From: Buxus sempervirens
Lineage: Eukaryota > Streptophyta > Magnoliopsida > Buxales > Buxaceae
Reading direction: 5' to 3'
Length of the DNA: 64,000 bases
NCBI GenBank assembly: GCA_947561395.2
Contig: OX387192.1
Span: 15,908,221 to 15,972,220 of the forward strand
Below are positions 1 through 64,000 of the stretch, piece after piece (the stretch's first letter is position 1; every line of letters starts with the position of its first letter). The notes beneath the pieces are model-generated. The model worked only from the letters and a program-made list of their open reading frames with translations, had not been told where the DNA came from and ran no database searches. The translations under genes were made by a program, and so were the position numbers.

Positions 1-54
1 GTCCAGGGTTTGCATTTTTGGTTTTTCTGGGAGCGCAAAAATGAGGTGCTTACA
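1..54 (-). mobile_element. 5' terminus of an LTR-4 family LTR, cut by window edge
   Basis: The first 54 bases are almost identical to 7633-7686, which is the start of a long minus-strand LTR. Read on the minus strand it begins TGTAAGCACCTCATTTTTGC. It ends abruptly at a gypsy pol reading frame, so this is a retroelement inserted into that pol; the rest lies left of the window. The first five bases of the right flank, TTAGC, would be the target duplication. Confidence 0.6.
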
Positions 55-389
55 TTAGCATTGCCGCCACAATTGACCAAAGTTCATGATGTTTTCCACA
101 TATCTATGCTAAGTAGATATGTTCAATATCCTAGCCATGTAATTTCATATGAGCCTTTAGTTGTTCATGTGGACTTCTCATTTGAAGAGAAGCCTATTTA
201 GATTTTAGACTGAAGTGAGAAAGTCCTACGTAACAAGATCATTCCATTGGTGAAAGTATTGTAGCAATATCATACATCGGAAGAGGCTACTTGGGAACAT
301 GAAGAAGAGATGAGGAACAAGTATTCATTCTTATTTGAGGATATGCAAGGTAAATTTCGAGGACGAAATTATTTTGTAGGAGGGTGGAA
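55..389 (+). pseudogene. Ty3/gypsy (chromovirus-like) pol C-terminal fragment
   Basis: This is the end of an integrase/chromodomain region. The peptide LALPPQLTKVHDVFHISML is a typical gypsy integrase C-terminal segment, followed by PSHV and, after in-frame stops, IIPLVKVL, EEATWE and FRGRN. The GKFRGRN ending directly before a purine tract and an LTR is common in plant Tekay/Del-type elements. The frame has at least three stops (after EKPI, ILD and VKVL), so it is dead. A polypurine tract AGGAGGGTGGAA at 378-389 abuts the LTR start. The 5' part of pol is missing because an LTR-4 element was inserted at 54/55. Confidence 0.75.
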
Positions 390-1190
390 TGTAATCCCAC
401 AAATTTTCCCTTTTAAATAATTTAATTAATTTATTGAGGAAAATATTTGATTATGTGATTAATTATAATTTTATTGATATGGGTAGGAGGCAAAGAGGAA
501 GATCAAGCCTAGAGATTGTTAAGGATGTGAAGAAAAGGAATAAACAACCAAGTAAGTATATAATTGAGCTTTTGTTTGAGTTTTAATTGGTGAAGGTGCA
601 TGAGAATGATAGATAGGTAAGGTTTGCGATCATATTTTAATTAAATAGGTAGGAATTACCTAAATGGACATGGCTGGACATCCAAACACTTCTAGTAATT
701 GTTTTAGAAGAATAGAAACTCCTAAATAGGTTAAAAATCAGATTTTATGTATAGAAAGGAATGTTAAAAAAATAGAAGGTTGCTTTCTCTTGTTTTGGAT
801 GTGTGTGACAAGAGGAGAATTGATGGACGTGTGTTGGAGAGTTGGGAAGAAGAAATCATGCCCAGAAATAGAGGACAAGAAGTAGAGTTGCTGATCTTGC
901 TAGTTTAGAGTTGGATCTTGTAAAAAAGGACAGTAGCACCCTTGTTTTCATTTAATCGTTGCATGGTTGTTGTTTATTTGTTTTGAATAATTTAGATACA
1001 TATTAAGACATGATTTCGAAGCAAACCATATTGGTTTATACCAAGATTTCCGTAGGTTTTATAGTTATGTTTTGGTTTCCTCAAAAACTGTTAAAGTGTG
1101 TTTATATGATGGGTTTTGATTTGATTTGATTTATAAACGAAGTTTAATTTTGTTCAAACTGATCTAACATGCCTAGATAATGTTTTTGAA
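390..1190 (+). mobile_element. 3' LTR (partial) of the gypsy fragment
   Basis: It starts TGTAATCCCACAAATTTTCC immediately after the polypurine tract. The start resembles the sense-strand starts of the other chromovirus-type LTRs here (reverse complements of 6089 and 52995, both TGTAAAACCCC then AATTT). The right end is not defined; the sequence is replaced near 1190-1240 by the 3' end of a minus-strand LTR-4 copy. No coding sequence is seen. Confidence 0.5.
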
Positions 1191-1194
1191 TGAT

Positions 1195-2815
1195 TTTGAA
1201 GTGATTTGAAGTGTTGGTTTGGTGTTTGTGCGCGTGTTGGAAACGCGGCATGGGGAAATTTGGAGTCGCCACCGCCTGATGGGGTGTAGGCGGACACCTG
1301 GGTGCCTAACCTTGTTTATTAGGGCTTTTGGTCTGCGGCTTGAGATTCTAAGTAGGGTCTCGGTTCTGGTCCGGGGAAGTCTGTAGACACCCCGGTCCAC
1401 CCCGTCGGATGACGGGTCCCGTGGGTTCCCTGGTTTGAGTTAGCTTTCTATATGGTTCTCATCCGATTCCTAATCCAGCATGCAATTTAGTTAAGTTTTG
1501 GCGGGACCACCTGAGTGGTGTGGGTCCCTTTAATTGATTTTATCTTCTTTATTTTATGTTATCTGAGTCTGATTGGGTGGGCCTCGTTGGAAGGCCTACG
1601 GTGTCCCTGGTGGGCTTGGTTAACCCACGTGTCCCCTGTGAGCCTCGATCTACCTTAGGAGGCCCTTGGGCTTTGGTTAGCTCAATTGACTTTTACTTTT
1701 GGTTTCAAATTGGATTATTTAAGTGTTTTTCATGCAACGGTGGGCCGGATTGGTTTGTGGGCCCCTTAGGTGGGCCCACATAGTAGCCAAGTAATTTTAG
1801 TGGTATTATCTTTTAAGTTTAAAAAAAAGGGTTGGGCACTGGGCTTGGGGCCCATAGTCCTGATTAGGGCTTGTAAGCCCAAGTTATCAAAAGTTAGGGT
1901 TTGCACCCTTCCTTGGTTCGGTTGGTGGGCTTTGGCGGGCCCGGTAGGCCCTTGCCCTTGGTCTCGGCCAAACCACGCATTTCATGCATCAATTCGCTAA
2001 TAAGTTCGGGTGTGCCGCATTAGGTTTGACCCGCCCGGTTTAATCAGTTAATTTTACTTATCTTGATTAAGTTACATGCATACATTTCATGATGTTTATT
2101 GGGCTTGGTGGGCCCCGTTGGAAGGCCCACTAATGTACCAAATTGGACTGATGGCCCATGTCCCAAGTTACTCGGAAACCCTGTTGGTTTATTTGGTTCG
2201 GTTCGGAAATGAAACCCACATCCAGCAATAATCAAATAAAATATATAAAATTGACACTTCATCAGGGAGAGACTGGCTCATTATGCTGGGTCCAAGGGGA
2301 GGGACCTGGGGCCCCTGTGGGCGGAGCGAAGCGGAGCCCACGGGGTGGGGTCTCTCCCCGCACCAAGGAACTAGTTGGATGCGTGGCGAACAACGGGGTT
2401 GGGGGGTGCGGAGGGCGAAGCCCTCGCGGTACGGTGTAGAGGTATTTTCGGGTTTTAAAAAATATAGGCAGTTCGGCCTTAAAGGGGTATGCGCTAACCT
2501 CCGCGCGCTAGGCGCGAGGTCAGCGCGAGGTCAGTGCGAGGTGGGCGGACCGAAAACCCAAAAATAGAAAAAAAAGACCCCGCGCAAAAAGCGCCTCACG
2601 CAAGGTTCGCGCGAGGTTCGCGTGAGCTTTGCGCGAGCTTCGCGCGAACTCGGCGGACACCTGATGCTCTGCTTTTTTTTCTCAGAGACTGGCTTGATTT
2701 CCAGTCTCTGCAACACCTCCCAGGTGCTTTCCAGTCTCTGTAACACCTCCCAGGTGCTACTACCAGACACTTAAACCTGCATTGAAGTTATTCTAACCTA
2801 CTTAAAGACACGACT
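1195..2815 (-). mobile_element. LTR-4 family LTR, 3' half (continues at 6090-7686)
   Basis: The reverse complement of 1220-1440 matches 62800-63060 of the plus-strand LTR-4 copy: the GGTGGCGACTCC motif, the TCCCCG...ACCGAGAC stretch and the ACGGG...GGGTGTCT stretch occur in the same order. The region is rich in GGGCC words. Solo LTR 2816-6089 splits this copy from its 5' half, and the CGACT duplication proves the join. The left limit is approximate. No protein is encoded. Confidence 0.6.
2485..2660. repeat. CpG-rich 11-bp word cluster
   Basis: Two runs of an imperfect 11-bp repeat occur here: GGTCAGCGCGA-type units at about 2505-2545 and AGGTTCGCGCG/AGCTTCGCGCG units at about 2595-2655. The step is close to one helical turn. 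The same words occur in the chromovirus-type LTRs at 12090-12310 and 56770-57040. Confidence 0.6.
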
Positions 2816-5800
2816 TGTAACGCCCCGAATCCGGGTCATTTTTTTTTCTCATTTTGACTCGGATCAAGGCATTAACTTGTGGTACATTACAATCAGTTCA
2901 AATATAAGGAAATAAAGAACTAAGATTTATCAGAGTACTAGGAAGCTTAAATCATTTATTAGAAACTGAGTCATCCGATTACATTAACTAATCAAATGAA
3001 AGGCAACTACAAATTTAACTAACTCTTAATATCCTACAAAATCATCTATTACGATTCCAACCAAATAAATACAGCTATATAAATCACCCTACTCTTTTCA
3101 TATGGAATTTCTAGACTTCAACCCACTATCTGTCTAACCCGTGGCGTCCTCTCCAAGATAACCTGAAAAGTAGAATATGAAGTAGGGGTGAGATACAACT
3201 ATCTCAGTAGGTAACACATGCATGCTAGAAACAGTTTATATACAAAAGTAATCATTCATGCACGATAAAATAATCAGGTAGTCACGGTCGATAATAAGAA
3301 CGATTAATCACCACAGGAAACCAACATCTAATCAGTGTTTGGAATAAAGAGAGTTTATTATGTAACCTTCGTTTCAATTAGAAAGGCAATGTAATATAAA
3401 TCAAACTCTTCCGATTCAAATGTAGATCATGTCATTCATAATTAATAGTAAGTCTCAATCTGATAACAACATTCTCCCATGTAGGATGCAATCACGCAGT
3501 AATCACATCTACCCTACATGAGGTCTCTCCCGCAGGAGTCATCATATCTCACCCGCAGGTGGTAATCACATATATCTCCCTTGTGGGATGCAATCACATC
3601 GTGATTACATCTCCCCCACAAGAGGTCACATCTCTCCCGCAGGAGGTCACATATCTCCCCTGTGGGATGCAATCCAATCAGGATCACATCTCCCCCAACA
3701 GGAGGTCTCATCTCACCCGCAGGTGGTCTCTCCCCTGTGGGATGCAATCCAATCAGGATCACATCTCCCCCAACAGGAGGTCTCATCTCTCCCGCAGGAG
3801 GTCTCTCCCCTGTGGGATGCAATCCAATCAGGATCACATCTCCCCCAACAGGAGGTTTCATCTCACCCGCAGGTGGTCTCTCCCCTGTGGGATGCAATCC
3901 AATCAGGATCACATCTCTCCCAACAGGAGGTCTCATCTCTCCCGCAGGAGGTCTCTCCCCTGTGGGATGCAATCCAATCAGGATCACATCTCCCCGAACA
4001 GGAGGTCTCATCTCACCCGCAGGTGGTCTCTCCCCTGTGGGATGCAATCCAATCAGGATCATATCTCCCCCAACAGGAGGTCTCATCTCACCCGCAGGTG
4101 GTCTCTCCCCTGTGGGATGCAATCCAATCAGGATCACATCTCCCCCAACAGGAGGTCTCATCTCTCCCGCAGGAGGTCTCTCCCCTGTGGGATACAATCC
4201 AATCAGGATCACATCTCCCCCAACAGGAGGTCTCATCTCACCCGCAGGTGGTCTCTCCCCTGTGGGATGCAATCCAATCAGGATCACATCTCCCCCAACA
4301 GGAGGTCTCATCTCTCCCGCAGGAGGTCATCTCACCCGCAGGTGGTCACACATACATATCTCCCTTGTGGGATGCAATCACATCGTGACTACATCTCCCC
4401 CACAAGAGGTCTCTCCCGCAGGAGTTACACTTCTCACCCGCAGGTGGTCATATATCTCATCCGCAGATGGTGCAAATCTGTTATTGCCATCCTGGCATTT
4501 AATCCACAGTTCACTTATATTTTCAGAAGGAAATTACCTATATAGAATCCTTGTAACCATTTCAAGTGAATTTGATCCTCTTTAAACCCCAAATTATACT
4601 AAATCATAAAACAAGATGGTTAAATATCTAATATGAATCTTTTAGTGTAAATGGCCTTCAGGGACACCTTAAGGATAATCTTAGAGAAGTGTTACAAGGG
4701 GTGGAAATCCAAATATCATATTTTATAATGATTTGGGACTAAGAATGTCATAAAGTTCTCAAAATACATTTTGGATTAGTGAAATAGTCTTAGGGTCCCT
4801 AATAAGGTCACCATACCAAAAATCAATCAATTCTGAGACAAATATTTTCGGACCCCAAAAATATTCTAAGGCTAGTTAAAAACGCTGACTTTTGGTATAT
4901 AATTTTTCTAAACAAATCTACAAGGAGTTTCAAGCTCAAATTTTGGTTGTAGACTATTGAAAGGTAAACACATCTCCTAGAATTTTATGGGCTCCTGAAT
5001 CACTCATCTGGGTATTAAACCCAAACCGGGCTTTTTGATAAAAATCGGGATTTAGGCATGAACTGGAAAGTTGACTTTTTATTGGCTGGGAATTAGACCT
5101 TGGAAGTATTTTTATTGGTTCCAAATGGGGGGTAAAACCTTATTTACATGTAAAGACTTAAGTAAATGGAGCAATAAATACACAGGACATTTACTTAAAT
5201 GTCTTTCGTGTAATAAGGGTGCTATGCGAGAGGCTTGGGTTGTCTGGGAAAAGGTTGGAGAAGAAAAGGGGATGAAAAACTGTCGAAATTGCATTTTTTT
5301 GCTAGAGCGCCTAGGATCGCTCAGGATCGCCTAGGCGGTCAAAGATCGGCGGTAGTACAAAATAGGTCGCCCGCGGTCCGTCGTCCCGCGGTCTCCGGCG
5401 TCCTCAATTTTTATAACTAGCGCCGAGGATCGCCGAGCGCAGAGAGGTAGGCGGTCTCCCAAAAACGAACATACAATGTTTAGAAATCTGATTTTTCATG
5501 TCCAGGATGATTCTAACATAATTATATGAATGATATCAAGCTAAATACATGTATATATAACATTAAAACATGCAATACGATCGATCAACCTCCAGAACAC
5601 AAAACAAAACGAAAATCGGTGCTACCTACCTCTTGAACGTGTGCTCTCCTCTTCCTTCTCTAAACAGCAACACTCAGACTCAAAAGCACTCCTCTGGGAT
5701 GAAGAAAACCAGAGCAACATCTTCCTCCTTCTTCTTTGGTCGTTCTCACCGCCGCTCTCCGTCGTGCGGCTAACAAATACGAGCAAGTCTTCCCAACTTA

Positions 5801-6094
5801 TTCGTTTAGGTTATTTTAGCATATATATATATATACCTTCTATCCCACGCAACGCACACACAACAAACTCAATGCACATCGCCCAATAGAAATACTTTAG
5901 CTTTAAAATATTAATCTTACCGCGATAACTCGCGATCAGACGCTCCGATCTGCGCCAAACTCCTGATCTTCACTAATAATGATATTCTCTACAATGATAA
6001 ATTATTTCCATCCATAATAATCCTAAAGAATATTAATTGTTATTAATTGTTATTTTATTTTAATATTTGGGAAAATTCGGGGTTTTACACGACT
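2811..6094 (-). mobile_element. Solo LTR A, chromovirus type, with target duplication CGACT
   Basis: The LTR itself is 2816-6089 (3,274 bp), starting TGTAACGCCCC and ending GGGGTTTTACA on the plus strand, flanked by the 5-bp direct repeat CGACT at 2811-2815 and 6090-6094. The perfect duplication with no internal domain shows a solo LTR formed by LTR-LTR recombination. Sense orientation is minus, judged from pol-LTR junctions of relatives at 390 and 58538. Inside are a hairpin plus CATGCATG block (3188-3224), a 75-bp minisatellite (3500-4460), a CpG-rich cluster (5305-5460) and AT-rich sense-5' sequence (about 5980-6070). Confidence 0.92.
3500..4460. repeat. 75-bp minisatellite inside solo LTR A
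   Basis: Nine exact 75-bp steps are marked by TGTGGGATGCAATCC at 3661, 3736, 3811, 3886, 3961, 4036, 4111, 4186 and 4261, with degenerate units on both sides. Each unit has short inverted repeats: TCCC-CTGT-GGGA, and either CACC-CGCA-GGTG or CTCC-CGCA-GGAG, mostly alternating; CATC-CGCA-GATG occurs near 4459. Long open frames through it on both strands are by-products of a period divisible by three. Confidence 0.95.
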
Positions 6095-7686
6095 CCAGCT
6101 CTCCTTTTAAACAAAGCCAAGCCCGATGATACATAAAAAATAGCTACAGACTACACAGGGGGTAATGGGGATGATGGAGCATGTTAGCAAGCACACAGGC
6201 AGGGGGTTGGGGAGCATTTTGGCATGTCAAGTAAAAATTAAAAAGAGACCATAAAAGACAGAGATTGAATGGGCAAGAAAAAAAAGCAACCTTCACCTAC
6301 GCCTAGACTAGACCGGACCTCCGAGCATGCAGGTAACCGTCAGGGAAAGGAAAGAGAGGGGGGGGGGGGGGGGGGGTTTACAGGGGTACACAAGACTTAC
6401 TTAACCGGGAACACACTCCCTTTTACAACAAATCCAATATTGCCCAAAACCGTAGCCTGGGAGATCCCATGTGGAAGCAAACGTGGTGGATACTATACTT
6501 TCACAAATATCATGCAAGAGAATCAGTTTTCATATATATGATATAGAAGCTAGTGGGGAACAATACCTGAAAGTTCCTAGCTCTTTCGTGCAAGTGTGTG
6601 GCCTCCTCGAAGCAAGCACACCAGCTGTAAACCTCTTCTCCAACAGCTGCAGCAAGTGGCTCCTTCGATCTTTGGTAGAAGGATGAAGAAGTAGGAGAGA
6701 AGAGGAGGTAGGAAGGCAAAGTCGGGTGCTTGGGGAGCTAGGGAGGGAAGTCAGGCCACGGGAGAGGAGATTCCCGAAAACCAAAGGCCAACCAGAGAGA
6801 AAAGAAAACCTTCCTCGAAAAATCCCTCAATCCCAAAATCTTCCAACCTAAAAGCCTCCAACCAAAACTCTCCAACCCTTTGCGCGAAAAGTCGCGCGGC
6901 TTATATAGGCAAGGGAGAAGGGGGTATTCGCTCAGCTTGCGCTAAGCACAAGGTGAGCGCATACTCCCTTGCCACATTCGCACGAGTGGCAAAATGATGA
7001 GAAAACATTTAGTCCCTGGCCATTTTTCAATTTAATCCGATATTCTTAGCTTTTTACAGATTTAGTCCCTGGGATATTTCGTACATTTGGATATTTACTG
7101 ATTTGATCCCCGAGATATTTTCCTGCCCAACTTGCCACGTGTGCAGCTTTTTGCCACGTGCGCAGTTTGCCGGTTTTGCTGCTCGGAAAATTCGTCAACT
7201 CATATTTTCTCCATCCGGATTCCGATCTGGGCAAACTTAGTTGCGTTAGAATCGTATCGGAGCCCTCTATCCCATGACCTAGGGGTAGGCCTCTGGATCG
7301 GATTTTAGCAGAAAGTCAACTTTTGGCTTCGCTCAAGTTTGACCGCCCGCAGAACCTTCATCCGGACTTCGATTCCTGCAAACTCAGTTGCGTTGGAACC
7401 GTGTTGAGATCCAATGGTATAGGGGTAGGCCTCTGGGTCGGATTTTAGCAGAAAGTCAACTTTTGGCTCTGCTCAAGTTTGACCGCCCGCAGAACCCTCA
7501 TTCGGACTCCGATTCCTGCAAACTCAGTTGCGTTGGAACCGTGTCGAGATTCTATATCCAATGGTATAGGGGGGTGGCCAATTTTCATTTGATCAAAAAG
7601 TCAACTTTTCACCCCTTAGGGTTTGACTTTCTGTCCAGGGTTTGCATTTCTGGTTTTTCTGGGAGCGCAAAAATGAGGTGCTTACA
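6090..7686 (-). mobile_element. LTR-4 family LTR, 5' half with promoter
   Basis: On the minus strand it starts TGTAAGCACCTCATTTTTGC at 7686, then has related 45-bp segments (around 7505, 7365 and 7220) with GCAAACTYAGTTGCGTT cores. A TATA box CCTATATAA lies at 6909-6901 in the context TTGCCTATATAAG, much like other LTR promoters here. An 11-bp GC-rich cluster (6925-6965) sits just upstream of the TATA. Downstream the minus strand is GA-rich. A run of about 20 G lies at 6357-6376. The copy continues at 2815 after solo LTR A. Confidence 0.65.
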
Positions 7687-7734
7687 GTGTTATTTGATTT
7701 TAGTATGGAAATTCACAAAGTTCAGAAAACGTAG

Positions 7735-8986
7735 TGTTAGAACCTCATTTTTGCACCTCAAAAAAATAAAATCCCAACTGAAAATTCAAACCCTGAGGGG
7801 TCAAAAAGTTGACTTTTTGATCTGGTACAAATTGGCCATGATACGTCTTACCAATGGATAGAGGATTCCGATACGGTTCTAACGCCACTGAGTTTGCTCA
7901 AATCGGAGTCTGAATGAAGAAGTTATGGACTAGTCAAACTTGAGGGGAGCAGAAATCTGCTTTCTGCTAAACCCCGGGTCAGCTGCCCAAACTTTTCCCA
8001 GTAGAAAGAGCATCTTGACACGATTCCAACGCAACTGAGTTTGTTGGAATCGGAGTCCCAGATAAAGAGTTATAAGCAAAACTAGCTCCGGAGTAGCAAT
8101 TTCGTGCTTCTGCTAAAAACCTGAGTTTGCTACTAAACTCTAGCCCAGTGAGTAGAGGATTTCAATATGATTCCAACGCCACTAAGTTTGCTGAAATCAG
8201 ACACCAAATGAAGGAGTTATAGGTAGTCAAAATTCTAGCAAAACTGCTCAAGTGGCAAAAATTAAAGAAGAGACATTATATAAAAAAATCTAACAATAAA
8301 ATAATATTATATTATAAAAATCTATTAATTAAATAAAAAATAAAAAGGCAAATTGAAAATGCACGTGAATTTAAACAATAACTCTAAAGAATAAAATAAT
8401 AATAAACTTGAAATATCTAATAATTAAAATAAATAAAAAAAGAGAGAAGATGACAACGCATTCTCGCACATGGAGAATACGTTGAAACAATAACTCTAAA
8501 GATAAGGATGAAGAAGAAATTAAATTTTGGTTGCATTGGGCATAAAATTAAAATTTGATCACATAATGTGACCAAAATGTGTTTTTGGTTCACTGTTTTC
8601 ACTATAAATAGGGGGTTCCCCCTCCCCCCATGGGAGGCATTCCGCCGTTGTGCTTTTCCCCCTTCTCCTTCCTCTTTCTCCTACCTCTCTTAATCCCTTT
8701 AAAACCCCCCACTCAGACCATTCGGCCCTTACTCTCTCCACTCTCTCCAGCATTTGGCACTCACTCACTCCCTCCATCTCTCACGGCTGCCCCCCTTTGC
8801 TCCTTCTTCCCCTTTGCTCCGAATCCCTCTCTTCTCTATCTTTTCAAGCCTTAATCATCATCCAACCTTTCTTAAATCCTTCTCCACTCTTCTCCTTTCT
8901 TTCTAAGCACAAAGAGAAGACATGAAAGAACTCTTGAAGTAGAGGAAGTGCTGCCCAACTGATTGTCTTGGTTCCAAGGAGGGTTA
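7735..8986 (+). mobile_element. LTR-4 family LTR, plus copy, 5' part
   Basis: It starts TGTTAGAACCTCATTTTTGC and stands head-to-head with the minus copy ending at 7686, with only 48 bp between. Its U3 has three related segments near 7865, 8020 and 8170 with an AACTGAGTTTG-type core; the one at 8020 is flanked by a perfect 9-bp inverted repeat GATTCCAAC/GTTGGAATC. The TATA box is TATAAATA at 8603-8610, followed by a CT-rich leader. It is cut at 8986 by a chromovirus-type LTR (TGTAACGCCCC). Confidence 0.65.
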
Positions 8987-8998
8987 ATGTAACGCCCC

Positions 8999-10810
8999 TG
9001 TAGACACCCCAAATTGCACTACAAAATGAGAAAATAATTAAAAAATGTAATTGGAGCATAAAACAGGTAAAAAATGCATAAAATCTGGCCAGACATGCTT
9101 TGCCCGTATTTTTATTACGGGCCGGTCGCGCTCGAAGTGTCTATATGGTCAAGCGCACCCGTATTGGAAATACGGGCACCACTTGCCCGTAAAATATTTA
9201 CGGGCGCGATGTTGTTATGCGAATTTTATCTTTTCTCGATTTCTGAGCTTTATCTTTAAGCTAATATCTCTCTAGATGAGCGAATTAGCTCTTTTATTCG
9301 CTCGAGTCATCCTTGTTGGCCATGGATGGGCATTATCTCCATTTTTGATTCTATCCTAAGGATCAAGGTATATCCTTCTAGACCAGCCATACCCCTATGC
9401 TTGCCTATAAATAGAGGTGAGATTCTTAAGCAAAGGGCCACGAAATTTTGAAGACTCAAAAGCTCCAAGAGAGGAGAGGAATCCCGGCTGCTCTGCTTGC
9501 TGAATCTAGGTAAGTCCCTTTTCCCTTTTATTTACTTTTATTTTCTGTCTTCAATTCTAGAAGTAATAGGATCTTCTCCATTGCTGTAGAATAAGGCCAT
9601 CTTTTATCTTGTATTCTTAAACTTGTTTCTAAGTACCTTAAGAGTCTCTCTAGCCGTAAAACATGAAGAGAGAGCTAGGGGAAAGGGGAACAGGTGGATC
9701 CCTAGAATAGGACCCCATAATCTTTTTTTTTCTTTTCTATAGAATAAGGCCTTTGATTGTGTTTGTGTACCCAAACCTATCTCTAAGTACCTCAAGTGTC
9801 TCCCTAGCCATAAAACGTGAAGAGAGAGCTAGGGGAAAAGAGAACAGGTGGATCCGTAGGCTAGGCCTCAATGTGCTCTAATTTGTGAGATATGGCTGTT
9901 TTTGATATCCTGATCATGTTTTAATGATTTTATTTTGAATCTGGATTAATCCTATGAGTTCATGATGATTATAGCATGAAATCCTCGTTTTCTCCTAAAA
10001 TTTGGATTTTTCACACTTTTGCACCTACAGCACTGTTTTCGTGATTTTTGGGATATTAGGCTAAGATCCTGGATCTATCATGATCTATATGATAGATCTG
10101 GATTCAGAATCCTGAAGGTAACTTCTAGGGTTTTATGATGTGGCTTTTGAGTTGTTTTTCACTTTTGAGAGAAGACCCTACGATCTAAGTTCTCCCCTTT
10201 TGATGTTCTTCATCAACATTGGTCTTTTTGGTTTTTATTTTTGATTTAATGTGAAATTTGGGCTATATCTATGTCCTGGACTATTCAGGTTCAATTCTGA
10301 AATATTTTATAAAAATCATATTTTTCTAGATTTCTAGAATTTGACTTGAAGCCAGATTTTTGAAGTTTTCACTTTAGATTGATTTTATTTGATTTTATCT
10401 CAATTTTATTTTAGTCATGAAACCCTAGGAATGGTATGATCATATTTGAAAGTTCTGGATCAATCAGGCTATTCGTATGAAAAAACCATACATTTTTGTC
10501 TTTTTTATGATTTTTCATGATTTTTGTAGCAAGCCCTTTTTCTTTTGAAAAACATGAACAATACCTGGCAACCACCTTGTGTGGATGAATAGGGGTGCCT
10601 AACACCTTCCCCTGTTCATAACCTAATCCCCTTACCCATCTCTGGTTGTTTTTTTTATATAGGGTTATTTTTACCCTAAATTTGTCTTTTTGAGCTTATA
10701 AGATTTTTGGTGTCCATTCACACCTAAAAGGAATGGTGGCGACTCTTTGTTTTTAATGAATCCCGCGTGATGATGAGGAAGTCATTAAATTGATTTTTCC
10801 ATGTCTCACA
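8999..10810 (+). mobile_element. Solo LTR, Ogre/Tat-type family 1
   Basis: It starts TGTAGACACCCCAAATTGCA and ends ATGTCTCACA (1,812 bp), the same ends and length as the LTRs of the complete element at 28176-48245, but clearly diverged in sequence. It has the hairpin array (9102-9205), a TATA box in CCTATAAATAGAGG (near 9404) and the U5 primer-like motif TGGCGACTCT at 10737-10746. It sits 12 bp inside LTR B. The 5-bp flanks (GCCCC and CCGTG) do not match, so the target duplication has decayed or a small deletion occurred. Internal near-repeats occur at 9660 and 9810. Confidence 0.88.
9102..9205. promoter_or_regulatory. 28-bp-period hairpin array in U3
   Basis: Units begin at 9102, 9130 (degenerate), 9157 and 9185. 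Each is 21 nt of the form GCCCGTA-N7-TACGGGC; the last is a full inverted repeat with a 9-bp stem. The array lies about 200 bp upstream of the LTR TATA box. Confidence 0.85.
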
Positions 10811-11340
10811 CCGTGTTCTTCATTAAAGATATAACACGTCTCACAGAGGGTTAGGTAAGGATCCAAATAAATGTGATCGCTAGATAATCACACAATTAAT
10901 ACCATATCAGAGTGCACAATTTAATTCTTATCTAAGAAGTCTAATATAATCTTCAATTAAAATCAAATGATTCCAAACAACTACCTTATTACATTTCCCA
11001 AAAACAAATGTATCAAAGTTTCAATCTATAATAAACCTACTAGTCTATGGATGATAGTAATAATCTTCCTCTCTATATGTGTTAGTCGGATCTACCCTAG
11101 AAGGCGCTTCACCACGAATATCTGAAAACAAAACAATAACAAAGGAATGAGATACGAATATCTCAGCGAGTAACATATGCATGCAAAAATAGTTATCCAC
11201 AGTTATAAACATGCTTTGATAAATAACCAATAAATAAACAACCATAGTACCGATAAAACAACGAAAGGTCAATGTCATGCATATTGCATAAATTGGTTAA
11301 TTTACATGCCAAGGAGACACTCCACACCTCCATGTACACA

Positions 11341-11465
11341 GTTCTGGCCTACTCAGGGTATTGGACACTCTGAAATGATGGCCTACTCAGGGTATCGTCA
11401 TCCAATGCCGGCCTACTCCGGGTATCGGCACTGACAACCAGGCCTACTTAGGGTATCTGGCTGTT
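11341..11465. repeat. Constant-loop hairpin array in LTR B
   Basis: Four units share the loop GCCTACTCAGGGTAT (with small changes) between different stems: TCTG/TGGA, TGATG/CGTCA, TGCCG/CGGCA and CCAG/CTGG. LTR D has the same four units in the same order with compensatory stem changes. Confidence 0.85.
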
Positions 11466-13117
11466 CTACACCGGTTATGGCAATACACAAGGCCATGCAA
11501 TTACACCAACAAACAAATACCATCACATTACTAAGCTTAACATGGATCCAAGGGAAGCTAAACCCAAAACCAAATTAACAAGTTCACAAAACTCCGTATT
11601 TGCAAAACAATAAACCCACACTGATTGCCATCATTTGTATCCCAATACACTCATCACAAGTTGTTCCAACCAGAACATCAACTCATATAATTTCAGTAGG
11701 TATCCCAACCTCACAATAACGAAACTCATTAGTAGTAAAATCCTCTTACTCACACAAGACATTTTCAATATTATTCAGTCCTTTGATATCGAACAAAACC
11801 AGATTATACAAATTCAAAATCAGAAAACAAATAAAATACATAACCAAACTGGCTCATTTACTTATAGGATCATGAACATCAATAACCTATCCAGATTCCT
11901 TAAATTCACCCTTCGACAAGTTATAGAAATACCCAGAATTTGATTCAATACTCTCCCAATTGTTTTGAACAGATATAATATTTCTAATATCCTAATTTAG
12001 TCTTTGGGTATGAATTTGAAGTCTCAAAGTATCAAAAATTGGCTTGGATTGGTCAAAACTAACTCTCGGAAATTTCTATTGGGTGCACTGACCTCTGGCG
12101 CTTGGCGTGAGGTTGGCATGAACTTAGCGTATACTAAATAGCCTCTCGCACTAACTCAAATTAATTGGCGTGAACCAAGTGCGAACCTGGTGATAACTAA
12201 AAACACTTCGCGCGTGGTTGGTGCGAGCTGGGTGCGAACTCGGCGAGAACAACGAACTTAGCTTGCACTAACTCTATCACTTGGCGCTAGGTAGGCGCCA
12301 AGTCGGCGGACCCTACCTCCAACTCACGACTCTCTGTTAATCTCAGAACTCCATGACTGACCGTATTTTTGACCTCTGTAACCACTCATCTATGCTTCTA
12401 CCATTACCAAAACACCTTTAAACATGATTCGGATTTAATCTAAACAACTTTAATCACGACTTCTAAACCCATCAAATAAACTCACGCTCGAACATATCTT
12501 ATTTAGAAACCATGTTTTCGGCAAATCATAAAGATCAAAGCCAACGATAAATCAAAACGATGCTACTCACAGTTTTATGCTCCAAAGCCTTGCAACAGCA
12601 ACTCCTAGTAGAGTAATCCGACAAGTCGATCGCCACCCAGTTTCCTTCTGTTTGTAAAAGGTTTTCTTTTGAACACCCTTGATGCTGAACACTTTGATCG
12701 GCAAGAACACATAGTCTTCTTCTCTCCAAAACCCTAGATCACCAACCGAAATCTCTCTCAACTCAAGGATGCGAAAATGAAAAACCTACAAGTCTAAGGG
12801 GCCATTTGGTGGGGTTTCCAGATTCTGGATTCTAATAGAATCCAAATCCAAAATGCAAATTTTCTATTTGGTAGGGATTTTGGAAGCTGGTTTTTCAAAT
12901 CAAATATTGAAATCAATGCAAAAACCAGAAACCATCTTTTAGGGGCTTTTATGGTTTTTGAGGGTTTTAAAGTTAAAACCCACGATCTGGTTTCTCGAGG
13001 GTTTTTACGCGAGCCTGACTATCTCGATTATCAACTCTCAACGTCCTCACCTCTTCCTCATGTCCTCACCTTCCTCACCTCTTCTTCCTTGAAGATCTTC
13101 TTCCATAGCAAACCAGG

Positions 13118-13126
13118 TACTCTCTC

Positions 13127-13179
<53 letters not shown>
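13118..13179. repeat. (CT)n microsatellite
   Basis: An almost pure CT dinucleotide run directly follows AAACCAGGTA, a plausible splice donor, so it may lie in the first intron of the Harbinger leader. Confidence 0.95.
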
Positions 13180-13182
<3 letters not shown>

Positions 13183-13413
13183 ATCGATCTTTTGTGGGTT
13201 GTGAGTTGCCCTATTTTCTCTTTGGATTGATGATGGTGGTTTGAGAAGGTAGAGGGAGAATGGAGGTATGGCAAGGATAGGAGCCAGTGGTGAAGTAGAC
13301 GTTTAGTTTAAGGGTGAAGGCTATAATGGGTGGGTACATCTAAAGGCTTTGGCTTGGGACGAAATTTCTTCATTATTTTTTTTTTCCTTTTATATGAATG
13401 TTATCTTGCAGTT

Positions 13414-13492
13414 TATAGAAGGGCATCTCTTTCACTTGACATTGAATGTTGACTGTGTTTTCTAGATCAATTGGAAGAGATGCCCTTCTAGA
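13414..13492 (+). ncRNA. miRNA-precursor-like foldback (candidate)
   Basis: The arm at 13414-13439 (core AGAAGGGCATCTCTT) pairs with 13467-13492 (core AAGAGATGCCCTTCT), giving about 24 paired positions with two or three mismatches and a loop of about 27 nt. Size and pairing fit a plant miRNA hairpin. I do not recognise a known miRNA. It lies in the Harbinger 5' region and could be a simple inverted repeat. Confidence 0.35.
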
Positions 13493-15334
13493 TCCTTTTT
13501 CAATTGTCCTACCTCTTTTTGCACATTTTGCCTCTTTCAATAGGCCTCCCTCTCTGTGAATAACACTTTTCAAACTTGCAGTGTTGCATTGTACCGATTG
13601 GTGAAGAAGGAAATAGCTTCAAACGAGGGTTTGTAAGTTCTTAGATCTGTCCTTTATTTTCAACTTTCAGATGTGTTGTTTCGTTTTCTTATTTCATTTG
13701 TTGATGGTCATTACATATTGCTATTATAGAGTTTCGTTTCCTAACAACGTTGGTGATGCTTGATGAATCCCCTTAACAAATACAGAGTTAAGACAACGCA
13801 TGTCATCTCCACGGGAGCTGACACAGCTACTAGATTGTGCTTTGTAACAGAACATCTTCTTATAGTATCAAGTGAGAACAGAAATTTTTTGAGTTAAAAA
13901 AGAAACCTAAGAACACTAGGCATTTCTCGAGGTATATAACCAAACTGCTCTTCCCTTCTACCATTGAATAGGTCTACAATTTGCTTTGAATCCATCATGA
14001 ACAGCTTCCCTCAATTCCCTAACTTGCTCCCTTGAGATAGTTCTAACCTTTTTTACTATGGTCCAACTAACACCCTCTGAGCATGGGGGAACTGTAAGAG
14101 AGCCAATATATCGGTAATATTTTCTGCTTTAAGGGATTTGATGCCAAGGATCAGCTGCTAAAAAAGAAAAGAACTCCTTAAAAAATCAAGTAAATTATGC
14201 CTCTCATCAAATAATTTTTACTTATATTTAAAAATGTAGAAATAATCCAGCACATTTGATAGAACATTTCACACTTGCTCATGGTTAGGAAATACTTCAT
14301 TTGCCCACTGCAATTCAAATACTACCTAGTTTGATTAATGGTTCTTTCAGTAATGATGAAGGATATAGGCCATGCATGATCCAACTCAACCGAGTTGGAA
14401 AGGTTTAGAAGGAATAACTTGCATGACTTCTTCCTCTTATTTTATTTATTTTTATTTCTTTCCCTTTTTCTCCATCCTCCATTCATTTTCCATTTTTCTC
14501 TTTAACTTTCTTTGGGGAGGAGTAGACCGTAGGGAAGGTAGGAAACCTACAAAGGCTTACTATACCCTTTATTTATGATATGGAAGTAGATACCAACTCT
14601 TTTGTATGGCAACACCAAGGCTTTACATTTCCATGAGCTGGCGCCTTCAAACTAATATGGAAGTAACAACTACAATGTAAAATTTTCAACTAGTCAGATG
14701 CTTTACTTCACATTGATATGCTAGCTTTTAAAATGTACTAGATCTGTGAAACTCAAGAATTTTCTTTTGGTGAATTTGTGGTCCATAGATCAACCCACAT
14801 TATTTTATTCATTTTGTTGAAAAAGAAAAAGATTGCTAAGTCAAAGTTTCTTTGATGGTATATAATTAAAAGAAACACAAAATAAACTAGTTCTCCCATC
14901 TGACTCATGAGATGTGGACCAGCTGTGTTAATCATAAAGTAGATTCCTCAGCACAACCTGTTGAATTGTCTGTCATCAAGTGTTAAAAAGGTATCCTTAT
15001 TGTTGGTTGTATCCTTTCACCAATGAAGGGCTGTGATTACCCATTTTCACGGTCCTTAATATGCTCTATTTTTATGTTATAATGGAAACATATATCTCAA
15101 AGTGCAGGGCCTTACTTGTTTTTTTTTCCTTCATTTCTCTCTTTTTTGTTTCTATCAAATCACCTCTCCTTTTTCTTGATGGAAGAATATGTATTTTTTT
15201 CCTTTTTTTTTTTTGGTCTCAAAAAATTTATGCATACATAAAGAATGCATTGAATGTCTAGTTATGAAATTGCATACCAGCTGGTATGTGCATTAATGCG
15301 AAGCAAACAAATCAAGAGAAGCCCATCTCACTAC

Positions 15335-15658
15335 CTTTTTTAAGGAAAGGGTCAAGTCTGCCATATTTATAGGTAATTCCAACAACAGCAGTCCCTCCAT
15401 TAGAGCTTGAATGAACCATGTGCATCTCCATATTATACCTTGTTCCATTGAATGTGTGCTCTGATGGTGAATGCCAATGACACTGTTCTAACTTGTAATC
15501 AGTCCCATTTATGTTTGTTTTTCTGCATCTCCATTCCACTTCATTGAAATATCATGCCTCCTGTTCTTCAAGGCAGCCAGGGCAGGCATGTAATCCCTTT
15601 TTAGTTTACCCAAGTTATGCAAAACTTGCACCCTTTCATCCGTAAGATCAATAGGAGA
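15335..15658 (-). pseudogene. Alpha-carbonic anhydrase exon fragment
   Basis: The minus strand encodes SPIDLTDERV, then MKWNGDA, then QCHWHSPSEHT, MEMHMVH and AVVGITYKYGR, a clear alpha-type carbonic anhydrase core. HWHSPSEH carries the histidines that bind zinc in this family. The exon is bounded by an acceptor (TTGCAG before SPIDL) and a donor (AAAAAAG/GTAGTG) at 15335. A 1-nt frameshift lies between WNGDAEK and NINGTDYK. Signal peptide and C-terminus are absent. It lies antisense within the PIF/Harbinger element, so it looks like a captured genomic fragment including intron edges, not a retrocopy. Confidence 0.85.
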
Positions 15659-15863
15659 CTGCAATTTTTCAGCCAGCCTATGTTTCATTAAACTCAAAAC
15701 ATGTTTTCCTTTTCGATTCTTGCTAAGCATAATATATTTTATTTTAAATAGTCCAAGTATATTTTTATCAAGAACTCTATGCATATGTCTTATAATTCAC
15801 CATTGTTTTCTTAAAATTATTCTTTTCAATTTTTTTTTAGGATATTTGGTTATTTCCTTTACA

Positions 15864-16869
15864 ATGGAGAGAAACACAAGTAATACACAAGCACGAGAGA
15901 AAGTGAAGGCTGTTTGGTCATATGATTATAAGAAGATACTTTTGGAAATTGCGGTTGAAGAAGTTCATAAAGGAAATCGACCAACTACAACCTTTAACCA
16001 AAAAGGATATGATAACATCATCAATGAATTTCATAAAAGGACTGGTTTGAAGTATGAGAAGGTACAATTTAAAAATATTTTTCAAAGTATGAGAAATGAG
16101 TATAAGGAGTGGAAGATCATTAAAGGAAGAAGTGGGCTAGGATGGGACCTAGATAAAAATTCCATTGTGGCAATGGAGGGTGAATGGAAAGACTATATTA
16201 AGGTAATGTTAAGTCTTACATTCATTTTATTTACCTAGTTGTCTTGATTGCTCGTGTATTAATCTAATATATAACAATTTATTGATACAGATGCATCCAA
16301 ATGCCAAAATTTTTAAGAAGGGTCCACTCCAGTTTGAAGATGAATTAGCAATATTATTTGATGGTACAACAGCCTTTGGTGAGGATGCATTTTGTTCTAC
16401 TCAAGGAGAGAGTCTGGCATCACAAAATCATAAAAATTTAGATGATACTAATACTCCCAACATTGAAATTGATGATTTGACAAATGATGATGGTAATAGA
16501 ATTCGTAAAAGGAAACATCAAAGTGAGCATCCACGTACAAAGAGAGATACCTTTAGAGGGGAGATTCAAGAGGCTATTGCCTCCTTGGTGGATATTGCAA
16601 AGCTTAGGCTACTTCGAGAGTCCACAACAATGGCACCAACGGTAACACCCCCATCAAATTCACCACCTCCATCAACACAGGATAATAACCAATATACTAT
16701 TGCATTGAAGCGTCTAGAAGAAATGGAGGAGGTTGAGATTGGAAGTGACTTATACCTGGATGCTTTGGATTTGTTCACAAATGCTGAAAAGAGAGACCTA
16801 TTTGTGGCTATGCATCCAACTGCACGTTTTAGATGGTTAACTCGTACATTGTATGGTAGTAGTCATTAG
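15864..16869 (+). CDS. PIF/Harbinger Myb/SANT-like ORF1 protein
   Basis: Exons are 15864-16202 and 16291-16869, joined by a canonical GT-AG intron, giving about 305 aa. The N-terminal domain (VWSYDYKKILLEIAVEEV, KGNRP, FNQKGYDNII, KNIFQSMRNEYKEWK, SGLGWD) is the Myb/SANT-like (Myb_DNA-bind_3) fold found in Harbinger ORF1 and related plant proteins. A basic patch RKRKH (around residue 185) may be a nuclear signal. The C-terminus has a Pro/Ser-rich linker and an acidic/leucine helix ending in FRWLTRTLYG. In the superfamily this protein binds element ends and helps transposase enter the nucleus. The ATG is preceded by a TTTTTTTTTAG acceptor at 15840, suggesting a 5' UTR intron. No lesion is seen, although the partner transposase is broken. 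Confidence 0.85.
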
Positions 16870-16892
16870 TTGTAAGAAGGGACATGGCTACT

Positions 16893-17105
16893 CATCTTTT
16901 TGGACGGGACATGTTTTTGGGTTTGATTCATCTTTTTGGACAGGATATGTTCTTTTTGGTTTGATCCATATTTTTGCACAGGATATGTTCTTTTTGGTTT
17001 GATCCATCTTTTTGCACAGGATATGTTCTTTTTTGGTTTGATCCATCTTTTTGCATGGGATCTGTTTTTGGGATTGATCCATCTTTTTGTATGGGACATG
17101 TTTAG
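16893..17105. repeat. About 45-bp tandem repeat after ORF1
   Basis: Five imperfect copies contain CATCTTTTTGCACAGGATAT-like and GTTCTTTTTGGTTTGATC-like segments. The array starts about 25 bp after the ORF1 stop, probably in its 3' UTR. Confidence 0.85.
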
Positions 17106-17216
17106 TTCTTATTTTTGTTATAGAGTTTTGGCTATATGTATTTTGGTTTGATCCTTCTTTTATACTGAATGATTTGAGACATAGTAATTTAATAATTTAA
17201 ATTTCCAATAGTTAAG

Positions 17217-17346
17217 ATGAGTTCAGATGAAGACATCGAAGAAGTTTTGTCTTACTTGATATTGGCTAAGTGTTTACAAGAATATCTTGATTTAGAGAGA
17301 GAGAGAGACAATCAGTGCATAACTCGATTTTACAAGGGAATGCTTG
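17217..17346 (+). pseudogene. PIF/Harbinger transposase, N-terminal stub
   Basis: A frame starts at ATG 17217 and reads MSSDEDIEEVLSYLILAKCL then ERERDNQC and GMLG, resembling the N-terminus of plant Harbinger DDE transposases. After about 43 codons the similarity ends at 17346 where unrelated retroelement sequence begins. The DDE domain is missing. Position right after ORF1 in the same direction fits the usual gene order. The family call rests on a short peptide. Confidence 0.5.
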
Positions 17347-17945
17347 GTTGAAAGAGGTGCTTGAGTTCGGCAGGCGGCACCTGCTGAACTCACGCCTGAG
17401 TGCCGGAGAAAGCATCTGCGCTAGCTCACTAAATCTCCCCCAACTGCCTCATAGATGAGAAGAAGGATACGGAAGAGGCACATCGGCCCGAATGCACATG
17501 GAGGGGTGGCTATCCAAACCACTAAGGAGCTCTGTATCATGGATAGATGCTCTCAGCTCCGCAGAAATCCCTAGGCGGAAAGCTGTAGCAACACCCTCCT
17601 GGCCTAAAGCCCCGGCCTGGCCTCAGCCCCTCTCTTTGGCTCGGCCTCGGCCCCTCTCGCCAACTCTACCTCCGCCTTTCTCTCGGTCCCTACCGCGACC
17701 TCGAGCAGGAGCCACAACAGGCTAAAAGCAGAAATGGTTAGGTGGAGTCGATTTCAAAGAAAGTAGGAAAAGAAAGAAGGAATTTGAATGCCTACCTCAG
17801 CAAAGCCCTCAGCAGAGCTCTCTCTAGAATCATCTAAAGGCTCCGACAGGGTGGTGCTAGAACTCGACTCTGTCCGAGCCCGCAAAGTGGAGGGCTGATC
17901 AGCAGGGTCAGCCTCCTCTCGAATGTAGGAACGACTCCTTGCCAT
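17347..17945 (-). pseudogene. Antisense PMD-like gene of family 2, 5' exons
   Basis: Exon 1 is 17945-17796 (MARSRSYIREEADPADQ, Ser-rich, 50 codons) and exon 2 starts at 17721. It is homologous to the plus-strand gene at 31745: same MAR start, same acidic/Ser exon 1, same first intron position, Arg/Gly-rich exon 2 start, then DTELLSGLDSHPSMCIRADV matching DTDLLHGLRTHPSACVRADI. Exon 2 has in-frame TGA stops at 17625 and in the later HL-stop-GSW stretch, where family 1 has YRGSW, both consistent with CGA-to-TGA decay. The rest of the plant mobile domain is cut off at 17347. An acceptor TGTAG directly precedes the ATG, as in family 1. Transcription would start near 19190. Confidence 0.8.
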
Positions 17946-19217
17946 CTACAAGCCACAGGGAAGTGTTTTATGAATTTCAGTTCAAATTTATCATGAATTT
18001 TACCCTGCTTTTGGTCTAGGTTTCGGTTCTATTTCCTCAAGAATCTTAAATGACTTTTTCAAAATTATCAGGAATTGTGTCTTGAGGGAATTTCGTTCTT
18101 TGTTTTAGTTCGAAGTTTTTCAGGAAATATTTCTATTCTGGTCCTAAAGCATTTTGCCCTAAAAGATATCTACAAGGCTTAATATCAGCTAATCTATTTC
18201 AGGGCTTCTACATGAAAGCAGGACAGTGATGCCAAAGCAAAAGGCTAACTATAAAGTCCAATTTTCGATCAGGGAAAGGTTCTAACAATTGGAGCACCAC
18301 ATTGATCAGAAGTATACTACAATCAAGGCAAATTAAAAAAAGAAAAAGGGGGAACAAGCCCTAGCATTTCAAGTCAAGAAAAAATGCAGCATGGTATGAG
18401 AAATTGCAGCATGACATCAGCAGCATGCCATCTGAAAATACCACCGACCGGTTAATCTTAAAGAATTGCGGGAAATTGGATCAAGGTTGGGAGATCCAAG
18501 CCAATTATAGCATGCAATCCGCAGATCAATAAATACTACTGGCAAGCAATCTGAAGTCAATGTTAAAAGATCACAGCTCAAGAATTGGCAGGATCAATTT
18601 GGAAGTCAAAGCAAATGGCAAGAAGAAAAAAGGGAACAGCATGGTATTCAATACAAACAGAAATTCCTCACCGGCAGAAATTCCAATCAATACAAGCAGA
18701 ACATTGCAATTCAAAAAATGTGCTACTCACTTTCAATTTTGGCAAGAATCGTGGAGGAATAGGCAATTGTTTATAAAGACCCAATCCAACCAACAATCAT
18801 GGCATGATATACATTTAGAATTGCTCAAACATAGCAATTCGGTGGGTAAGCTATGAAAGAAAATTTCGGTTTGATTGGGCCGAGTAGCACTTACTTGTTG
18901 AATGGGGAAACGAGCACCTGATTGCAAGCAGGTAAGTCGAATTGGTGAAGATCAAGTCGCTGAGGAAATCACCGAAGCAAAGGTGACGGCGTTGAACTGA
19001 GAAATCACCAAAAATCAGAGGAGATGAGCTAGGGCTCGACCACTGCCGTGAATGGGCGATCAGAGGAATTACGCCGGAGTTAGCGCCAGTTGCCAGAGTA
19101 AATGGAGGTTCGCTAGAGCTCAAGGAGTCGTCGGGGACGAAAAAGAACAGGCTTGTAGCCGGGGTTTGCAATCGGAGAAGAAGAAAAGAAGAAGAAGAGA
19201 GTCGCGGTCGCGCGCGA
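17946..19217 (-). other. Leader and 5' UTR intron of the family 2 antisense gene
   Basis: No coding sequence is seen. On the minus strand, downstream of the TATA at 19225, it begins with GCGCGACCGCGACT, the same words as at 30455 in family 1, followed by a CT-rich 5' UTR-like stretch. It ends at the acceptor before ATG 17945, so most is probably one or more 5' UTR introns. Confidence 0.5.
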
Positions 19218-19294
19218 CTTTTATAACAAGGTATCCGGCAGATTATGCTGGATACAAATGAAGGCTTTCTTATCCGACTAAATATGTCGGATAC
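19218..19294 (-). promoter_or_regulatory. Promoter of the family 2 antisense gene: two 39-bp hairpins plus TATA
   Basis: Hairpins GTATCCGGC...GCTGGATAC (19231) and TTATCCGAC...GTCGGATAC (19270) start exactly 39 bp apart, the same word and period as the array in this family's LTR at 19985. On the minus strand a TATA box, TTATAAAAG (19226-19218), follows 5 bp later. Confidence 0.75.
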
Positions 19295-19299
19295 ACAGG

Positions 19300-19475
19300 A
19301 AAATAGAAAAAAAAAGAAAAAAAAGAGAAAAAGAAAAGAAAAAGGAAAAATAAAAAAAAAGAGAAAAAGGAAAAAAGGAAAAGAGAAAAAGAAAAAAAGA
19401 GAAGAAAAGAAAAAAAAAGAAGAAAAATAAAAGAGAAAAAGAAAAAAGAAGAAAAGAGAAGAAAAAAAAAAGAGA
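19300..19475. repeat. GAAA-rich low-complexity tract
   Basis: The tract is almost wholly A and G on the plus strand (AAAAAGAAAAAAAAGAGAAA style), in the element's sense direction upstream of the polypurine tract. Long open frames here are compositional artefacts. Confidence 0.95.
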
Positions 19476-19539
19476 GCAAAAAATGGGCTGCAAAGTCTGC
19501 TATTTTCACAAAAAACCCTATTTTGCCTTAAAATCTACT

Positions 19540-19735
19540 TCATAGCCATGAGAGCTCAGTGGAATTTAGGACAACTTGGAAGAAATGTATTAATCAAAAG
19601 GAAAATATTCATTCAATTTTCAACTTGGTTTGAGAAAAAAATCAGTTTTCAGAAATCTTATTTTGGGCTTAAAATCCACTTCATAGCCACGAGAGCTCAG
19701 TGGAATTTAAGACATCTTGGAGAGGTGCCCCCCTT
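19540..19735. repeat. Imperfect direct repeat, about 135 bp apart
   Basis: CATAGCCATGAGAGCTCAGTGGAATTT-like sequence at about 19541 recurs at about 19682 with similar flanks (AAAATCYACTTCATAGCCA before, GACAACTTGGA/GACATCTTGGA after). Confidence 0.8.
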
Positions 19736-19869
19736 AAAGTTAGGGCTTTTTGGCAAATCGTCACCCAAAAATTATTTTGCATAAACTGAATTGAACCAAG
19801 CAAATCATGGTTAAGGGAGTGCAATTTGGGCTTGTCTAATCTTTGTAGCTCAATGCTTCGCAACTCCCA

Positions 19870-19883
19870 CAAAGAGGGGTAGT
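19870..19883 (+). other. Polypurine tract, family 2
   Basis: CAAAGAGGGGTAGT abuts the LTR start; it is the expected plus-strand primer and matches the family 1 tract AAAGAGGGGGCAGC. Confidence 0.75.
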
Positions 19884-22186
19884 TGTAGACACCCCAAATT
19901 GCACAGAAAAATGATGAATAATTGGCAAAAATCATTATCTCCTTTGAAACCAACACAAAATTTGAGAAAATAAGCTTTTTCCTTGTATTCGACAACTCAG
20001 GTCGAATACAAGCATATTTCTTTGTATCCGACATAAGTTGTCGGATACAAGCAAACCTTAATGTATCCGGCAACATATGTCGGATACGTATAGGCGCTTG
20101 TATATCCAACTTGACATGCCGGATACAAGCTTTTTGCTCAAATTAGGGTTTTCCGAGAGTTTTCACTTTTTACCATCATGTCCTTCATTAAAGGAGTGAA
20201 AATCTCGGAAATAGCCTTAGGGCTAAGGTTGGTGGGCTCTAGACATTATTTTGTGTCTACCATCATGCAAACCCTAACCCGAGCCTTTGCCTATAAATAG
20301 GAGGCTCCTCCTTAAGCAAATGGCCATAAGTTGGAGATTGAAGAGCTCCGAGTGAAAAAGGGAACCGCTGCCGGACTGCTTCCAGAACCCAGGTAAGCCT
20401 CAAACCTCTCTTTACTTTTAAGTTTTTACATTCTAGGTCTAGTTCTCTTCTTCTACCTTTCTGTAGAATAAGGCCTATGATTTGTGTGTGAAAACCCTTC
20501 ATCTACTCAAAGTATCTCAAGACTCCCCCTGGTCGTCAAACGTGAAGGTGGGATCTAGGTGAAACGAGAATGAGGATTGATCTTAGAGTTAGAACCCTTT
20601 TTGAATAAGCCTTTTGATTCTATGAAAACCGTTTCATATTCAAAGTACCCCAAGATTATCTCGAAGAACCGTTAAACGGGGAGAGAGAACTAAGGGAAAT
20701 GAGAATGGAACGGAACCCTAGGTTGTTTTAGAACCCTATTTTGATTGATATGAATGCATGCTATCTTTGCTATGTTGTTGAAATGATTTTTACACTTACA
20801 CACAGCACGTGATTTTGGCGGGATAGGCTCATATTTCGGATTTATTGCATTCGTTGTGATAAATCTGAAATAAATAGCCTCAAGCAATTCTGGGATGTTT
20901 TTCAATAATTTTCAAAGGATTTTGATTCATCTTGCACGAATCACACACTCCTTATCACTGTTTTGAGTTGATTCTCTTTTAAAAGGCTGAAACTGGACAG
21001 CAGCTGTACCCAAACTTCGGACACTCATAACTTCATCGTCCGGATGAATTTTGGAGTGATTCCAAATCCATGGGAAAGGTGAGGCTGTCTAGTTTATGCC
21101 TACCAAATTTCATCAGTTTTTATGAAGCAGATTTTTGACACCATTCTGTCGAAATTGATAGGTCTCTTTAGGTCAAACTGTTGAACCTATCACTTCGAAT
21201 GGGCGCCATCTGCTTGTTTTAAATCCGATTCCAGTGATTTTTATTTCTGGGCACTCTTTTATGAGTCTATTTTCAAATTCAATTGGGTTCATATTTTTTT
21301 GATTTAATTTGTGTCATGGGTAGCAGATTTACTCAGAACTGCTCAACAGCATTTTTCTGGGTTAGTCTGTGATCCTCGAGGCCTGTTCGGGAAGTCACCA
21401 AAGGCACATCCGAATGAATTTTTGTATGAGGCTAGTTTCATTTGAAAGATGGCCATACATACTTCATTCACACCAAATTTCATGGATTTATATGGAGCTG
21501 ATATTTCTAGATGATTTTCCAAACTTGCCTACTTGTCACTTTTAATTATTTCCAGTAGCAATTTTAAAAGAAGCATAACTCCTAGGATTTCAACTGGATT
21601 TAATTGAAATTTTGCATGAGTCTCTTATTTACCATAATCTTTCAAATGGATTTTGTTTGATTCAATTTAAAATTGGATTTGAATGATTTCAAGACAAATG
21701 GCATTATCTTTTACCGAATTTTCCGGATTTGACTCAACTTGGCTTTGTGCAATTTTTGCTTTGATTTCCATCTATTGTTGATATTCCAGAAGTGATATTG
21801 ACATAAAAAAGGATCTGGAATCCATTTGGATTTCTCATGTGAAAATATCATACATTTGTTTAATCCTTTTTCAAGTCTTTTAATGATTTTAGCAAGCCTT
21901 CTTATTTTTTTAGCATGAACAACACTTAGCAACCACCTTATGTGGGTGAGTGGGGGTGCTTAACACCTTCCCCCGTTCATAATCTAATCCCCTTACCCAT
22001 TTCTGGATTTGATTTTCAAATAGAGTTATTTTTACTCTAGTATTTGCTTTTTTAGCTCTTTTTGCTTACTTTTAATCTTTCGGTGTCCATTCACACCCTA
22101 ACCTTGAATGGTGGCAACTCCCATGTTTTGATTGAGCCCGTGCGTTGACAGAGGGGATCACCTCAGTGATTTTTCCATATTTCACA
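19884..22186 (+). mobile_element. 3' LTR, Ogre/Tat-type family 2
   Basis: It is 2,303 bp, from TGTAGACACCCC to ATATTTCACA. Features in order: hairpin array (19985-20126), TATA box in GCCTATAAATAGGAGG (near 20292), a leader TTAAGCAAATGGCCATAAG like family 3, paired CTCAAAGTAYCYCAAGA segments (20505 and 20640), and the U5 motif TGGCAACTCC at 22112-22121 (one change from the primer-like motif). Confidence 0.85.
19985..20126. promoter_or_regulatory. 39-bp-period hairpin array in family 2 U3
   Basis: Four 25-nt hairpins start at 19985, 20024, 20063 and 20102, exactly 39 bp apart. A typical unit is GTATCCGACA-N5-TGTCGGATAC; stems are constant, loops vary. The TATA box is about 165 bp downstream. 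Confidence 0.88.
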
Positions 22187-22594
22187 ACCACTCACTCATA
22201 AAACTAGCTGTACGCCTTCTATTTACATTGTGTACTACCTTGTACAAGTATTTTATTGATTTATATAAGTCATTTGAGTGAGTGATGTAAGGGTATTCTT
22301 GATTGGTTTTTACCAGTGAAACGTTATTAAAAATTAATTATTTTGATAAAGATAGTGAAACGGATTACTAAAAATTAATTATTTTGATAAAGATTTATTA
22401 AAGTTAAAATTTAAAATATTACTGACTGAATTTTAATTATTTTAAAAGTATCGTTTTTATCATAAACAAACAATACCGCAGAAGAAAAAGGAACGAAAAG
22501 GCAAGTCTATCATCCATATCACTTTATACTTTGTTTTGGTTCAATTCTTCAAGACGTGGTGATCCATCGACCTTGGCCAATCAAGTTACGTGAA

Positions 22595-22730
22595 CTTTCG
22601 CATCGCATCTTTTGCAATCAACACGAAAAGACTTTCCTTCGTACCTTCCTAACCAAGGCATACTTTCGCATCGTATCTTTTGCAATCCACACGAAAGACT
22701 TTCCTTCATACCTTCCTAACCTAACGAAGG
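22595..22730. repeat. 68-bp direct duplication upstream of the sHSP gene
   Basis: CTTTCGCATCGYATCTTTTG and the following ACACGAAA, ACTTTCCTTC and ACCTTCCTAACC segments occur at 22595 and again at 22663. GAA/TTC blocks could form imperfect heat-shock elements, but I see no canonical alternating trimer. Confidence 0.85.
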
Positions 22731-22831
22731 CATTTAAAGTGAACCCATCAGCTATATGATATTTAACACGAGAAGGGTCTTAGTGTCCTTAGAAGAAGCC
22801 TCTTCACATTTTCAAGGCAAAGTTGGAAGCC

Positions 22832-23386
22832 ATGGACTCTAGACTTCGGTGTTACGATGGCTCAGAGGCGACGATCGCTTGTCAAACTAAGACTCACCAA
22901 CCAGATGTGGATTGGAAAGAAACTGGTTTCAATGCACCGTCGGAAGCCATGGACTCTGGACTCCGGTGTTCCGACAGCTCGAAGGCGATGATCGTCCATC
23001 AAACTGAGACTTACAAACCAGATGTGGATTGGAAAGAAACCGTTGAAGCCTACATCTTCTCAATGGATCTCCCCGGACTGAACAAAAATGAAGTGAGTGT
23101 AGGTTTGGAAGAGGAAGAAAGAGTCCTGAAGATAGCGGGAGAGAGGAAGAGGGAGAAAGAGGAGGAGCAGGACAAGTGGTATGTCAGGGAGTGTCGCTTT
23201 GGTAAATTTATCAAGAGACTTCCGATACCAGAGAATGCCAAGGCGGATGAGGTCGATGCATCCATGACCAATGGCGTTCTCACTATAACAATCCCCAAGA
23301 ATGTGGTGAAAAAATCTCATGTGAAATATATTGCCATCAAGGATGTTTCGCAGGCGTGGCCAACAGCAACAATATGTTATATATAA
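22832..23386 (+). CDS. Small heat-shock protein, class I-like, with duplicated N-terminus
   Basis: It encodes 184 aa without an intron, as usual for plant cytosolic small heat-shock proteins: ATP-independent chaperones that bind unfolding clients as oligomers. The alpha-crystallin domain runs from about residue 65: DVDWKETVEAYIFSMDLPGL, VLKIAGER, KRLPIPENAKADEVDASM, NGVLTITIPK. The C-terminal IAI is the usual I-x-I contact motif. The N-terminal arm is atypical: the first 117 bp were duplicated in frame (ATG 22832 and ATG 22949), so PDVDWKET occurs twice, and the usual class I start is absent. I chose ATG 22832 as the first in-frame ATG; 22949 would give a 145-residue protein of more normal length. 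No lesion is seen. It is the only apparently intact host gene here. Confidence 0.9.
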   Translation: MDSRLRCYDGSEATIACQTKTHQPDVDWKETGFNAPSEAMDSGLRCSDSSKAMIVHQTETYKPDVDWKETVEAYIFSMDLPGLNKNEVSVGLEEEERVLKIAGERKREKEEEQDKWYVRECRFGKFIKRLPIPENAKADEVDASMTNGVLTITIPKNVVKKSHVKYIAIKDVSQAWPTATICYI

Positions 23387-23454
23387 ATTGATTTCTTCTC
23401 TGTATTTAGAATGATTGTTTATATATAAATTGATTTCCATTTAAGCTTACACGA

Positions 23455-23665
23455 GTTTGCGTACTCGGATGTGCGGAAAAAACACGTTACATGTGTTATG
23501 GAGTCGCCACTACCTGAAATGGTGCAAGTAGACACCCATTGATTTTTTGTCTGCACCAGTGGTTCCGAATAAGTGACTCGATTACAACCCAGGGAAGTCT
23601 TTGAACACCCTGGGTTGTCCCACCGAAGTGGGTTCCCTTAAATTAGTTGGATATTTAATGGGCTC

Positions 23666-23727
<62 letters not shown>

Positions 23728-26387
23728 CTTTTATCTTCTTTTCTAATTTTTTTTTATCATTTTATGTGTACAACAAATATTAATCTATATGTATAAGGTC
23801 TACACAAAATTATGTCTAAAGAAAAGTAATTTAGGTTAATGCCAGCATGTATCATTTTGGGTATGTTTGGGCCTGGCCCAATTTTAAATGTGGCCTTTGA
23901 AATTCATGTGAATGAGTCTTCATGGATGGGCCCCACTGGGGATCCACCAAATTCTAGTTAGGCTTATGAAAGCCTAAGTCCCAATTTGGGTTAAAACTGA
24001 TCCTAAAACCCTTTAGGATTTGGTCAAATTCAAGTTTCTTATTCTAAGTGGAGTCTAGGAACAAAAGGGAGGTGGATCCCGCTGGAAGGCCCACCAAAGC
24101 CCATGTGTGTTTGAGTGGATGTAATAGTCAAATGACAACACATGTTATTCAAATGAAACATTTAACTGGTTCATGCTTGTGTGTGTTTAAGTGTGCATTC
24201 AAAAATAACAAATGAAATGTTTAAAAGCCCTTGGTTCACTCTTCTTGAAGTCCCTGTTTGCTTGTGCTTCTTCACCATAGAGAACCAAATAAGTAAATAA
24301 AATAAGACAGACTTAAAGAGATGAGGAGAGCAGCTAATCCAAAAAGACTTGTCAAAAACCTCTCTCCCTCCCACTTTTGGCCTTGTCAATTCTCCCGCTC
24401 AAAATATTGCAAATTTCATTAGATTCAAAGTAAAGACGCATATAAATCAAAGTATGAATAAAATGGAATTCAACCATAAAAGATAAACATATAATTACCA
24501 TTTTTTATTATTACTTTTTTTCTTTTCTTTTTTTTTAGGTAAGAAGACCTTATTTCTCTTTGAGGGCAAAAAGGTCATTTTACAAGGAAAGTTCTAAAAA
24601 ATTTATGATTTGCATAGCAGAGGAGACAAGATTAGGAAACACAGCAAAATCCCCCTCAAAAAAGCTTTTAAAACGAGAGAGTAAAGCTATAAAAAAAATG
24701 TAGGCGTCTTTTGCAATAAAATTTCAGAAGTTAGATTCATAACTGAATAGAGAATTTCATCTTTGCCCACCTTTTTTTTTTAAATTGCACAAATTACTCT
24801 ACTATTTATCGAATTTACAATAAACTAGCCCAAACCATAATCGATTGTTCAAAGGCTTGGGGTTTGGCTTAGATTGCCGTTCTGGCACTAAAAAAATTAG
24901 GGAAAAGAATGCTTGATTCATTTTGAAGACAACAGAATTTTAAAAAAAAATGAGGAATTTCTTCACTTGTACCAATAAAAAAATTCTGAAAATCATACCT
25001 TTTTTGGAGATTGCCCAATGACTACTCATGGTTCCAATCTAGGCAAATAACCTCAAAAATGTATCCAAACCATTCCTACAACGATTTATAATTGAAATAA
25101 GATGATTAAACAAAGTATTGATATATGTTAATCAAACAAAATGGAACCCAAATAGTCACACGGTTATGCTACTCTTGACGTTTTTGTACAAAGCAAGTGA
25201 TTCTAGTCCTCCAATAAGACATTTTCCCACAGCCCCACGTAGTAAAAAAAAAAAAAAAATGTAGCAAATGATTTCTCCAAGCAATGTATAAAGGCAAAAC
25301 AGGATGAAAGGTTTTTGGTTTGAGAAACCGAACGAGAGTGTTTTGGCAATGAATCCACACAATAAAAATACGATAAATTGGTATAATCTTTTCATAGGAA
25401 TTTTTTCTAAATAAGAGAATCATATCTTAAGTGGAAAGAAAAATTGATCCAACCTGTCAATAATGAGCTTGGAGCTTCGGTTTTGGGTTCTTTGAAATGT
25501 CAACAGCAACTTGTAACCTCTCTCTTTTTTTTTGTTGTTGTCTCCCAACAGAGGTTCCGGATTGGAGCTCTATTCTTTTTTTCTGTGCCATAAAACCAGT
25601 CCCTCGGAGGGACTCCCTCCTCCTTCGTTCTCACTTCTCTATTTGCTCTTTTTTTTCTTCAAAGAACTCTCTTACTTGCCCTCTCCTCTAACTTCTAAAC
25701 TCTTCTCCTTTTTACAAGAGAGTTCCACCCTCTCATCTTCCTCTCTTAAACACCTAGACCTCTCATCTCCCTAACCTTTCCTCTTCCTCTTTTAAACACT
25801 CATCTCCCTAACTCTTCTCTTCCGATCTCTTAGTAACCACAACCTATGAGTTGGACCAATTTGTCTATCTCATTTTTATTTATTTATTTATTTATTGTTT
25901 ATTATTTATTTTAGGCTTGGTCTTAAAAGCCCAAGAGAACATGAGTTGGACCAATTTGTCCAACTCATTTCTGTTATTATTATTATTTTTTTATTTTCTT
26001 TAAAGTTTAAAGCTTTTATTAACTTTGTTATTAAATTTTTATTTATTTGCCTAACAAACCTCCATTTGGAAACCCAAAATTTTTAATCAACATTGGTCAC
26101 ATGGCAGCCACCATGGCATACATGTGGCTACCATGTGGCACCCAATTATAGTTTTATCAGAAATCCCCAAACTAGCCTTTATTTATTTTATCCATAACTT
26201 ATCCGTTTGAGATCCGATTTGAGTATGGTTTGGTGCATCGGAATTGGCTCAGAATTCTATTCATTATAAGCTTGTTATTTCAAAAAGATGGGTCCTCTAT
26301 AAAAACTTCGATTTACGTGCTTGCATATATGTGATGGTTCAAGATATATCTTGGGCAGTTCTATGGTGCAAAAATGGGGTGCTGACA
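23455..26387 (-). mobile_element. LTR-4-related LTR, diverged
   Basis: The minus-strand start at 26387 reads TGTCAGCACCCCATTTTTGC, clearly like LTR-4 starts. The other end near 23455-23640 has GAGTCGCCA (23501-23509), then GTAGACACCC and the CCAGGGAAGTCTTTGAACACCC stretch, matching the 3' end of the copy at 1230-1400. A (TA)n tract and GGGCC-rich DNA follow. The flank right of 26387 is ATGAG; no matching duplication was found on the left, so the limits are approximate. A CT-rich block lies at 25490-25830. No coding sequence is supported. Confidence 0.6.
23667..23725. repeat. (TA)n microsatellite
   Basis: It is about 29 TA units inside the LTR-4-related copy. Confidence 0.97.
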
Positions 26388-27758
26388 ATGAGTGTAGTAG
26401 AGTTGGTGTTAATTGTTTAAGGGAAATGAAAACAACAACAACATCATTATTTCAATATTTAAACAAATATTATTTAACAAATTTACCATATGCCTCTAAA
26501 CTCAACTTGGAGCCCAAGTAAAGAGGGTTTAGTCAATTTGAAAGCACAGTTTTGGTGTTGATTTATAAAAACGAACAAAACAAAATTGCATCATTACCAT
26601 ATTTGAATTATACCGTTCAACAAATTTGCTACACGCCTATATATGTATAATAACAAAAAATCTAAACTAAAACTCAATTGCTGGGCTAATTCTTCCAAAC
26701 ACGTATATATGATTAGATTAGAAGGAAAATGAAAAAAAAAGGAACAACTTTTGTGTCTCATTACAAACAGATGTATGAATTCTTTAATTGCATCTAAGTA
26801 GTAGTATAAGATGAAATTTAGGAAAGCTATATTACCCAGGTGATGGAATCTATTGATATCCATATAATCACAACCATGCAAGACAATGATTAAAAAATAA
26901 GAACTATAAGTTGCTGGTTCTAAAAGCATAAAAACGGGCATATTATCAATAAATATATCATTCCCAAACATAAATATGACATTTTAAAAATTGATACAGA
27001 AATAATAGTAAAAGAAAAAACAAAGGGAAGTACTCTTTCCAAAATTAATTTTACTGGTTTCAAGAATTCTCAAGTGAAGATTAGGTCTACACTGCATCCA
27101 ATTGGTCATGAAAGCAGTCAAAACAAGGTCAGGCAGAACACCAAATTTAGTTGGATGCGGTATCATATGTCCATGAGTCGAAATCCTCTCCACCGAACGG
27201 TCTTTCAAATGGTGATTCGAATGCCCAGCACGCGACACGCATCCAACATACTTTTCTCTCACCTAAACAAACCCAACGGCCGTCATCCTTTTCCCGTTAG
27301 TTTTCGTCCTTCTACCCAATCCGTTCCTTCCATCCTGTTTCGCCCAAACAAATAAAATACAAAATTAATATTTGTAGCTTGCAGGATTTTTTGAAAAGGA
27401 ACCCAATCAAAAGTGCTCATTATCATTTGGGAAACACGGTAACAAAAAAAAGTTCAACAATACCAATGATAGGAAAAGGAGTAGCTCATTACGGTGCATG
27501 ACAAGTAGCATTGTCAAGTGTGCAACTCAACAGTAAAAAGATGGGAGCCAGTTGAAAAAGTTAAAACTTATTATGGAAACAAATCCAACCAAACAAGTGG
27601 TTAACAAATCAACCTAATTTAGTTTAATTGATTCAAAAATTCAAAACTGACTACCATATAATTGTCATTTTTGGACTAATAAGCTACATCTAATACTTGC
27701 AGTAGCATGCAAATGTATTAGGTATATTACCCATTAAATTTGAAAAATTATATTATAT
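26388..27758. other. Unique AT-rich region without recognised genes
   Basis: No coding region, tRNA or complete repeat is seen. One segment (about 27190-27250) matches the reverse complement of 49850-49920 in content (CCTCTC, then GGT-TTC-AATGGT-ATTCGAA, then GCGAC-CG), suggesting a shared short mobile element end. Confidence 0.4.
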
Positions 27759-28175
27759 ATTACAAGTCCTACCATGCCTGTTACAAGTCCCACCATGCCC
27801 GGTTACAAGTCCCACCATGCCTGTTACAAGTCTTACCATGCCCCGTTACAAGTCCCACCATGCCCCGTTACAAGTCCAACCATTCCAGTCACAAGTCTTA
27901 TCATGCATGGTTACAAGTCCTACCATGCCCCCGTTGCAAGTCCAACCATGCCAGTTACAAGTCTTACCATGCATGGTTACAAGTCCCACCATGCTCCGTT
28001 ACAAGTCCCATCATGCCTGTTACAAGTCCTACCATGCATGGTTACAAGTCCCATCATACTTAGTTACAAGTTCCACCATGCCTGTTACAAGTCCCACCAT
28101 GCCCCGTTACAAGTCCTACCATGCATGGTTACAAGTCCCACCATACCCGGTTACAAGTCCTACCATGCTTGGTTA
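27759..28175. repeat. About 20-bp minisatellite, left part
   Basis: Units are TTACAAGTCCCACCATGCC with variants (CATGCATGG, CATTCCAG), about 20 copies. It is cut at 28175 by the complete retrotransposon; the array resumes at 48246. GGTTA at 28171-28175 is the target duplication. Confidence 0.95.
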
Positions 28176-29984
28176 TGTGAGACATGGAAAAAAAATCAAT
28201 TTACTGATTTCCTCAATCATCACACGGGATCAAATAAAACAAAGAGTCGCCACCATTCAATTTAGGTGTGAATGGACACCAAAATATTAAATAAGCACAA
28301 AAGTCAAATTTTAGGGCAAAATATCCCTCCTAAAAAAAACAACCAGAGATGGGTAAGGGGATTAAGTTATGAACAGGGGAAGGTGTTAGGCACCCCTATT
28401 CATCCACACAAGGTGGTTGCCAGGTATTGTTTATGTTTAAATTAAAGGAAAAAGCTTGCTATAAAAATCATGAAAAATCACAAAAATACAAAACTTGTAT
28501 GGTTTTTTCATACGAATAGTCTGATTGATCCAGAACTATCAAATATGATCATACCATTCATAGGGTTTCATGATAAAAATAAAATTGAGATAAGATCCAA
28601 TAAAATCAATTTAAAGTGAAAAATCCAAAAATCTGGCTTCAAGTTAAAATTCTAGAAATCTAGAAAAATATGATTTTTATAAAATATTTCAAACTTGAAC
28701 TTGAATAGTCCAGGACATAGGTAAAGCCCAAATTTCACATTAAATCAGAAAATAAAAACCAAAAATACCCACGTTGATGAAGAACACAAAAAAGAGAGAA
28801 TTTAGACCGTAAGGTCTTATCTCAATAATGAAAAACAATTTAAAAACCATATCATGAAACCCTAGAATTTACTTTCAGGCTTCTAGATTCAGATCTACCA
28901 TATTGATCATGATAAATCCAGGATCCTAGCCTAAAATCACAAAAATTGCAAAAACAGTGCTGTAGGTGCAAAAGTGTGAAAAATCCAAATTTTATCAAAA
29001 AGTGGGGATCTCATGCTATAAACATCATAGATTCATGTAATTCATTCAGATATATCATAAAAAGCATTAAAACATAATCAGGATATTCAAAACAGCCACA
29101 TCTCACAAATTAGAGCACATGGGGGTCTACCCTACGGATCCACCTGTTCTCTTTTCCCCTAGTTCTCTCTTCACGTTTTACGGCTAGAGAGACTCTTGAG
29201 GTACTTAGAGATAGGTTTGGTTACACAAACACAATCACAGGCCTTATTCTATGAAAAAAAGAAAAAAACAGATATGGGGTTCTATTCTAGGGATCCACCT
29301 GTTCCCCTTTCCCCTAGTTCTCTCTTCACGTTTTACGGCTAGAGAGACCCTTGAGGTACTTAGAGACAAGTTTAGGAATACAAAATAGATATGGCCTTAT
29401 TCTACAGCAATAGAGATGATCCTATTACATCTAGAATTGAAGACAGAAAATAAAAAGGGATAGGGGACTTACCTGGATTGAGCAGGCAGAGCAGCAGGGA
29501 TTCCTTTCCTTCTCTTGGAGCTTTTGATTCTTCAAAATTTCGTGGCCCTTAGCTAGAGGAAAGAGCCTCTATTTATAGACACACCCAGGGGCATGGTTGG
29601 TCCAGAAGGATATAGCCTGGTCTTTAGGATAGAGTAAAATACAGAGATAATGCCCATCCATAGCCAACCAAGGTAGCTTCAGCGAATAAAATACTTAATT
29701 CGCTCGTTTAAAGATATATTGGACTTTAAATAAAGCTCGGAAATCGAGAGAAGGACAAAACTCGCACGTGTCTTTAATGCCCGTAAATGATTTACGGTCC
29801 AACGGTGACCGTATTGTTACTACGGGCGCGCCTGTCCGTAGATAATTTTCGGGGGCGATGGGCCCGTGAAGGAAATACGGGCAAAGCCTGTTTATTCAAT
29901 TTTATGCTTTTTTGACCTGTTTTAAGCTCTAATTACATGTTTTTATTACTTTCTCATTTTGCAGTGCAATTTGGGGTGTCTACA
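28176..29984 (-). mobile_element. 3' LTR of the complete element
   Basis: It is 1,809 bp, with plus-strand ends TGTGAGACATGG and GGGGTGTCTACA. On the minus strand, in order: U3 hairpin array (29882-29779), TATA in GTCTATAAATAGAGG (near 29575), and the U5 motif TGGCGACTCT (28252-28243). Confidence 0.95.
29779..29882. promoter_or_regulatory. 28-bp hairpin array, 3' LTR U3
   Basis: Units start at 29779, 29807, 29834 and 29862 (spacing 28, 27, 28), of the form G(C/A/T)CCGT(A/G)-N7-TACGGGC, some decayed. Confidence 0.85.
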
Positions 29985-29998
29985 GCTGCCCCCTCTTT
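29985..29998 (-). other. Polypurine tract of the complete element
   Basis: On the minus strand AAAGAGGGGGCAGC lies directly before the 3' LTR start TGTAGACACC. Confidence 0.85.
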
Positions 29999-30335
29999 GC
30001 TGGTAGTTGGAACTAATTACAAGCAGAGAGCAAAAAGACCCACCAATTGCACTTTCTGAGATTTTTGTATAATCAATTGCACTTTGCAAGGATTAAAGGG
30101 ATGATTTTTGAAAAAAAGAATTGATTGTGGAAGATTTGCTAAGAAATCCCTCAGCTTAAGGGCCAAATCCTCCTCTCTCCTCTCACTGAGCACTTGTGGG
30201 CTATGAAGTGAGATTTGAGACAAAATTTTTAAACAAAAGTGGGTAATGTGGCAATCCTTGCAACTTAAAACTAATATGTACATTAATCTCTTAAAAATGT
30301 GGAGAAAATGATAAAAATATACTGTTTTTGGCTTC

Positions 30336-30439
30336 GCCCGTATTTGGCTTACGGACAGATCCTGCCCGTAGAGGGTTCACGGGCGACCGGGACCGTATGG
30401 ATTTCATGGGCGTCTGATGCCCGTACTGATGTTACGGAT
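30336..30439 (+). promoter_or_regulatory. 28-bp hairpin array upstream of antisense gene 1
   Basis: Units start at 30336, 30364, 30391 and 30419; all are 21-nt hairpins with the family word GCCCGTA/TACGGGC and different 7-nt loops. Just downstream, TTCTTAAG then CTCGCGACCGCGACT aligns with the TATA-plus-GCGACCGCGACT core promoter of the family 2 antisense gene, so the transcription start is probably near 30460-30480. Confidence 0.8.
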
Positions 30440-31744
30440 TTTACTCTTCTTCTTAAGCTCGCGACCGCGACTTTTCCTTTTCTGCTCGCATTTGGCCCTA
30501 ATTCTCTTCTGTCCGTATCTTCTTCTCCGGTCATTTCTCATCTTCTCCAAATCTCCGACGCCTCACACAGTTCTTCTCCGGCGACTCTCTTTTTCCGGTG
30601 ACCACTGTCATTTCCCATTTTCCGGCGACCATCTTCGACGATTCTGTTTCATTGCCGCTCTATTTATATCACTGCCGAGACTGTTGCTTCAAGCCTCTTC
30701 ATTGTCAGACCATTGCATCTTCTCGTCACTTGGGATTTCATTCAAAGAATCTACAAATTGCACTTATTTGTGAGTGAACTTAGCATTTCAATCCTTTCTT
30801 TGCCCATTTCCACATAAACAGGTATGCCGAAAATCCATGTTATGTTTGTGGTATTCTTATAAGTTCTCGACTTGTGCCATTTCTTGATTCCTGATTGAAT
30901 GCTTTAGATGATAACTTCGAAATCTCCCAGATGCTAATTTACCTCATGATTCATCACAGTCTTGATTTTTATACTACTGTTCCATCCGAAAATTGATGCT
31001 TTCTGCATGTCCATGTATATATTTTTCTAGCTGATTAAATGAACAACTTCTAATGCTTTTGGATTTTATTCCTGGGATACCCAGCTGACTGGTTTGCAAT
31101 TTTCCTGATTGACTGAGTTCATGCCTTGTTTGCTGTATGCTTTGGACATTGATCATCATGGAGTAACTTTTGCCATTGTCATTGGGTGTACTTAAACTCT
31201 TTACTGTCAAACCTTGTATTGTTGATAGGCTGATTAGCTTGCTAGTAACCCATGCATGTACTATCGATAAACTTGCCTTTTCCAGGAATTTTTCTGCACA
31301 CTCCCCATGCACACATGGTTTATTTTTATGCTGTCACTTGTTCCAAGTCTTGACAAATCTGAATTCTTTCCTCACTTGAATGCTCCAACTTTCTACTAAC
31401 CTCCTGAAATTACACAAAATTAAATCATGATACTCCAAAACTTAAAAATTTTTTCTCTCTTTTCTCTTTTTTTTTTCTTTCTTTTGTTATATAAAAAGAA
31501 TATGGGAGAAGTTTACACTTCTCACATATAACTTTTATATGTTTCCTTGATTAAATCCCAGATATATAATAAAAGTTGAACTCCTTTAGTTGGCTCTGGA
31601 CTTGATCAGGAATTTCTGACTTATTTTCTTCCATTCTCCCTTTTTCCTTTTTCCTACAAATCAATTAAACTTGGTTAGAATGAAGATTAAGCAATTAAAA
31701 ATTTTAACAAGAATAATTAACCAACTCCCTGGTTTGAACCGTAG
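30440..31744 (+). other. 5' UTR and intron region of antisense gene 1
   Basis: CT-rich, CCGGCGA-bearing leader-like DNA (30460-30770) is followed by AT-rich intron-like DNA ending in CCGTAG directly before the ATG. The same acceptor-at-ATG arrangement is present in family 2. No coding sequence is seen. Confidence 0.5.
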
Positions 31745-34652
31745 ATGGCCCGTCTTCGATCAGCTTCCCGGGATCCTGCAGATGAGCCTTCCTCTTCTAG
31801 GGTTAGGCGAGATCCTGCTGATGTGGCCTCGTCTTCGAGGGCTGAGAGAGATTCGGATTCTGATGTCCCAGATCTCCCTTTTGGGGATTCGCGTGAGGCG
31901 ACCCCAGAGGTATTCTCTAACCCTTCTGAATTTAATATTCCTTTTCAAAACACATCATCTTGATTCTTTCCTCCCTTTAATTATTTTCTTTTAGCCGGCT
32001 GTTGAGGCTTCGGGCAGGGATAGGAGCCGTAGTAGGCGTCGAGCAGGAGGTAGAGATGTGGGCCATGATGAGGGCCGTAGAGGAGGCCGCAGAGGGGGCT
32101 GTGGCAGAGATGAGGCCAGGACCAGGGTTGAGATCCCTGAGGAGGTAGCTGCCCAGATTAGGGATACCGATCTTCTGCATGGCTTGAGGACTCATCCCTC
32201 AGCGTGCGTTAGGGCGGATATCCCTTTGGAGTATCCGATGTCCCATTATAGAGGGAGCTGGGCCAGCTTTGCTAGATTCTTGAGAGCTTGCAGTTCGGCC
32301 TATCGTCGGGAGTTAGGCTTATATGGATTTGGCATGTTTATCACCATCCCGGACGTTCGCTTGGATCGAGCCCTCATTGCTGCATTGCTGGAGAGGTTTT
32401 TCCCGGAGACATTGAGCTTCCACTTCCCAGATATTGAGATTGGGATCCGGCCTTCTGATTTCACGCTCATCACCGGGATTAGGATGATCGGTGATGTTAT
32501 TCCTGAGATGACGATGCCAGAGGCTGATGAGATTGCTGGTTATCTTGGATATATTGTACTGCCTCCCGAGGCCTGGGATCGGGGGAGAGCGAGATTGTCT
32601 CTGACATGGTTGAGAGAGACTTTCAGTAGGAGGCAGTTTGGCCAGCTTGCTACCGGTGATCATGTATTCCCCTTCGCCTTCCGATTCCTTTTTCTGTATA
32701 TGATGGGATCTTGCTTCTTCCCAGAGGACACGACTTCAGTTAGTCCTTATTTTCTGAGTCTTCTGGGAGATCTGCAGCGGGCGAGGAGGTATGCATGGGG
32801 TCCGCTTATTTTTGGTACTATTCTGGCCAGCCTGCACCGATCAGTGAGCGGCCTCTCTACTTCCAGAGGGGCTGGAGTTGGGTGCAGGTTCTTCTGGACC
32901 TTCTTGCAGGTGAACCTTATTTCCCTTCTTTTTCTTTATCTCTTTCTTTTTATCTCTCATTTTCTATTCTTCTGACTATTTTCTTCTTTCTTGCAGTTTT
33001 TTTCTAGGGTTTATATACCCTATTTCCGCCCTACCTCTACGATGCCTGAGGAGACGTATCCCATGGCACTTAGATGGTGTCATGTAGAGCACGACTCTGA
33101 AAAGAGTCGTCCCAGGTCTGCCCGGGCCCACTTAGACAGGTTATACCGGTCTGAGGTAATCTTCTTTAATTCCTCTACTTCTTCTTTTCTTTTCTTCCTG
33201 GATCGCATATCTGATGTCCTGTTCTGTTTTTCAGCTATTTGTCCCCAGGATGGAGGACATTCATGAGGTGCTGGCCCTGCAGGCAGCCAGAGATGATGCA
33301 TTTGTCCCTGACCAGAGACGATAGAGATACCAGTTCTTTATTGGTCAGCTGGGCAGCATCTGGTACTACGGCGAGCGCTTCTTCTTTCAGCATGTGGGAG
33401 AGCCGCGGATTCCTGCCATCCCGCCAGATACTACTCCTTTCTATCCTCCTATGCCTGTTGATCCTGCCCAGTTCCTAGATTGGACTGAGGCAGAGACATT
33501 ATTGGAGGAAGGTGACTATGATGCCTGGTTCAGGCGAGCTTCTGTTGGGTGCCTCATGTCACCCATGCCTGTCCGTGGCGGAGTCACGGAGATAGGAGGG
33601 GTAGTGATTAGGGCCTACGACACTACGGTATGCCTTCTTCTTTTTCACCTTTCTATTTTCATTTCATCTGCACTTAGCATTTTTATGACTTCTTTCTTTT
33701 CGATTTCAGGAGGTCCAGTTGGCAGAGATCCGGTCTCGTTATGCTGATCTAGAGCGCCAGCGAGATGCTGCGATTGCCGAACTGGATGCCCTCTATATCA
33801 CCATTTCAGACCTCCGGGAGCAGCTAGCCAGAGCACGGGGCCAGGAAGGTCCATCTGATGCACAGGACCCGGCGGGTCCATCTTATACTCAGGTTAAATT
33901 CTTCTTTTATTTCCATTCTTGCTCTTGCATTTGTTTGTCTTGTTTTGACTGAATTTTTCTTATAGTTTCAGGAGGACACAGCCGGCCCTTCTTCTCCTGC
34001 TTCACCCGTGCCCATGCATTTTCGGGACGAGGTATTTTCTGTGGCACGGGTGGAGTTCGTGACGTCTCCCAGTCCAGTAGAGATTCCTGCAGCAGAGCCC
34101 GAGGTCGAGGCTGACATTGTACCTGCTGCTGAGGATGTGCCAGAGTCGGCCCCAGTAGCTGAGATTGCTCCTGATGCGTCTGCTGATGTAGATATGGATT
34201 TGGATATGGACGCCGCTGTGGTAGAGCCTACTTTGGAGACTACGGTGATGGAGGAGGCTACAACTGATCCTGTAGAGCCCGAGGTGGAGACGACTGCCAC
34301 TGAGCCTGTGGAGCCTGAGGTTGATGTACCTGGGACATCTGCTCCTACTGGTCCTGCTATGGAGGCTGTAGAGGAGGCGCCTGCTGCTGTTGATCCTTCT
34401 GCGGATTCTTCCCGTACAGAGTCTGATCCCGATTCTACAAGATATGTAGATACTTCAGGGTACGTCCCTCCTGATCATCCCACTGCTGGCCTTGTGCCTT
34501 TATATATGTGGCATGATATTCAGTCTGTTTTGAGCAGGATGACGCGTAGCACAGCTCGCAATATTGTGTGGCATGTCTTTGAGCGCAGGCAATCTTCAGG
34601 CCGTGGTCGAGGCAGAGGACGAGGCCGTGGCCGTAGGGGTGGACCTGCATAG
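31745..34652 (+). pseudogene. Antisense gene 1: plant mobile domain (PMD) protein, six exons, one stop
   Basis: Coding exons are 31745-31909, 31995-32909, 32997-33155, 33235-33627, 33710-33892 and 33966-34652; all introns are GT-AG and every join keeps frame, about 833 codons. Exon 1 is Ser/Asp-rich; exon 2 starts Arg/Gly-rich then holds the plant mobile domain (aminotransferase-like PMD), with RADIPLEYPMSHYRGSWASF, FFPETLSFHFPDIEIGIRPS and DFTLITGIRM. Exon 5 is a coiled coil, exon 6 is acidic/Pro-rich and ends in an RGRGRG tail. PMD proteins such as Arabidopsis MAIN and MAIL1 act in the nucleus on gene expression and transposon silencing. The only lesion is an in-frame TAG at 33322-33324. 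It lies antisense to gag-pol near the 3' LTR, with a family 2 homologue at 17945. Confidence 0.85.
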
Positions 34653-34867
34653 TCATTAGATTAGGATTATTTCATGTACATTTGTATTTTTTGGCAAAAG
34701 TGATGTAAACATTCATGTATATAAAAGAAGTTTGATTTATTTCCATTTGTGTTCTTTTCTTCTTTATTTACAGTATTTATTACCTGATGAATGTTAAACA
34801 GGGACAGGTGAAGCTTAGAAAAACCAAGGAAATTAAAAATTCCCATTTTTTTGCATTTTTTTGAAGG
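34653..34867. other. 3' flank of antisense gene 1
   Basis: AT-rich DNA with no coding signal. It probably holds the gene 1 poly(A) region; TATATAAAAG at 34719 is not a clear poly(A) signal. Confidence 0.35.
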
Positions 34868-35029
34868 AACCGTATTTATTCTACGAGCAGGCTGTGCCCG
34901 TAAAATTACTACGGGCGCACTCTGCCCGTGAAGTTTTCACGGTCAGGCGTGTCCGTAGTTCCTACACGGGCGCGCTTTGCCCGTAGTATAATTACGGAAT
35001 TTACTGCCTTACGATTTTTTCTATATAAA
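34868..35029 (+). promoter_or_regulatory. Antisense gene 2 promoter: five hairpins plus TATA box
   Basis: Hairpin units start at 34868, 34896, 34924, 34951 and 34979 (28-bp step, one 27) and carry the same word as the LTR arrays. The TATA box CTATATAAAC (35021-35030) follows about 22 bp after the last hairpin. The predicted start near 35053 gives a 5' UTR of about 68 nt. Confidence 0.82.
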
Positions 35030-35120
35030 CTCCTAGGGAACGTCATTGTGACACTTTTATTAATTGAAAAACTCCCTGAGCACGTCTTTTCTCGCTTTCC
35101 TTGGCTTCTTTGGCGCTTCC

Positions 35121-36898
35121 ATGGCTTCCCCTACGCCGCTTTCTCCTGCCGTTGAATCTCCTCCTGCAAGACAACCTGTTAGATCAAAACCTCCTAATCT
35201 TACCAGGTACAATATTGTGGATTCCTTTTATGATAGATGGGTTAACTCCATGACCCTTGATGAGGAGATTCGTTGGGATTCCATCCACTTAGGGCACATC
35301 CTACACCTCCCTAAAATTCCCTTTAAGTGGGAAATCATTGAAGCTTTGATTGGCCACTGGGTACCTGAGCTGAATCTCTTCCGTTTTGATGACAAAGAGA
35401 TGACTCCCACCATAGAAGAAATTGAAACCATCCTTGGCCTTAGATTTTCTGAAAAAGTTGTGAACCCACCCCTAAAGCTTAGTTATAAAAAAGAGGCTTC
35501 CACTTTCTTGGGTATAGGGAAGAAGGACTTAGGAAATTCTGATGCACTATTGACCTTGTCCAAGACCTTTTTGACTGAAAAACTTCTGAGGAGTAATGAC
35601 AAGGACGCTAGGTTTAATGCATTGACCCTGGTAGTGATCAATCAGCTGCTTTTTCCACGGGGTGATGACCAGGTTGACTTGGCTCTCATCTCAGTTATCT
35701 GCCAGGTTAGGGAACACGAGAGGTTGGCCCTATGATCCTAGCAGAGATATATCAGGCCCTTACTGATTGTTATTTCAGGAAGAAGAAACGCTTCCTTACC
35801 TGCGCCCCTATCCTACAGGTAAAAAATATGCATATATTTTTTTCTTTTCTATTTTTTTTCTTTTTATTCTTTCTTTCCTTTCTTCTTCTTTTTCTTCTCT
35901 CTGCTTCTTCTTCTTCTTCTCTTTTTTCTCTTTTTTTTTCTTTTTCTTTCTCTCTTTTTTTTTCTTTTTTTGGAAATAAATTGAAATACTCCCTTTTTCT
36001 GCAGCTTTGGTTGCTTGACCATCTTAGCCAGGTTGAAGAAATAACTCGCCGCTTCTTTCCAAGATTGAAAGTTCCTGTTTTGATGAGCAATAGGGGATGT
36101 CCTAACATCCAAGGTGGCAAGCAAGGCTGGTTCACTTTCTTGGGTACTCTCCAGGATGATCAAGTGAGATGGCCTGGCACTTATCAGCCCACTCCAGAGA
36201 CAGTGATTAGCTTTAGGGATAAAAACTTTTTGGCCCTAGCAGGCTTGAAATCTGCTGTTCTCTATCTTCCTTTGAGGGTTCTTCGGCAATTTGGAGCGAC
36301 CCAGGGAATTATGATCCCCACAGGTTATGAGAGCTTTGTAGGGCCACTTACATCAGCCACCATGGGGCTAAATGCTCAATTAATGAAAGAGTGGTCCTAT
36401 GTTTGCTTTCTGCGGGGTCCAGTCTTTTCTGAGTCCCATGTGAAGGACTATCATTTCTGGATCAAAGAACAGGTGCAGAGTCATGCCCCAGTACCAGAGG
36501 ATCCTTCTGCAGTTCTTCCTCCTACCTATGAAGATATTCTGGAGTCAGAAAGGGCAACCCATAAACGGCTTCAACAAATATGGGTACGGGAGGCTCAAGA
36601 ACTTAGGATAAAAGTCCTTGTTCTGGAGAGGAAGCTTGAAGAGCAGAAGTCTGGCCGTATTGCCATGGAGAAGAAACTTGAAGAACAAAGGCAAGCTCGT
36701 CGCTTTGAAGTCCGAGTGATGCGGAAGAAGTATCAGGATTCCTTGGCCGACCTTAGGGCGTTGAAGATCAAGCTTTCTTTTTCAGATGAAGTCATCTCCT
36801 TTTTGAGTGATCCTGATGCAGAGGGTGCTTCTGGAATCATTGCAACTCAGGCAGCTAGGATTAGGGAGCTTGAGGAGCAGTTAGGGAGTAGGGATTAG
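35121..36898 (+). pseudogene. Antisense gene 2: PMD/DUF7745-like protein with coiled coil, one frameshift
   Basis: The start is ATG 35121 in the good plant context TTCCATGGCT. Exon 1 is 35121-35818, exon 2 is 36005-36898, with a long T-rich GT-AG intron. The N-terminal half (RWVNSMTLDEEIRWDSIHLG, WEIIEALIGHWVPELNLFRF, MTPTIEEIETILGLRFSE) resembles DUF7745-type plant mobile domain relatives that often occur in retrotransposons. Exon 2 continues the globular part (LWLLDHLSQVEEITRRFFPR) and ends in a long coiled coil (ERATHKRLQQIW, LEEQRQARRFEVRV, IRELEEQLGSRD). One nucleotide is missing near 35731: the frame ending RLAL-stop continues one frame over as MILAEIYQALTDCY. Function is unknown; a nuclear or chromatin role is inferred from the PMD family only. 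Confidence 0.8.
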
Positions 36899-37833
36899 AT
36901 TCTTTCATCTCTTTTTTTTTTTTTCATTTTTTTCTATACTTTTATACAAAAGCAAACTCCATTAGTGGAAAGATATTAGATTTAATTCAAAAATAGGTTT
37001 TATATTATTGGCCTCATAATTCTCAGATGCTTATAAAAACAGAAGTTTTATGAAAATGTATTTGATTTCTCATCACTGGCCAAAGTATAGTTTTTTTTTT
37101 TTTGAAAGCTGATCTAAAACACTTAATCACATATAATTAAAGGAATTAAAATCAGGTTGAATAATGAAAAGGGTAGTCCAAGCAATAGGGAGAGACCAAA
37201 TTTGTCTACCCCGTGACCTTTAGAATCATCCCCTAATGATTTTACCTTCATGATGGACCCTGCTAATCTGCTCAGTTTCCAGTGCTCATGCTGATTAAAT
37301 TTAGACCACATGATCAACTCAACCTTTGAATTTTTTTTTCTTTTTTTTCTATTTTTTTTCTTTTGCCAATATTGCCCCTAGTGCCAGTTACGGTTTTCAC
37401 TAAGGCCGGCTTCTGCATTCCGTCATCACAAATCTTACTCTGAAAGTTGAATGAATATACTAAAATCACCGAGGTCTTAATAATAGGACGAAACACAGGC
37501 TAGGTTCGGTTTATGAAAGAAAAGGTATTAAAGGCTCAAGATTTTCTAAGGGTAAAAAAAATGCGTCAACTGGACTTACAGTCATGGTGAACTCGATCCC
37601 ATTCTTCTTCTTTTGTATTTGGCTTTCATTTGCCCTTATATATTTTTTTTCTCTTTTTTTTTTCTCAAAATTTTTTTCTTTTTGCCCCTATTGGCTTTGC
37701 CCCAGTATAAGGCTGTAAGTCCAGTTTAGGTTTAACAAAAAAAAGACGAACAGGCTCAAATTGGTTTGACTAAGGATTCAAATTTTGGGATATAAAGCAC
37801 AATGGCCTCAGATCATTTCCTAGTAATATTCAT
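36899..37833. other. Spacer between antisense gene 2 and integrase, no gene seen
   Basis: AT-rich DNA with many T runs (37330-37365, 37640-37680). This is where the 3' ends of the convergent antisense gene and gag-pol transcripts meet. I see no coding sequence. Confidence 0.5.
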
Positions 37834-39288
37834 TCATGGAAAATATTTCTTTACTGCATCAGAGTTAATTGGCTCAGGAAAATCCTTCCCATCCATTTCT
37901 GTTAAGATGAGAGCACCCCCTGATAGGACCTTCTTGACTATATAAGGCCCTTCCCAATTTGGTTTGAACTTTCCACGAGGATCTTCCAAAAAGGGTAAAA
38001 TCTTCTTTAATACCAAATTTCCTTCTTGGAAAGTTCTGGGCTTTACCTTCTTATTGTAAGCCCTGGCCATCCTCTTCCGATATAATTGGCCATGACTAAG
38101 TGCCTTCAAACGCTTTTCTTCTATTAAATTGAGTTGATCATGCATAGACTGTATCCATTCAGCTTCTTCTAATTCAGCTTCCATTAGCACTCTTAGTGAA
38201 GGTATTTCCACTTCCACTGGTAAAACTGCTTCCATTCCATAGACTAAGGAGTATGGGGTTGCCCCTGTAGAAGTCCGGATTGAGGTTCTGTAAGCATGTA
38301 GAGCAAGTGGCAGCATTTCATGCCAATCTTTAAAACTCACCACCATCTTTTGAATAATCTTCTTTATATTCTTATTCGCTGCTTCTACTGCCCCATTCAT
38401 CTTTGGTCTGTAAGGCGCTGACTTGTGGTGGGTAATCTGAAATTGTTCACACATCTTCCTCATGTCTTTGTTCTTAAGGTTTGAAGCATTGTCTGTTACT
38501 ATGGCACTTGGCAAACCATAGCGACAAATGATTTTGTGCTTTAAAAACTTAAGAACATGGCTACTTGTAATGTTTGCATATGAAGCTGCCTCTACCCACT
38601 TGGTGAAGTAATCAATTGCTACGAGTATAAATCTATGTCCATTTGATGCCTTTGGAGAGATCATTCCAATGACATCTATACCCCACATAGAAAAAGGCCA
38701 CGGAGATGTCATACTGTGTAATTCACTTGGGGGTGCATTCTTGTTATCCGCGTACACTTGGCATAAATGACACCTTTTAACATGCATATAGCAATCGTGC
38801 TCCATAGTCGACCAGTAATATCCCAATCGCAGAATCTTCTTGGCAAGCATATGCCCATTCATATGGGGTCCACACACTCCTCCATGTACCGTTTCAACTA
38901 TCCTTTCTGACTCAGTCTTTGCAACACATCTAAGTAGTATATCATTGTGTGATCTTTTGTACAACTGCCCACCACTTAGTAAGAACTGTCCTGCCAGCCT
39001 TTGTATTGTTCTTTTCTCTGTAGAGGTGCCATTTTCTGGTAAAGTTCGATCATTTAGGAAATTCTTAATGTCTTGAAACCATGGTACTTCTTCTTCTGGG
39101 GTTTCTTCTAGAACAAGGCAGTAAGCTGGTTCATCTCTGACTTCAATTTCCAATGGTCTAATATCAACACCTTCTGGCATACTGACCATTGAAGCCAATG
39201 TTGCTAGAGCATCTGCAAACTGATTTTTGGCCCTTGGCATATAATTGAAGGAAATTCGAGTAAACTTGGTGCTTATTTCTTCCAAATA
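37834..39288 (-). pseudogene. RNase H end and integrase of the complete element
   Basis: The frame of about 485 codons opens with the end of RNase H (NYMPRAKNQFADALATLASM). The integrase has the HHCC zinc finger (VHGG...H...CHLC), then the DDE core: D in MWGIDVIGM, D in AIVTDNASN, E in MNGAVEAANKNIKK, all present. The C-terminal GPYIVKKVLSGGALIL is the usual gypsy integrase tail; there is no chromodomain, as expected for Tat/Ogre. The frame is open over its whole length, so integrase is the best preserved pol part. It is separated from the upstream RNase H by one in-frame TAG at 39291-39289. Downstream it meets antisense gene 2 tail to tail. Confidence 0.92.
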
Positions 39289-39560
39289 CTAGTGATAGGG
39301 GATCAATTTGTGATCCTTGGTTTTCCATTCACCAGTTGTTTGGAAGATGATAAGACTCAAATCCCCATATACGTCAAGTTCCTCTACTTCATGGTCTAAG
39401 GCTACTTGCAACCCAATTATGCATGCTTCATACTCTGCTATATTGTTCGTGCATTGGAACCTTAACTTCACTGCGATTGGGATATGTGCCCCATCTGGCT
39501 TGATCAATACAGCCCCTATTCCATTTCCATTCATATTGGCGGCCCCATCAAAAAACATTT
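39289..39560 (-). pseudogene. RNase H (second, plant-type) of the complete element
   Basis: MFFDGAANMNGNGIGAVLIK, then NNIAEYEACIIGLQVALDH and LDVYGDLSLII show the D, E, D catalytic residues of an RNase H. In the Tat/Ogre clade an additional RNase H lies between RT and integrase. Upstream it is fused out of frame to the end of a truncated RT (junction about 39545-39575), so the RT thumb and the first RNase H are deleted. Confidence 0.85.
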
Positions 39561-39574
39561 GCCATGAAAAAAAA

Positions 39575-40495
39575 TAAATTAAAGTGGAAGGTACCCCAAG
39601 GGGTGATAAAGGCTGTCTTCTCTTGGTCTTCCTTAGCCATCTTAATCTGATTATATCCAGAAAAGCCGTCCATGAATGAGAATAGACTATGTACAGCGGT
39701 GTTATCCACCAAGATGTGTATGTGTGGAAGTGGAAAGTCATCCTTTGGACTTGCCTTATTCAAATCTCTATAATCTAAGCACATTCTGACTTTTCCATCC
39801 TTCTTTGGCACTGGCACTATATTTGCAAGCCATTCGGGGTATGTGGAAACTGCTAAGAATCCGGCTTGGAATTGTTTAACCACTTCATCTTTGACCTTTA
39901 GCGTCCATTCAGGTTTTAACCTTCTCAGTTTCTGTTTAACTGGCTTAGAGTCTGGTAGAATTGGTAGCCTGTGTACCACCATATCTGTGTCTAACCCCGG
40001 CATATCCCGATACGACCATGCAAACACATCTTCATAGTCAGCCAAAAATCGTATCATTTCATCCCGCTGTACCTCAGATAGACATACCCCAATCTTCACT
40101 ATTTTTGGGTCATCTTCGGTCCCTAGGTTTATTGATATGGTCTCTTCGATATTGGGTTGGACCCCCTTTTCATGACGCTCTAATTGATATGTGATTTCCT
40201 TTGGAACGTCGTCTTCTTCGTCCTCGGTCTGTTCTTCAACCCTCATTAGGTCAAAGTCGAGCTTAAGGTCGAAGTCATACTCATCCTGATCCAATTCCGT
40301 TTGCTTATATGGTTCATAAATGGTTTGGACCTTTTTGAAAAATTTATCTTTTCTAAAAAAAACTGAAAAATCTTTTTGTGTTATTTGAGAGCCTTCTACA
40401 AAATCTTTCCCTGATGAAGAAGGCTCATTAAAACCTTCAGGAAAAGGGCATTCCACTAATGGAGTTTTTTTTTGGAAGCCATGCCTGTTTGCCAA
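39575..40495 (-). pseudogene. Reverse transcriptase, catalytic core deleted
   Basis: Recognisable blocks are WSYRDMPGLD, KQKLRRLKPEW, NIVPVPKKDGKVRMCLDYRD, LNKASPKDDFPLPHI and FSFMDGFSGYNQIKM (first catalytic Asp), then KTAFITPWGTFHF. Directly after this the sequence jumps into RNase H; the YxDD loop and the rest of the palm, thumb and connection are missing. The N-terminal 130 residues are acidic linker (EEQTEDEEDD). The start of this frame lies in an A-homopolymer where the upstream frame shifts. An element with this lesion cannot reverse-transcribe itself. Confidence 0.92.
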
Positions 40496-40920
40496 ACAAA
40501 CGCGGCTTCAAAAGTAAGGGGAGTTTCCTCCCAATTATTCAGAATGAAAGAATCTGGGGCAGGGATACAAGCCTGCTCCTCAAGCTCATGGTCTGCATCA
40601 GAGATCACCAGTACTGGGTGAGTTGCATCGCCTGCTTCTTCTGTAGGGCCAGTTCCAGATGGAACTTCTACTGCAGCCCAATCAATAAAAGGTAGCTCCT
40701 CTGCTACTTTTTCTTGGTTGCCTTCTGTCATGGCAAAGAATGCCCCTACGTCCTCAGAAAAGTCCTGCTCCTGTTCTGCCTGTGGCCCAGGCCCACCAGA
40801 TGCTTGTGGAGGTGGAGGTGGAACATATGGTTGTATTGTGGAGGGTTTGGGTTTCTGATGTGCGGGAATTTTATAGCTTCTATCTGCCCCTGTCTTCTCC
40901 ATTTATTTGGCTTGGACCCC
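40456..40920 (-). pseudogene. Protease-RT linker region
   Basis: One open frame (KPKPSTIQPYVPPPPPQASG, then acidic, ending WQTGMASKKK) continues the protein between protease/G-patch and RT. It is in a different frame from both neighbours: one shift near 40905, another at the A9 run near 40470. In Ogre elements an intron is known in this area; I see no convincing splice pair, so frameshift mutation is my preferred reading. Confidence 0.6.
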
Positions 40921-41942
40921 AACCCTGCTCTGTGAACCATCTTCTTAACCTGTACTGGTTCTATCCTTCCTTGTAGGTTAACCCCCAGACCTTTTCCAGG
41001 GTGAAAATGGTACTTTTCTAGCACATTTTTGACCATTTTTTCAGCACAGGTCAATTTTCCTTCTTTTTCCTGATACCCCCCAGGTATATAATTCACAGCT
41101 TCAAATTGGAAAGAGTGAAATGCCATCTTATCAGCAGTCATTTCCATGTTAATACAGGGTACATCAGGGGACCACATGGGGGGAACCAAGTTTTCGGCCA
41201 GGACGGTAATCACCTTTTGCCCTCTAATGTACTTGACTCTTTGGTGGAGGGTAGATGGTATGGCCCTAGCTGTATGAGTCCACGGCCTTCCTAGGAGTAG
41301 GTTGAAGGCTGCAGGTATATCCATCACTTCAAATGTGATGTTGAAAATATACGGTCCAATTGTGACCGGCAGTTCAACCTCCCCTAGGGAGTGTGTTTTA
41401 GAGCTGTCAAATGCTCTTATAATTCTTCCATTTTGTTTTATTTTGTTTCGCTCCAGATTGAGCTTAACAAAGGTTACTAACGGGCAGACATTGAGGGCCG
41501 ACCCATTATCAATCAAGACCCGGGCTATCATGCAACCCTTACTGAGTACCGCTATGTGCAATGGGTCAACATGATGGTACCCGGCTGGACTGATTTCAGT
41601 CTCAGAAAAAGTTATCACATTGTGGGATAAAATTTGACCAACCATCCGGCCTAGTTGGTCTGGTTCAATACTTTTAGGCACATGGGCCCCCTGGAGTATC
41701 CTTAACAAGGAGTCCCTATGTTTTTCGGAATTTAACAATAATCCCAGAATTGAGATCTGGGCAGGGACTTTGTTCAACTGCTCAATGACATTGAACTCAC
41801 TCTTTTTTATTACCTTAATGAGGTCAGCAGCCTCACTGTTAGTTACCTGAGGGGCTTCTTCCCCTACCTTGGCCTTTCCTTTATTTTTTCTCCTTCTTTC
41901 TCCTTCTCTGTTTCTTTTTGTTTTTCTTCCACCCCTAGACAT
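40906..41942 (-). pseudogene. Aspartic protease and G-patch region of the complete element
   Basis: The frame starts in a basic stretch overlapping the gag end, then EQLNKVPAQISILGLLLNSE, a conserved Tat/Ogre block. The protease active site is VLIDNGSALNVCPL (D-N-G-S in place of D-T/S-G). KYHFHPGKGLGVNLQG is a G-patch-like motif near the end. It overlaps gag (41942-41864) in another frame; relatives often have gag-pro as one frame, so this may be a frameshift mutation near 41900 rather than programmed shifting. Confidence 0.85.
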
Positions 41943-43996
41943 TTCCCTGACCTCATCATGAGGTTTACTTCTTCCTTGCTTTCAGCTGCAGGGCATGTAG
42001 TGGTAAATGCTTCACTGTAGTTCCATGGTACAGCTGATTTAGAGTAGGAAGGCTTAGGGACATTCGCCACCAATGGGGGAGGTTTGGACTTGCCGATGGA
42101 AGTCTGAGTAATAGGAACATTAACAACCAATGGAGGAAGTTGTTTTGGTTGGGGGTTTACAGAAGTGACTGATGCACTAAAGGGGTCACAATTTATGACC
42201 AATGGTGGCTTAGACTGAATGGGCGGAGTAAAAGTGGATGGATTGTAATTAATGACCAAAGGTGGCTTGGCGATGTTCATCTGGGCCATGAGGGATGCGA
42301 CCCGGTCCAAAGATGAGCTAATGTTCCTTGCAGCACTATCATTCCCCTTTGAAATCATATTTATTTCTTTGCCTTCACTTCTCCTGTCAAAATATACTTT
42401 GACCGTTGTCCCTATGGGAGCAATTAATTGGGATGGGTCAAAGGTTATTTTGTCAGAAGAGATGACTCCTATGACATTGGATGGGCCTGCCCCGTGATGC
42501 TGGGGCAGTGGGTTTTGTCCAATATCGGTTCTTGGAGGATTGGGAGCCCCAGTATTGAAAGACAGGGTATTCTGGTCTAGTAAATCCTGAATGGTATGTT
42601 TCAAAGGCCAGCACTTGTTGGTAGGGTGCCCAGGTGCACCCATATGGTAATCACAAGTGGTGGAGGGGTCAAAATTTCTCCCCTTAGATGCATTCGGATT
42701 AGGTTCTCTTAAGGTGATATACCCTCCTTGCAATAAAGTGGGCAGCAATTGAGAGGGAGTCATTGGAATAGGGGTGAAAACCCTATTTCTCCTTGCTGCA
42801 AAATAGGCATCCTTTTCCTCTTTGGTAAAAACCCTTTTTTGGTCTGAAGGTGCTGCTGGAACATTAACCCTCATAGGGGCCTGGGTAGGTGGAGATGGAG
42901 TAGGAAAATGAGCAGGTACGTTGATTTGTATGGGCTTGTTAGGGCCAGATGATGGCTGCACCATGTTTACCTCACCCTCCTTCTTGTTCCCATTCTTTTT
43001 TGTCCCGCATCCTTTCTTTAGGTTGGGGTCCTGCTGGCTAACCATGGCAGAGTGGTCAATTATTTTACCTGATCTTATTCCGTCCTCAATTCGGTCAGCC
43101 ACTTGAACCAAAGCTGCAAAATTAGTGGTGGTCTGACCCACCAAGTGGCTGTAGAATGGTTGACCCAAAGTCCTTATGAAAGTAGAAATCATTTCCTGTT
43201 CTAGCATGGGTGGCCTGACCTGGGAAGCCGTCTCCCTCCACCTCTTGGCATATTGCCTTACAGTCTCTTCCCTTCCTTTACTCATTCTCATGACGTCGTA
43301 CCTATCTGGCATGATCTCTGAATTGAATCGGTATTGAGCCAGGAAGGCATCGGCTAGGTCTTTCCATCTTTTGATCTTTCCATGGTCCAGAGTGGCGAAC
43401 CATCTTAATGCGGTTCCAGTCAGGCTCCTTTGGAAAAGTTGGATCAAGATACCCTCATCCTGCCCGAACTGGCATAGGGCACCGCAATACAACTTTAGGT
43501 GGCTCATGGGGCAACCCGTCCCATCATATTTGTCTAAGTCTGGGCACTTAAACTTAGCCGGCAGGTTAACATTGGGGTATAGGCACAGGTCTTCAAAATT
43601 GGTGCCTCCAAAGTTGTTTACCCCTTTGACTTCCCTTAGTTCATCTTGGATCATTTCTAGCTTATGCATGAACTTTCTTTCAACCTCTTCCCTTATCCTT
43701 TCCTTTTCCTTGGCCTTGTTTGACTCAGCTGTCTCATCCCTGGTCAGTATAGGTTCAGGGGTGTGTTCATAGACGGGTTCAGGAGTTGGTTGCACTGGAG
43801 GTGGGATGTTGACTGGGGGTGGAGGTGCAGGGTTGGATGTGGATGCCTGGTTCTGGGTCTGCATTTGTTGGGCCTGCACTTGTTGGGCTTGTACTGACAG
43901 TATGTTCTCTAGCATTCGGGCTAGTCCTGCCACTTGTTCTTGGAGTAGAACAACATCTGGATGAGGAGCATCAACTTCATCTTCAATGGGATTCAT
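41864..43996 (-). CDS. Gag polyprotein of the complete element
   Basis: About 710 aa from ATG 43996 (MNPIEDEVDAPHPDVVLLQ). A coiled-coil/Gln-rich N-terminus (QAQQVQAQQMQTQNQ) precedes the gypsy gag core: FKCPDLDKYDGTGCPMSHLK, LFQRSLTGTALRWF, FNSEIMPDRYDVMRM, KRWRETASQVRPPM, the retrotransposon gag domain that assembles the virus-like particle. The nucleic-acid motif CDYHMGAPGHPTNKC (C-x2-H-x5-H-x4-C) around residue 470 is typical of Ogre/Tat gag. A Pro-rich tail with four repeats of PPLV(I/V)N follows. The frame is uninterrupted, unlike pol. It ends at 41864, after overlapping the protease frame. Confidence 0.9.
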   Translation of the reverse strand: MNPIEDEVDAPHPDVVLLQEQVAGLARMLENILSVQAQQVQAQQMQTQNQASTSNPAPPPPVNIPPPVQPTPEPVYEHTPEPILTRDETAESNKAKEKERIREEVERKFMHKLEMIQDELREVKGVNNFGGTNFEDLCLYPNVNLPAKFKCPDLDKYDGTGCPMSHLKLYCGALCQFGQDEGILIQLFQRSLTGTALRWFATLDHGKIKRWKDLADAFLAQYRFNSEIMPDRYDVMRMSKGREETVRQYAKRWRETASQVRPPMLEQEMISTFIRTLGQPFYSHLVGQTTTNFAALVQVADRIEDGIRSGKIIDHSAMVSQQDPNLKKGCGTKKNGNKKEGEVNMVQPSSGPNKPIQINVPAHFPTPSPPTQAPMRVNVPAAPSDQKRVFTKEEKDAYFAARRNRVFTPIPMTPSQLLPTLLQGGYITLREPNPNASKGRNFDPSTTCDYHMGAPGHPTNKCWPLKHTIQDLLDQNTLSFNTGAPNPPRTDIGQNPLPQHHGAGPSNVIGVISSDKITFDPSQLIAPIGTTVKVYFDRRSEGKEINMISKGNDSAARNISSSLDRVASLMAQMNIAKPPLVINYNPSTFTPPIQSKPPLVINCDPFSASVTSVNPQPKQLPPLVVNVPITQTSIGKSKPPPLVANVPKPSYSKSAVPWNYSEAFTTTCPAAESKEEVNLMMRSGKCLGVEEKQKETEKEKEGEKIKERPR

Positions 43997-44225
43997 GGCG
44001 AGAGCTCTTGATCTGGTTACAGGAGCTCTGATTGCAAGTGTATTGGTACCTGGATAAAAAAGAAAATATCAGTGCCAATTTAATCTCATTCACATGTCTA
44101 GGAATGCCTATGTGCAAGCTGGGTGAACACGAGGTTGGATTTTTTTTTTATTTGCTTCTTTTTTTTTTTTGAATTGTTGGAATATTCTAGGGCTTCCAAC
44201 AGGTCCCACAAAAGAGAGAAAGATC

Positions 44226-45087
44226 TGAAATTCAAAGGCTTTCAGAGGCCCGGGGGGTTTTTGAAAAATGTCTGAAATTCAAAGGCTTTCAGAGGCCCAG
44301 GGATATTTTTGGAAAAGGTCTGAAATTCAGAGGCTTTCAGAGGCCCGGGATTTTTGATGAAAGTCTGAAATTCAAAGGCTTTCAGAGGCCCAGGGATATT
44401 TTGAAAAAAGTCTGAAATTCAAAGGCTTTCAGAGGCCCAAAAGTTCTGAAATTCAAAGGCTTTCAGAGGCCCAAAAGGAAAAGGTCTGAAATTCAAAGGC
44501 TTTCAGAGGCCCAGAAGTTCTGAAATTCAAAGGCTTTCAGAGGCCCAAAAGATAAAGGTCTGAAATTCAAAGGCTTTCAGAGGCCCAAAAGTTCTGAAAT
44601 TCAAAGGCTTTCAGAGGCCCAAAAAAAAAAGGTCTGAAATTCAAAGGCTTTCAGAGGCCCAAAAGATTCTGAAATTCAAAGGCTTTCAGAGGCCCAAAAG
44701 ATAAAGGTCTGAAATTCAAAGGCTTTCAGAGGCCCAAAAGTTCTGAAATTCAAAGGCTTTCAGAGGCCCAGGATTTTTGAAAAATCTGAAATTCAAAGGC
44801 TTTCAGAGGCCCAAGAGTTTTTTAAGAAAAAGTCTGAAATTCAAAGGCTTTCAGAGGCCCGGGATTTTTTGAAAAATCTGAAATTCAAAGGCTTTCAGAG
44901 GCCCAGGATTTTTGAAAAATATGAAATTCAAAGGCTTTCAGAGGCCCAAGAGTTTTTTAAGAAAAAGTCTGAAATTCAAAGGCTTTCAGAGGCCCGGGAT
45001 TTTTTGAAAAATCTGAAATTCAAAGGCTTTCAGAAGCCCAAGAGTTTTGAAAAAGTCTGAAATTCAAAGGCTTTCAGAAGCCCAAGG
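44226..45087. repeat. 21-unit tandem repeat in the gag leader
   Basis: The core TCTGAAATTCAAAGGCTTTC followed by AGAGGCCC recurs about 21 times with variable A/G/T-rich spacers (total unit about 33-48 bp). The core is partly palindromic (CTGAAA...TTTCAG). It lies between the primer site and gag. Confidence 0.95.
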
Positions 45088-45238
45088 AACCTTTCTCTCA
45101 CATTTTCTTTCTTTTTTTATTATTATTATTATTTTTTTTTTGAAGCATTTTATTCAAACTTGTTTCCCTTTATCATTATTTAAGGGTTAAAGGAAGATTT
45201 TAGTGGAAAAAACTGATTAAAGTTGAATATTCTGAGAA

Positions 45239-45371
45239 AACCGTATACACAGTACGGTCCAGCCCTGCCCGTATTCAAATTATGAGCAAGCCGTGACCGT
45301 ATGGAAAACACGGGCGAGCCTAGCCCGTATAACTAATACGGGCAAGCCCAGCCCGTGTACCAAATGCGGTT
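45239..45371. promoter_or_regulatory. 28-bp hairpin array in the 5' leader
   Basis: Five units start at 45239, 45267, 45295, 45323 and 45351, exactly 28 bp apart, with the family word (best copy GCCCGTA-TAACTAA-TACGGGC). No gene or TATA box is obvious next to this one. Confidence 0.88.
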
Positions 45372-46413
45372 TTACGAAACCCTGTTATGTTTTTCCAGTT
45401 TTTACATGGTCTGATCACTTTCATTGTTCATCCAAACGTACGGTTCACCCATTGCAGAGCTTCTAAACTGTCCCAAAGTGGACTTTGGCCTTTTTGCTAA
45501 AACATATGCTTAGGAGGGCATATGTACCCTCCAAATTGACACCATACTCAAGAATTATGTACCCTTTTGTTGCCTCTTGTATAAACATTGGGTAGGATTG
45601 ATTCTAAACAGAGTTAGAAACTCTTCCTATGGGTTGCACCAATTTTAGAAAATATGCATATTTTGGGACCAATTTTATCTCGAACCAATGGATACCATGA
45701 CACCCCTATGACATGAAAATAATGCATAACAATAGGATTACCTTGTTACCTTGTTTACCTTCAATATGGCATCCGCATTTTGCCCTGGTTTGTAAGCCAT
45801 GCACACGACCTTCCCACAATCATACAAACTCATATCCCCACGTAATTGTATACTTTAGCCAAAAACGTGTAACTCCACCTTCAAGCGTAGGGGTTTTGGG
45901 TTTTGGCTTAATGGCAACTTAGCACTCAAGCCTAGTAATGACCAGAATCCCAGATCCACGTTATCATCACATCATTAGCTCATAGTTCTAAGGTGAATGT
46001 TTTCACTTTCGCTTTCCGAAGTATCGACCTCGTTGCGCTAAGCTACACACATTCGGGTTCAACTTCCTATAGGTTAAGGGTAGGCCGTGTAAAAACAAAA
46101 GGTGCACAGTGCATTGTAAAAATAGGGAGCATTCACAACGTCCCAAACCCTTGCCACTCTTTTTGCAGCCATGCATAAACAAACCAAGGCATAATAGGAA
46201 AACATATTTAAAATAAACAAGTAAATAAAGCAATCTTATAGTACCCAAAACATGCTCATAAAAAAAAATCTATCATGCAAACATATGATCATGTTATACA
46301 CCCAAAACCATCATGGAGATCATGCAAACATATGATCATGTTAAGAACACAAAATATCAAGCAAATCCAAAAATCAAAACATGAACAAACACCAAAAAGG
46401 CTGAAATCCTTAA
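45372..46413. other. 5' leader of the complete element, no ORF
   Basis: Unique-looking DNA between the primer site and the hairpin array. Ogre elements often have an extra sense ORF before gag; none is visible here. Confidence 0.5.
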
Positions 46414-46432
46414 GTCCCCAGCAGAGTCGCCA
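46414..46432 (-). other. Primer binding site, tRNA-Arg type
   Basis: On the minus strand TGGCGACTCTGCTGGGGAC lies 2 nt after the 5' LTR end. It complements a tRNA 3' end GUCCCCAGCAGAGUCGCCA, close to plant tRNA-Arg(ACG) as I remember it; tRNA-Arg priming is known for Ogre elements. Confidence 0.85.
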
Positions 46433-46434
46433 GT

Positions 46435-48245
46435 TGTGAGACATGGGAAAAAAATCAATTTACTGATTTCCTCAATCATCACACGGGATCAAATAAAACA
46501 AAGAGTCGCCACCATTCAATTTAGGTGTGAATGGACACCAAAATATTAAATAAGCACAAAAGGCAAATTTTAGGGCAAAATATCCCTCCTAAAAAAAACA
46601 ACCAGAGATGGGTAAGGGGATTAAGTTATGAACAGGGGAAGGTGTTAGGCACCCCTATTCATCCACACAAGGTGGTTGCCAGGTATTGTTCATGTTTAAA
46701 TTAAAGGAAAAAGCTTGCTATAAAAATCATGAAAAATCACAAAAATACAAAACTTGTATGGTTTTTTCATACGAATAGTCTGATTGATCCAGAACTATCA
46801 AATATGATCATACCATTCATAGGGTTTCATGATAAAAATAAAATTGAGATAAGATCCAATAAAATCAATTTAAAGTGAAAAATCCAAAAATCTGACTTCA
46901 AGTTAAAATTCTAGAAATCTAGAAAAATATGATTTTTATAAAATATTTCAAACTTGAACTTGAATAGTCCAGGACATAGGTAAAGCCCAAATTTCACATT
47001 AAATCAGAAAATAAAAACCAAAAATACCCACGTTGATGAAGAACACCAAAAAGAGAGAATTTAGACCGTAAGGTCTTATCTCAATAATGAAAAACAATTT
47101 AAAAACCATATCATGAAACCCTAGAATTTACTTTCAGGCTTCTAGATTCAGATCTACCATATTGATCATGATAAATCCAGGATCCTAGCCTAAAATCACA
47201 AAAATTGCAAAAACAGTGCTGTAGGTGCAAAAGTGTGAAAAATCCAAATTTTATCAAAAAGTGGGGATCTCATGCTATAAACATCATAGATTCATGTAAT
47301 TCATTCAGATATATCATAAAAAGCATTAAAACATAATCAGGATATTCAAAACAGCCACATCTCACAAATTAGAGCACATGGGGGTCTACCCTACGGATCC
47401 ACCTGTTCTCTTTTCCCCTAGTTCTCTCTTCACGTTTTACGGCTAGAGAGACTCTTGAGGTACTTAGAGATAGGTTTGGTTACACAAACACAATCACAGG
47501 CCTTATTCTATGAAAAAAAAGAAAAAAACAGATATGGGGTTCTATTCTAGGGATCCACCTGTTCCCCTTTCCCCTAGTTCTCTCTTCACGTTTTACGGCT
47601 AGAGAGACCCTTGAGGTACTTAGAGACAAGTTTAGGAATACAAAATAGATATGGCCTTATTCTACAGCAATAGAGATGATCCTATTACATCTAGAATTGA
47701 AGACAGAAAATAAAAAGGGATAGGGGACTTACCTGGATTGAGCAGGCAGAGCAGCAGGGATTCCTTTCCTTCTCTTGGAGCTTTTGATTCTTCAAAATTT
47801 CGTGGCCCTTAGCTAGAGGAAAGAGCCTCTATTTATAGACACACCCAGGGGCATGGTTGGTCCAGAAGGATATAGCCTGGTCTTTAGGATAGAGTAAAAT
47901 ACAGAGATAATGCCCATCCATAGCCAACCAAGGTAGCTTCAGCGAATAAAATACTTAATTCGCTCGTTTAAAGATATATTGGACTTTAAATAAAGCTCGG
48001 AAATCGAGAGAAGGACAAAACTCGCACGTGTCTATAATGCCCGTAAATGATTTACGTTCCAACGGTGACCGTATTGTTACTACGGGCGCGCCTGTCCGTA
48101 GATAATTTTCGGGGGCGATGGGCCCGTGAAGGAAATACGGGCAAAGCCTGTTTATTCAATTTTTATGCTTTTTTGACCTGTTTTAAGCTCTAATTACATG
48201 TTTTTATTACTTTCTCATTTTGCAGTGCAATTTGGGCTGTCTACA
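46435..48245 (-). mobile_element. 5' LTR of the complete element
   Basis: It is 1,811 bp, nearly identical to 28176-29984. Hairpin array units start at 48039, 48067, 48094 and 48122, with the TATA near 47835 and the U5 motif at 46502-46511. The U3 end reads GGGCTGTCTACA where the other LTR has GGGGTGTCTACA. Confidence 0.95.
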
Positions 48246-49200
48246 GGTTATAAGTCCCACCATGCCCCATTACAAGTCCCACCATACCCGGTTACAAGTT
48301 CCACCATGCTTGTTACAAGTCCCACCATGCCCCGTTACAAATCCTACCATGCCTGGTTATAAGTCCAACCATGCCCACTTACAAGTCCAACCAACCCTAC
48401 TTACAAGTCCAACCTACCCTACTTACAAGTCCAACCATGCCCACTTACAAGTCCAACATACCGTACTTACAAGTCCAACCATGCTCACTTACAAGTCCAA
48501 CCTACCCCACTTACAAATCCAACAAACCCTACTTACAAGTCCAACCAACCCTACTTACAAGTCTAACCTACCCTACTTACAAGTCCATCCAACTTACCCT
48601 ACTTACAAGTTCAACCAACCCCACTTACAAGTCTAACCTACCCTACTTACAAGTCCAACCTACCCTACCCTACTTACAAGTCCAACCTACCGTACTTACA
48701 AGTCCAACCAACCCTACTTACAAGTCCAATCACGCCCACTTACAAGTCCAACCTACCCTACTTACAAGTCCAACCATGCCCACTTACAAGTCCAACCTAC
48801 CCTACTTACAATTTCAACCATGCCCACTTACAAGTCCAACCTACCCCACTTACAAGTCCAACCAACCCCACTTACAAGTCTAACCTACCCTACTTACAAG
48901 TCCAACCTACCCTACCCTACTTACAAGTCCAACGAACCCTACTTATAAGTCCAACCAACCCCACTTACAAGTCTAACCTACCCTACTTACAAGTCCAACC
49001 AACCCCACTTACAAGTCCAACCAACCCTACTTACAAGTCCAACCTACCCTATCCTACTTACAAGTCCAACCTACCTTACTTACAAGTCCAACCTACCCTA
49101 CTTACAAGTCCAATGAACCCTATTTACAAGTCCAACCTACCCCACTTACAAGTCCAACCTACCCTACCCTACTTACAAGTCCAACCTACCCTACTTACAA
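48246..49200. repeat. About 20-bp minisatellite, right part
   Basis: It starts with GGTTA (target duplication) and CATGCC-type units like the left part, then changes near 48400 to CTTACAAGTCCAACCTACCC units, with occasional extra ACCCT steps. Open frames across it are repeat artefacts. Confidence 0.95.
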
Positions 49201-49786
49201 TTCATAAAAGATGGAAAAAAAATACTAAGGGTGACGATTTCGGGACGATTTCCGGACGCTCGAGCGGGAGGTTCCGAATTTGGGTTGGTTTTTAAAAATT
49301 TTGGACCGTTTTACGCTCACTCGAGCGTCAAGCACAACTTTCACAAACTCAGAAAACCCGAGCGTAACGCGTTCTTCGCGTTTTTCTACCGTTCTTCGCG
49401 TTTTTCAACCGCTCGAGCGTCAAGGCAAATTTTAAAAAACTCAGAAAACCCGAGAGTGACGCGTTATATTGATTTACATATTATAATATAATAAACATAT
49501 TATATTGATTTATTGCCATTAATAATATTATATTTATAATAATTTAATTATATTAATATAATATTATAATATATATACTATTTTACAATTTCATATTGTA
49601 ATAAATTTCTTATACTAATATAATAAACATAAATTATATTATTATAATATGATTTATATTATAATATAATATAATATTATAGAAGTGTGCAATTATTATA
49701 ATTGTTACGTATATTATATAATATTATAATAGTCTTATGTAATGTTACAATAATATTATTATAATACACATAATATTAGTTTTGGC
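49201..49786. other. CGAG-rich then AT-rich stretch
   Basis: 49230-49460 has repeated GCTCGAGCG words and two AACTCAGAAAACCCGAG segments (49347 and 49440), plus a GTTCTTCGCGTTTTTC doublet. 49465-49775 is almost pure A/T. No gene is seen. Confidence 0.7.
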
Positions 49787-50185
49787 TCACGGCTTTCTTT
49801 TGAAAACTAACGGACTATCGTCGTCAGTCCGTTCCTCTCTTTTAATTGAATGGGACACGCGTCGCGGCATGGTCGTTCGAATGACCATTCGAACAACCAT
49901 CCGCAAGAGAGGATGCGGGCTGTATGTCCATCCGTCTTCATTGGGCATAAACTCTACCCAAGCATCAAACCACATGCACATTGAGTAAAGGAAATTGGAT
50001 GTCCAACTTGCAACCCAGTTCATGTTAGCATCAAATATTATATTTGAAGAGTGCTTGAGCAAGTTTTGTTGATCTTCCACTTCTTTGATGCACATCTTTT
50101 CCCATCTAGGAGGAGTATGACAAAGAGTCAATATGGCTCGAGCAACAAGGGGCTTCCCTGTTGAGATTTCCAAGCCATCCTTCAA
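49787..50185 (-). pseudogene. Unidentified protein-gene fragment
   Basis: The minus strand has 132 open codons: KPLVARAILTLCHTPPRWEK, KHSSNIIFDANMNW and YSMCMWFDAWVEFMPNEDG look like real protein (Trp/Cys/Met-rich, conserved-looking). The C-terminal 40 codons (VVRMVIRTTMPRR onwards) run into DNA shared with 27190-27250 and probably belong to a mobile element. I do not recognise the family. A start or flanking exons are not visible, so it is best seen as a last-exon fragment. Confidence 0.45.
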
Positions 50186-50244
50186 ATTTCTCTACCCATT
50201 CTTGAATTAGTGGGTGATTTAGAATGAAAAGATTTTGAACGTAT

Positions 50245-50473
50245 CTTTTTTTTTTTTGTAGCTCAGGGTGTCTGGTCAGCTTGCGTGGTCGACTAATCCC
50301 TGAGGCGTGTGCAGTCCCCCCCCCCCCCCCGCAGAAACCAGGTAATTACCAAGCCAAAGGCCCTTGGGGTGGCCCCAAGAAGTTGAACCTAGCTAAGAGA
50401 GTTCGAACCTGAGACCTTGGAGGGAGCATGCCTCTAGGCCCTAAGCATTGACCACTAGGCCAACCCGTTGGGG
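50245..50473 (-). mobile_element. tRNA-derived SINE (Au-like)
   Basis: On the minus strand it runs from CCCCAACGGGTTGG to an A-rich tail (50257-50246). Pol III box A is TGGCCTAGTGG (50462-50452) and box B GGTTCGAACTC (50409-50399), about 42 bp apart. The body includes a C/G homopolymer (50317-50330) and GGATTAGTCG near the 3' end, as I recall from Au-type plant SINEs. No clear target duplication is visible. Confidence 0.8.
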
Positions 50474-52295
50474 TTAATTAACTGCAAATGATTCATCATG
50501 TAAGCCACCCGTTGGCACGGTTGAGACTCCAACTATGCAAACATCTATCCAAAATAAAACAGGAAACCAAAGAGAATAAGCAAGACTTCAAATGTTGAAC
50601 TCTTATAATCCCTTAAGATGAAGACATCTCAACTATGAATTCTTGAGATCACAAAACCAAAGAGACGGATTTGGAAAAGAGGTGTTTAGGAATACAAATA
50701 AAGTACTTGACAAAACATCTAACACCTTGGCTACATAGGGTGTAGGCAGCTTCAAGTTATCCTCCTGCTTTCTTAGATAATCCCCAATGGCAAACATTAG
50801 CTAAGTAAAATTAGTTGTTAACAAATGTCAACAAAATTTGTTAAAAAAAAATCAGCGAGCTAAAATTAATTGTTAATAAATACAAGGTCTAATGCAAACT
50901 GATAGAAAATTGAGAAAATACAACCAATAATAAAATATATCAAAAAGAAGTGGGAGAAAATGACAATATCCTAATTTGTTATGACACCAAATTTTCCCAT
51001 GAACTTTAGAAATGGAAAAAACAAAGAGATGAAAAATGGAACCTAATGGAAAAAAATAAGGAGATGAAGTATACATGTACTTGCTTGAAAGTAAGGATTA
51101 ATTGTATGAGATAAATACCAACGAACTCAAATATTGTGCGAGAGAAGACGTTTATGGTAGATAGCCATGCTTTCTTTCCACTTGCAATTTATGCCGCTTG
51201 AGCTGTCTTCCATTTTGGGCTTTGATTGTGAGGGAATTTTTTTTTTTTCGTTTTGAGTTAATGATTATATTAGAGAAATCGGGGCTTCAAGTAGGCATCC
51301 AAGTTAAATTATCATGTTGAACTACAAGGTTGAGAGCTTGAACTTTGAAGCTCTCACAAGGCTCCAAGGAAACAGAAAACAGCACACTGGAAACTACGAC
51401 AAATAGGAAGTGCAAATTCAAGTCAAAGCCCTCACAACTAAATCAAACCGACATGTAAATGTGCAAATTAACCAAAAAAAATATCCTATCAAAATCATAT
51501 TTAATTCTAGAATAACAAACGAAAGAATGATTAAAGACGATAACAAAAAAGAACTATCAAAATTTATTTCTGGAATAAATATTTATATTTGCATGAACAC
51601 AACTGAGTTACTCTTTACCCAAATAAGCATCATTTGATAAATAAGGAAGTGTTCATGATTCAATTCCATGGCCACTTCAAAGACCTTCACAAATTGTAAC
51701 GAATCACACGTTTAAGTTTGAGGTGCATCTTTCATGCACTACCTCCATTTCCAAGTTGCTAAAGTCAGCTCCTTCTGAGTTACTTGATTCTTTTAGGCTG
51801 ATTGTTTCATCAGGCTTTGTTAAATTTACCATCTTTGTTCATGAAACACCTCCCCAGTTTCGGTAACTTGAGCTGCTTGGTTATTTATTATCAAATGTAG
51901 TTAACAGCTAACATTATGTATTGATTCCATTATCCATTTTGCTTCTTTAGTATGAAATAATACAGAAAATTTTTTGTATCTAACAAATTACCAAAAAAAA
52001 GTGCATACATTAAGAGAATATTAGATGCTCTTAACAATCCCAAACAAAGTATATACCTTCACAGAAAGTCAATGTCTTCTTTCTTTTCTTTTTTCCCTTT
52101 TTTTAAGGATCATCCAATCATGAATGGGCAAGCTCTACCTAAACATGATCTCCACTAGGGATTCTACTTTGGCTAAGCCAAGGCATAGAAAATACAAGAT
52201 GCAAAATTGTGATTATGTGATCAGATGACCATCGATAAATCCAAATATGATTTTAATGAAACTTGAAGGGGCTACTTGCCTTGTTCCTCTGATTA
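50474..52295. other. Unique AT-rich region without recognised genes
   Basis: I see no coding region, RNA gene or repeat that I can support. Two short T-runs occur near 51240 and 52080. Confidence 0.4.
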
Positions 52296-52299
52296 AATC

Positions 52300-52444
52300 T
52301 TCACCAAATGAATCCAGAAATCACTCTCCTTCAATCCCAACGAACACAACAACCTTCTCTTCTCTCTGATCTGGTCAATGCTGAAGCAATAGAAATCCAC
52401 ACCTCAAGAAGCCAACGTACGTATGAGGGAAAAGGGGTGTGCAG

Positions 52445-52479
<35 letters not shown>

Positions 52480-52995
52480 TATTTTCTTCTTACTAACGAA
52501 ATAGAACTTTCTAATTCTTCTCCTCCTAGAATTGTCGACCAGAACAAACTCCTACCCTAGTATTTCTTTCCTTCTATATTTTCTTTTTTAAATTAAAAGA
52601 TTAAATCCTAGGCGACTAACTTAGCCGTTTAACTCTTCCTTTTGAGATTCGACCAAACGAAATATATTTCTTTTCTTCTTTTTTTTTCCTTTTCTCTATA
52701 AACAATTATTTCCAAGCAATTAATAATAATGACACATTAATAATAATAATATTACTAATAATAATAAATGCTAATTCTAAAATATGAACTCTCCTTAGTT
52801 TTATTTCTACAAAATTCTCGGGTCAATCCTGCAACTCCCCGGGTTGATTCGAAACCTCATTCTCCGTAAATTAAGAAGAACTAAATTCTATTATTTGCTT
52901 TATTTAATTATTCTTAATTTCGAAAATCTATGTTTGCATTATTTTATTATTAATTCTATTTAATTATTCATTTACTAGAAATTTGGGGTTTTACA
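52300..52995 (-). mobile_element. Chromovirus-type LTR, sense 5' part
   Basis: The minus-strand start at 52995 is TGTAAAACCCCAAATTTC, followed by AT-rich U3 with AATAAT repeats, like solo LTR A (TGTAAAACCCCGAATTTTCC). It sits in a LINE RNase H frame that resumes at 52996. The other LTR end was not found, so the left limit is a guess. A (CT)n tract lies at 52448-52480. Confidence 0.55.
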
Positions 52996-53238
52996 GGAGG
53001 TATTTGTAGGGACATTTTGGGCCATTTTCTGGGGGACTTCTCATTAAAAATCAGGGTGCACTGTGCTATTCAGGTTGAGACAACGGAAACATTAGAGGGT
53101 CAGCGGCTAGCTAAGGTGTTGGGTCATTCTCATGTCATGCTTGAAGGGGACTGTCTCTCATTAATTCAGCTTCTCTCGAATCCATCACAGGAAGGTCCCG
53201 GAGGATAAGTGAGCTTATGGGTTTGATTAGGCAAATAT
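52996..53238 (+). pseudogene. RNase H-like (RVT_3) fragment of a LINE or related gene
   Basis: The frame reads GGICRDILGHFLGDFSLKIR, then LEGQRLAKVLGHSHVMLEGD and CLSLIQLLSN, a plant RVT_3/RNase H-like domain as in L1-type LINEs and related host proteins. After a frameshift it continues RRISELMGLIRQIF. The typical acidic residue before LEGQRLA appears as ETLE. It is cut on both sides by chromovirus-type LTRs (52995 and about 53239). Confidence 0.7.
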
Positions 53239-54398
53239 TTTCACGACCCGGAACCAGATCTGCCCCTCCAAGGCACAACCCGTCCCAGACAGTGGCAAGT
53301 GGGCCTTTATACTTATCAAAATGTGAAGGAATTAAAACTTTTTCTATATAGTGCAAGTGCAAACAATTCATCCTTGTGCATATCTAAAATGTGTTCACAT
53401 ATATATATTTTGAAATAGAATGAGATATGAGAGTTGATTACAAAATGATGGGTTACTACATCACACCTCTCAGCTAGAAGGGTTTACAATTCAAAACTAT
53501 ACAAGTATGACAGAAATAAAAACCTAAGGCCTATAATAGTCTTCCTCTCTACGCCCGATGTCCTTTTCCTTGCCTCTATCCCCAGCCCGGTCTTTCACAC
53601 TGGACATCGATGGATTTGAAAAACAAGATAAGGAGAAACTATGAGACGAATGTCTCAGTAAGCAACACATGCATTAATCGGTGAAAACACAGTTTATGCA
53701 AATATCTTTCAATAAACCATGACATGCGAGTAGTTTTAATATTACAAATCCATGACATCTTAGTGTCATACAGATAATGCATGCATATTCCTCAGTGTAT
53801 AGATAATCCATTTAATAGCAAACATGTATTCAACATTATCACTTGTTATCTAGAATGTTTCTATATACTACACATGGCCTTATCTAGCTTCACCGATTCC
53901 ACGTGATGGCTAGGCATCTACACTGATTCCCCTTGACGTAGGCATCCATAAACCGATCCCCCTTGACGTACAAGCTTCCACTGCCGATTCCCCATAGCAA
54001 GTGGGCATCGGCCACCGATGATGCTAGTGCCAGGATGATATCACAATAGAGCAATACAATAACAATAACACTGGCCATGGCATATATATACAAACATTCC
54101 CATTTAAGCCTATGGATCCCTACCTTAAGGATATATTATGTAGGTGTGTTCATTTATCAATTACACAACAAGTATAACAACAAATAACAGAATAATAACA
54201 CTTCAAATATCCAAGCTTGAGTGGAGGATGCTAGTTCTCTATCTCCAAGTTGAGAGGAACAAGGGTCCTCTAACCCAACTGAGATGAACCGCTCACAACC
54301 CACCAAGACTTACTAGTCAATTGCTCATGCCAATACCTCATGCACTCTTGCATGGAAAATATTTAAGGGTAGCCCATGGCCTTACCCGAGTCAATCTT

Positions 54399-54625
54399 GG
54401 GCCAAGCCCTCTGCTCAATATATCTCAATGTCATTGGGGCCACTACCCGCCATTCAATATCACTACAACGGGCCCCTACCCTTTTCTTTATAATCAATAA
54501 CCATGGGCCACTGCCCTTTTTTTTATCTCTTGGTACAAATAACGAGCCAAAGCCCTTGATGTCATGCATATGTGATACGGGCCAATGCCCTTCATATTGT
54601 GTATAAAATACCAGGCCGAAGCCCA
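54399..54625. repeat. GGGCCA-N-GCCC hairpin array in LTR C
   Basis: Seven short inverted repeats (GGGCCAAGCCC, GGGCCACTGCCC, GGGCCAATGCCC and variants such as GAGCCAAAGCCC) start at 54399, 54437, 54470, 54505, 54544, 54579 and 54613, 33-39 bp apart. Confidence 0.75.
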
Positions 54626-56038
54626 TCTGGTCATGGGTGGTGAACTCACATTGATACTCAATGGTAAAGGTTTGGTTTTCCAAAATTCTCTACCATTTAT
54701 GACTCATTTGGGGCAACCTATGCCTCAACTCTTTTGATACTTGTATATCTTGGTTTTGGTTCTTGATTTCTACTTCTAATGGTTATTTGGAAAGTGTTTG
54801 AGGTGGTAGAATCAAGTTATCCTATTTCTATAGTAATTTGGGACAGAAACTCTTTCTATGACCCTCTTTGGGAAAATGTACCAAAAATCCTTGTTATTTG
54901 GAATTTTGAGATACTTCCAATTGGAACACCTCCTAGACACCTAACTCTCATTTGTATATAGGTTGGATTTGAACAAAAACAAATGGTAGTTCGATCTGGG
55001 CTAAAAACTCACAATATGGGAAATCTGGTAAAGGCGTTTGATAGGATGCTCGAGCTTGCTTCGAATGGCCAAAAATTAGCTCTCGGGTTCCTTTATTAAG
55101 GCAATTCGCTAGAACAGTCGCTCAAGCGTGGCTCGAGCAGCTATGACTTAAATCACTACCTAAACTACCTAAGACTATCGCCCGATGCCACGCTCAAGCG
55201 GCTGCGTAAGCGGCTTGGTTTTCTTGACAATTCGTGAAATTCAAACTTTTGGGGTTTTGATCTTTCTCAAATCTCACTCATTCATGATGTTCTTGGGCTC
55301 TAAATTGCTCCTAGCATGTGTAGAAATCTACTACCAACGAAACCCCTCAAAGATATCCCTCCCATTTGGTCTGGGACTTGTTTTCACATCTCAACCCTAA
55401 CATTCATCTAAACATGTGATTTTGGCCGAAATTGGGAAAATAAGGTTGGGATTGTAACACCCTGGATCTGTGTTGTTCATTAAAGATATAACACATCTCA
55501 CGGAGGTTAGGCAAGGATCGTTAATCAATTTATGATCGCTGGATAATCATACATCTATAACCTAACAGAGTGCACATTTCCATTTATGCAAAATTGTAAC
55601 ATTTAAACTGAACTGAAATCATATGGTTCATCCCCAATTACTTTAATACATCTCAATTAATTCAAGTTCTCAAATTCGGAACAGATAACCTACAAGTCTA
55701 AGGAAGGTAATAGTAGTCTTCCTCCCTATATGCCTCAGCAGGATCTACCCCAGTAATCGCCTCACCACGAGTATCTGAAAAAATAGAACAACAACAGAGT
55801 GAGATACGAATATCTCAGCGAGTAGCACATGCATGCAGAAATAGTTGAATCACATTTTAAAACTATGCATCGACAACACTACAATACGCTTAAACAACCA
55901 ACATCAATTTCCCAAGTTCAAATCAAACAAATCACATCTCAGTTAAGTACAATAACACATCGATTGGTCAATGTCATGACTATCGTTTAGTTGATAAATT
56001 AAACATGCCAAGTAGACACTCCACACCTCCATGTACAC

Positions 56039-56165
56039 AGTTCCGGCCTACTCAGGGTTTCGGATACTCTGAAATGACGGCCTACTCAGGGTTTCGTCAT
56101 CCAATGCAGGCCTACTCCCCGGGTTTCTGCATTGACAACCAGGCCTACTCAGGGTTTCTGGCTGC
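56039..56165. repeat. Constant-loop hairpin array in LTR D
   Basis: Four units with loop GCCTACTCAGGGTTT and stems TCCG/CGGA, TGACG/CGTCA, TGCAG/CTGCA and CCAG/CTGG, the same order as LTR B. Stem 3 differs from B by a compensatory pair. Confidence 0.88.
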
Positions 56166-56769
56166 TCTACACCGGTCGTGGCAACACACAAGGCCATGCA
56201 ATTCCAACAACCAACAATAACATCACATTACTAAGCTTAAACATCTGGATCCAGGACAAGCTAGACCAAAACAGTAAACATCGTATAATCTCGATTTCAA
56301 TATCAAAACAAAACCATTCATTCCACATCATGTAAGAACTCATCACAATTCATCACCTGTCCCTCTGGACCAAGCAGTACCTCAAGTACATTCAGTATTT
56401 TCTCATTTCCATAACACAAGTCATATGAAAGTAAAACTCAATCCATTCATACCAAAGAAAACCTTTCAATACGTATAAAGTTTCCAACAAGTGAAACCAG
56501 AAATACAAGAACTTCTCAATCAAAGCAGTGTATAGAACAAGGAAAAGTAACTGGTAACTCTTACTAGTTTGGTGTCCGGCACAATACTCATAAGTAACCT
56601 AAACTCAACTTAAAACTCATAAGATGTTCACAAATTTTTCTTCTATTAATTTCATAGGCAAAATGGTTTCCCAGGTTCCTAACTAAGTGAATAGTGAAGT
56701 GGTTTAACCCCTAAGTAATGCAAATACTCTTGGTCAAATCAGAAATTCCATTTCGGTAAGCAAAATAGG

Positions 56770-57040
56770 TCTGCCGCTCACCTATTGAGGTGGGCGCGAG
56801 GTGAGCACCGGTCGGCGGTGAAGAAAAAGGGCAAAATCGACCTGCCGCTCACCCGACGCTAGGTGGGCGCGAGATGAGCGCGAGATGGGCGTGAGGTGGG
56901 CGCGAGATTCGCGCGAGATGGGCGCCTCGTTTTCTACTTCGCGCGAGATGAGCGCGAGGTGGGCGCGGGATCGGCGGTAGGTCGTTATTAACGGGGCGCC
57001 TACCTCCGAGGTGAACGCCGGTGAGCGCGAGGTGAGCGGA
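56770..57040. repeat. 11-bp CpG-rich repeat cluster in LTR D
   Basis: Runs of GATGGGCGCGA / GATGAGCGCGA / GGTGGGCGCGA units in 11-bp steps (about 56865-56925 and 56940-56985) lie in a strongly CpG-rich 270 bp. Confidence 0.85.
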
Positions 57041-58538
57041 TACCCCCTGTGGTTTTCATTTCTCTGTTATTTTGAGATCTACATGACTGGCCGGTTTGTG
57101 AAGGTCTGTAACTACTCCAATACACTCCTAATACTCCCAGAAGACTTCCCAACTATATTTGGAATTAATCTAAACACTTTCATTTTCAATTATAAAACTC
57201 AATCCGAAGACTCTGTTCATGTAACTTCCCGAAAACCAGAAACCAGAAAAACTCATACTATCAGTTGATATGTAAATCATGCTTCAGAATAATCTCGAGA
57301 GAAACAGAAAACACAAATCCCAGTTGTAAATCAGTGCTACTCACTTGAGTGTGCTTATTTCCGAATGGTAAACCTCGGCCGATCACTTCTCCGGCCACGC
57401 ACGCAAATGAAAAGTCTACCGAAACTAATCTTCTCGAGCAGAGAGAAATAACCCAATGAACTTCAGCTCCGAACTCCTTCTTCCAGCACTTGCGATTTAT
57501 GGTTCTTCACGAACAGAAGCCCTAGTCGCCTCTCCAGCCGAAATCGCGAGTTCGCCTGATCTCCAGACTTAACGAAAATGTTTCCGTAAGTATACGCGTA
57601 TTTCGTTTAAAACTAAAAACCCTACTTTCCCTTATTTGCTCATTTAACACTTACCTTGCGAGATGTATACGCCGGTGGATCAACCCTTTTAACCCCTTGA
57701 TCCTGTGCATGCTCGCCCACCGAAGATACTACATGTTCAGCATCTATTCGCGTTAATAATCACATAACTACACCTTTATAATACCAATGATAATACTACG
57801 ATTTTTCGGAAAAATGGCTATATAACGCCTGTACATATGAGTATGGGCTAAGCCCTCAAACCACAGAATAACCTGATAAACACAGTTTATACATCAGAAT
57901 AAATAACTAAATAAATAAATAAATACTCACAAAATTCAGGGTCTTACAGGGATGGTGTTGCTTACCTCTTGCAAACTCTTAAGCAAGTTGTATAACCTCC
58001 TTTGCAACTCACAAACCAACACCTTAAGCTCCTCTTGAATGTTTCCCCCGAAATCTCCACCAAAACACCCACACAAAAATCACCTTCTTTAGTTTCTTAT
58101 TTTTCTTTTCTTGCAACCAACAATTCCAATGGGTTTGAAATGGGTGGGGGACGAAATGGGGTGAAGAGGAAGGGGAGGAGATGAAGAAGATGAGAGTGGG
58201 AGAACAAGAGAAGAGAGGAAAGAGTTTTGGGGTATGGTTTGGTCGTGAATGGCTCTTCCTTGGTGTTTTCCTCCACTTAAGTGGCTTCCCACAAGACATT
58301 ACAATTTTACAGTTTTGCCACTATCCTCCTACATTGCATACCACACCAACACTTAGCAAAGTTGTCTCACCATAGGAAATCTTATTAAATCTACATGAAA
58401 GATGCTCACCTTCATAGGTCACTGACAAGCCGGGGCTTAGCCGCTTTGGCTAGCTTTAGGCTCGGGCTCCTTTAGCTTCACCTACACATCAATCTCATTG
58501 ATTAGAGTGTGCTAGGGATATTGGATCAGGGTTTCACA

Positions 58539-58551
58539 TTCTACCCTCCTA
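58539..58551 (-). other. Polypurine tract of LTR C element
   Basis: On the minus strand TAGGAGGGTAGAA lies directly before the LTR start, like AGGAGGGTGGAA at 378-389. Confidence 0.75.
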
Positions 58552-60084
58552 AAAAGAAAATTTCGTCCTCGAAATTTACCTCGCGATTCGTCAAAGAGTG
58601 TAGGATACTTCTTTCTCATTTCAGCCTCGTTCTCCCATGTACTTCTTCTACATTATGGTGTTGCCACAAGACTTTCACCAGTGGCACAGTCTTGGAGCAG
58701 AGAACTTGCTCTCTTCTATCAAGGATTTGCATAGGACACTCTCCAAACGGCACATCCTCATGAAACTCTAATGGCTCAAGATCAATGACATGGCTAGGAT
58801 CCGATACATAATGACGAAGCATGGATATGTGGAATACGTCTTGTACACGGGCTAGCTGAGGCGGTAACTCCAATCTTAAGCAACAGGCCCAACTGTCCCA
58901 ATAATATGGAATGGTCCAATGAATCTGGGTGACAGCTTGCCTTGCTTACTGAACCTCAATATGCCACGGTAGGGAGATACCTTCAAAAACACCGTATCTC
59001 CCACCTCGAACTTCAACTCTCACCTTCTTACATCGGCGTAGCTCTTTTTTCTACTTTGGACTGTTTTTAGCCACTTTCTGATCAAATTTACCTTATCCAC
59101 ACTGTCTTGAATGATCTGCGGACCCAAGTATTGCCTTTCACCGACTTCTTCCCAACACAACGGGGATCTACAAGTCCTTTCGTATAAAGCTTCAAATGGA
59201 GCCATCTTGATGCTCGCTTAGTAACTATTGTTGTAGGCAAACTCTACCAAGTCCAAATACTTACTCCAATGACTTCCAAAGTCCAATACACAGCACCTCA
59301 ACATATCTTCTAAGGTCTGTATTGTATGCTCGGATTGACCATCTATTTGTGGATGGAAGCTGGTACTAAACTTCAACTATGTTCCCAAAGCCTCATGCAA
59401 ATTATCCCAGAACTTAGGAGTGAACCGTGGATCACGGTTAGATACAATAGATACCGGAATACCATGAAATTGGACGATCTCACGTATATACAGCTTTGCA
59501 AGTGATCTTAGGGGTTGATCCTTTTGAACAGGTAGGGAATGTGCAGACTTAGTCAATCTGTCCACAAAAACCCAAATGGAATCCTGTTGCCTCACTGTCT
59601 TAGGCAAACCTGAAACAAAATCAATGGTTATATGCTCCCACTTCCACTCAGGGATAGGAAGCGATTGCAATAACCCAGGTGGCCTCTTGTGCTCAGCCTT
59701 CACTTGCTGACACATTAAACACTTCGATACGTATTCAACAATCTCTCTTTTCATTCCAAACCACCAATAAATTTCCCTAAGATTTCTGTATATTTTGGTG
59801 CTTCCGGGGTGTACTACATATCGTGATCTGTGCCCTTCCTCCAGGATTACCCTCTTGATATCATCATCATTGGGTACACAGATTCTGCCTCTGAATCTCA
59901 AGTTATCATTCTTGACACTAAAGTCTTTAGCCTTCTCTGAACCTCTGCTCATCAACACTTTGGTTTTCTGCAATTTAGGATTTGATAACTGTTTCTCTTT
60001 GATTCTACGTATTAGACTCGGCTCTATCTGCATACGAGCCATACTCACCCCTTGCCTAACGAGTCGAAACTCTCAAGGCCAATC
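58552..60084 (-). pseudogene. Ty3/gypsy chromovirus-type pol: integrase and C-terminus
   Basis: From 60050 down: zinc-finger region (HRSRYVVHPGSTKIYRNLRE...CLMCQQVKAEH), then the integrase core with D in WEHITIDFVSGLP, FVDRLTKSAH, and SNRDPRFTP where SDRDPRFT is usual, so the second catalytic Asp is Asn. After stops and frame changes come QIDGQSEHTIQTLEDML (Glu region), MAPFEALYERTCRSPLCWEE and LPPQLARVQDVFHISML. At least four lesions separate the open segments. RT, protease and gag are absent because an Ogre-type LTR interrupts it at 60085. Confidence 0.9.
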
Positions 60085-61176
60085 TGTAGAAACCCCAAAA
60101 TTACACGATTTTTGATAAACCTTGAAGGAGAGAAATATTTTATTAGAATTTTTAATTCTTAGCATTGGGTTTGAGATCCTTAACCCATTTGAATCCAAAA
60201 CCATAAAGAAAAAGACCAAAATTCAATCTTTTGCGCAAAGTCTAACTTTTTTCGGTTGAATTTTGTTGACTTTTGACCCTAAAAAATGAAATACTTTTTA
60301 AGGCAAGATTTCAAGATAATTTTTCCCTATAATTAGGTTTTTAGCAATGTTATTGCATAAATGAATTTTTGAGCCTTTAAATCTTGACAAATACCTTGGT
60401 ATTAACACGTTGAATCTTTTTACCGAACCTGAAAAACTAGGATTTAGCCTTGAACTGGAAAGTTGACTTTTTATTTACTTGGAATTTGGGTCTAAAACTA
60501 ATTTTAATGGATTCAAATGGGGGGGGGGGGGGGTGTTTGCTTATTTACATGTAATATCTTAAGTAAATGGAGATTAAAAAATACGAGGACATTTACTTAA
60601 ATGATATTACATGTAAATAAGTATTTCTTGTGCAGGTAAGGGTCAGTGCCATACAGAAGCTATGCAAAAAGTCATTTTTGCCCTGAACCGAAATTAAAGT
60701 TCGGATAAAAGCATTTTTCTTTGTATCCGAAATTATAGTTCGGATAAAAGCATTTTTCTTTGTATTCGAAATTATATTTTGGATAAAACTATTTTTCTTT
60801 GTATCCGAAATTATATTTCAGATACAAGCCTTTTTCTTTGTATCCGAAATATTATTTCGGATACAAAGATTTTTGTTTGTATCTGACCTGAGTTGTAGGA
60901 TACACATGTTTTGTTCAAAATTGGAATATCCCTCGAGTTGTCACTTATTTACTTCTATACCTTTGTCGAAGAAGTGGGAATTCCAGAATTTAGACTCCAA
61001 GATTAATCATATTCTTCCAAGTCCATGCTTTAGGGTTAAGTTAAAAGGTTCTAGACACACTTTTGTGTCTACCATTAGGGCTCCCTTTGCCCTAGCTCTT
61101 GCCTATAAATAGAGGGCTTCTCCTCAAGCAAATGGCCAGAGATTGAAGAGCTACAAGTGAAGAAGGGAACCCCTGC
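60085..61176 (+). mobile_element. Ogre/Tat-type LTR family 3, 5' part
   Basis: It starts TGTAGAAACCCCAAAATTAC, a variant of the family 1/2 start, directly inside the chromovirus-type pol (left flank CAATC). It has a six-unit 39-bp hairpin array (60684-60903), TATA in GCCTATAAATAGAGGG (near 61103) and a leader CTCAAGCAAATGGCCAGAG close to family 2. A G-run lies at 60521-60533. An LTR-4 element interrupts it at 61177. Confidence 0.78.
60684..60903. promoter_or_regulatory. 39-bp-period hairpin array, six units
   Basis: Units start at 60684, 60723, 60762, 60801, 60840 and 60879, exactly 39 bp apart. The typical unit is GTATCCGAA-N7-TTCGGATAC; several arms have single changes. The TATA is about 200 bp downstream. 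Confidence 0.9.
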
Positions 61177-63096
61177 TGTTAGCACCTGATTTTCGCACCC
61201 TTAAAATGAAAAAAAATGAAAAGTCAAACTTTGAGGATGTCAAAAATTGACTTTTTGATCCAAGTAGAATTGGCCATCAAACTTCATCTCATTAAAAAGA
61301 GCACTTCGACACAACTACAAGCGGGACATGCGTCCCGTACGACGACAGCTGGTGGATTTGTGCGATTTCACGCACATGGGCGGCCGACCGCATTTCAAAT
61401 ACGATCATGGAAAAAAGGCCTATAAATAGGTCTCCACCCCCCATTCTTTGCAAGGCTGGTCCCCTTGGTCCCCCCACTCTCATTCTCTGCCTTTTCCCAC
61501 ATCCAGCCCCTGCCAAAATACCCTTCCACTTTCAAGCCTATTTCTTATTCCCATTTTGCCCCTAGACCCTACCTGTTCTCTTCTCCTTTCATCCTTTCAA
61601 CCTAAAGGCAAGAGAACCCCTTTTCAAATCCACTTTTGGAAATCAACGGGAGTGCGGAAGTGCTGCAAAAATCTCTTGGAGAATCGCAACATACCAAAAC
61701 GAGAAGGTAATAGTACGATAAGCATTCCCATCACTTTGTATTCAACATATATAAAAATTAGTTGGTTTCAGCATCTTTCATTTTAAGTTTCTTTTTACTT
61801 GATTCTTACTATATCATCTCTAACCCATTTGTTCTCTTTTGCACGTCATGAGAGACCCTATATAAGATGGGTATCTCCATATGAAAAGGGAGGAGAGTGG
61901 CTTTACAAAGTCTAAAAGGACATCTAAACTAACATAATTTTTATTGTGAATTAATTGGCTTACTCTACTCATTTATCAAGAAGGAGTTTGTCCTCCTTAG
62001 AAATCTGCTGTATTCCAAATCTTATTCCCTCTTTCCCTTCTCACCAAATACAGTCTTACATGTTGGAAAGTGACTTAACAAGGTGAAGAAGAGTGTGGAA
62101 TTCTTCTTTTTGACTAACACCAAAGGAGGAGAACATGCGAAGCTAAAACAAGACATTTGCACCATAGAAAAGATGCTGGAAATCTCAACCGAAGTTGGTA
62201 GATGCCCCAAGAAGGCAATCGGAGTGTTCCTCACCGTTTTCGGCATGAAAATGCAAAATCGGACGAAAACCGCACTTGTATTGTGGTTCAGACCAAACCA
62301 CATAGCAAATGCGGTCAGCTTGTAAATAACTTAAAAAATATGATTTTTGGACCCGATTGGACCCAAATCCGACCCAAATTGACTTGACCCGACCCACTGG
62401 GCTTCTTGTACCATTCCAAGCCCATTTTGAGACTGTGGGCCCAGCTGGGCCCACCAAGGCTTCATGGGCCTGCCAATGAGGCCCACATCCTGTCAGGCCT
62501 AACCCAGGCCCGTTTTCAACAAATGGGCCTAGGGCCACTTGCTTAATTGCCTTAGGGCTAAGACCAAGCCCACTAGGCCCTTAAAAGCCTTAACCCACTT
62601 AACTTGTATGATCAACTAACCTTTAAACCAAATTAACCTTAAACTAGTAAGGGTCACCCAATAACCCTAAATGGGCCTTGGGCTCAAGCCCACCTTGGCA
62701 ACCTACAGGCCTTCCAACGTGGCCCATATCCGACCTACATAACTAAAATAGAAAGATAAAAAAAAATGAATAAAAAAGGGGCCCACACCTTTAGAGGACT
62801 CCGCTAGACCTAAAAGGATAAAATGCTGGTCTAGGTGAAAACTTGACTCAAAAACCAGGGAGACCCGAGGGACCCATCAGACCGACGGGGGTGGGCCGGG
62901 GTGTCTTCGGACTTCCCCGAACGTAACCGAGGACTTAGCTAGATCTCTAATAAGCCACAGACCAGACTTAGACCCGGAGAGGCAATCCCTTTGTCTGCCT
63001 ACACTTCTCAGGCAGTGGCGACTCCGAAATTCCCGAGGCATGCACAACAACACATGCGCCTCGTGTGCGATCTAGATTAGATTTTTTAGGTGCGCA
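61177..63096 (+). mobile_element. 5' LTR of an LTR-4 family element
   Basis: It starts TGTTAGCACCTGATTTTCGC (left flank CCTGC) and ends near GGTGCGCA, about 1.92 kb. The TATA box is TATAAATAGG at 61421-61430 followed by a CT-rich leader. Short inverted repeats lie upstream (GGGAC-ATGC-GTCCC at 61323; GTGCG...CGCAC at 61360). The U5 motif TGGCGACTCC is at 63016-63025. A primer site follows, so it is a 5' LTR of an element continuing past the window. Confidence 0.75.
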
Positions 63097-63101
63097 TAGC
63101 T

Positions 63102-63120
63102 TGGTGACTCCACTGGGGAC
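63102..63120 (+). other. Primer binding site of the LTR-4 element
   Basis: TGGTGACTCCACTGGGGAC, about 5 nt after the LTR end, resembles the tRNA-Arg-type primer site at 46414-46432 with two or three changes. Confidence 0.75.
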
Positions 63121-64000
63121 CCCTCAACTCAATCGGACCTTGGTTAGGAAACGAGTCAACTCAGATGGATATAGGCAGATCTAGGAAGTACTTTTTGTCT
63201 GACTTTAGTGGATTATGAAACACACGTAATTACGTGACTTTGGGGGTCCTGTCAAATGGACATGATAATCGCCTAAGGTAAGTGGGTTTTAATAGGACTG
63301 TTATGGCCAGTCCACTTACTTGGGGATCCACCCAGACATCGTATTGCGTGCTGGTTCTTATTCTTACTATAATTGTGACATTAAGGAACCCTTTATCGGC
63401 TCAATATCCAAAACTCACCCAGCTAGACACAGCACTTAGCCTGACTGCACACAAGAGCACTCCACCACACCGTGGATGATTTTCCTTTTTTGCATTAATA
63501 AACTGCGTGGGGTGACACGCACGAGGGAGTCTGCGTGGATGATCCGAATTGAATGTGAATGGATCTGTGAATGCTTTCCTCCACCAAGACCTAGACCTCC
63601 TTAGCAGCCACCCTTCTGATATGATGAACTTACTTTTGGGATGGTATTAGTCCTACGCTCCGTGGCTTGCTAGGGAAAGCAGGGTAAACCCGTCTCCCCA
63701 GGTTTCTGGATTTCTTAGCGCCACTGGTTTCTTGCCGTGGTATGCGAGGGGTCTGGTACTTGGCTTAGACCCTTGTAGGTGGATGCCTCGGGCTGGGTAT
63801 CCTTCCCCATCTATTACTTCTGAAAAATTTGAATGTGAATGGAGAAATGAAGAAAAGTAAAATCAATTTAAAACCCAAGTGTCCATCAGGGGTAGCAACC
63901 CCCGCCTTTTTGGCATCAAGCTGAATTAGCCCTAGACCATGGGCTGTCTTAGCCCTAATTTAGGAAGCCAACCCAATTCTGATCAGGGGTGCCACCCCAG
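63121..64000 (+). mobile_element. 5' leader of the LTR-4 element, cut by the window end
   Basis: No open frame of note is seen. It contains GACACGCACGAGGGAGTCTG and a GGGGT-rich stretch, but I cannot assign a function. Gag-pol would lie to the right. Confidence 0.5.

Follow-up and report, generated by a model that had tools for sequence, protein, structure and literature searches.

Why would two promoters of one LTR retrotransposon carry the same short dyad word, and why would a related family carry another word at both kinds of site? The question is raised by a 64-kb window (the whole stretch of Buxus sempervirens DNA that was analysed), in which an earlier reading made from the letters alone, the sequence-only reading, noticed repeated words at an LTR and at an antisense PMD-gene promoter. 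We lean towards the answer that the arrays are promoter-proximal candidate sites of one shared factor, likely encoded by the element, with word and specificity shifting together.

Arrays of two families in one window

The 39-bp family (family 2) carries the dyad GTATCCGxy-N7-y'x'CGGATAC, with four copies in the LTR U3 and two adjoining the promoter of the antisense PMD gene (Table 1). A scan for TATCCGAC-N7-GTCGGATA with up to three mismatches found 10 matches in the 64-kb window, against 0, 0, 1 and 0 in four first-order Markov resamples. Six of the 10 are the sites at which 39-bp arrays had been claimed for the LTR and the antisense promoter, and that claim is confirmed. The U3 dyads start at 19986, 20025, 20064 and 20103 (steps 39, 39, 39) and the antisense dyads at 19232 and 19271 (step 39); the coordinates given earlier lie one base lower because they included the leading base. 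The U3 array ends about 165 bp before TATAAATA, and in the minus-strand reading the antisense array lies 5 bp from a TATA-like box. The two sites had been said to use the same word. The sites are not identical letter for letter, however: the 19231 dyad belongs to the GC type, with three mismatches to the AC word and one core mismatch, so what the two share is a mix of AC and GC words. We read the family-2 LTR as a 3′ LTR whose truncated element would lie to its left. Of the antisense PMD gene attributed to this family, only a homologous stretch that precedes the PMD domain match was found in the window copy.

The family-1 word, GCCCGTA-N7-TACGGGC at 27-28 bp, occurs at four kinds of site: the U3, two antisense promoters and the 5′ leader. 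With N6 to N8 and up to three mismatches it has 29 matches in the window, compared with 5, 2, 3 and 2 in resamples, and 24 of the 29 fall in six clusters starting at 9102, 29779, 30336, 34868, 45239 and 48039, with steps of 27-28. Two of these site kinds, the arrays before the second antisense gene (34868-34999) and in the leader (45239-45343), were absent from the sequence-only reading. Family 1 was read in the window element and one further LTR only. Within its LTR pair (28176-48246) are matches to Retrotrans_gag (1.6e-11) and rve (8.2e-14), the gag and integrase of the Ty3/gypsy type, as well as the PMD extra ORF of Ogre elements (PF10536, 1.5e-18), antisense to gag-pol. The name Ogre-type used here rests on the earlier reading and on this ORF.

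Table 1. Features of the two element families, with positions in the window.
Feature	Positions	Strand	Details
Family-1 3′ LTR	28176..29985	-	8 of 1810 aligned letters substituted relative to 46435-48246
Family-1 5′ LTR	46435..48246	-	LTR-pair alignment with 28176..29985
Family-1 U3 array, 3′ LTR	29779..29882	-	GCCCGTA-N7-TACGGGC, steps 28/27/28
Family-1 U3 array, 5′ LTR	48039..48142	-	steps 28/27/28
Family-1 antisense promoter 1 array	30336..30439	+	steps 28/27/28
Family-1 antisense promoter 2 array	34868..34999	+	five dyads, steps 28/28/27/28; then TATATAAA at 35022
Family-1 leader array, 5′ LTR to gag	45239..45343	-	steps 28/28/28
Antisense gene 1, family 1	32058..32975	+	ORF piece with PMD (PF10536), E 1.5e-18
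Antisense gene 2, family 1	35121..36898	+	DUF7745 (PF24924) across two overlapping ORFs; PMD match of the first ORF under the Pfam cut-off
U3 array of a diverged family-1-type LTR (8997-10810, 85% identity)	9102..9205	+	same word and steps as family 1; second dyad damaged
Family-2 LTR	19884..22188	+	starts TGTAGACACCCC; junction CACAAAGAGGGGTAGT / TGTAGACACC; 21840-22188 similar to 3′ ends of family-1-type LTRs
Family-2 U3 array	19985..20127	+	four dyads, period 39; half-sites 6/8 AC, 2/8 GC
Family-2 antisense-promoter array	19231..19294	-	two dyads (GC/GC, AC/AC), period 39
U3 array of another 39-bp-family LTR	60686..60905	+	CCGAA words, AA class; remaining four of the 10 window matches, 60.7-60.9 kb
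Antisense PMD gene remnant, family 2	17389..17622	-	tblastn 47% identity, E 3e-16, against residues 10-85 of the family-1 exon piece

A common frame with variable letters

Family 1 had been described as using a different word at 28 bp. The word does differ and its steps are 27-28, but the words are not wholly unrelated, as both families share the frame CCG-N11-CGG. The dyad repeats at 28 bp in family 1 versus 39 bp in family 2, a difference of 11 bp, about one helical turn. Both flanks of the U3 array and the stretch from the LTR to the antisense array are homologous between the families, yet the words and the period differ. The gene-side flank of the antisense array gave no significant likeness between the families (score 30, shuffle maximum 36).

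Genome-wide, exact GTATCCG-N11-CGGATAC occurs 30,553 times, against 113 for the eleven spacings N12-N22 combined; by arithmetic, a word of 14 fixed letters should turn up about 2.5 times in 676.5 Mb if all bases were equally frequent. A pyrimidine stands at letter 8 in only 164 (77 + 87) of 61,106 half-sites. With 11,266 exact dyads of the other kind, the total reaches 41,819, which could serve as a natural record of stepwise change within one genome. Successive dyads stand 39 bp apart at 160 of 165 U3 steps and in all 29 antisense pairs, which were admitted at 37-41. Across 30 elements the variable pair xy takes the values of a series: AA, AC, GC, GT, GA/GT. A loosely defined TATA-like box lies 5-9 bp from the antisense array in 17 of the 30; the other 13 antisense promoters have none at that place. 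A third site is suggested by four 39-bp-type elements, recognised as paired U3 arrays 20.1-20.7 kb apart, which carry 1, 1, 2 and 3 exact GT-word dyads 4.7-5.7 kb before the 3′ LTR (from match coordinates), near the position of the second antisense promoter of family 1.

The sequence-only reading had called these dyads hairpins, and their arms are complementary enough for that. We give next to no credence to RNA or cruciform hairpins as the functional unit. Of 176 dyads, no more than 98 have arms that agree at letters 8-9 (55 of 94 in the collapsed set), and GA/GT and GA/GC dyads are the usual ones in the GA/GT class. Because so many dyads have unlike arms, half-sites rather than hairpins seem to be read. 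Moreover, separate hairpins share their letters, which is more than pairing alone requires.

Co-variation of the two sites and the route of change

The words of the U3 and of the antisense promoter agree in 30 elements (Mantel r 0.85; 0.71 with 16 collapsed lineages). The agreement persists in a partial Mantel test on the rank of tree distance from LTR flanks with arrays masked (0.73; collapsed, 0.60), and 0 of 5000 permutations reached any of the four values. Co-variation between the two sites, the test put forward in the sequence-only reading, is thus seen in 29 elements beyond the window copy. The match is imperfect in L013, L044, L046 and L051, and most GT/GA elements still have a GC half-site in their first antisense dyad.

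The elements come from 50 junction loci, all exact junction-pattern matches on one contig (C1): the first 30 and 20 from the other 70, among 100 matches listed of 1538. Another junction pattern has 1911 matches, and the two sets may overlap. Antisense pairs were called by script at 28 of the 50; L058 was left out (junction mis-set, nested locus), and L031 and L042, with one dyad each, and the window copy L001 were added. At 20 of the 50 loci there is no antisense array within about 1.45 kb. L002, L003 and L005-L008, LTR copies that have no antisense array within range, enter only the U3 counts and the second tree, and no LTR start was obtained for L004. Each element was assigned to a word class by its most frequent U3 letters.

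The word classes are nested on the tree of the 30 elements. The majority letter 8 changes once per site; for letter 9 there are three changes in the U3 and four at the antisense site, so independent switches are few, about four within the 39-bp family. A further tree, built from the internal flank, was set aside: it looked noisy, probably due to purine-rich low-complexity sequence, and in places it split the word classes.

Nesting and few switches are also what descent and decay alone would give, if nested subfamilies had inherited both arrays and the apparent classes arose as methyl-cytosines of older copies decayed (GC to AC). GC to AC is indeed a C-to-T change on the other strand. We consider this explanation highly improbable. 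Of the 80 half-sites in 10 AC-class U3 arrays, 61 read AC, yet 72 of 80 core CpGs are intact (dyads were admitted with up to four core mismatches, which favours intact cores), while decay would be expected to hit CpG no more slowly. The change from GT to GA is a transversion, and descent alone leaves the same letters in separate half-sites unexplained.

How the words came to agree can be judged from the letters between them. In 14 elements (GA/GT elements taken as GT), word overlap is 0.57 between different units of one element versus 0.15 between the same unit in other word classes. For loops the order is reversed: identity is 0.42 between different units of one element versus 0.62 for the same unit in another class. 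Loops thus go with array position and words with the element, and this comparison supports a change of words in place. In family 1, loops and spacers of the U3, antisense 1, antisense 2 and leader arrays are at the shuffled level in five of six pairs, while the words are 0.78-0.83 alike between sites; loops and spacers of the two homologous family-1-type LTRs are alike (0.54, 0 of 500 shuffles).

The antisense and U3 arrays could nonetheless be copies of one another, or be alike through gene conversion or template switching, without selection. The two promoters had been called unlinked, which does not hold: from the antisense array to the 3′-LTR U3 array is about 0.45 kb in family 1 and 0.69 kb in family 2, a closeness at the 3′ end that speaks for copying. 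Other observations in its favor are that the first loops of the antisense and U3 arrays are similar (0.68 within an element, 0.62 between classes), that the family-1 U3 and antisense 1 arrays have common steps of 28/27/28, that non-word letters of the family-1 U3 and antisense 2 arrays are slightly above shuffles (0.44, 19 of 500), and that two third-site loops of the 39-bp type equal the U3 unit 1 loop and the reverse complement of the U3 unit 4 loop. An old common origin of the arrays is possible. Copying as the source of the present agreement is improbable, as loops keep unit identity across word classes although the words change, family-1 words are alike where loops and spacers mostly are not, and conversion tracts of about 9 bp or less would be needed at every half-site. 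Copying of arrays as one block with flanks, which the sequence-only reading had named as evidence against its own proposal, is likewise disfavored by the loop and spacer comparisons.

Candidate factors that read the words

From these patterns we infer protein binding, the identity of the protein and its effect. A half-site would consist of CCG plus family-specific letters, two facing each other at the fixed CCG-N11-CGG, with dyads repeating at 28 or 39 bp. One sequence-specific factor, most likely the element-encoded antisense PMD/DUF7745 protein, would bind at the U3 and antisense promoters, and would activate them or prevent their silencing. When the specificity of the factor shifts, selection would drive largely identical letters through the half-sites of the element. 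A comparable case is the En/Spm protein TnpA, which binds numerous short motifs close to its own promoter and activates this promoter in the methylated state. En/Spm, however, is a DNA transposon with another protein.

Host transcription factors may read the words instead, with subfamilies using different host factors or tolerating different letters of one. A common activator at U3 and antisense promoters would then be possible without an element-encoded factor, and known plant cores occur in some words, CCGAC resembling the DREB/CBF core. We consider host factors rather unlikely, as both kinds of site run jointly through the graded series AA, AC, GC, GT, GA, and a frame that stays at 11 bp while its letters change is easier to reconcile with a co-evolving partner than with a conserved host factor. 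The shared trans-acting factor is plausibly the PMD/DUF7745 protein of the element itself. Our fullest model is held tentatively: an antisense-encoded PMD-family protein may read CCGxy-N11-y'x'CGG at all promoters of an Ogre-type element, with protein and code stepping together, so that subfamilies speciate, each activating or un-silencing only its own copies and related copies without the antisense gene.

PMD is present in 57% of Ogre elements, according to the excerpted text of PMC6317226, and excerpts of PMC5418596 speculate that PMD captured by MULEs serves anti-silencing. The present elements resemble the PMD-bearing Gypsy elements in being Ty3/gypsy with gag, integrase and PMD-coding extra ORFs (PMC6317226); promoter word arrays and co-variation, however, are unmentioned in the excerpts of these two papers. 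Retand and Grande, as the excerpts of PMC11963269 present them, also have antisense accessory ORFs between pol and the 3′ LTR, with suggested DNA binding and family-specific tandem repeats in the accessory-ORF region. They differ in having TRP28 instead of PMD, and those excerpts mention no common promoter word.

VANC proteins of VANDAL transposons, cited as precedent in the sequence-only reading, are a parallel in behavior. In the excerpts of PMC5735166 and PMC10398659, the motifs of these Mutator-like Arabidopsis elements are bound by element-encoded anti-silencing VANC proteins; as here, the motifs are short, non-coding and family-specific, and change together between related families. The parallel does not extend to the protein or the element: the two window PMD pieces, searched against Pfam with E up to 10, matched only PMD and DUF7745, not the VANC domains DUF1985 or DUF287, and the present elements are not Mutator-like. 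Here an LTR retrotransposon has facing half-sites at a fixed N11, at likely promoters. VANC targets are reported to evolve via tandem-repeat gain and loss (same excerpts), whereas the words here seem to be substituted in place, with units keeping their identity.

If the model is true, sequence-specific self-recognition would extend from DNA transposons to LTR retrotransposons. If a retrotransposon PMD reads the words, the families would supply proteins together with their matching sites, ready for the study of PMD function and of the evolution of specificity.

The PMD piece had no match at E ≤ 0.001 in a large protein collection (3712 candidates) and none at E up to 10 among solved structures. 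In none of 30 PMD loci (30 of 117 scored matches, from 8447 candidates) does either dyad occur more than once within 1.5 kb. Two PMD loci, L076 and L079, carry a longer direct repeat of another kind.

Dyad words at the promoters of two element families

The sequence-only reading had claimed that each of two element families repeats one hairpin word, at a period of its own, at both its LTR and its antisense-gene promoter, and this holds for both. In the 39-bp family (GTATCCGxy-N7-y'x'CGGATAC), dyads of two facing half-sites stand at a period of exactly 39 in the LTR U3 and at the antisense promoter. A scan of the window for this dyad gave 10 matches, against 0, 0, 1 and 0 in resampled sequence. 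Family 1, whose element in the window encodes gag, integrase and two antisense genes, has its own word, GCCCGTA-N7-TACGGGC, in steps of 27-28 at its LTR and first antisense promoter. This word recurs in such steps at the second antisense promoter and in the 5′ leader, and 24 of its 29 window matches fall in the element's site clusters and one diverged LTR.

Both families share the frame CCG-xy-N7-y'x'-CGG, or CCG-N11-CGG, with xy being TA in family 1. The outer gap in family 1 is also about 11, so that half-sites alternate roughly every 14 bp; the corresponding gap of the 39-bp family is 22. Arithmetic on the sequence puts the two periods 11 bp apart, which is about one helical turn, a closeness that may carry meaning. 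The two arms are equal at letters 8-9 (xy) in 98 of 176 dyads; because the arms of one dyad so often differ, the half-site is likely the unit of recognition. In the GA/GT class (for example, the first U3 dyad of copy L009), letters GA followed by T make the half-site GTATCCGGATAC, a perfect palindrome on its own.

Across the 676.5-Mb genome, in which the window spans G000:C15:15908221-15972220, exact GTATCCG-N11-CGGATAC occurs 30,553 times (reversed-pattern control, 0), the same arms at spacings N12 to N22 together 113 times (control, 14), and exact GCCCGTA-N7-TACGGGC 11,266 times (control, 0). A pyrimidine stands at letter 8 in 164 of 61,106 half-sites. Since high copy number alone multiplies any ancestral dyad, what the counts demonstrate is that frame and letter class are fixed; they are no measure of independent origins.

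Features of the window and of other loci in the genome, with the word classes of the 39-bp family (defined by U3 letters 8-9)
Feature	Positions or copies	Remarks
Family-1 Ty3/gypsy element, LTRs	28176-29985 and 46435-48246	minus strand; 8 substitutions in 1810 aligned letters between the LTRs
Family-1 antisense gene 1 (plant mobile domain, PMD)	32058-32975	antisense to element; E 1.5e-18
Family-1 antisense gene 2 (DUF7745)	35121-36898	antisense to element; also a sub-threshold PMD match
39-bp tandem duplication	31772-31852	2.1 copies, 76% matches; near the ATG at 31745, where antisense gene 1 presumably begins
40-47 bp tandem array, family-1 leader	44219-45086	additional; own dyad word TCTGAAA...TTTCAGA, unlike the promoter word
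22-bp tandem array (TTACAAGTCC...)	27760-28175 and 48247-49204	on either side of the family-1 element, which is inserted in it
39-bp-family LTR	from 19884	truncated 3′ end of same element on its left
39-bp-family U3 dyads	19986, 20025, 20064, 20103	
39-bp-family antisense-promoter dyads	19232, 19271	
39-bp-family antisense-gene remnant	17389-17622	surviving stretch precedes the PMD domain match
Myb/SANT-like ORF and adjacent ORF	15720-16869	PF12776, 2.8e-22; beside the break in the 39-bp-family element
Seven 3′ LTR junctions (L023-L029)	G000:C1:8464678-8556643	steps of ~15.32 kb
Class AA	L050	also the window's 60.7-kb LTR
Class AC	L001 (window copy), L016, L038, L042	
Class GC	L044, L048, L051, L052	L051 mixed AC/GC
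Class GT, GA few or none	L013, L019, L040, L041, L046, L049	
Class GA/GT	15 elements	first dyad GA/GA

The Myb/SANT-like ORF pair is possibly a DNA transposon that interrupts the 39-bp-family element.

Word change within and between elements

We read 50 of the 1538 genome-wide 39-bp-type 3′ LTR junctions together with the window copy, and analysed the 30 elements with a readable antisense array. As the sequence-only reading had predicted, words co-vary between the U3 and antisense arrays (Mantel r 0.85 for n=30, 0.71 for 16 collapsed lineages). Partial Mantel values on tree distance were 0.73 and 0.60, and U3/antisense word overlap was 0.68 and 0.66 within elements versus 0.40 and 0.30 between them; the Mantel, partial and overlap values all lay beyond every one of 5000 permutations. 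Spearman correlations between the two sites were 0.77 (collapsed, 0.84) for G at letter 8 and 0.73 (0.83) for C at letter 9.

On a tree of array-masked LTRs the word classes form a ladder, with very short branches for most GA/GT elements and long ones for L057 and L013. Independent switches are few: the majority letter 8 changed once at each site and letter 9 three or four times. The U3 and antisense words match imperfectly in L013, L044, L046 and L051. Since L013 has GT words in U3, yet a GA-class antisense array and an internal flank close to that of L009, its interior may not share the history of its LTR.

The way in which the words changed can be read from 14 elements that carry four dyads in U3 and two in the antisense array. 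Loop likeness was 0.62 for the same unit across word classes versus 0.42 for different units within an element (background 0.40). Word likeness was 0.15 versus 0.57 (background 0.16), a contrast that for U3 is partly built in, because U3 letters defined the classes. Comparing U3 with antisense units, which is largely free of this bias, gave word likeness of 0.43-0.71 in one element versus 0.08-0.28 across classes. As loops follow the unit and words follow the element, each array unit has kept its identity, and the words seem to have been altered in place. In family 1, words at different sites are 0.78-0.83 alike, and loops plus spacers are at shuffled level in five of six pairs among U3, antisense 1, antisense 2 and leader. 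The exception, the pair of U3 and antisense 2, lies a little above shuffles (0.44; 19/500), and a positive control of two homologous LTRs is clearly above them (0.54; 0/500).

The antisense array of either family has the antisense gene on one side and the 3′ LTR on the other. Its distance from the LTR is 0.35 kb in family 1; in the 39-bp family it is 0.46-0.68 kb for 29 of the 30 elements and 1.06 kb for the other. Under a loose pattern set, 17 of 30 elements of the 39-bp family have a TATA-like box 5-9 bp from the gene-side edge of the array, with a CGCG-rich stretch after it; the box is absent from that place in 13. In the five elements inspected, the end of the U3 array comes 155-200 bp before TATAAATA. 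Three stretches match between families above 200 shuffles, and none touches the arrays: the first 40 LTR letters (36/38 aligned), a stretch starting around the TATA box (227/289), and one between antisense array and LTR (80/97). Likeness at the gene-side flank of the antisense array was not significant (score 30, shuffle maximum 36).

Dyads at a third site may have a common origin with the U3 array. Among the matches listed, four elements on contig C1 have U3 array pairs 20.1-20.7 kb apart (5′ arrays at 3409377, 3441584, 3679718 and 4234111); their further exact GT-word dyads, numbering one, one, two and three, are found 4.7-5.7 kb ahead of the 3′ LTR. By their coordinates these lie near the place matching family 1's second antisense promoter, and two of their loops equal the U3 unit 1 loop and the reverse complement of the U3 unit 4 loop.

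A putative factor and its candidates

We think that the arrays are putative binding sites of one sequence-specific factor serving the element's promoters, which would evolve together with the element. Co-evolution is favoured because the letters change in a graded, element-wide manner; the few switches, the imperfect matches, the PMD loci that lack arrays and the hints of shared array origin all limit this reading. The obvious candidate would be the element's antisense PMD/DUF7745 protein, since its own promoter carries the sites. A host factor is also possible. No dyad arrays were found within 1.5 kb of 30 other PMD loci. The sequence would be compatible with a role in either activation or prevention of silencing.

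Copies without an antisense array may bear on action in trans. In 20 of the 50 junction loci no antisense array was found within about 1.45 kb, and 19 of these, whose internal body is of another kind, form two groups. Seventeen have a first U3 dyad of GA type, as in the GA/GT class, with which the LTR tree also places them; seven of these (L023-L029), with no antisense array in reach, apparently arose by tandem amplification of a single element. Their GA-type words fit a factor acting in trans, and LTR exchange or inheritance would look the same.

The closest behavioural parallel is with the anti-silencing VANC proteins of VANDAL elements, as far as excerpts of PMC5735166 and PMC10398659 describe them. 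Repeated peptides are reported, in excerpts, in variable parts of VANC proteins too, as compared with the 39-bp duplication near the putative start of antisense gene 1. According to excerpts of PMC5418596, two PMD clades are encoded by Gypsy elements only, and PMDs captured by MULEs are a separate case for which an anti-silencing role was speculated. Excerpts of other papers already describe PMD extra ORFs in Ogre (PMC6317226) and, for Retand, antisense ORFs whose products may bind DNA (PMC11963269). Among the titles and abstract starts listed, none dealt with PMD-bearing retrotransposons whose promoters share a word, which is weak evidence of novelty because most subscription journals fall outside that coverage.

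Elsewhere in the genome, PMD matches occur in pairs about 3.4 kb apart (for example C3:45640023-45641069 and 45643445-45644521); their open frames are about 575 and 590 aa long. Many score equally, suggesting a young family; in a few first-listed members, such as L086, the 1.5 kb around the gene held no dyad arrays. At L076 and L079 a direct repeat of about 69 bp (3550-3850 in both) lies roughly 0.8-1.1 kb upstream of a PMD gene of another type.
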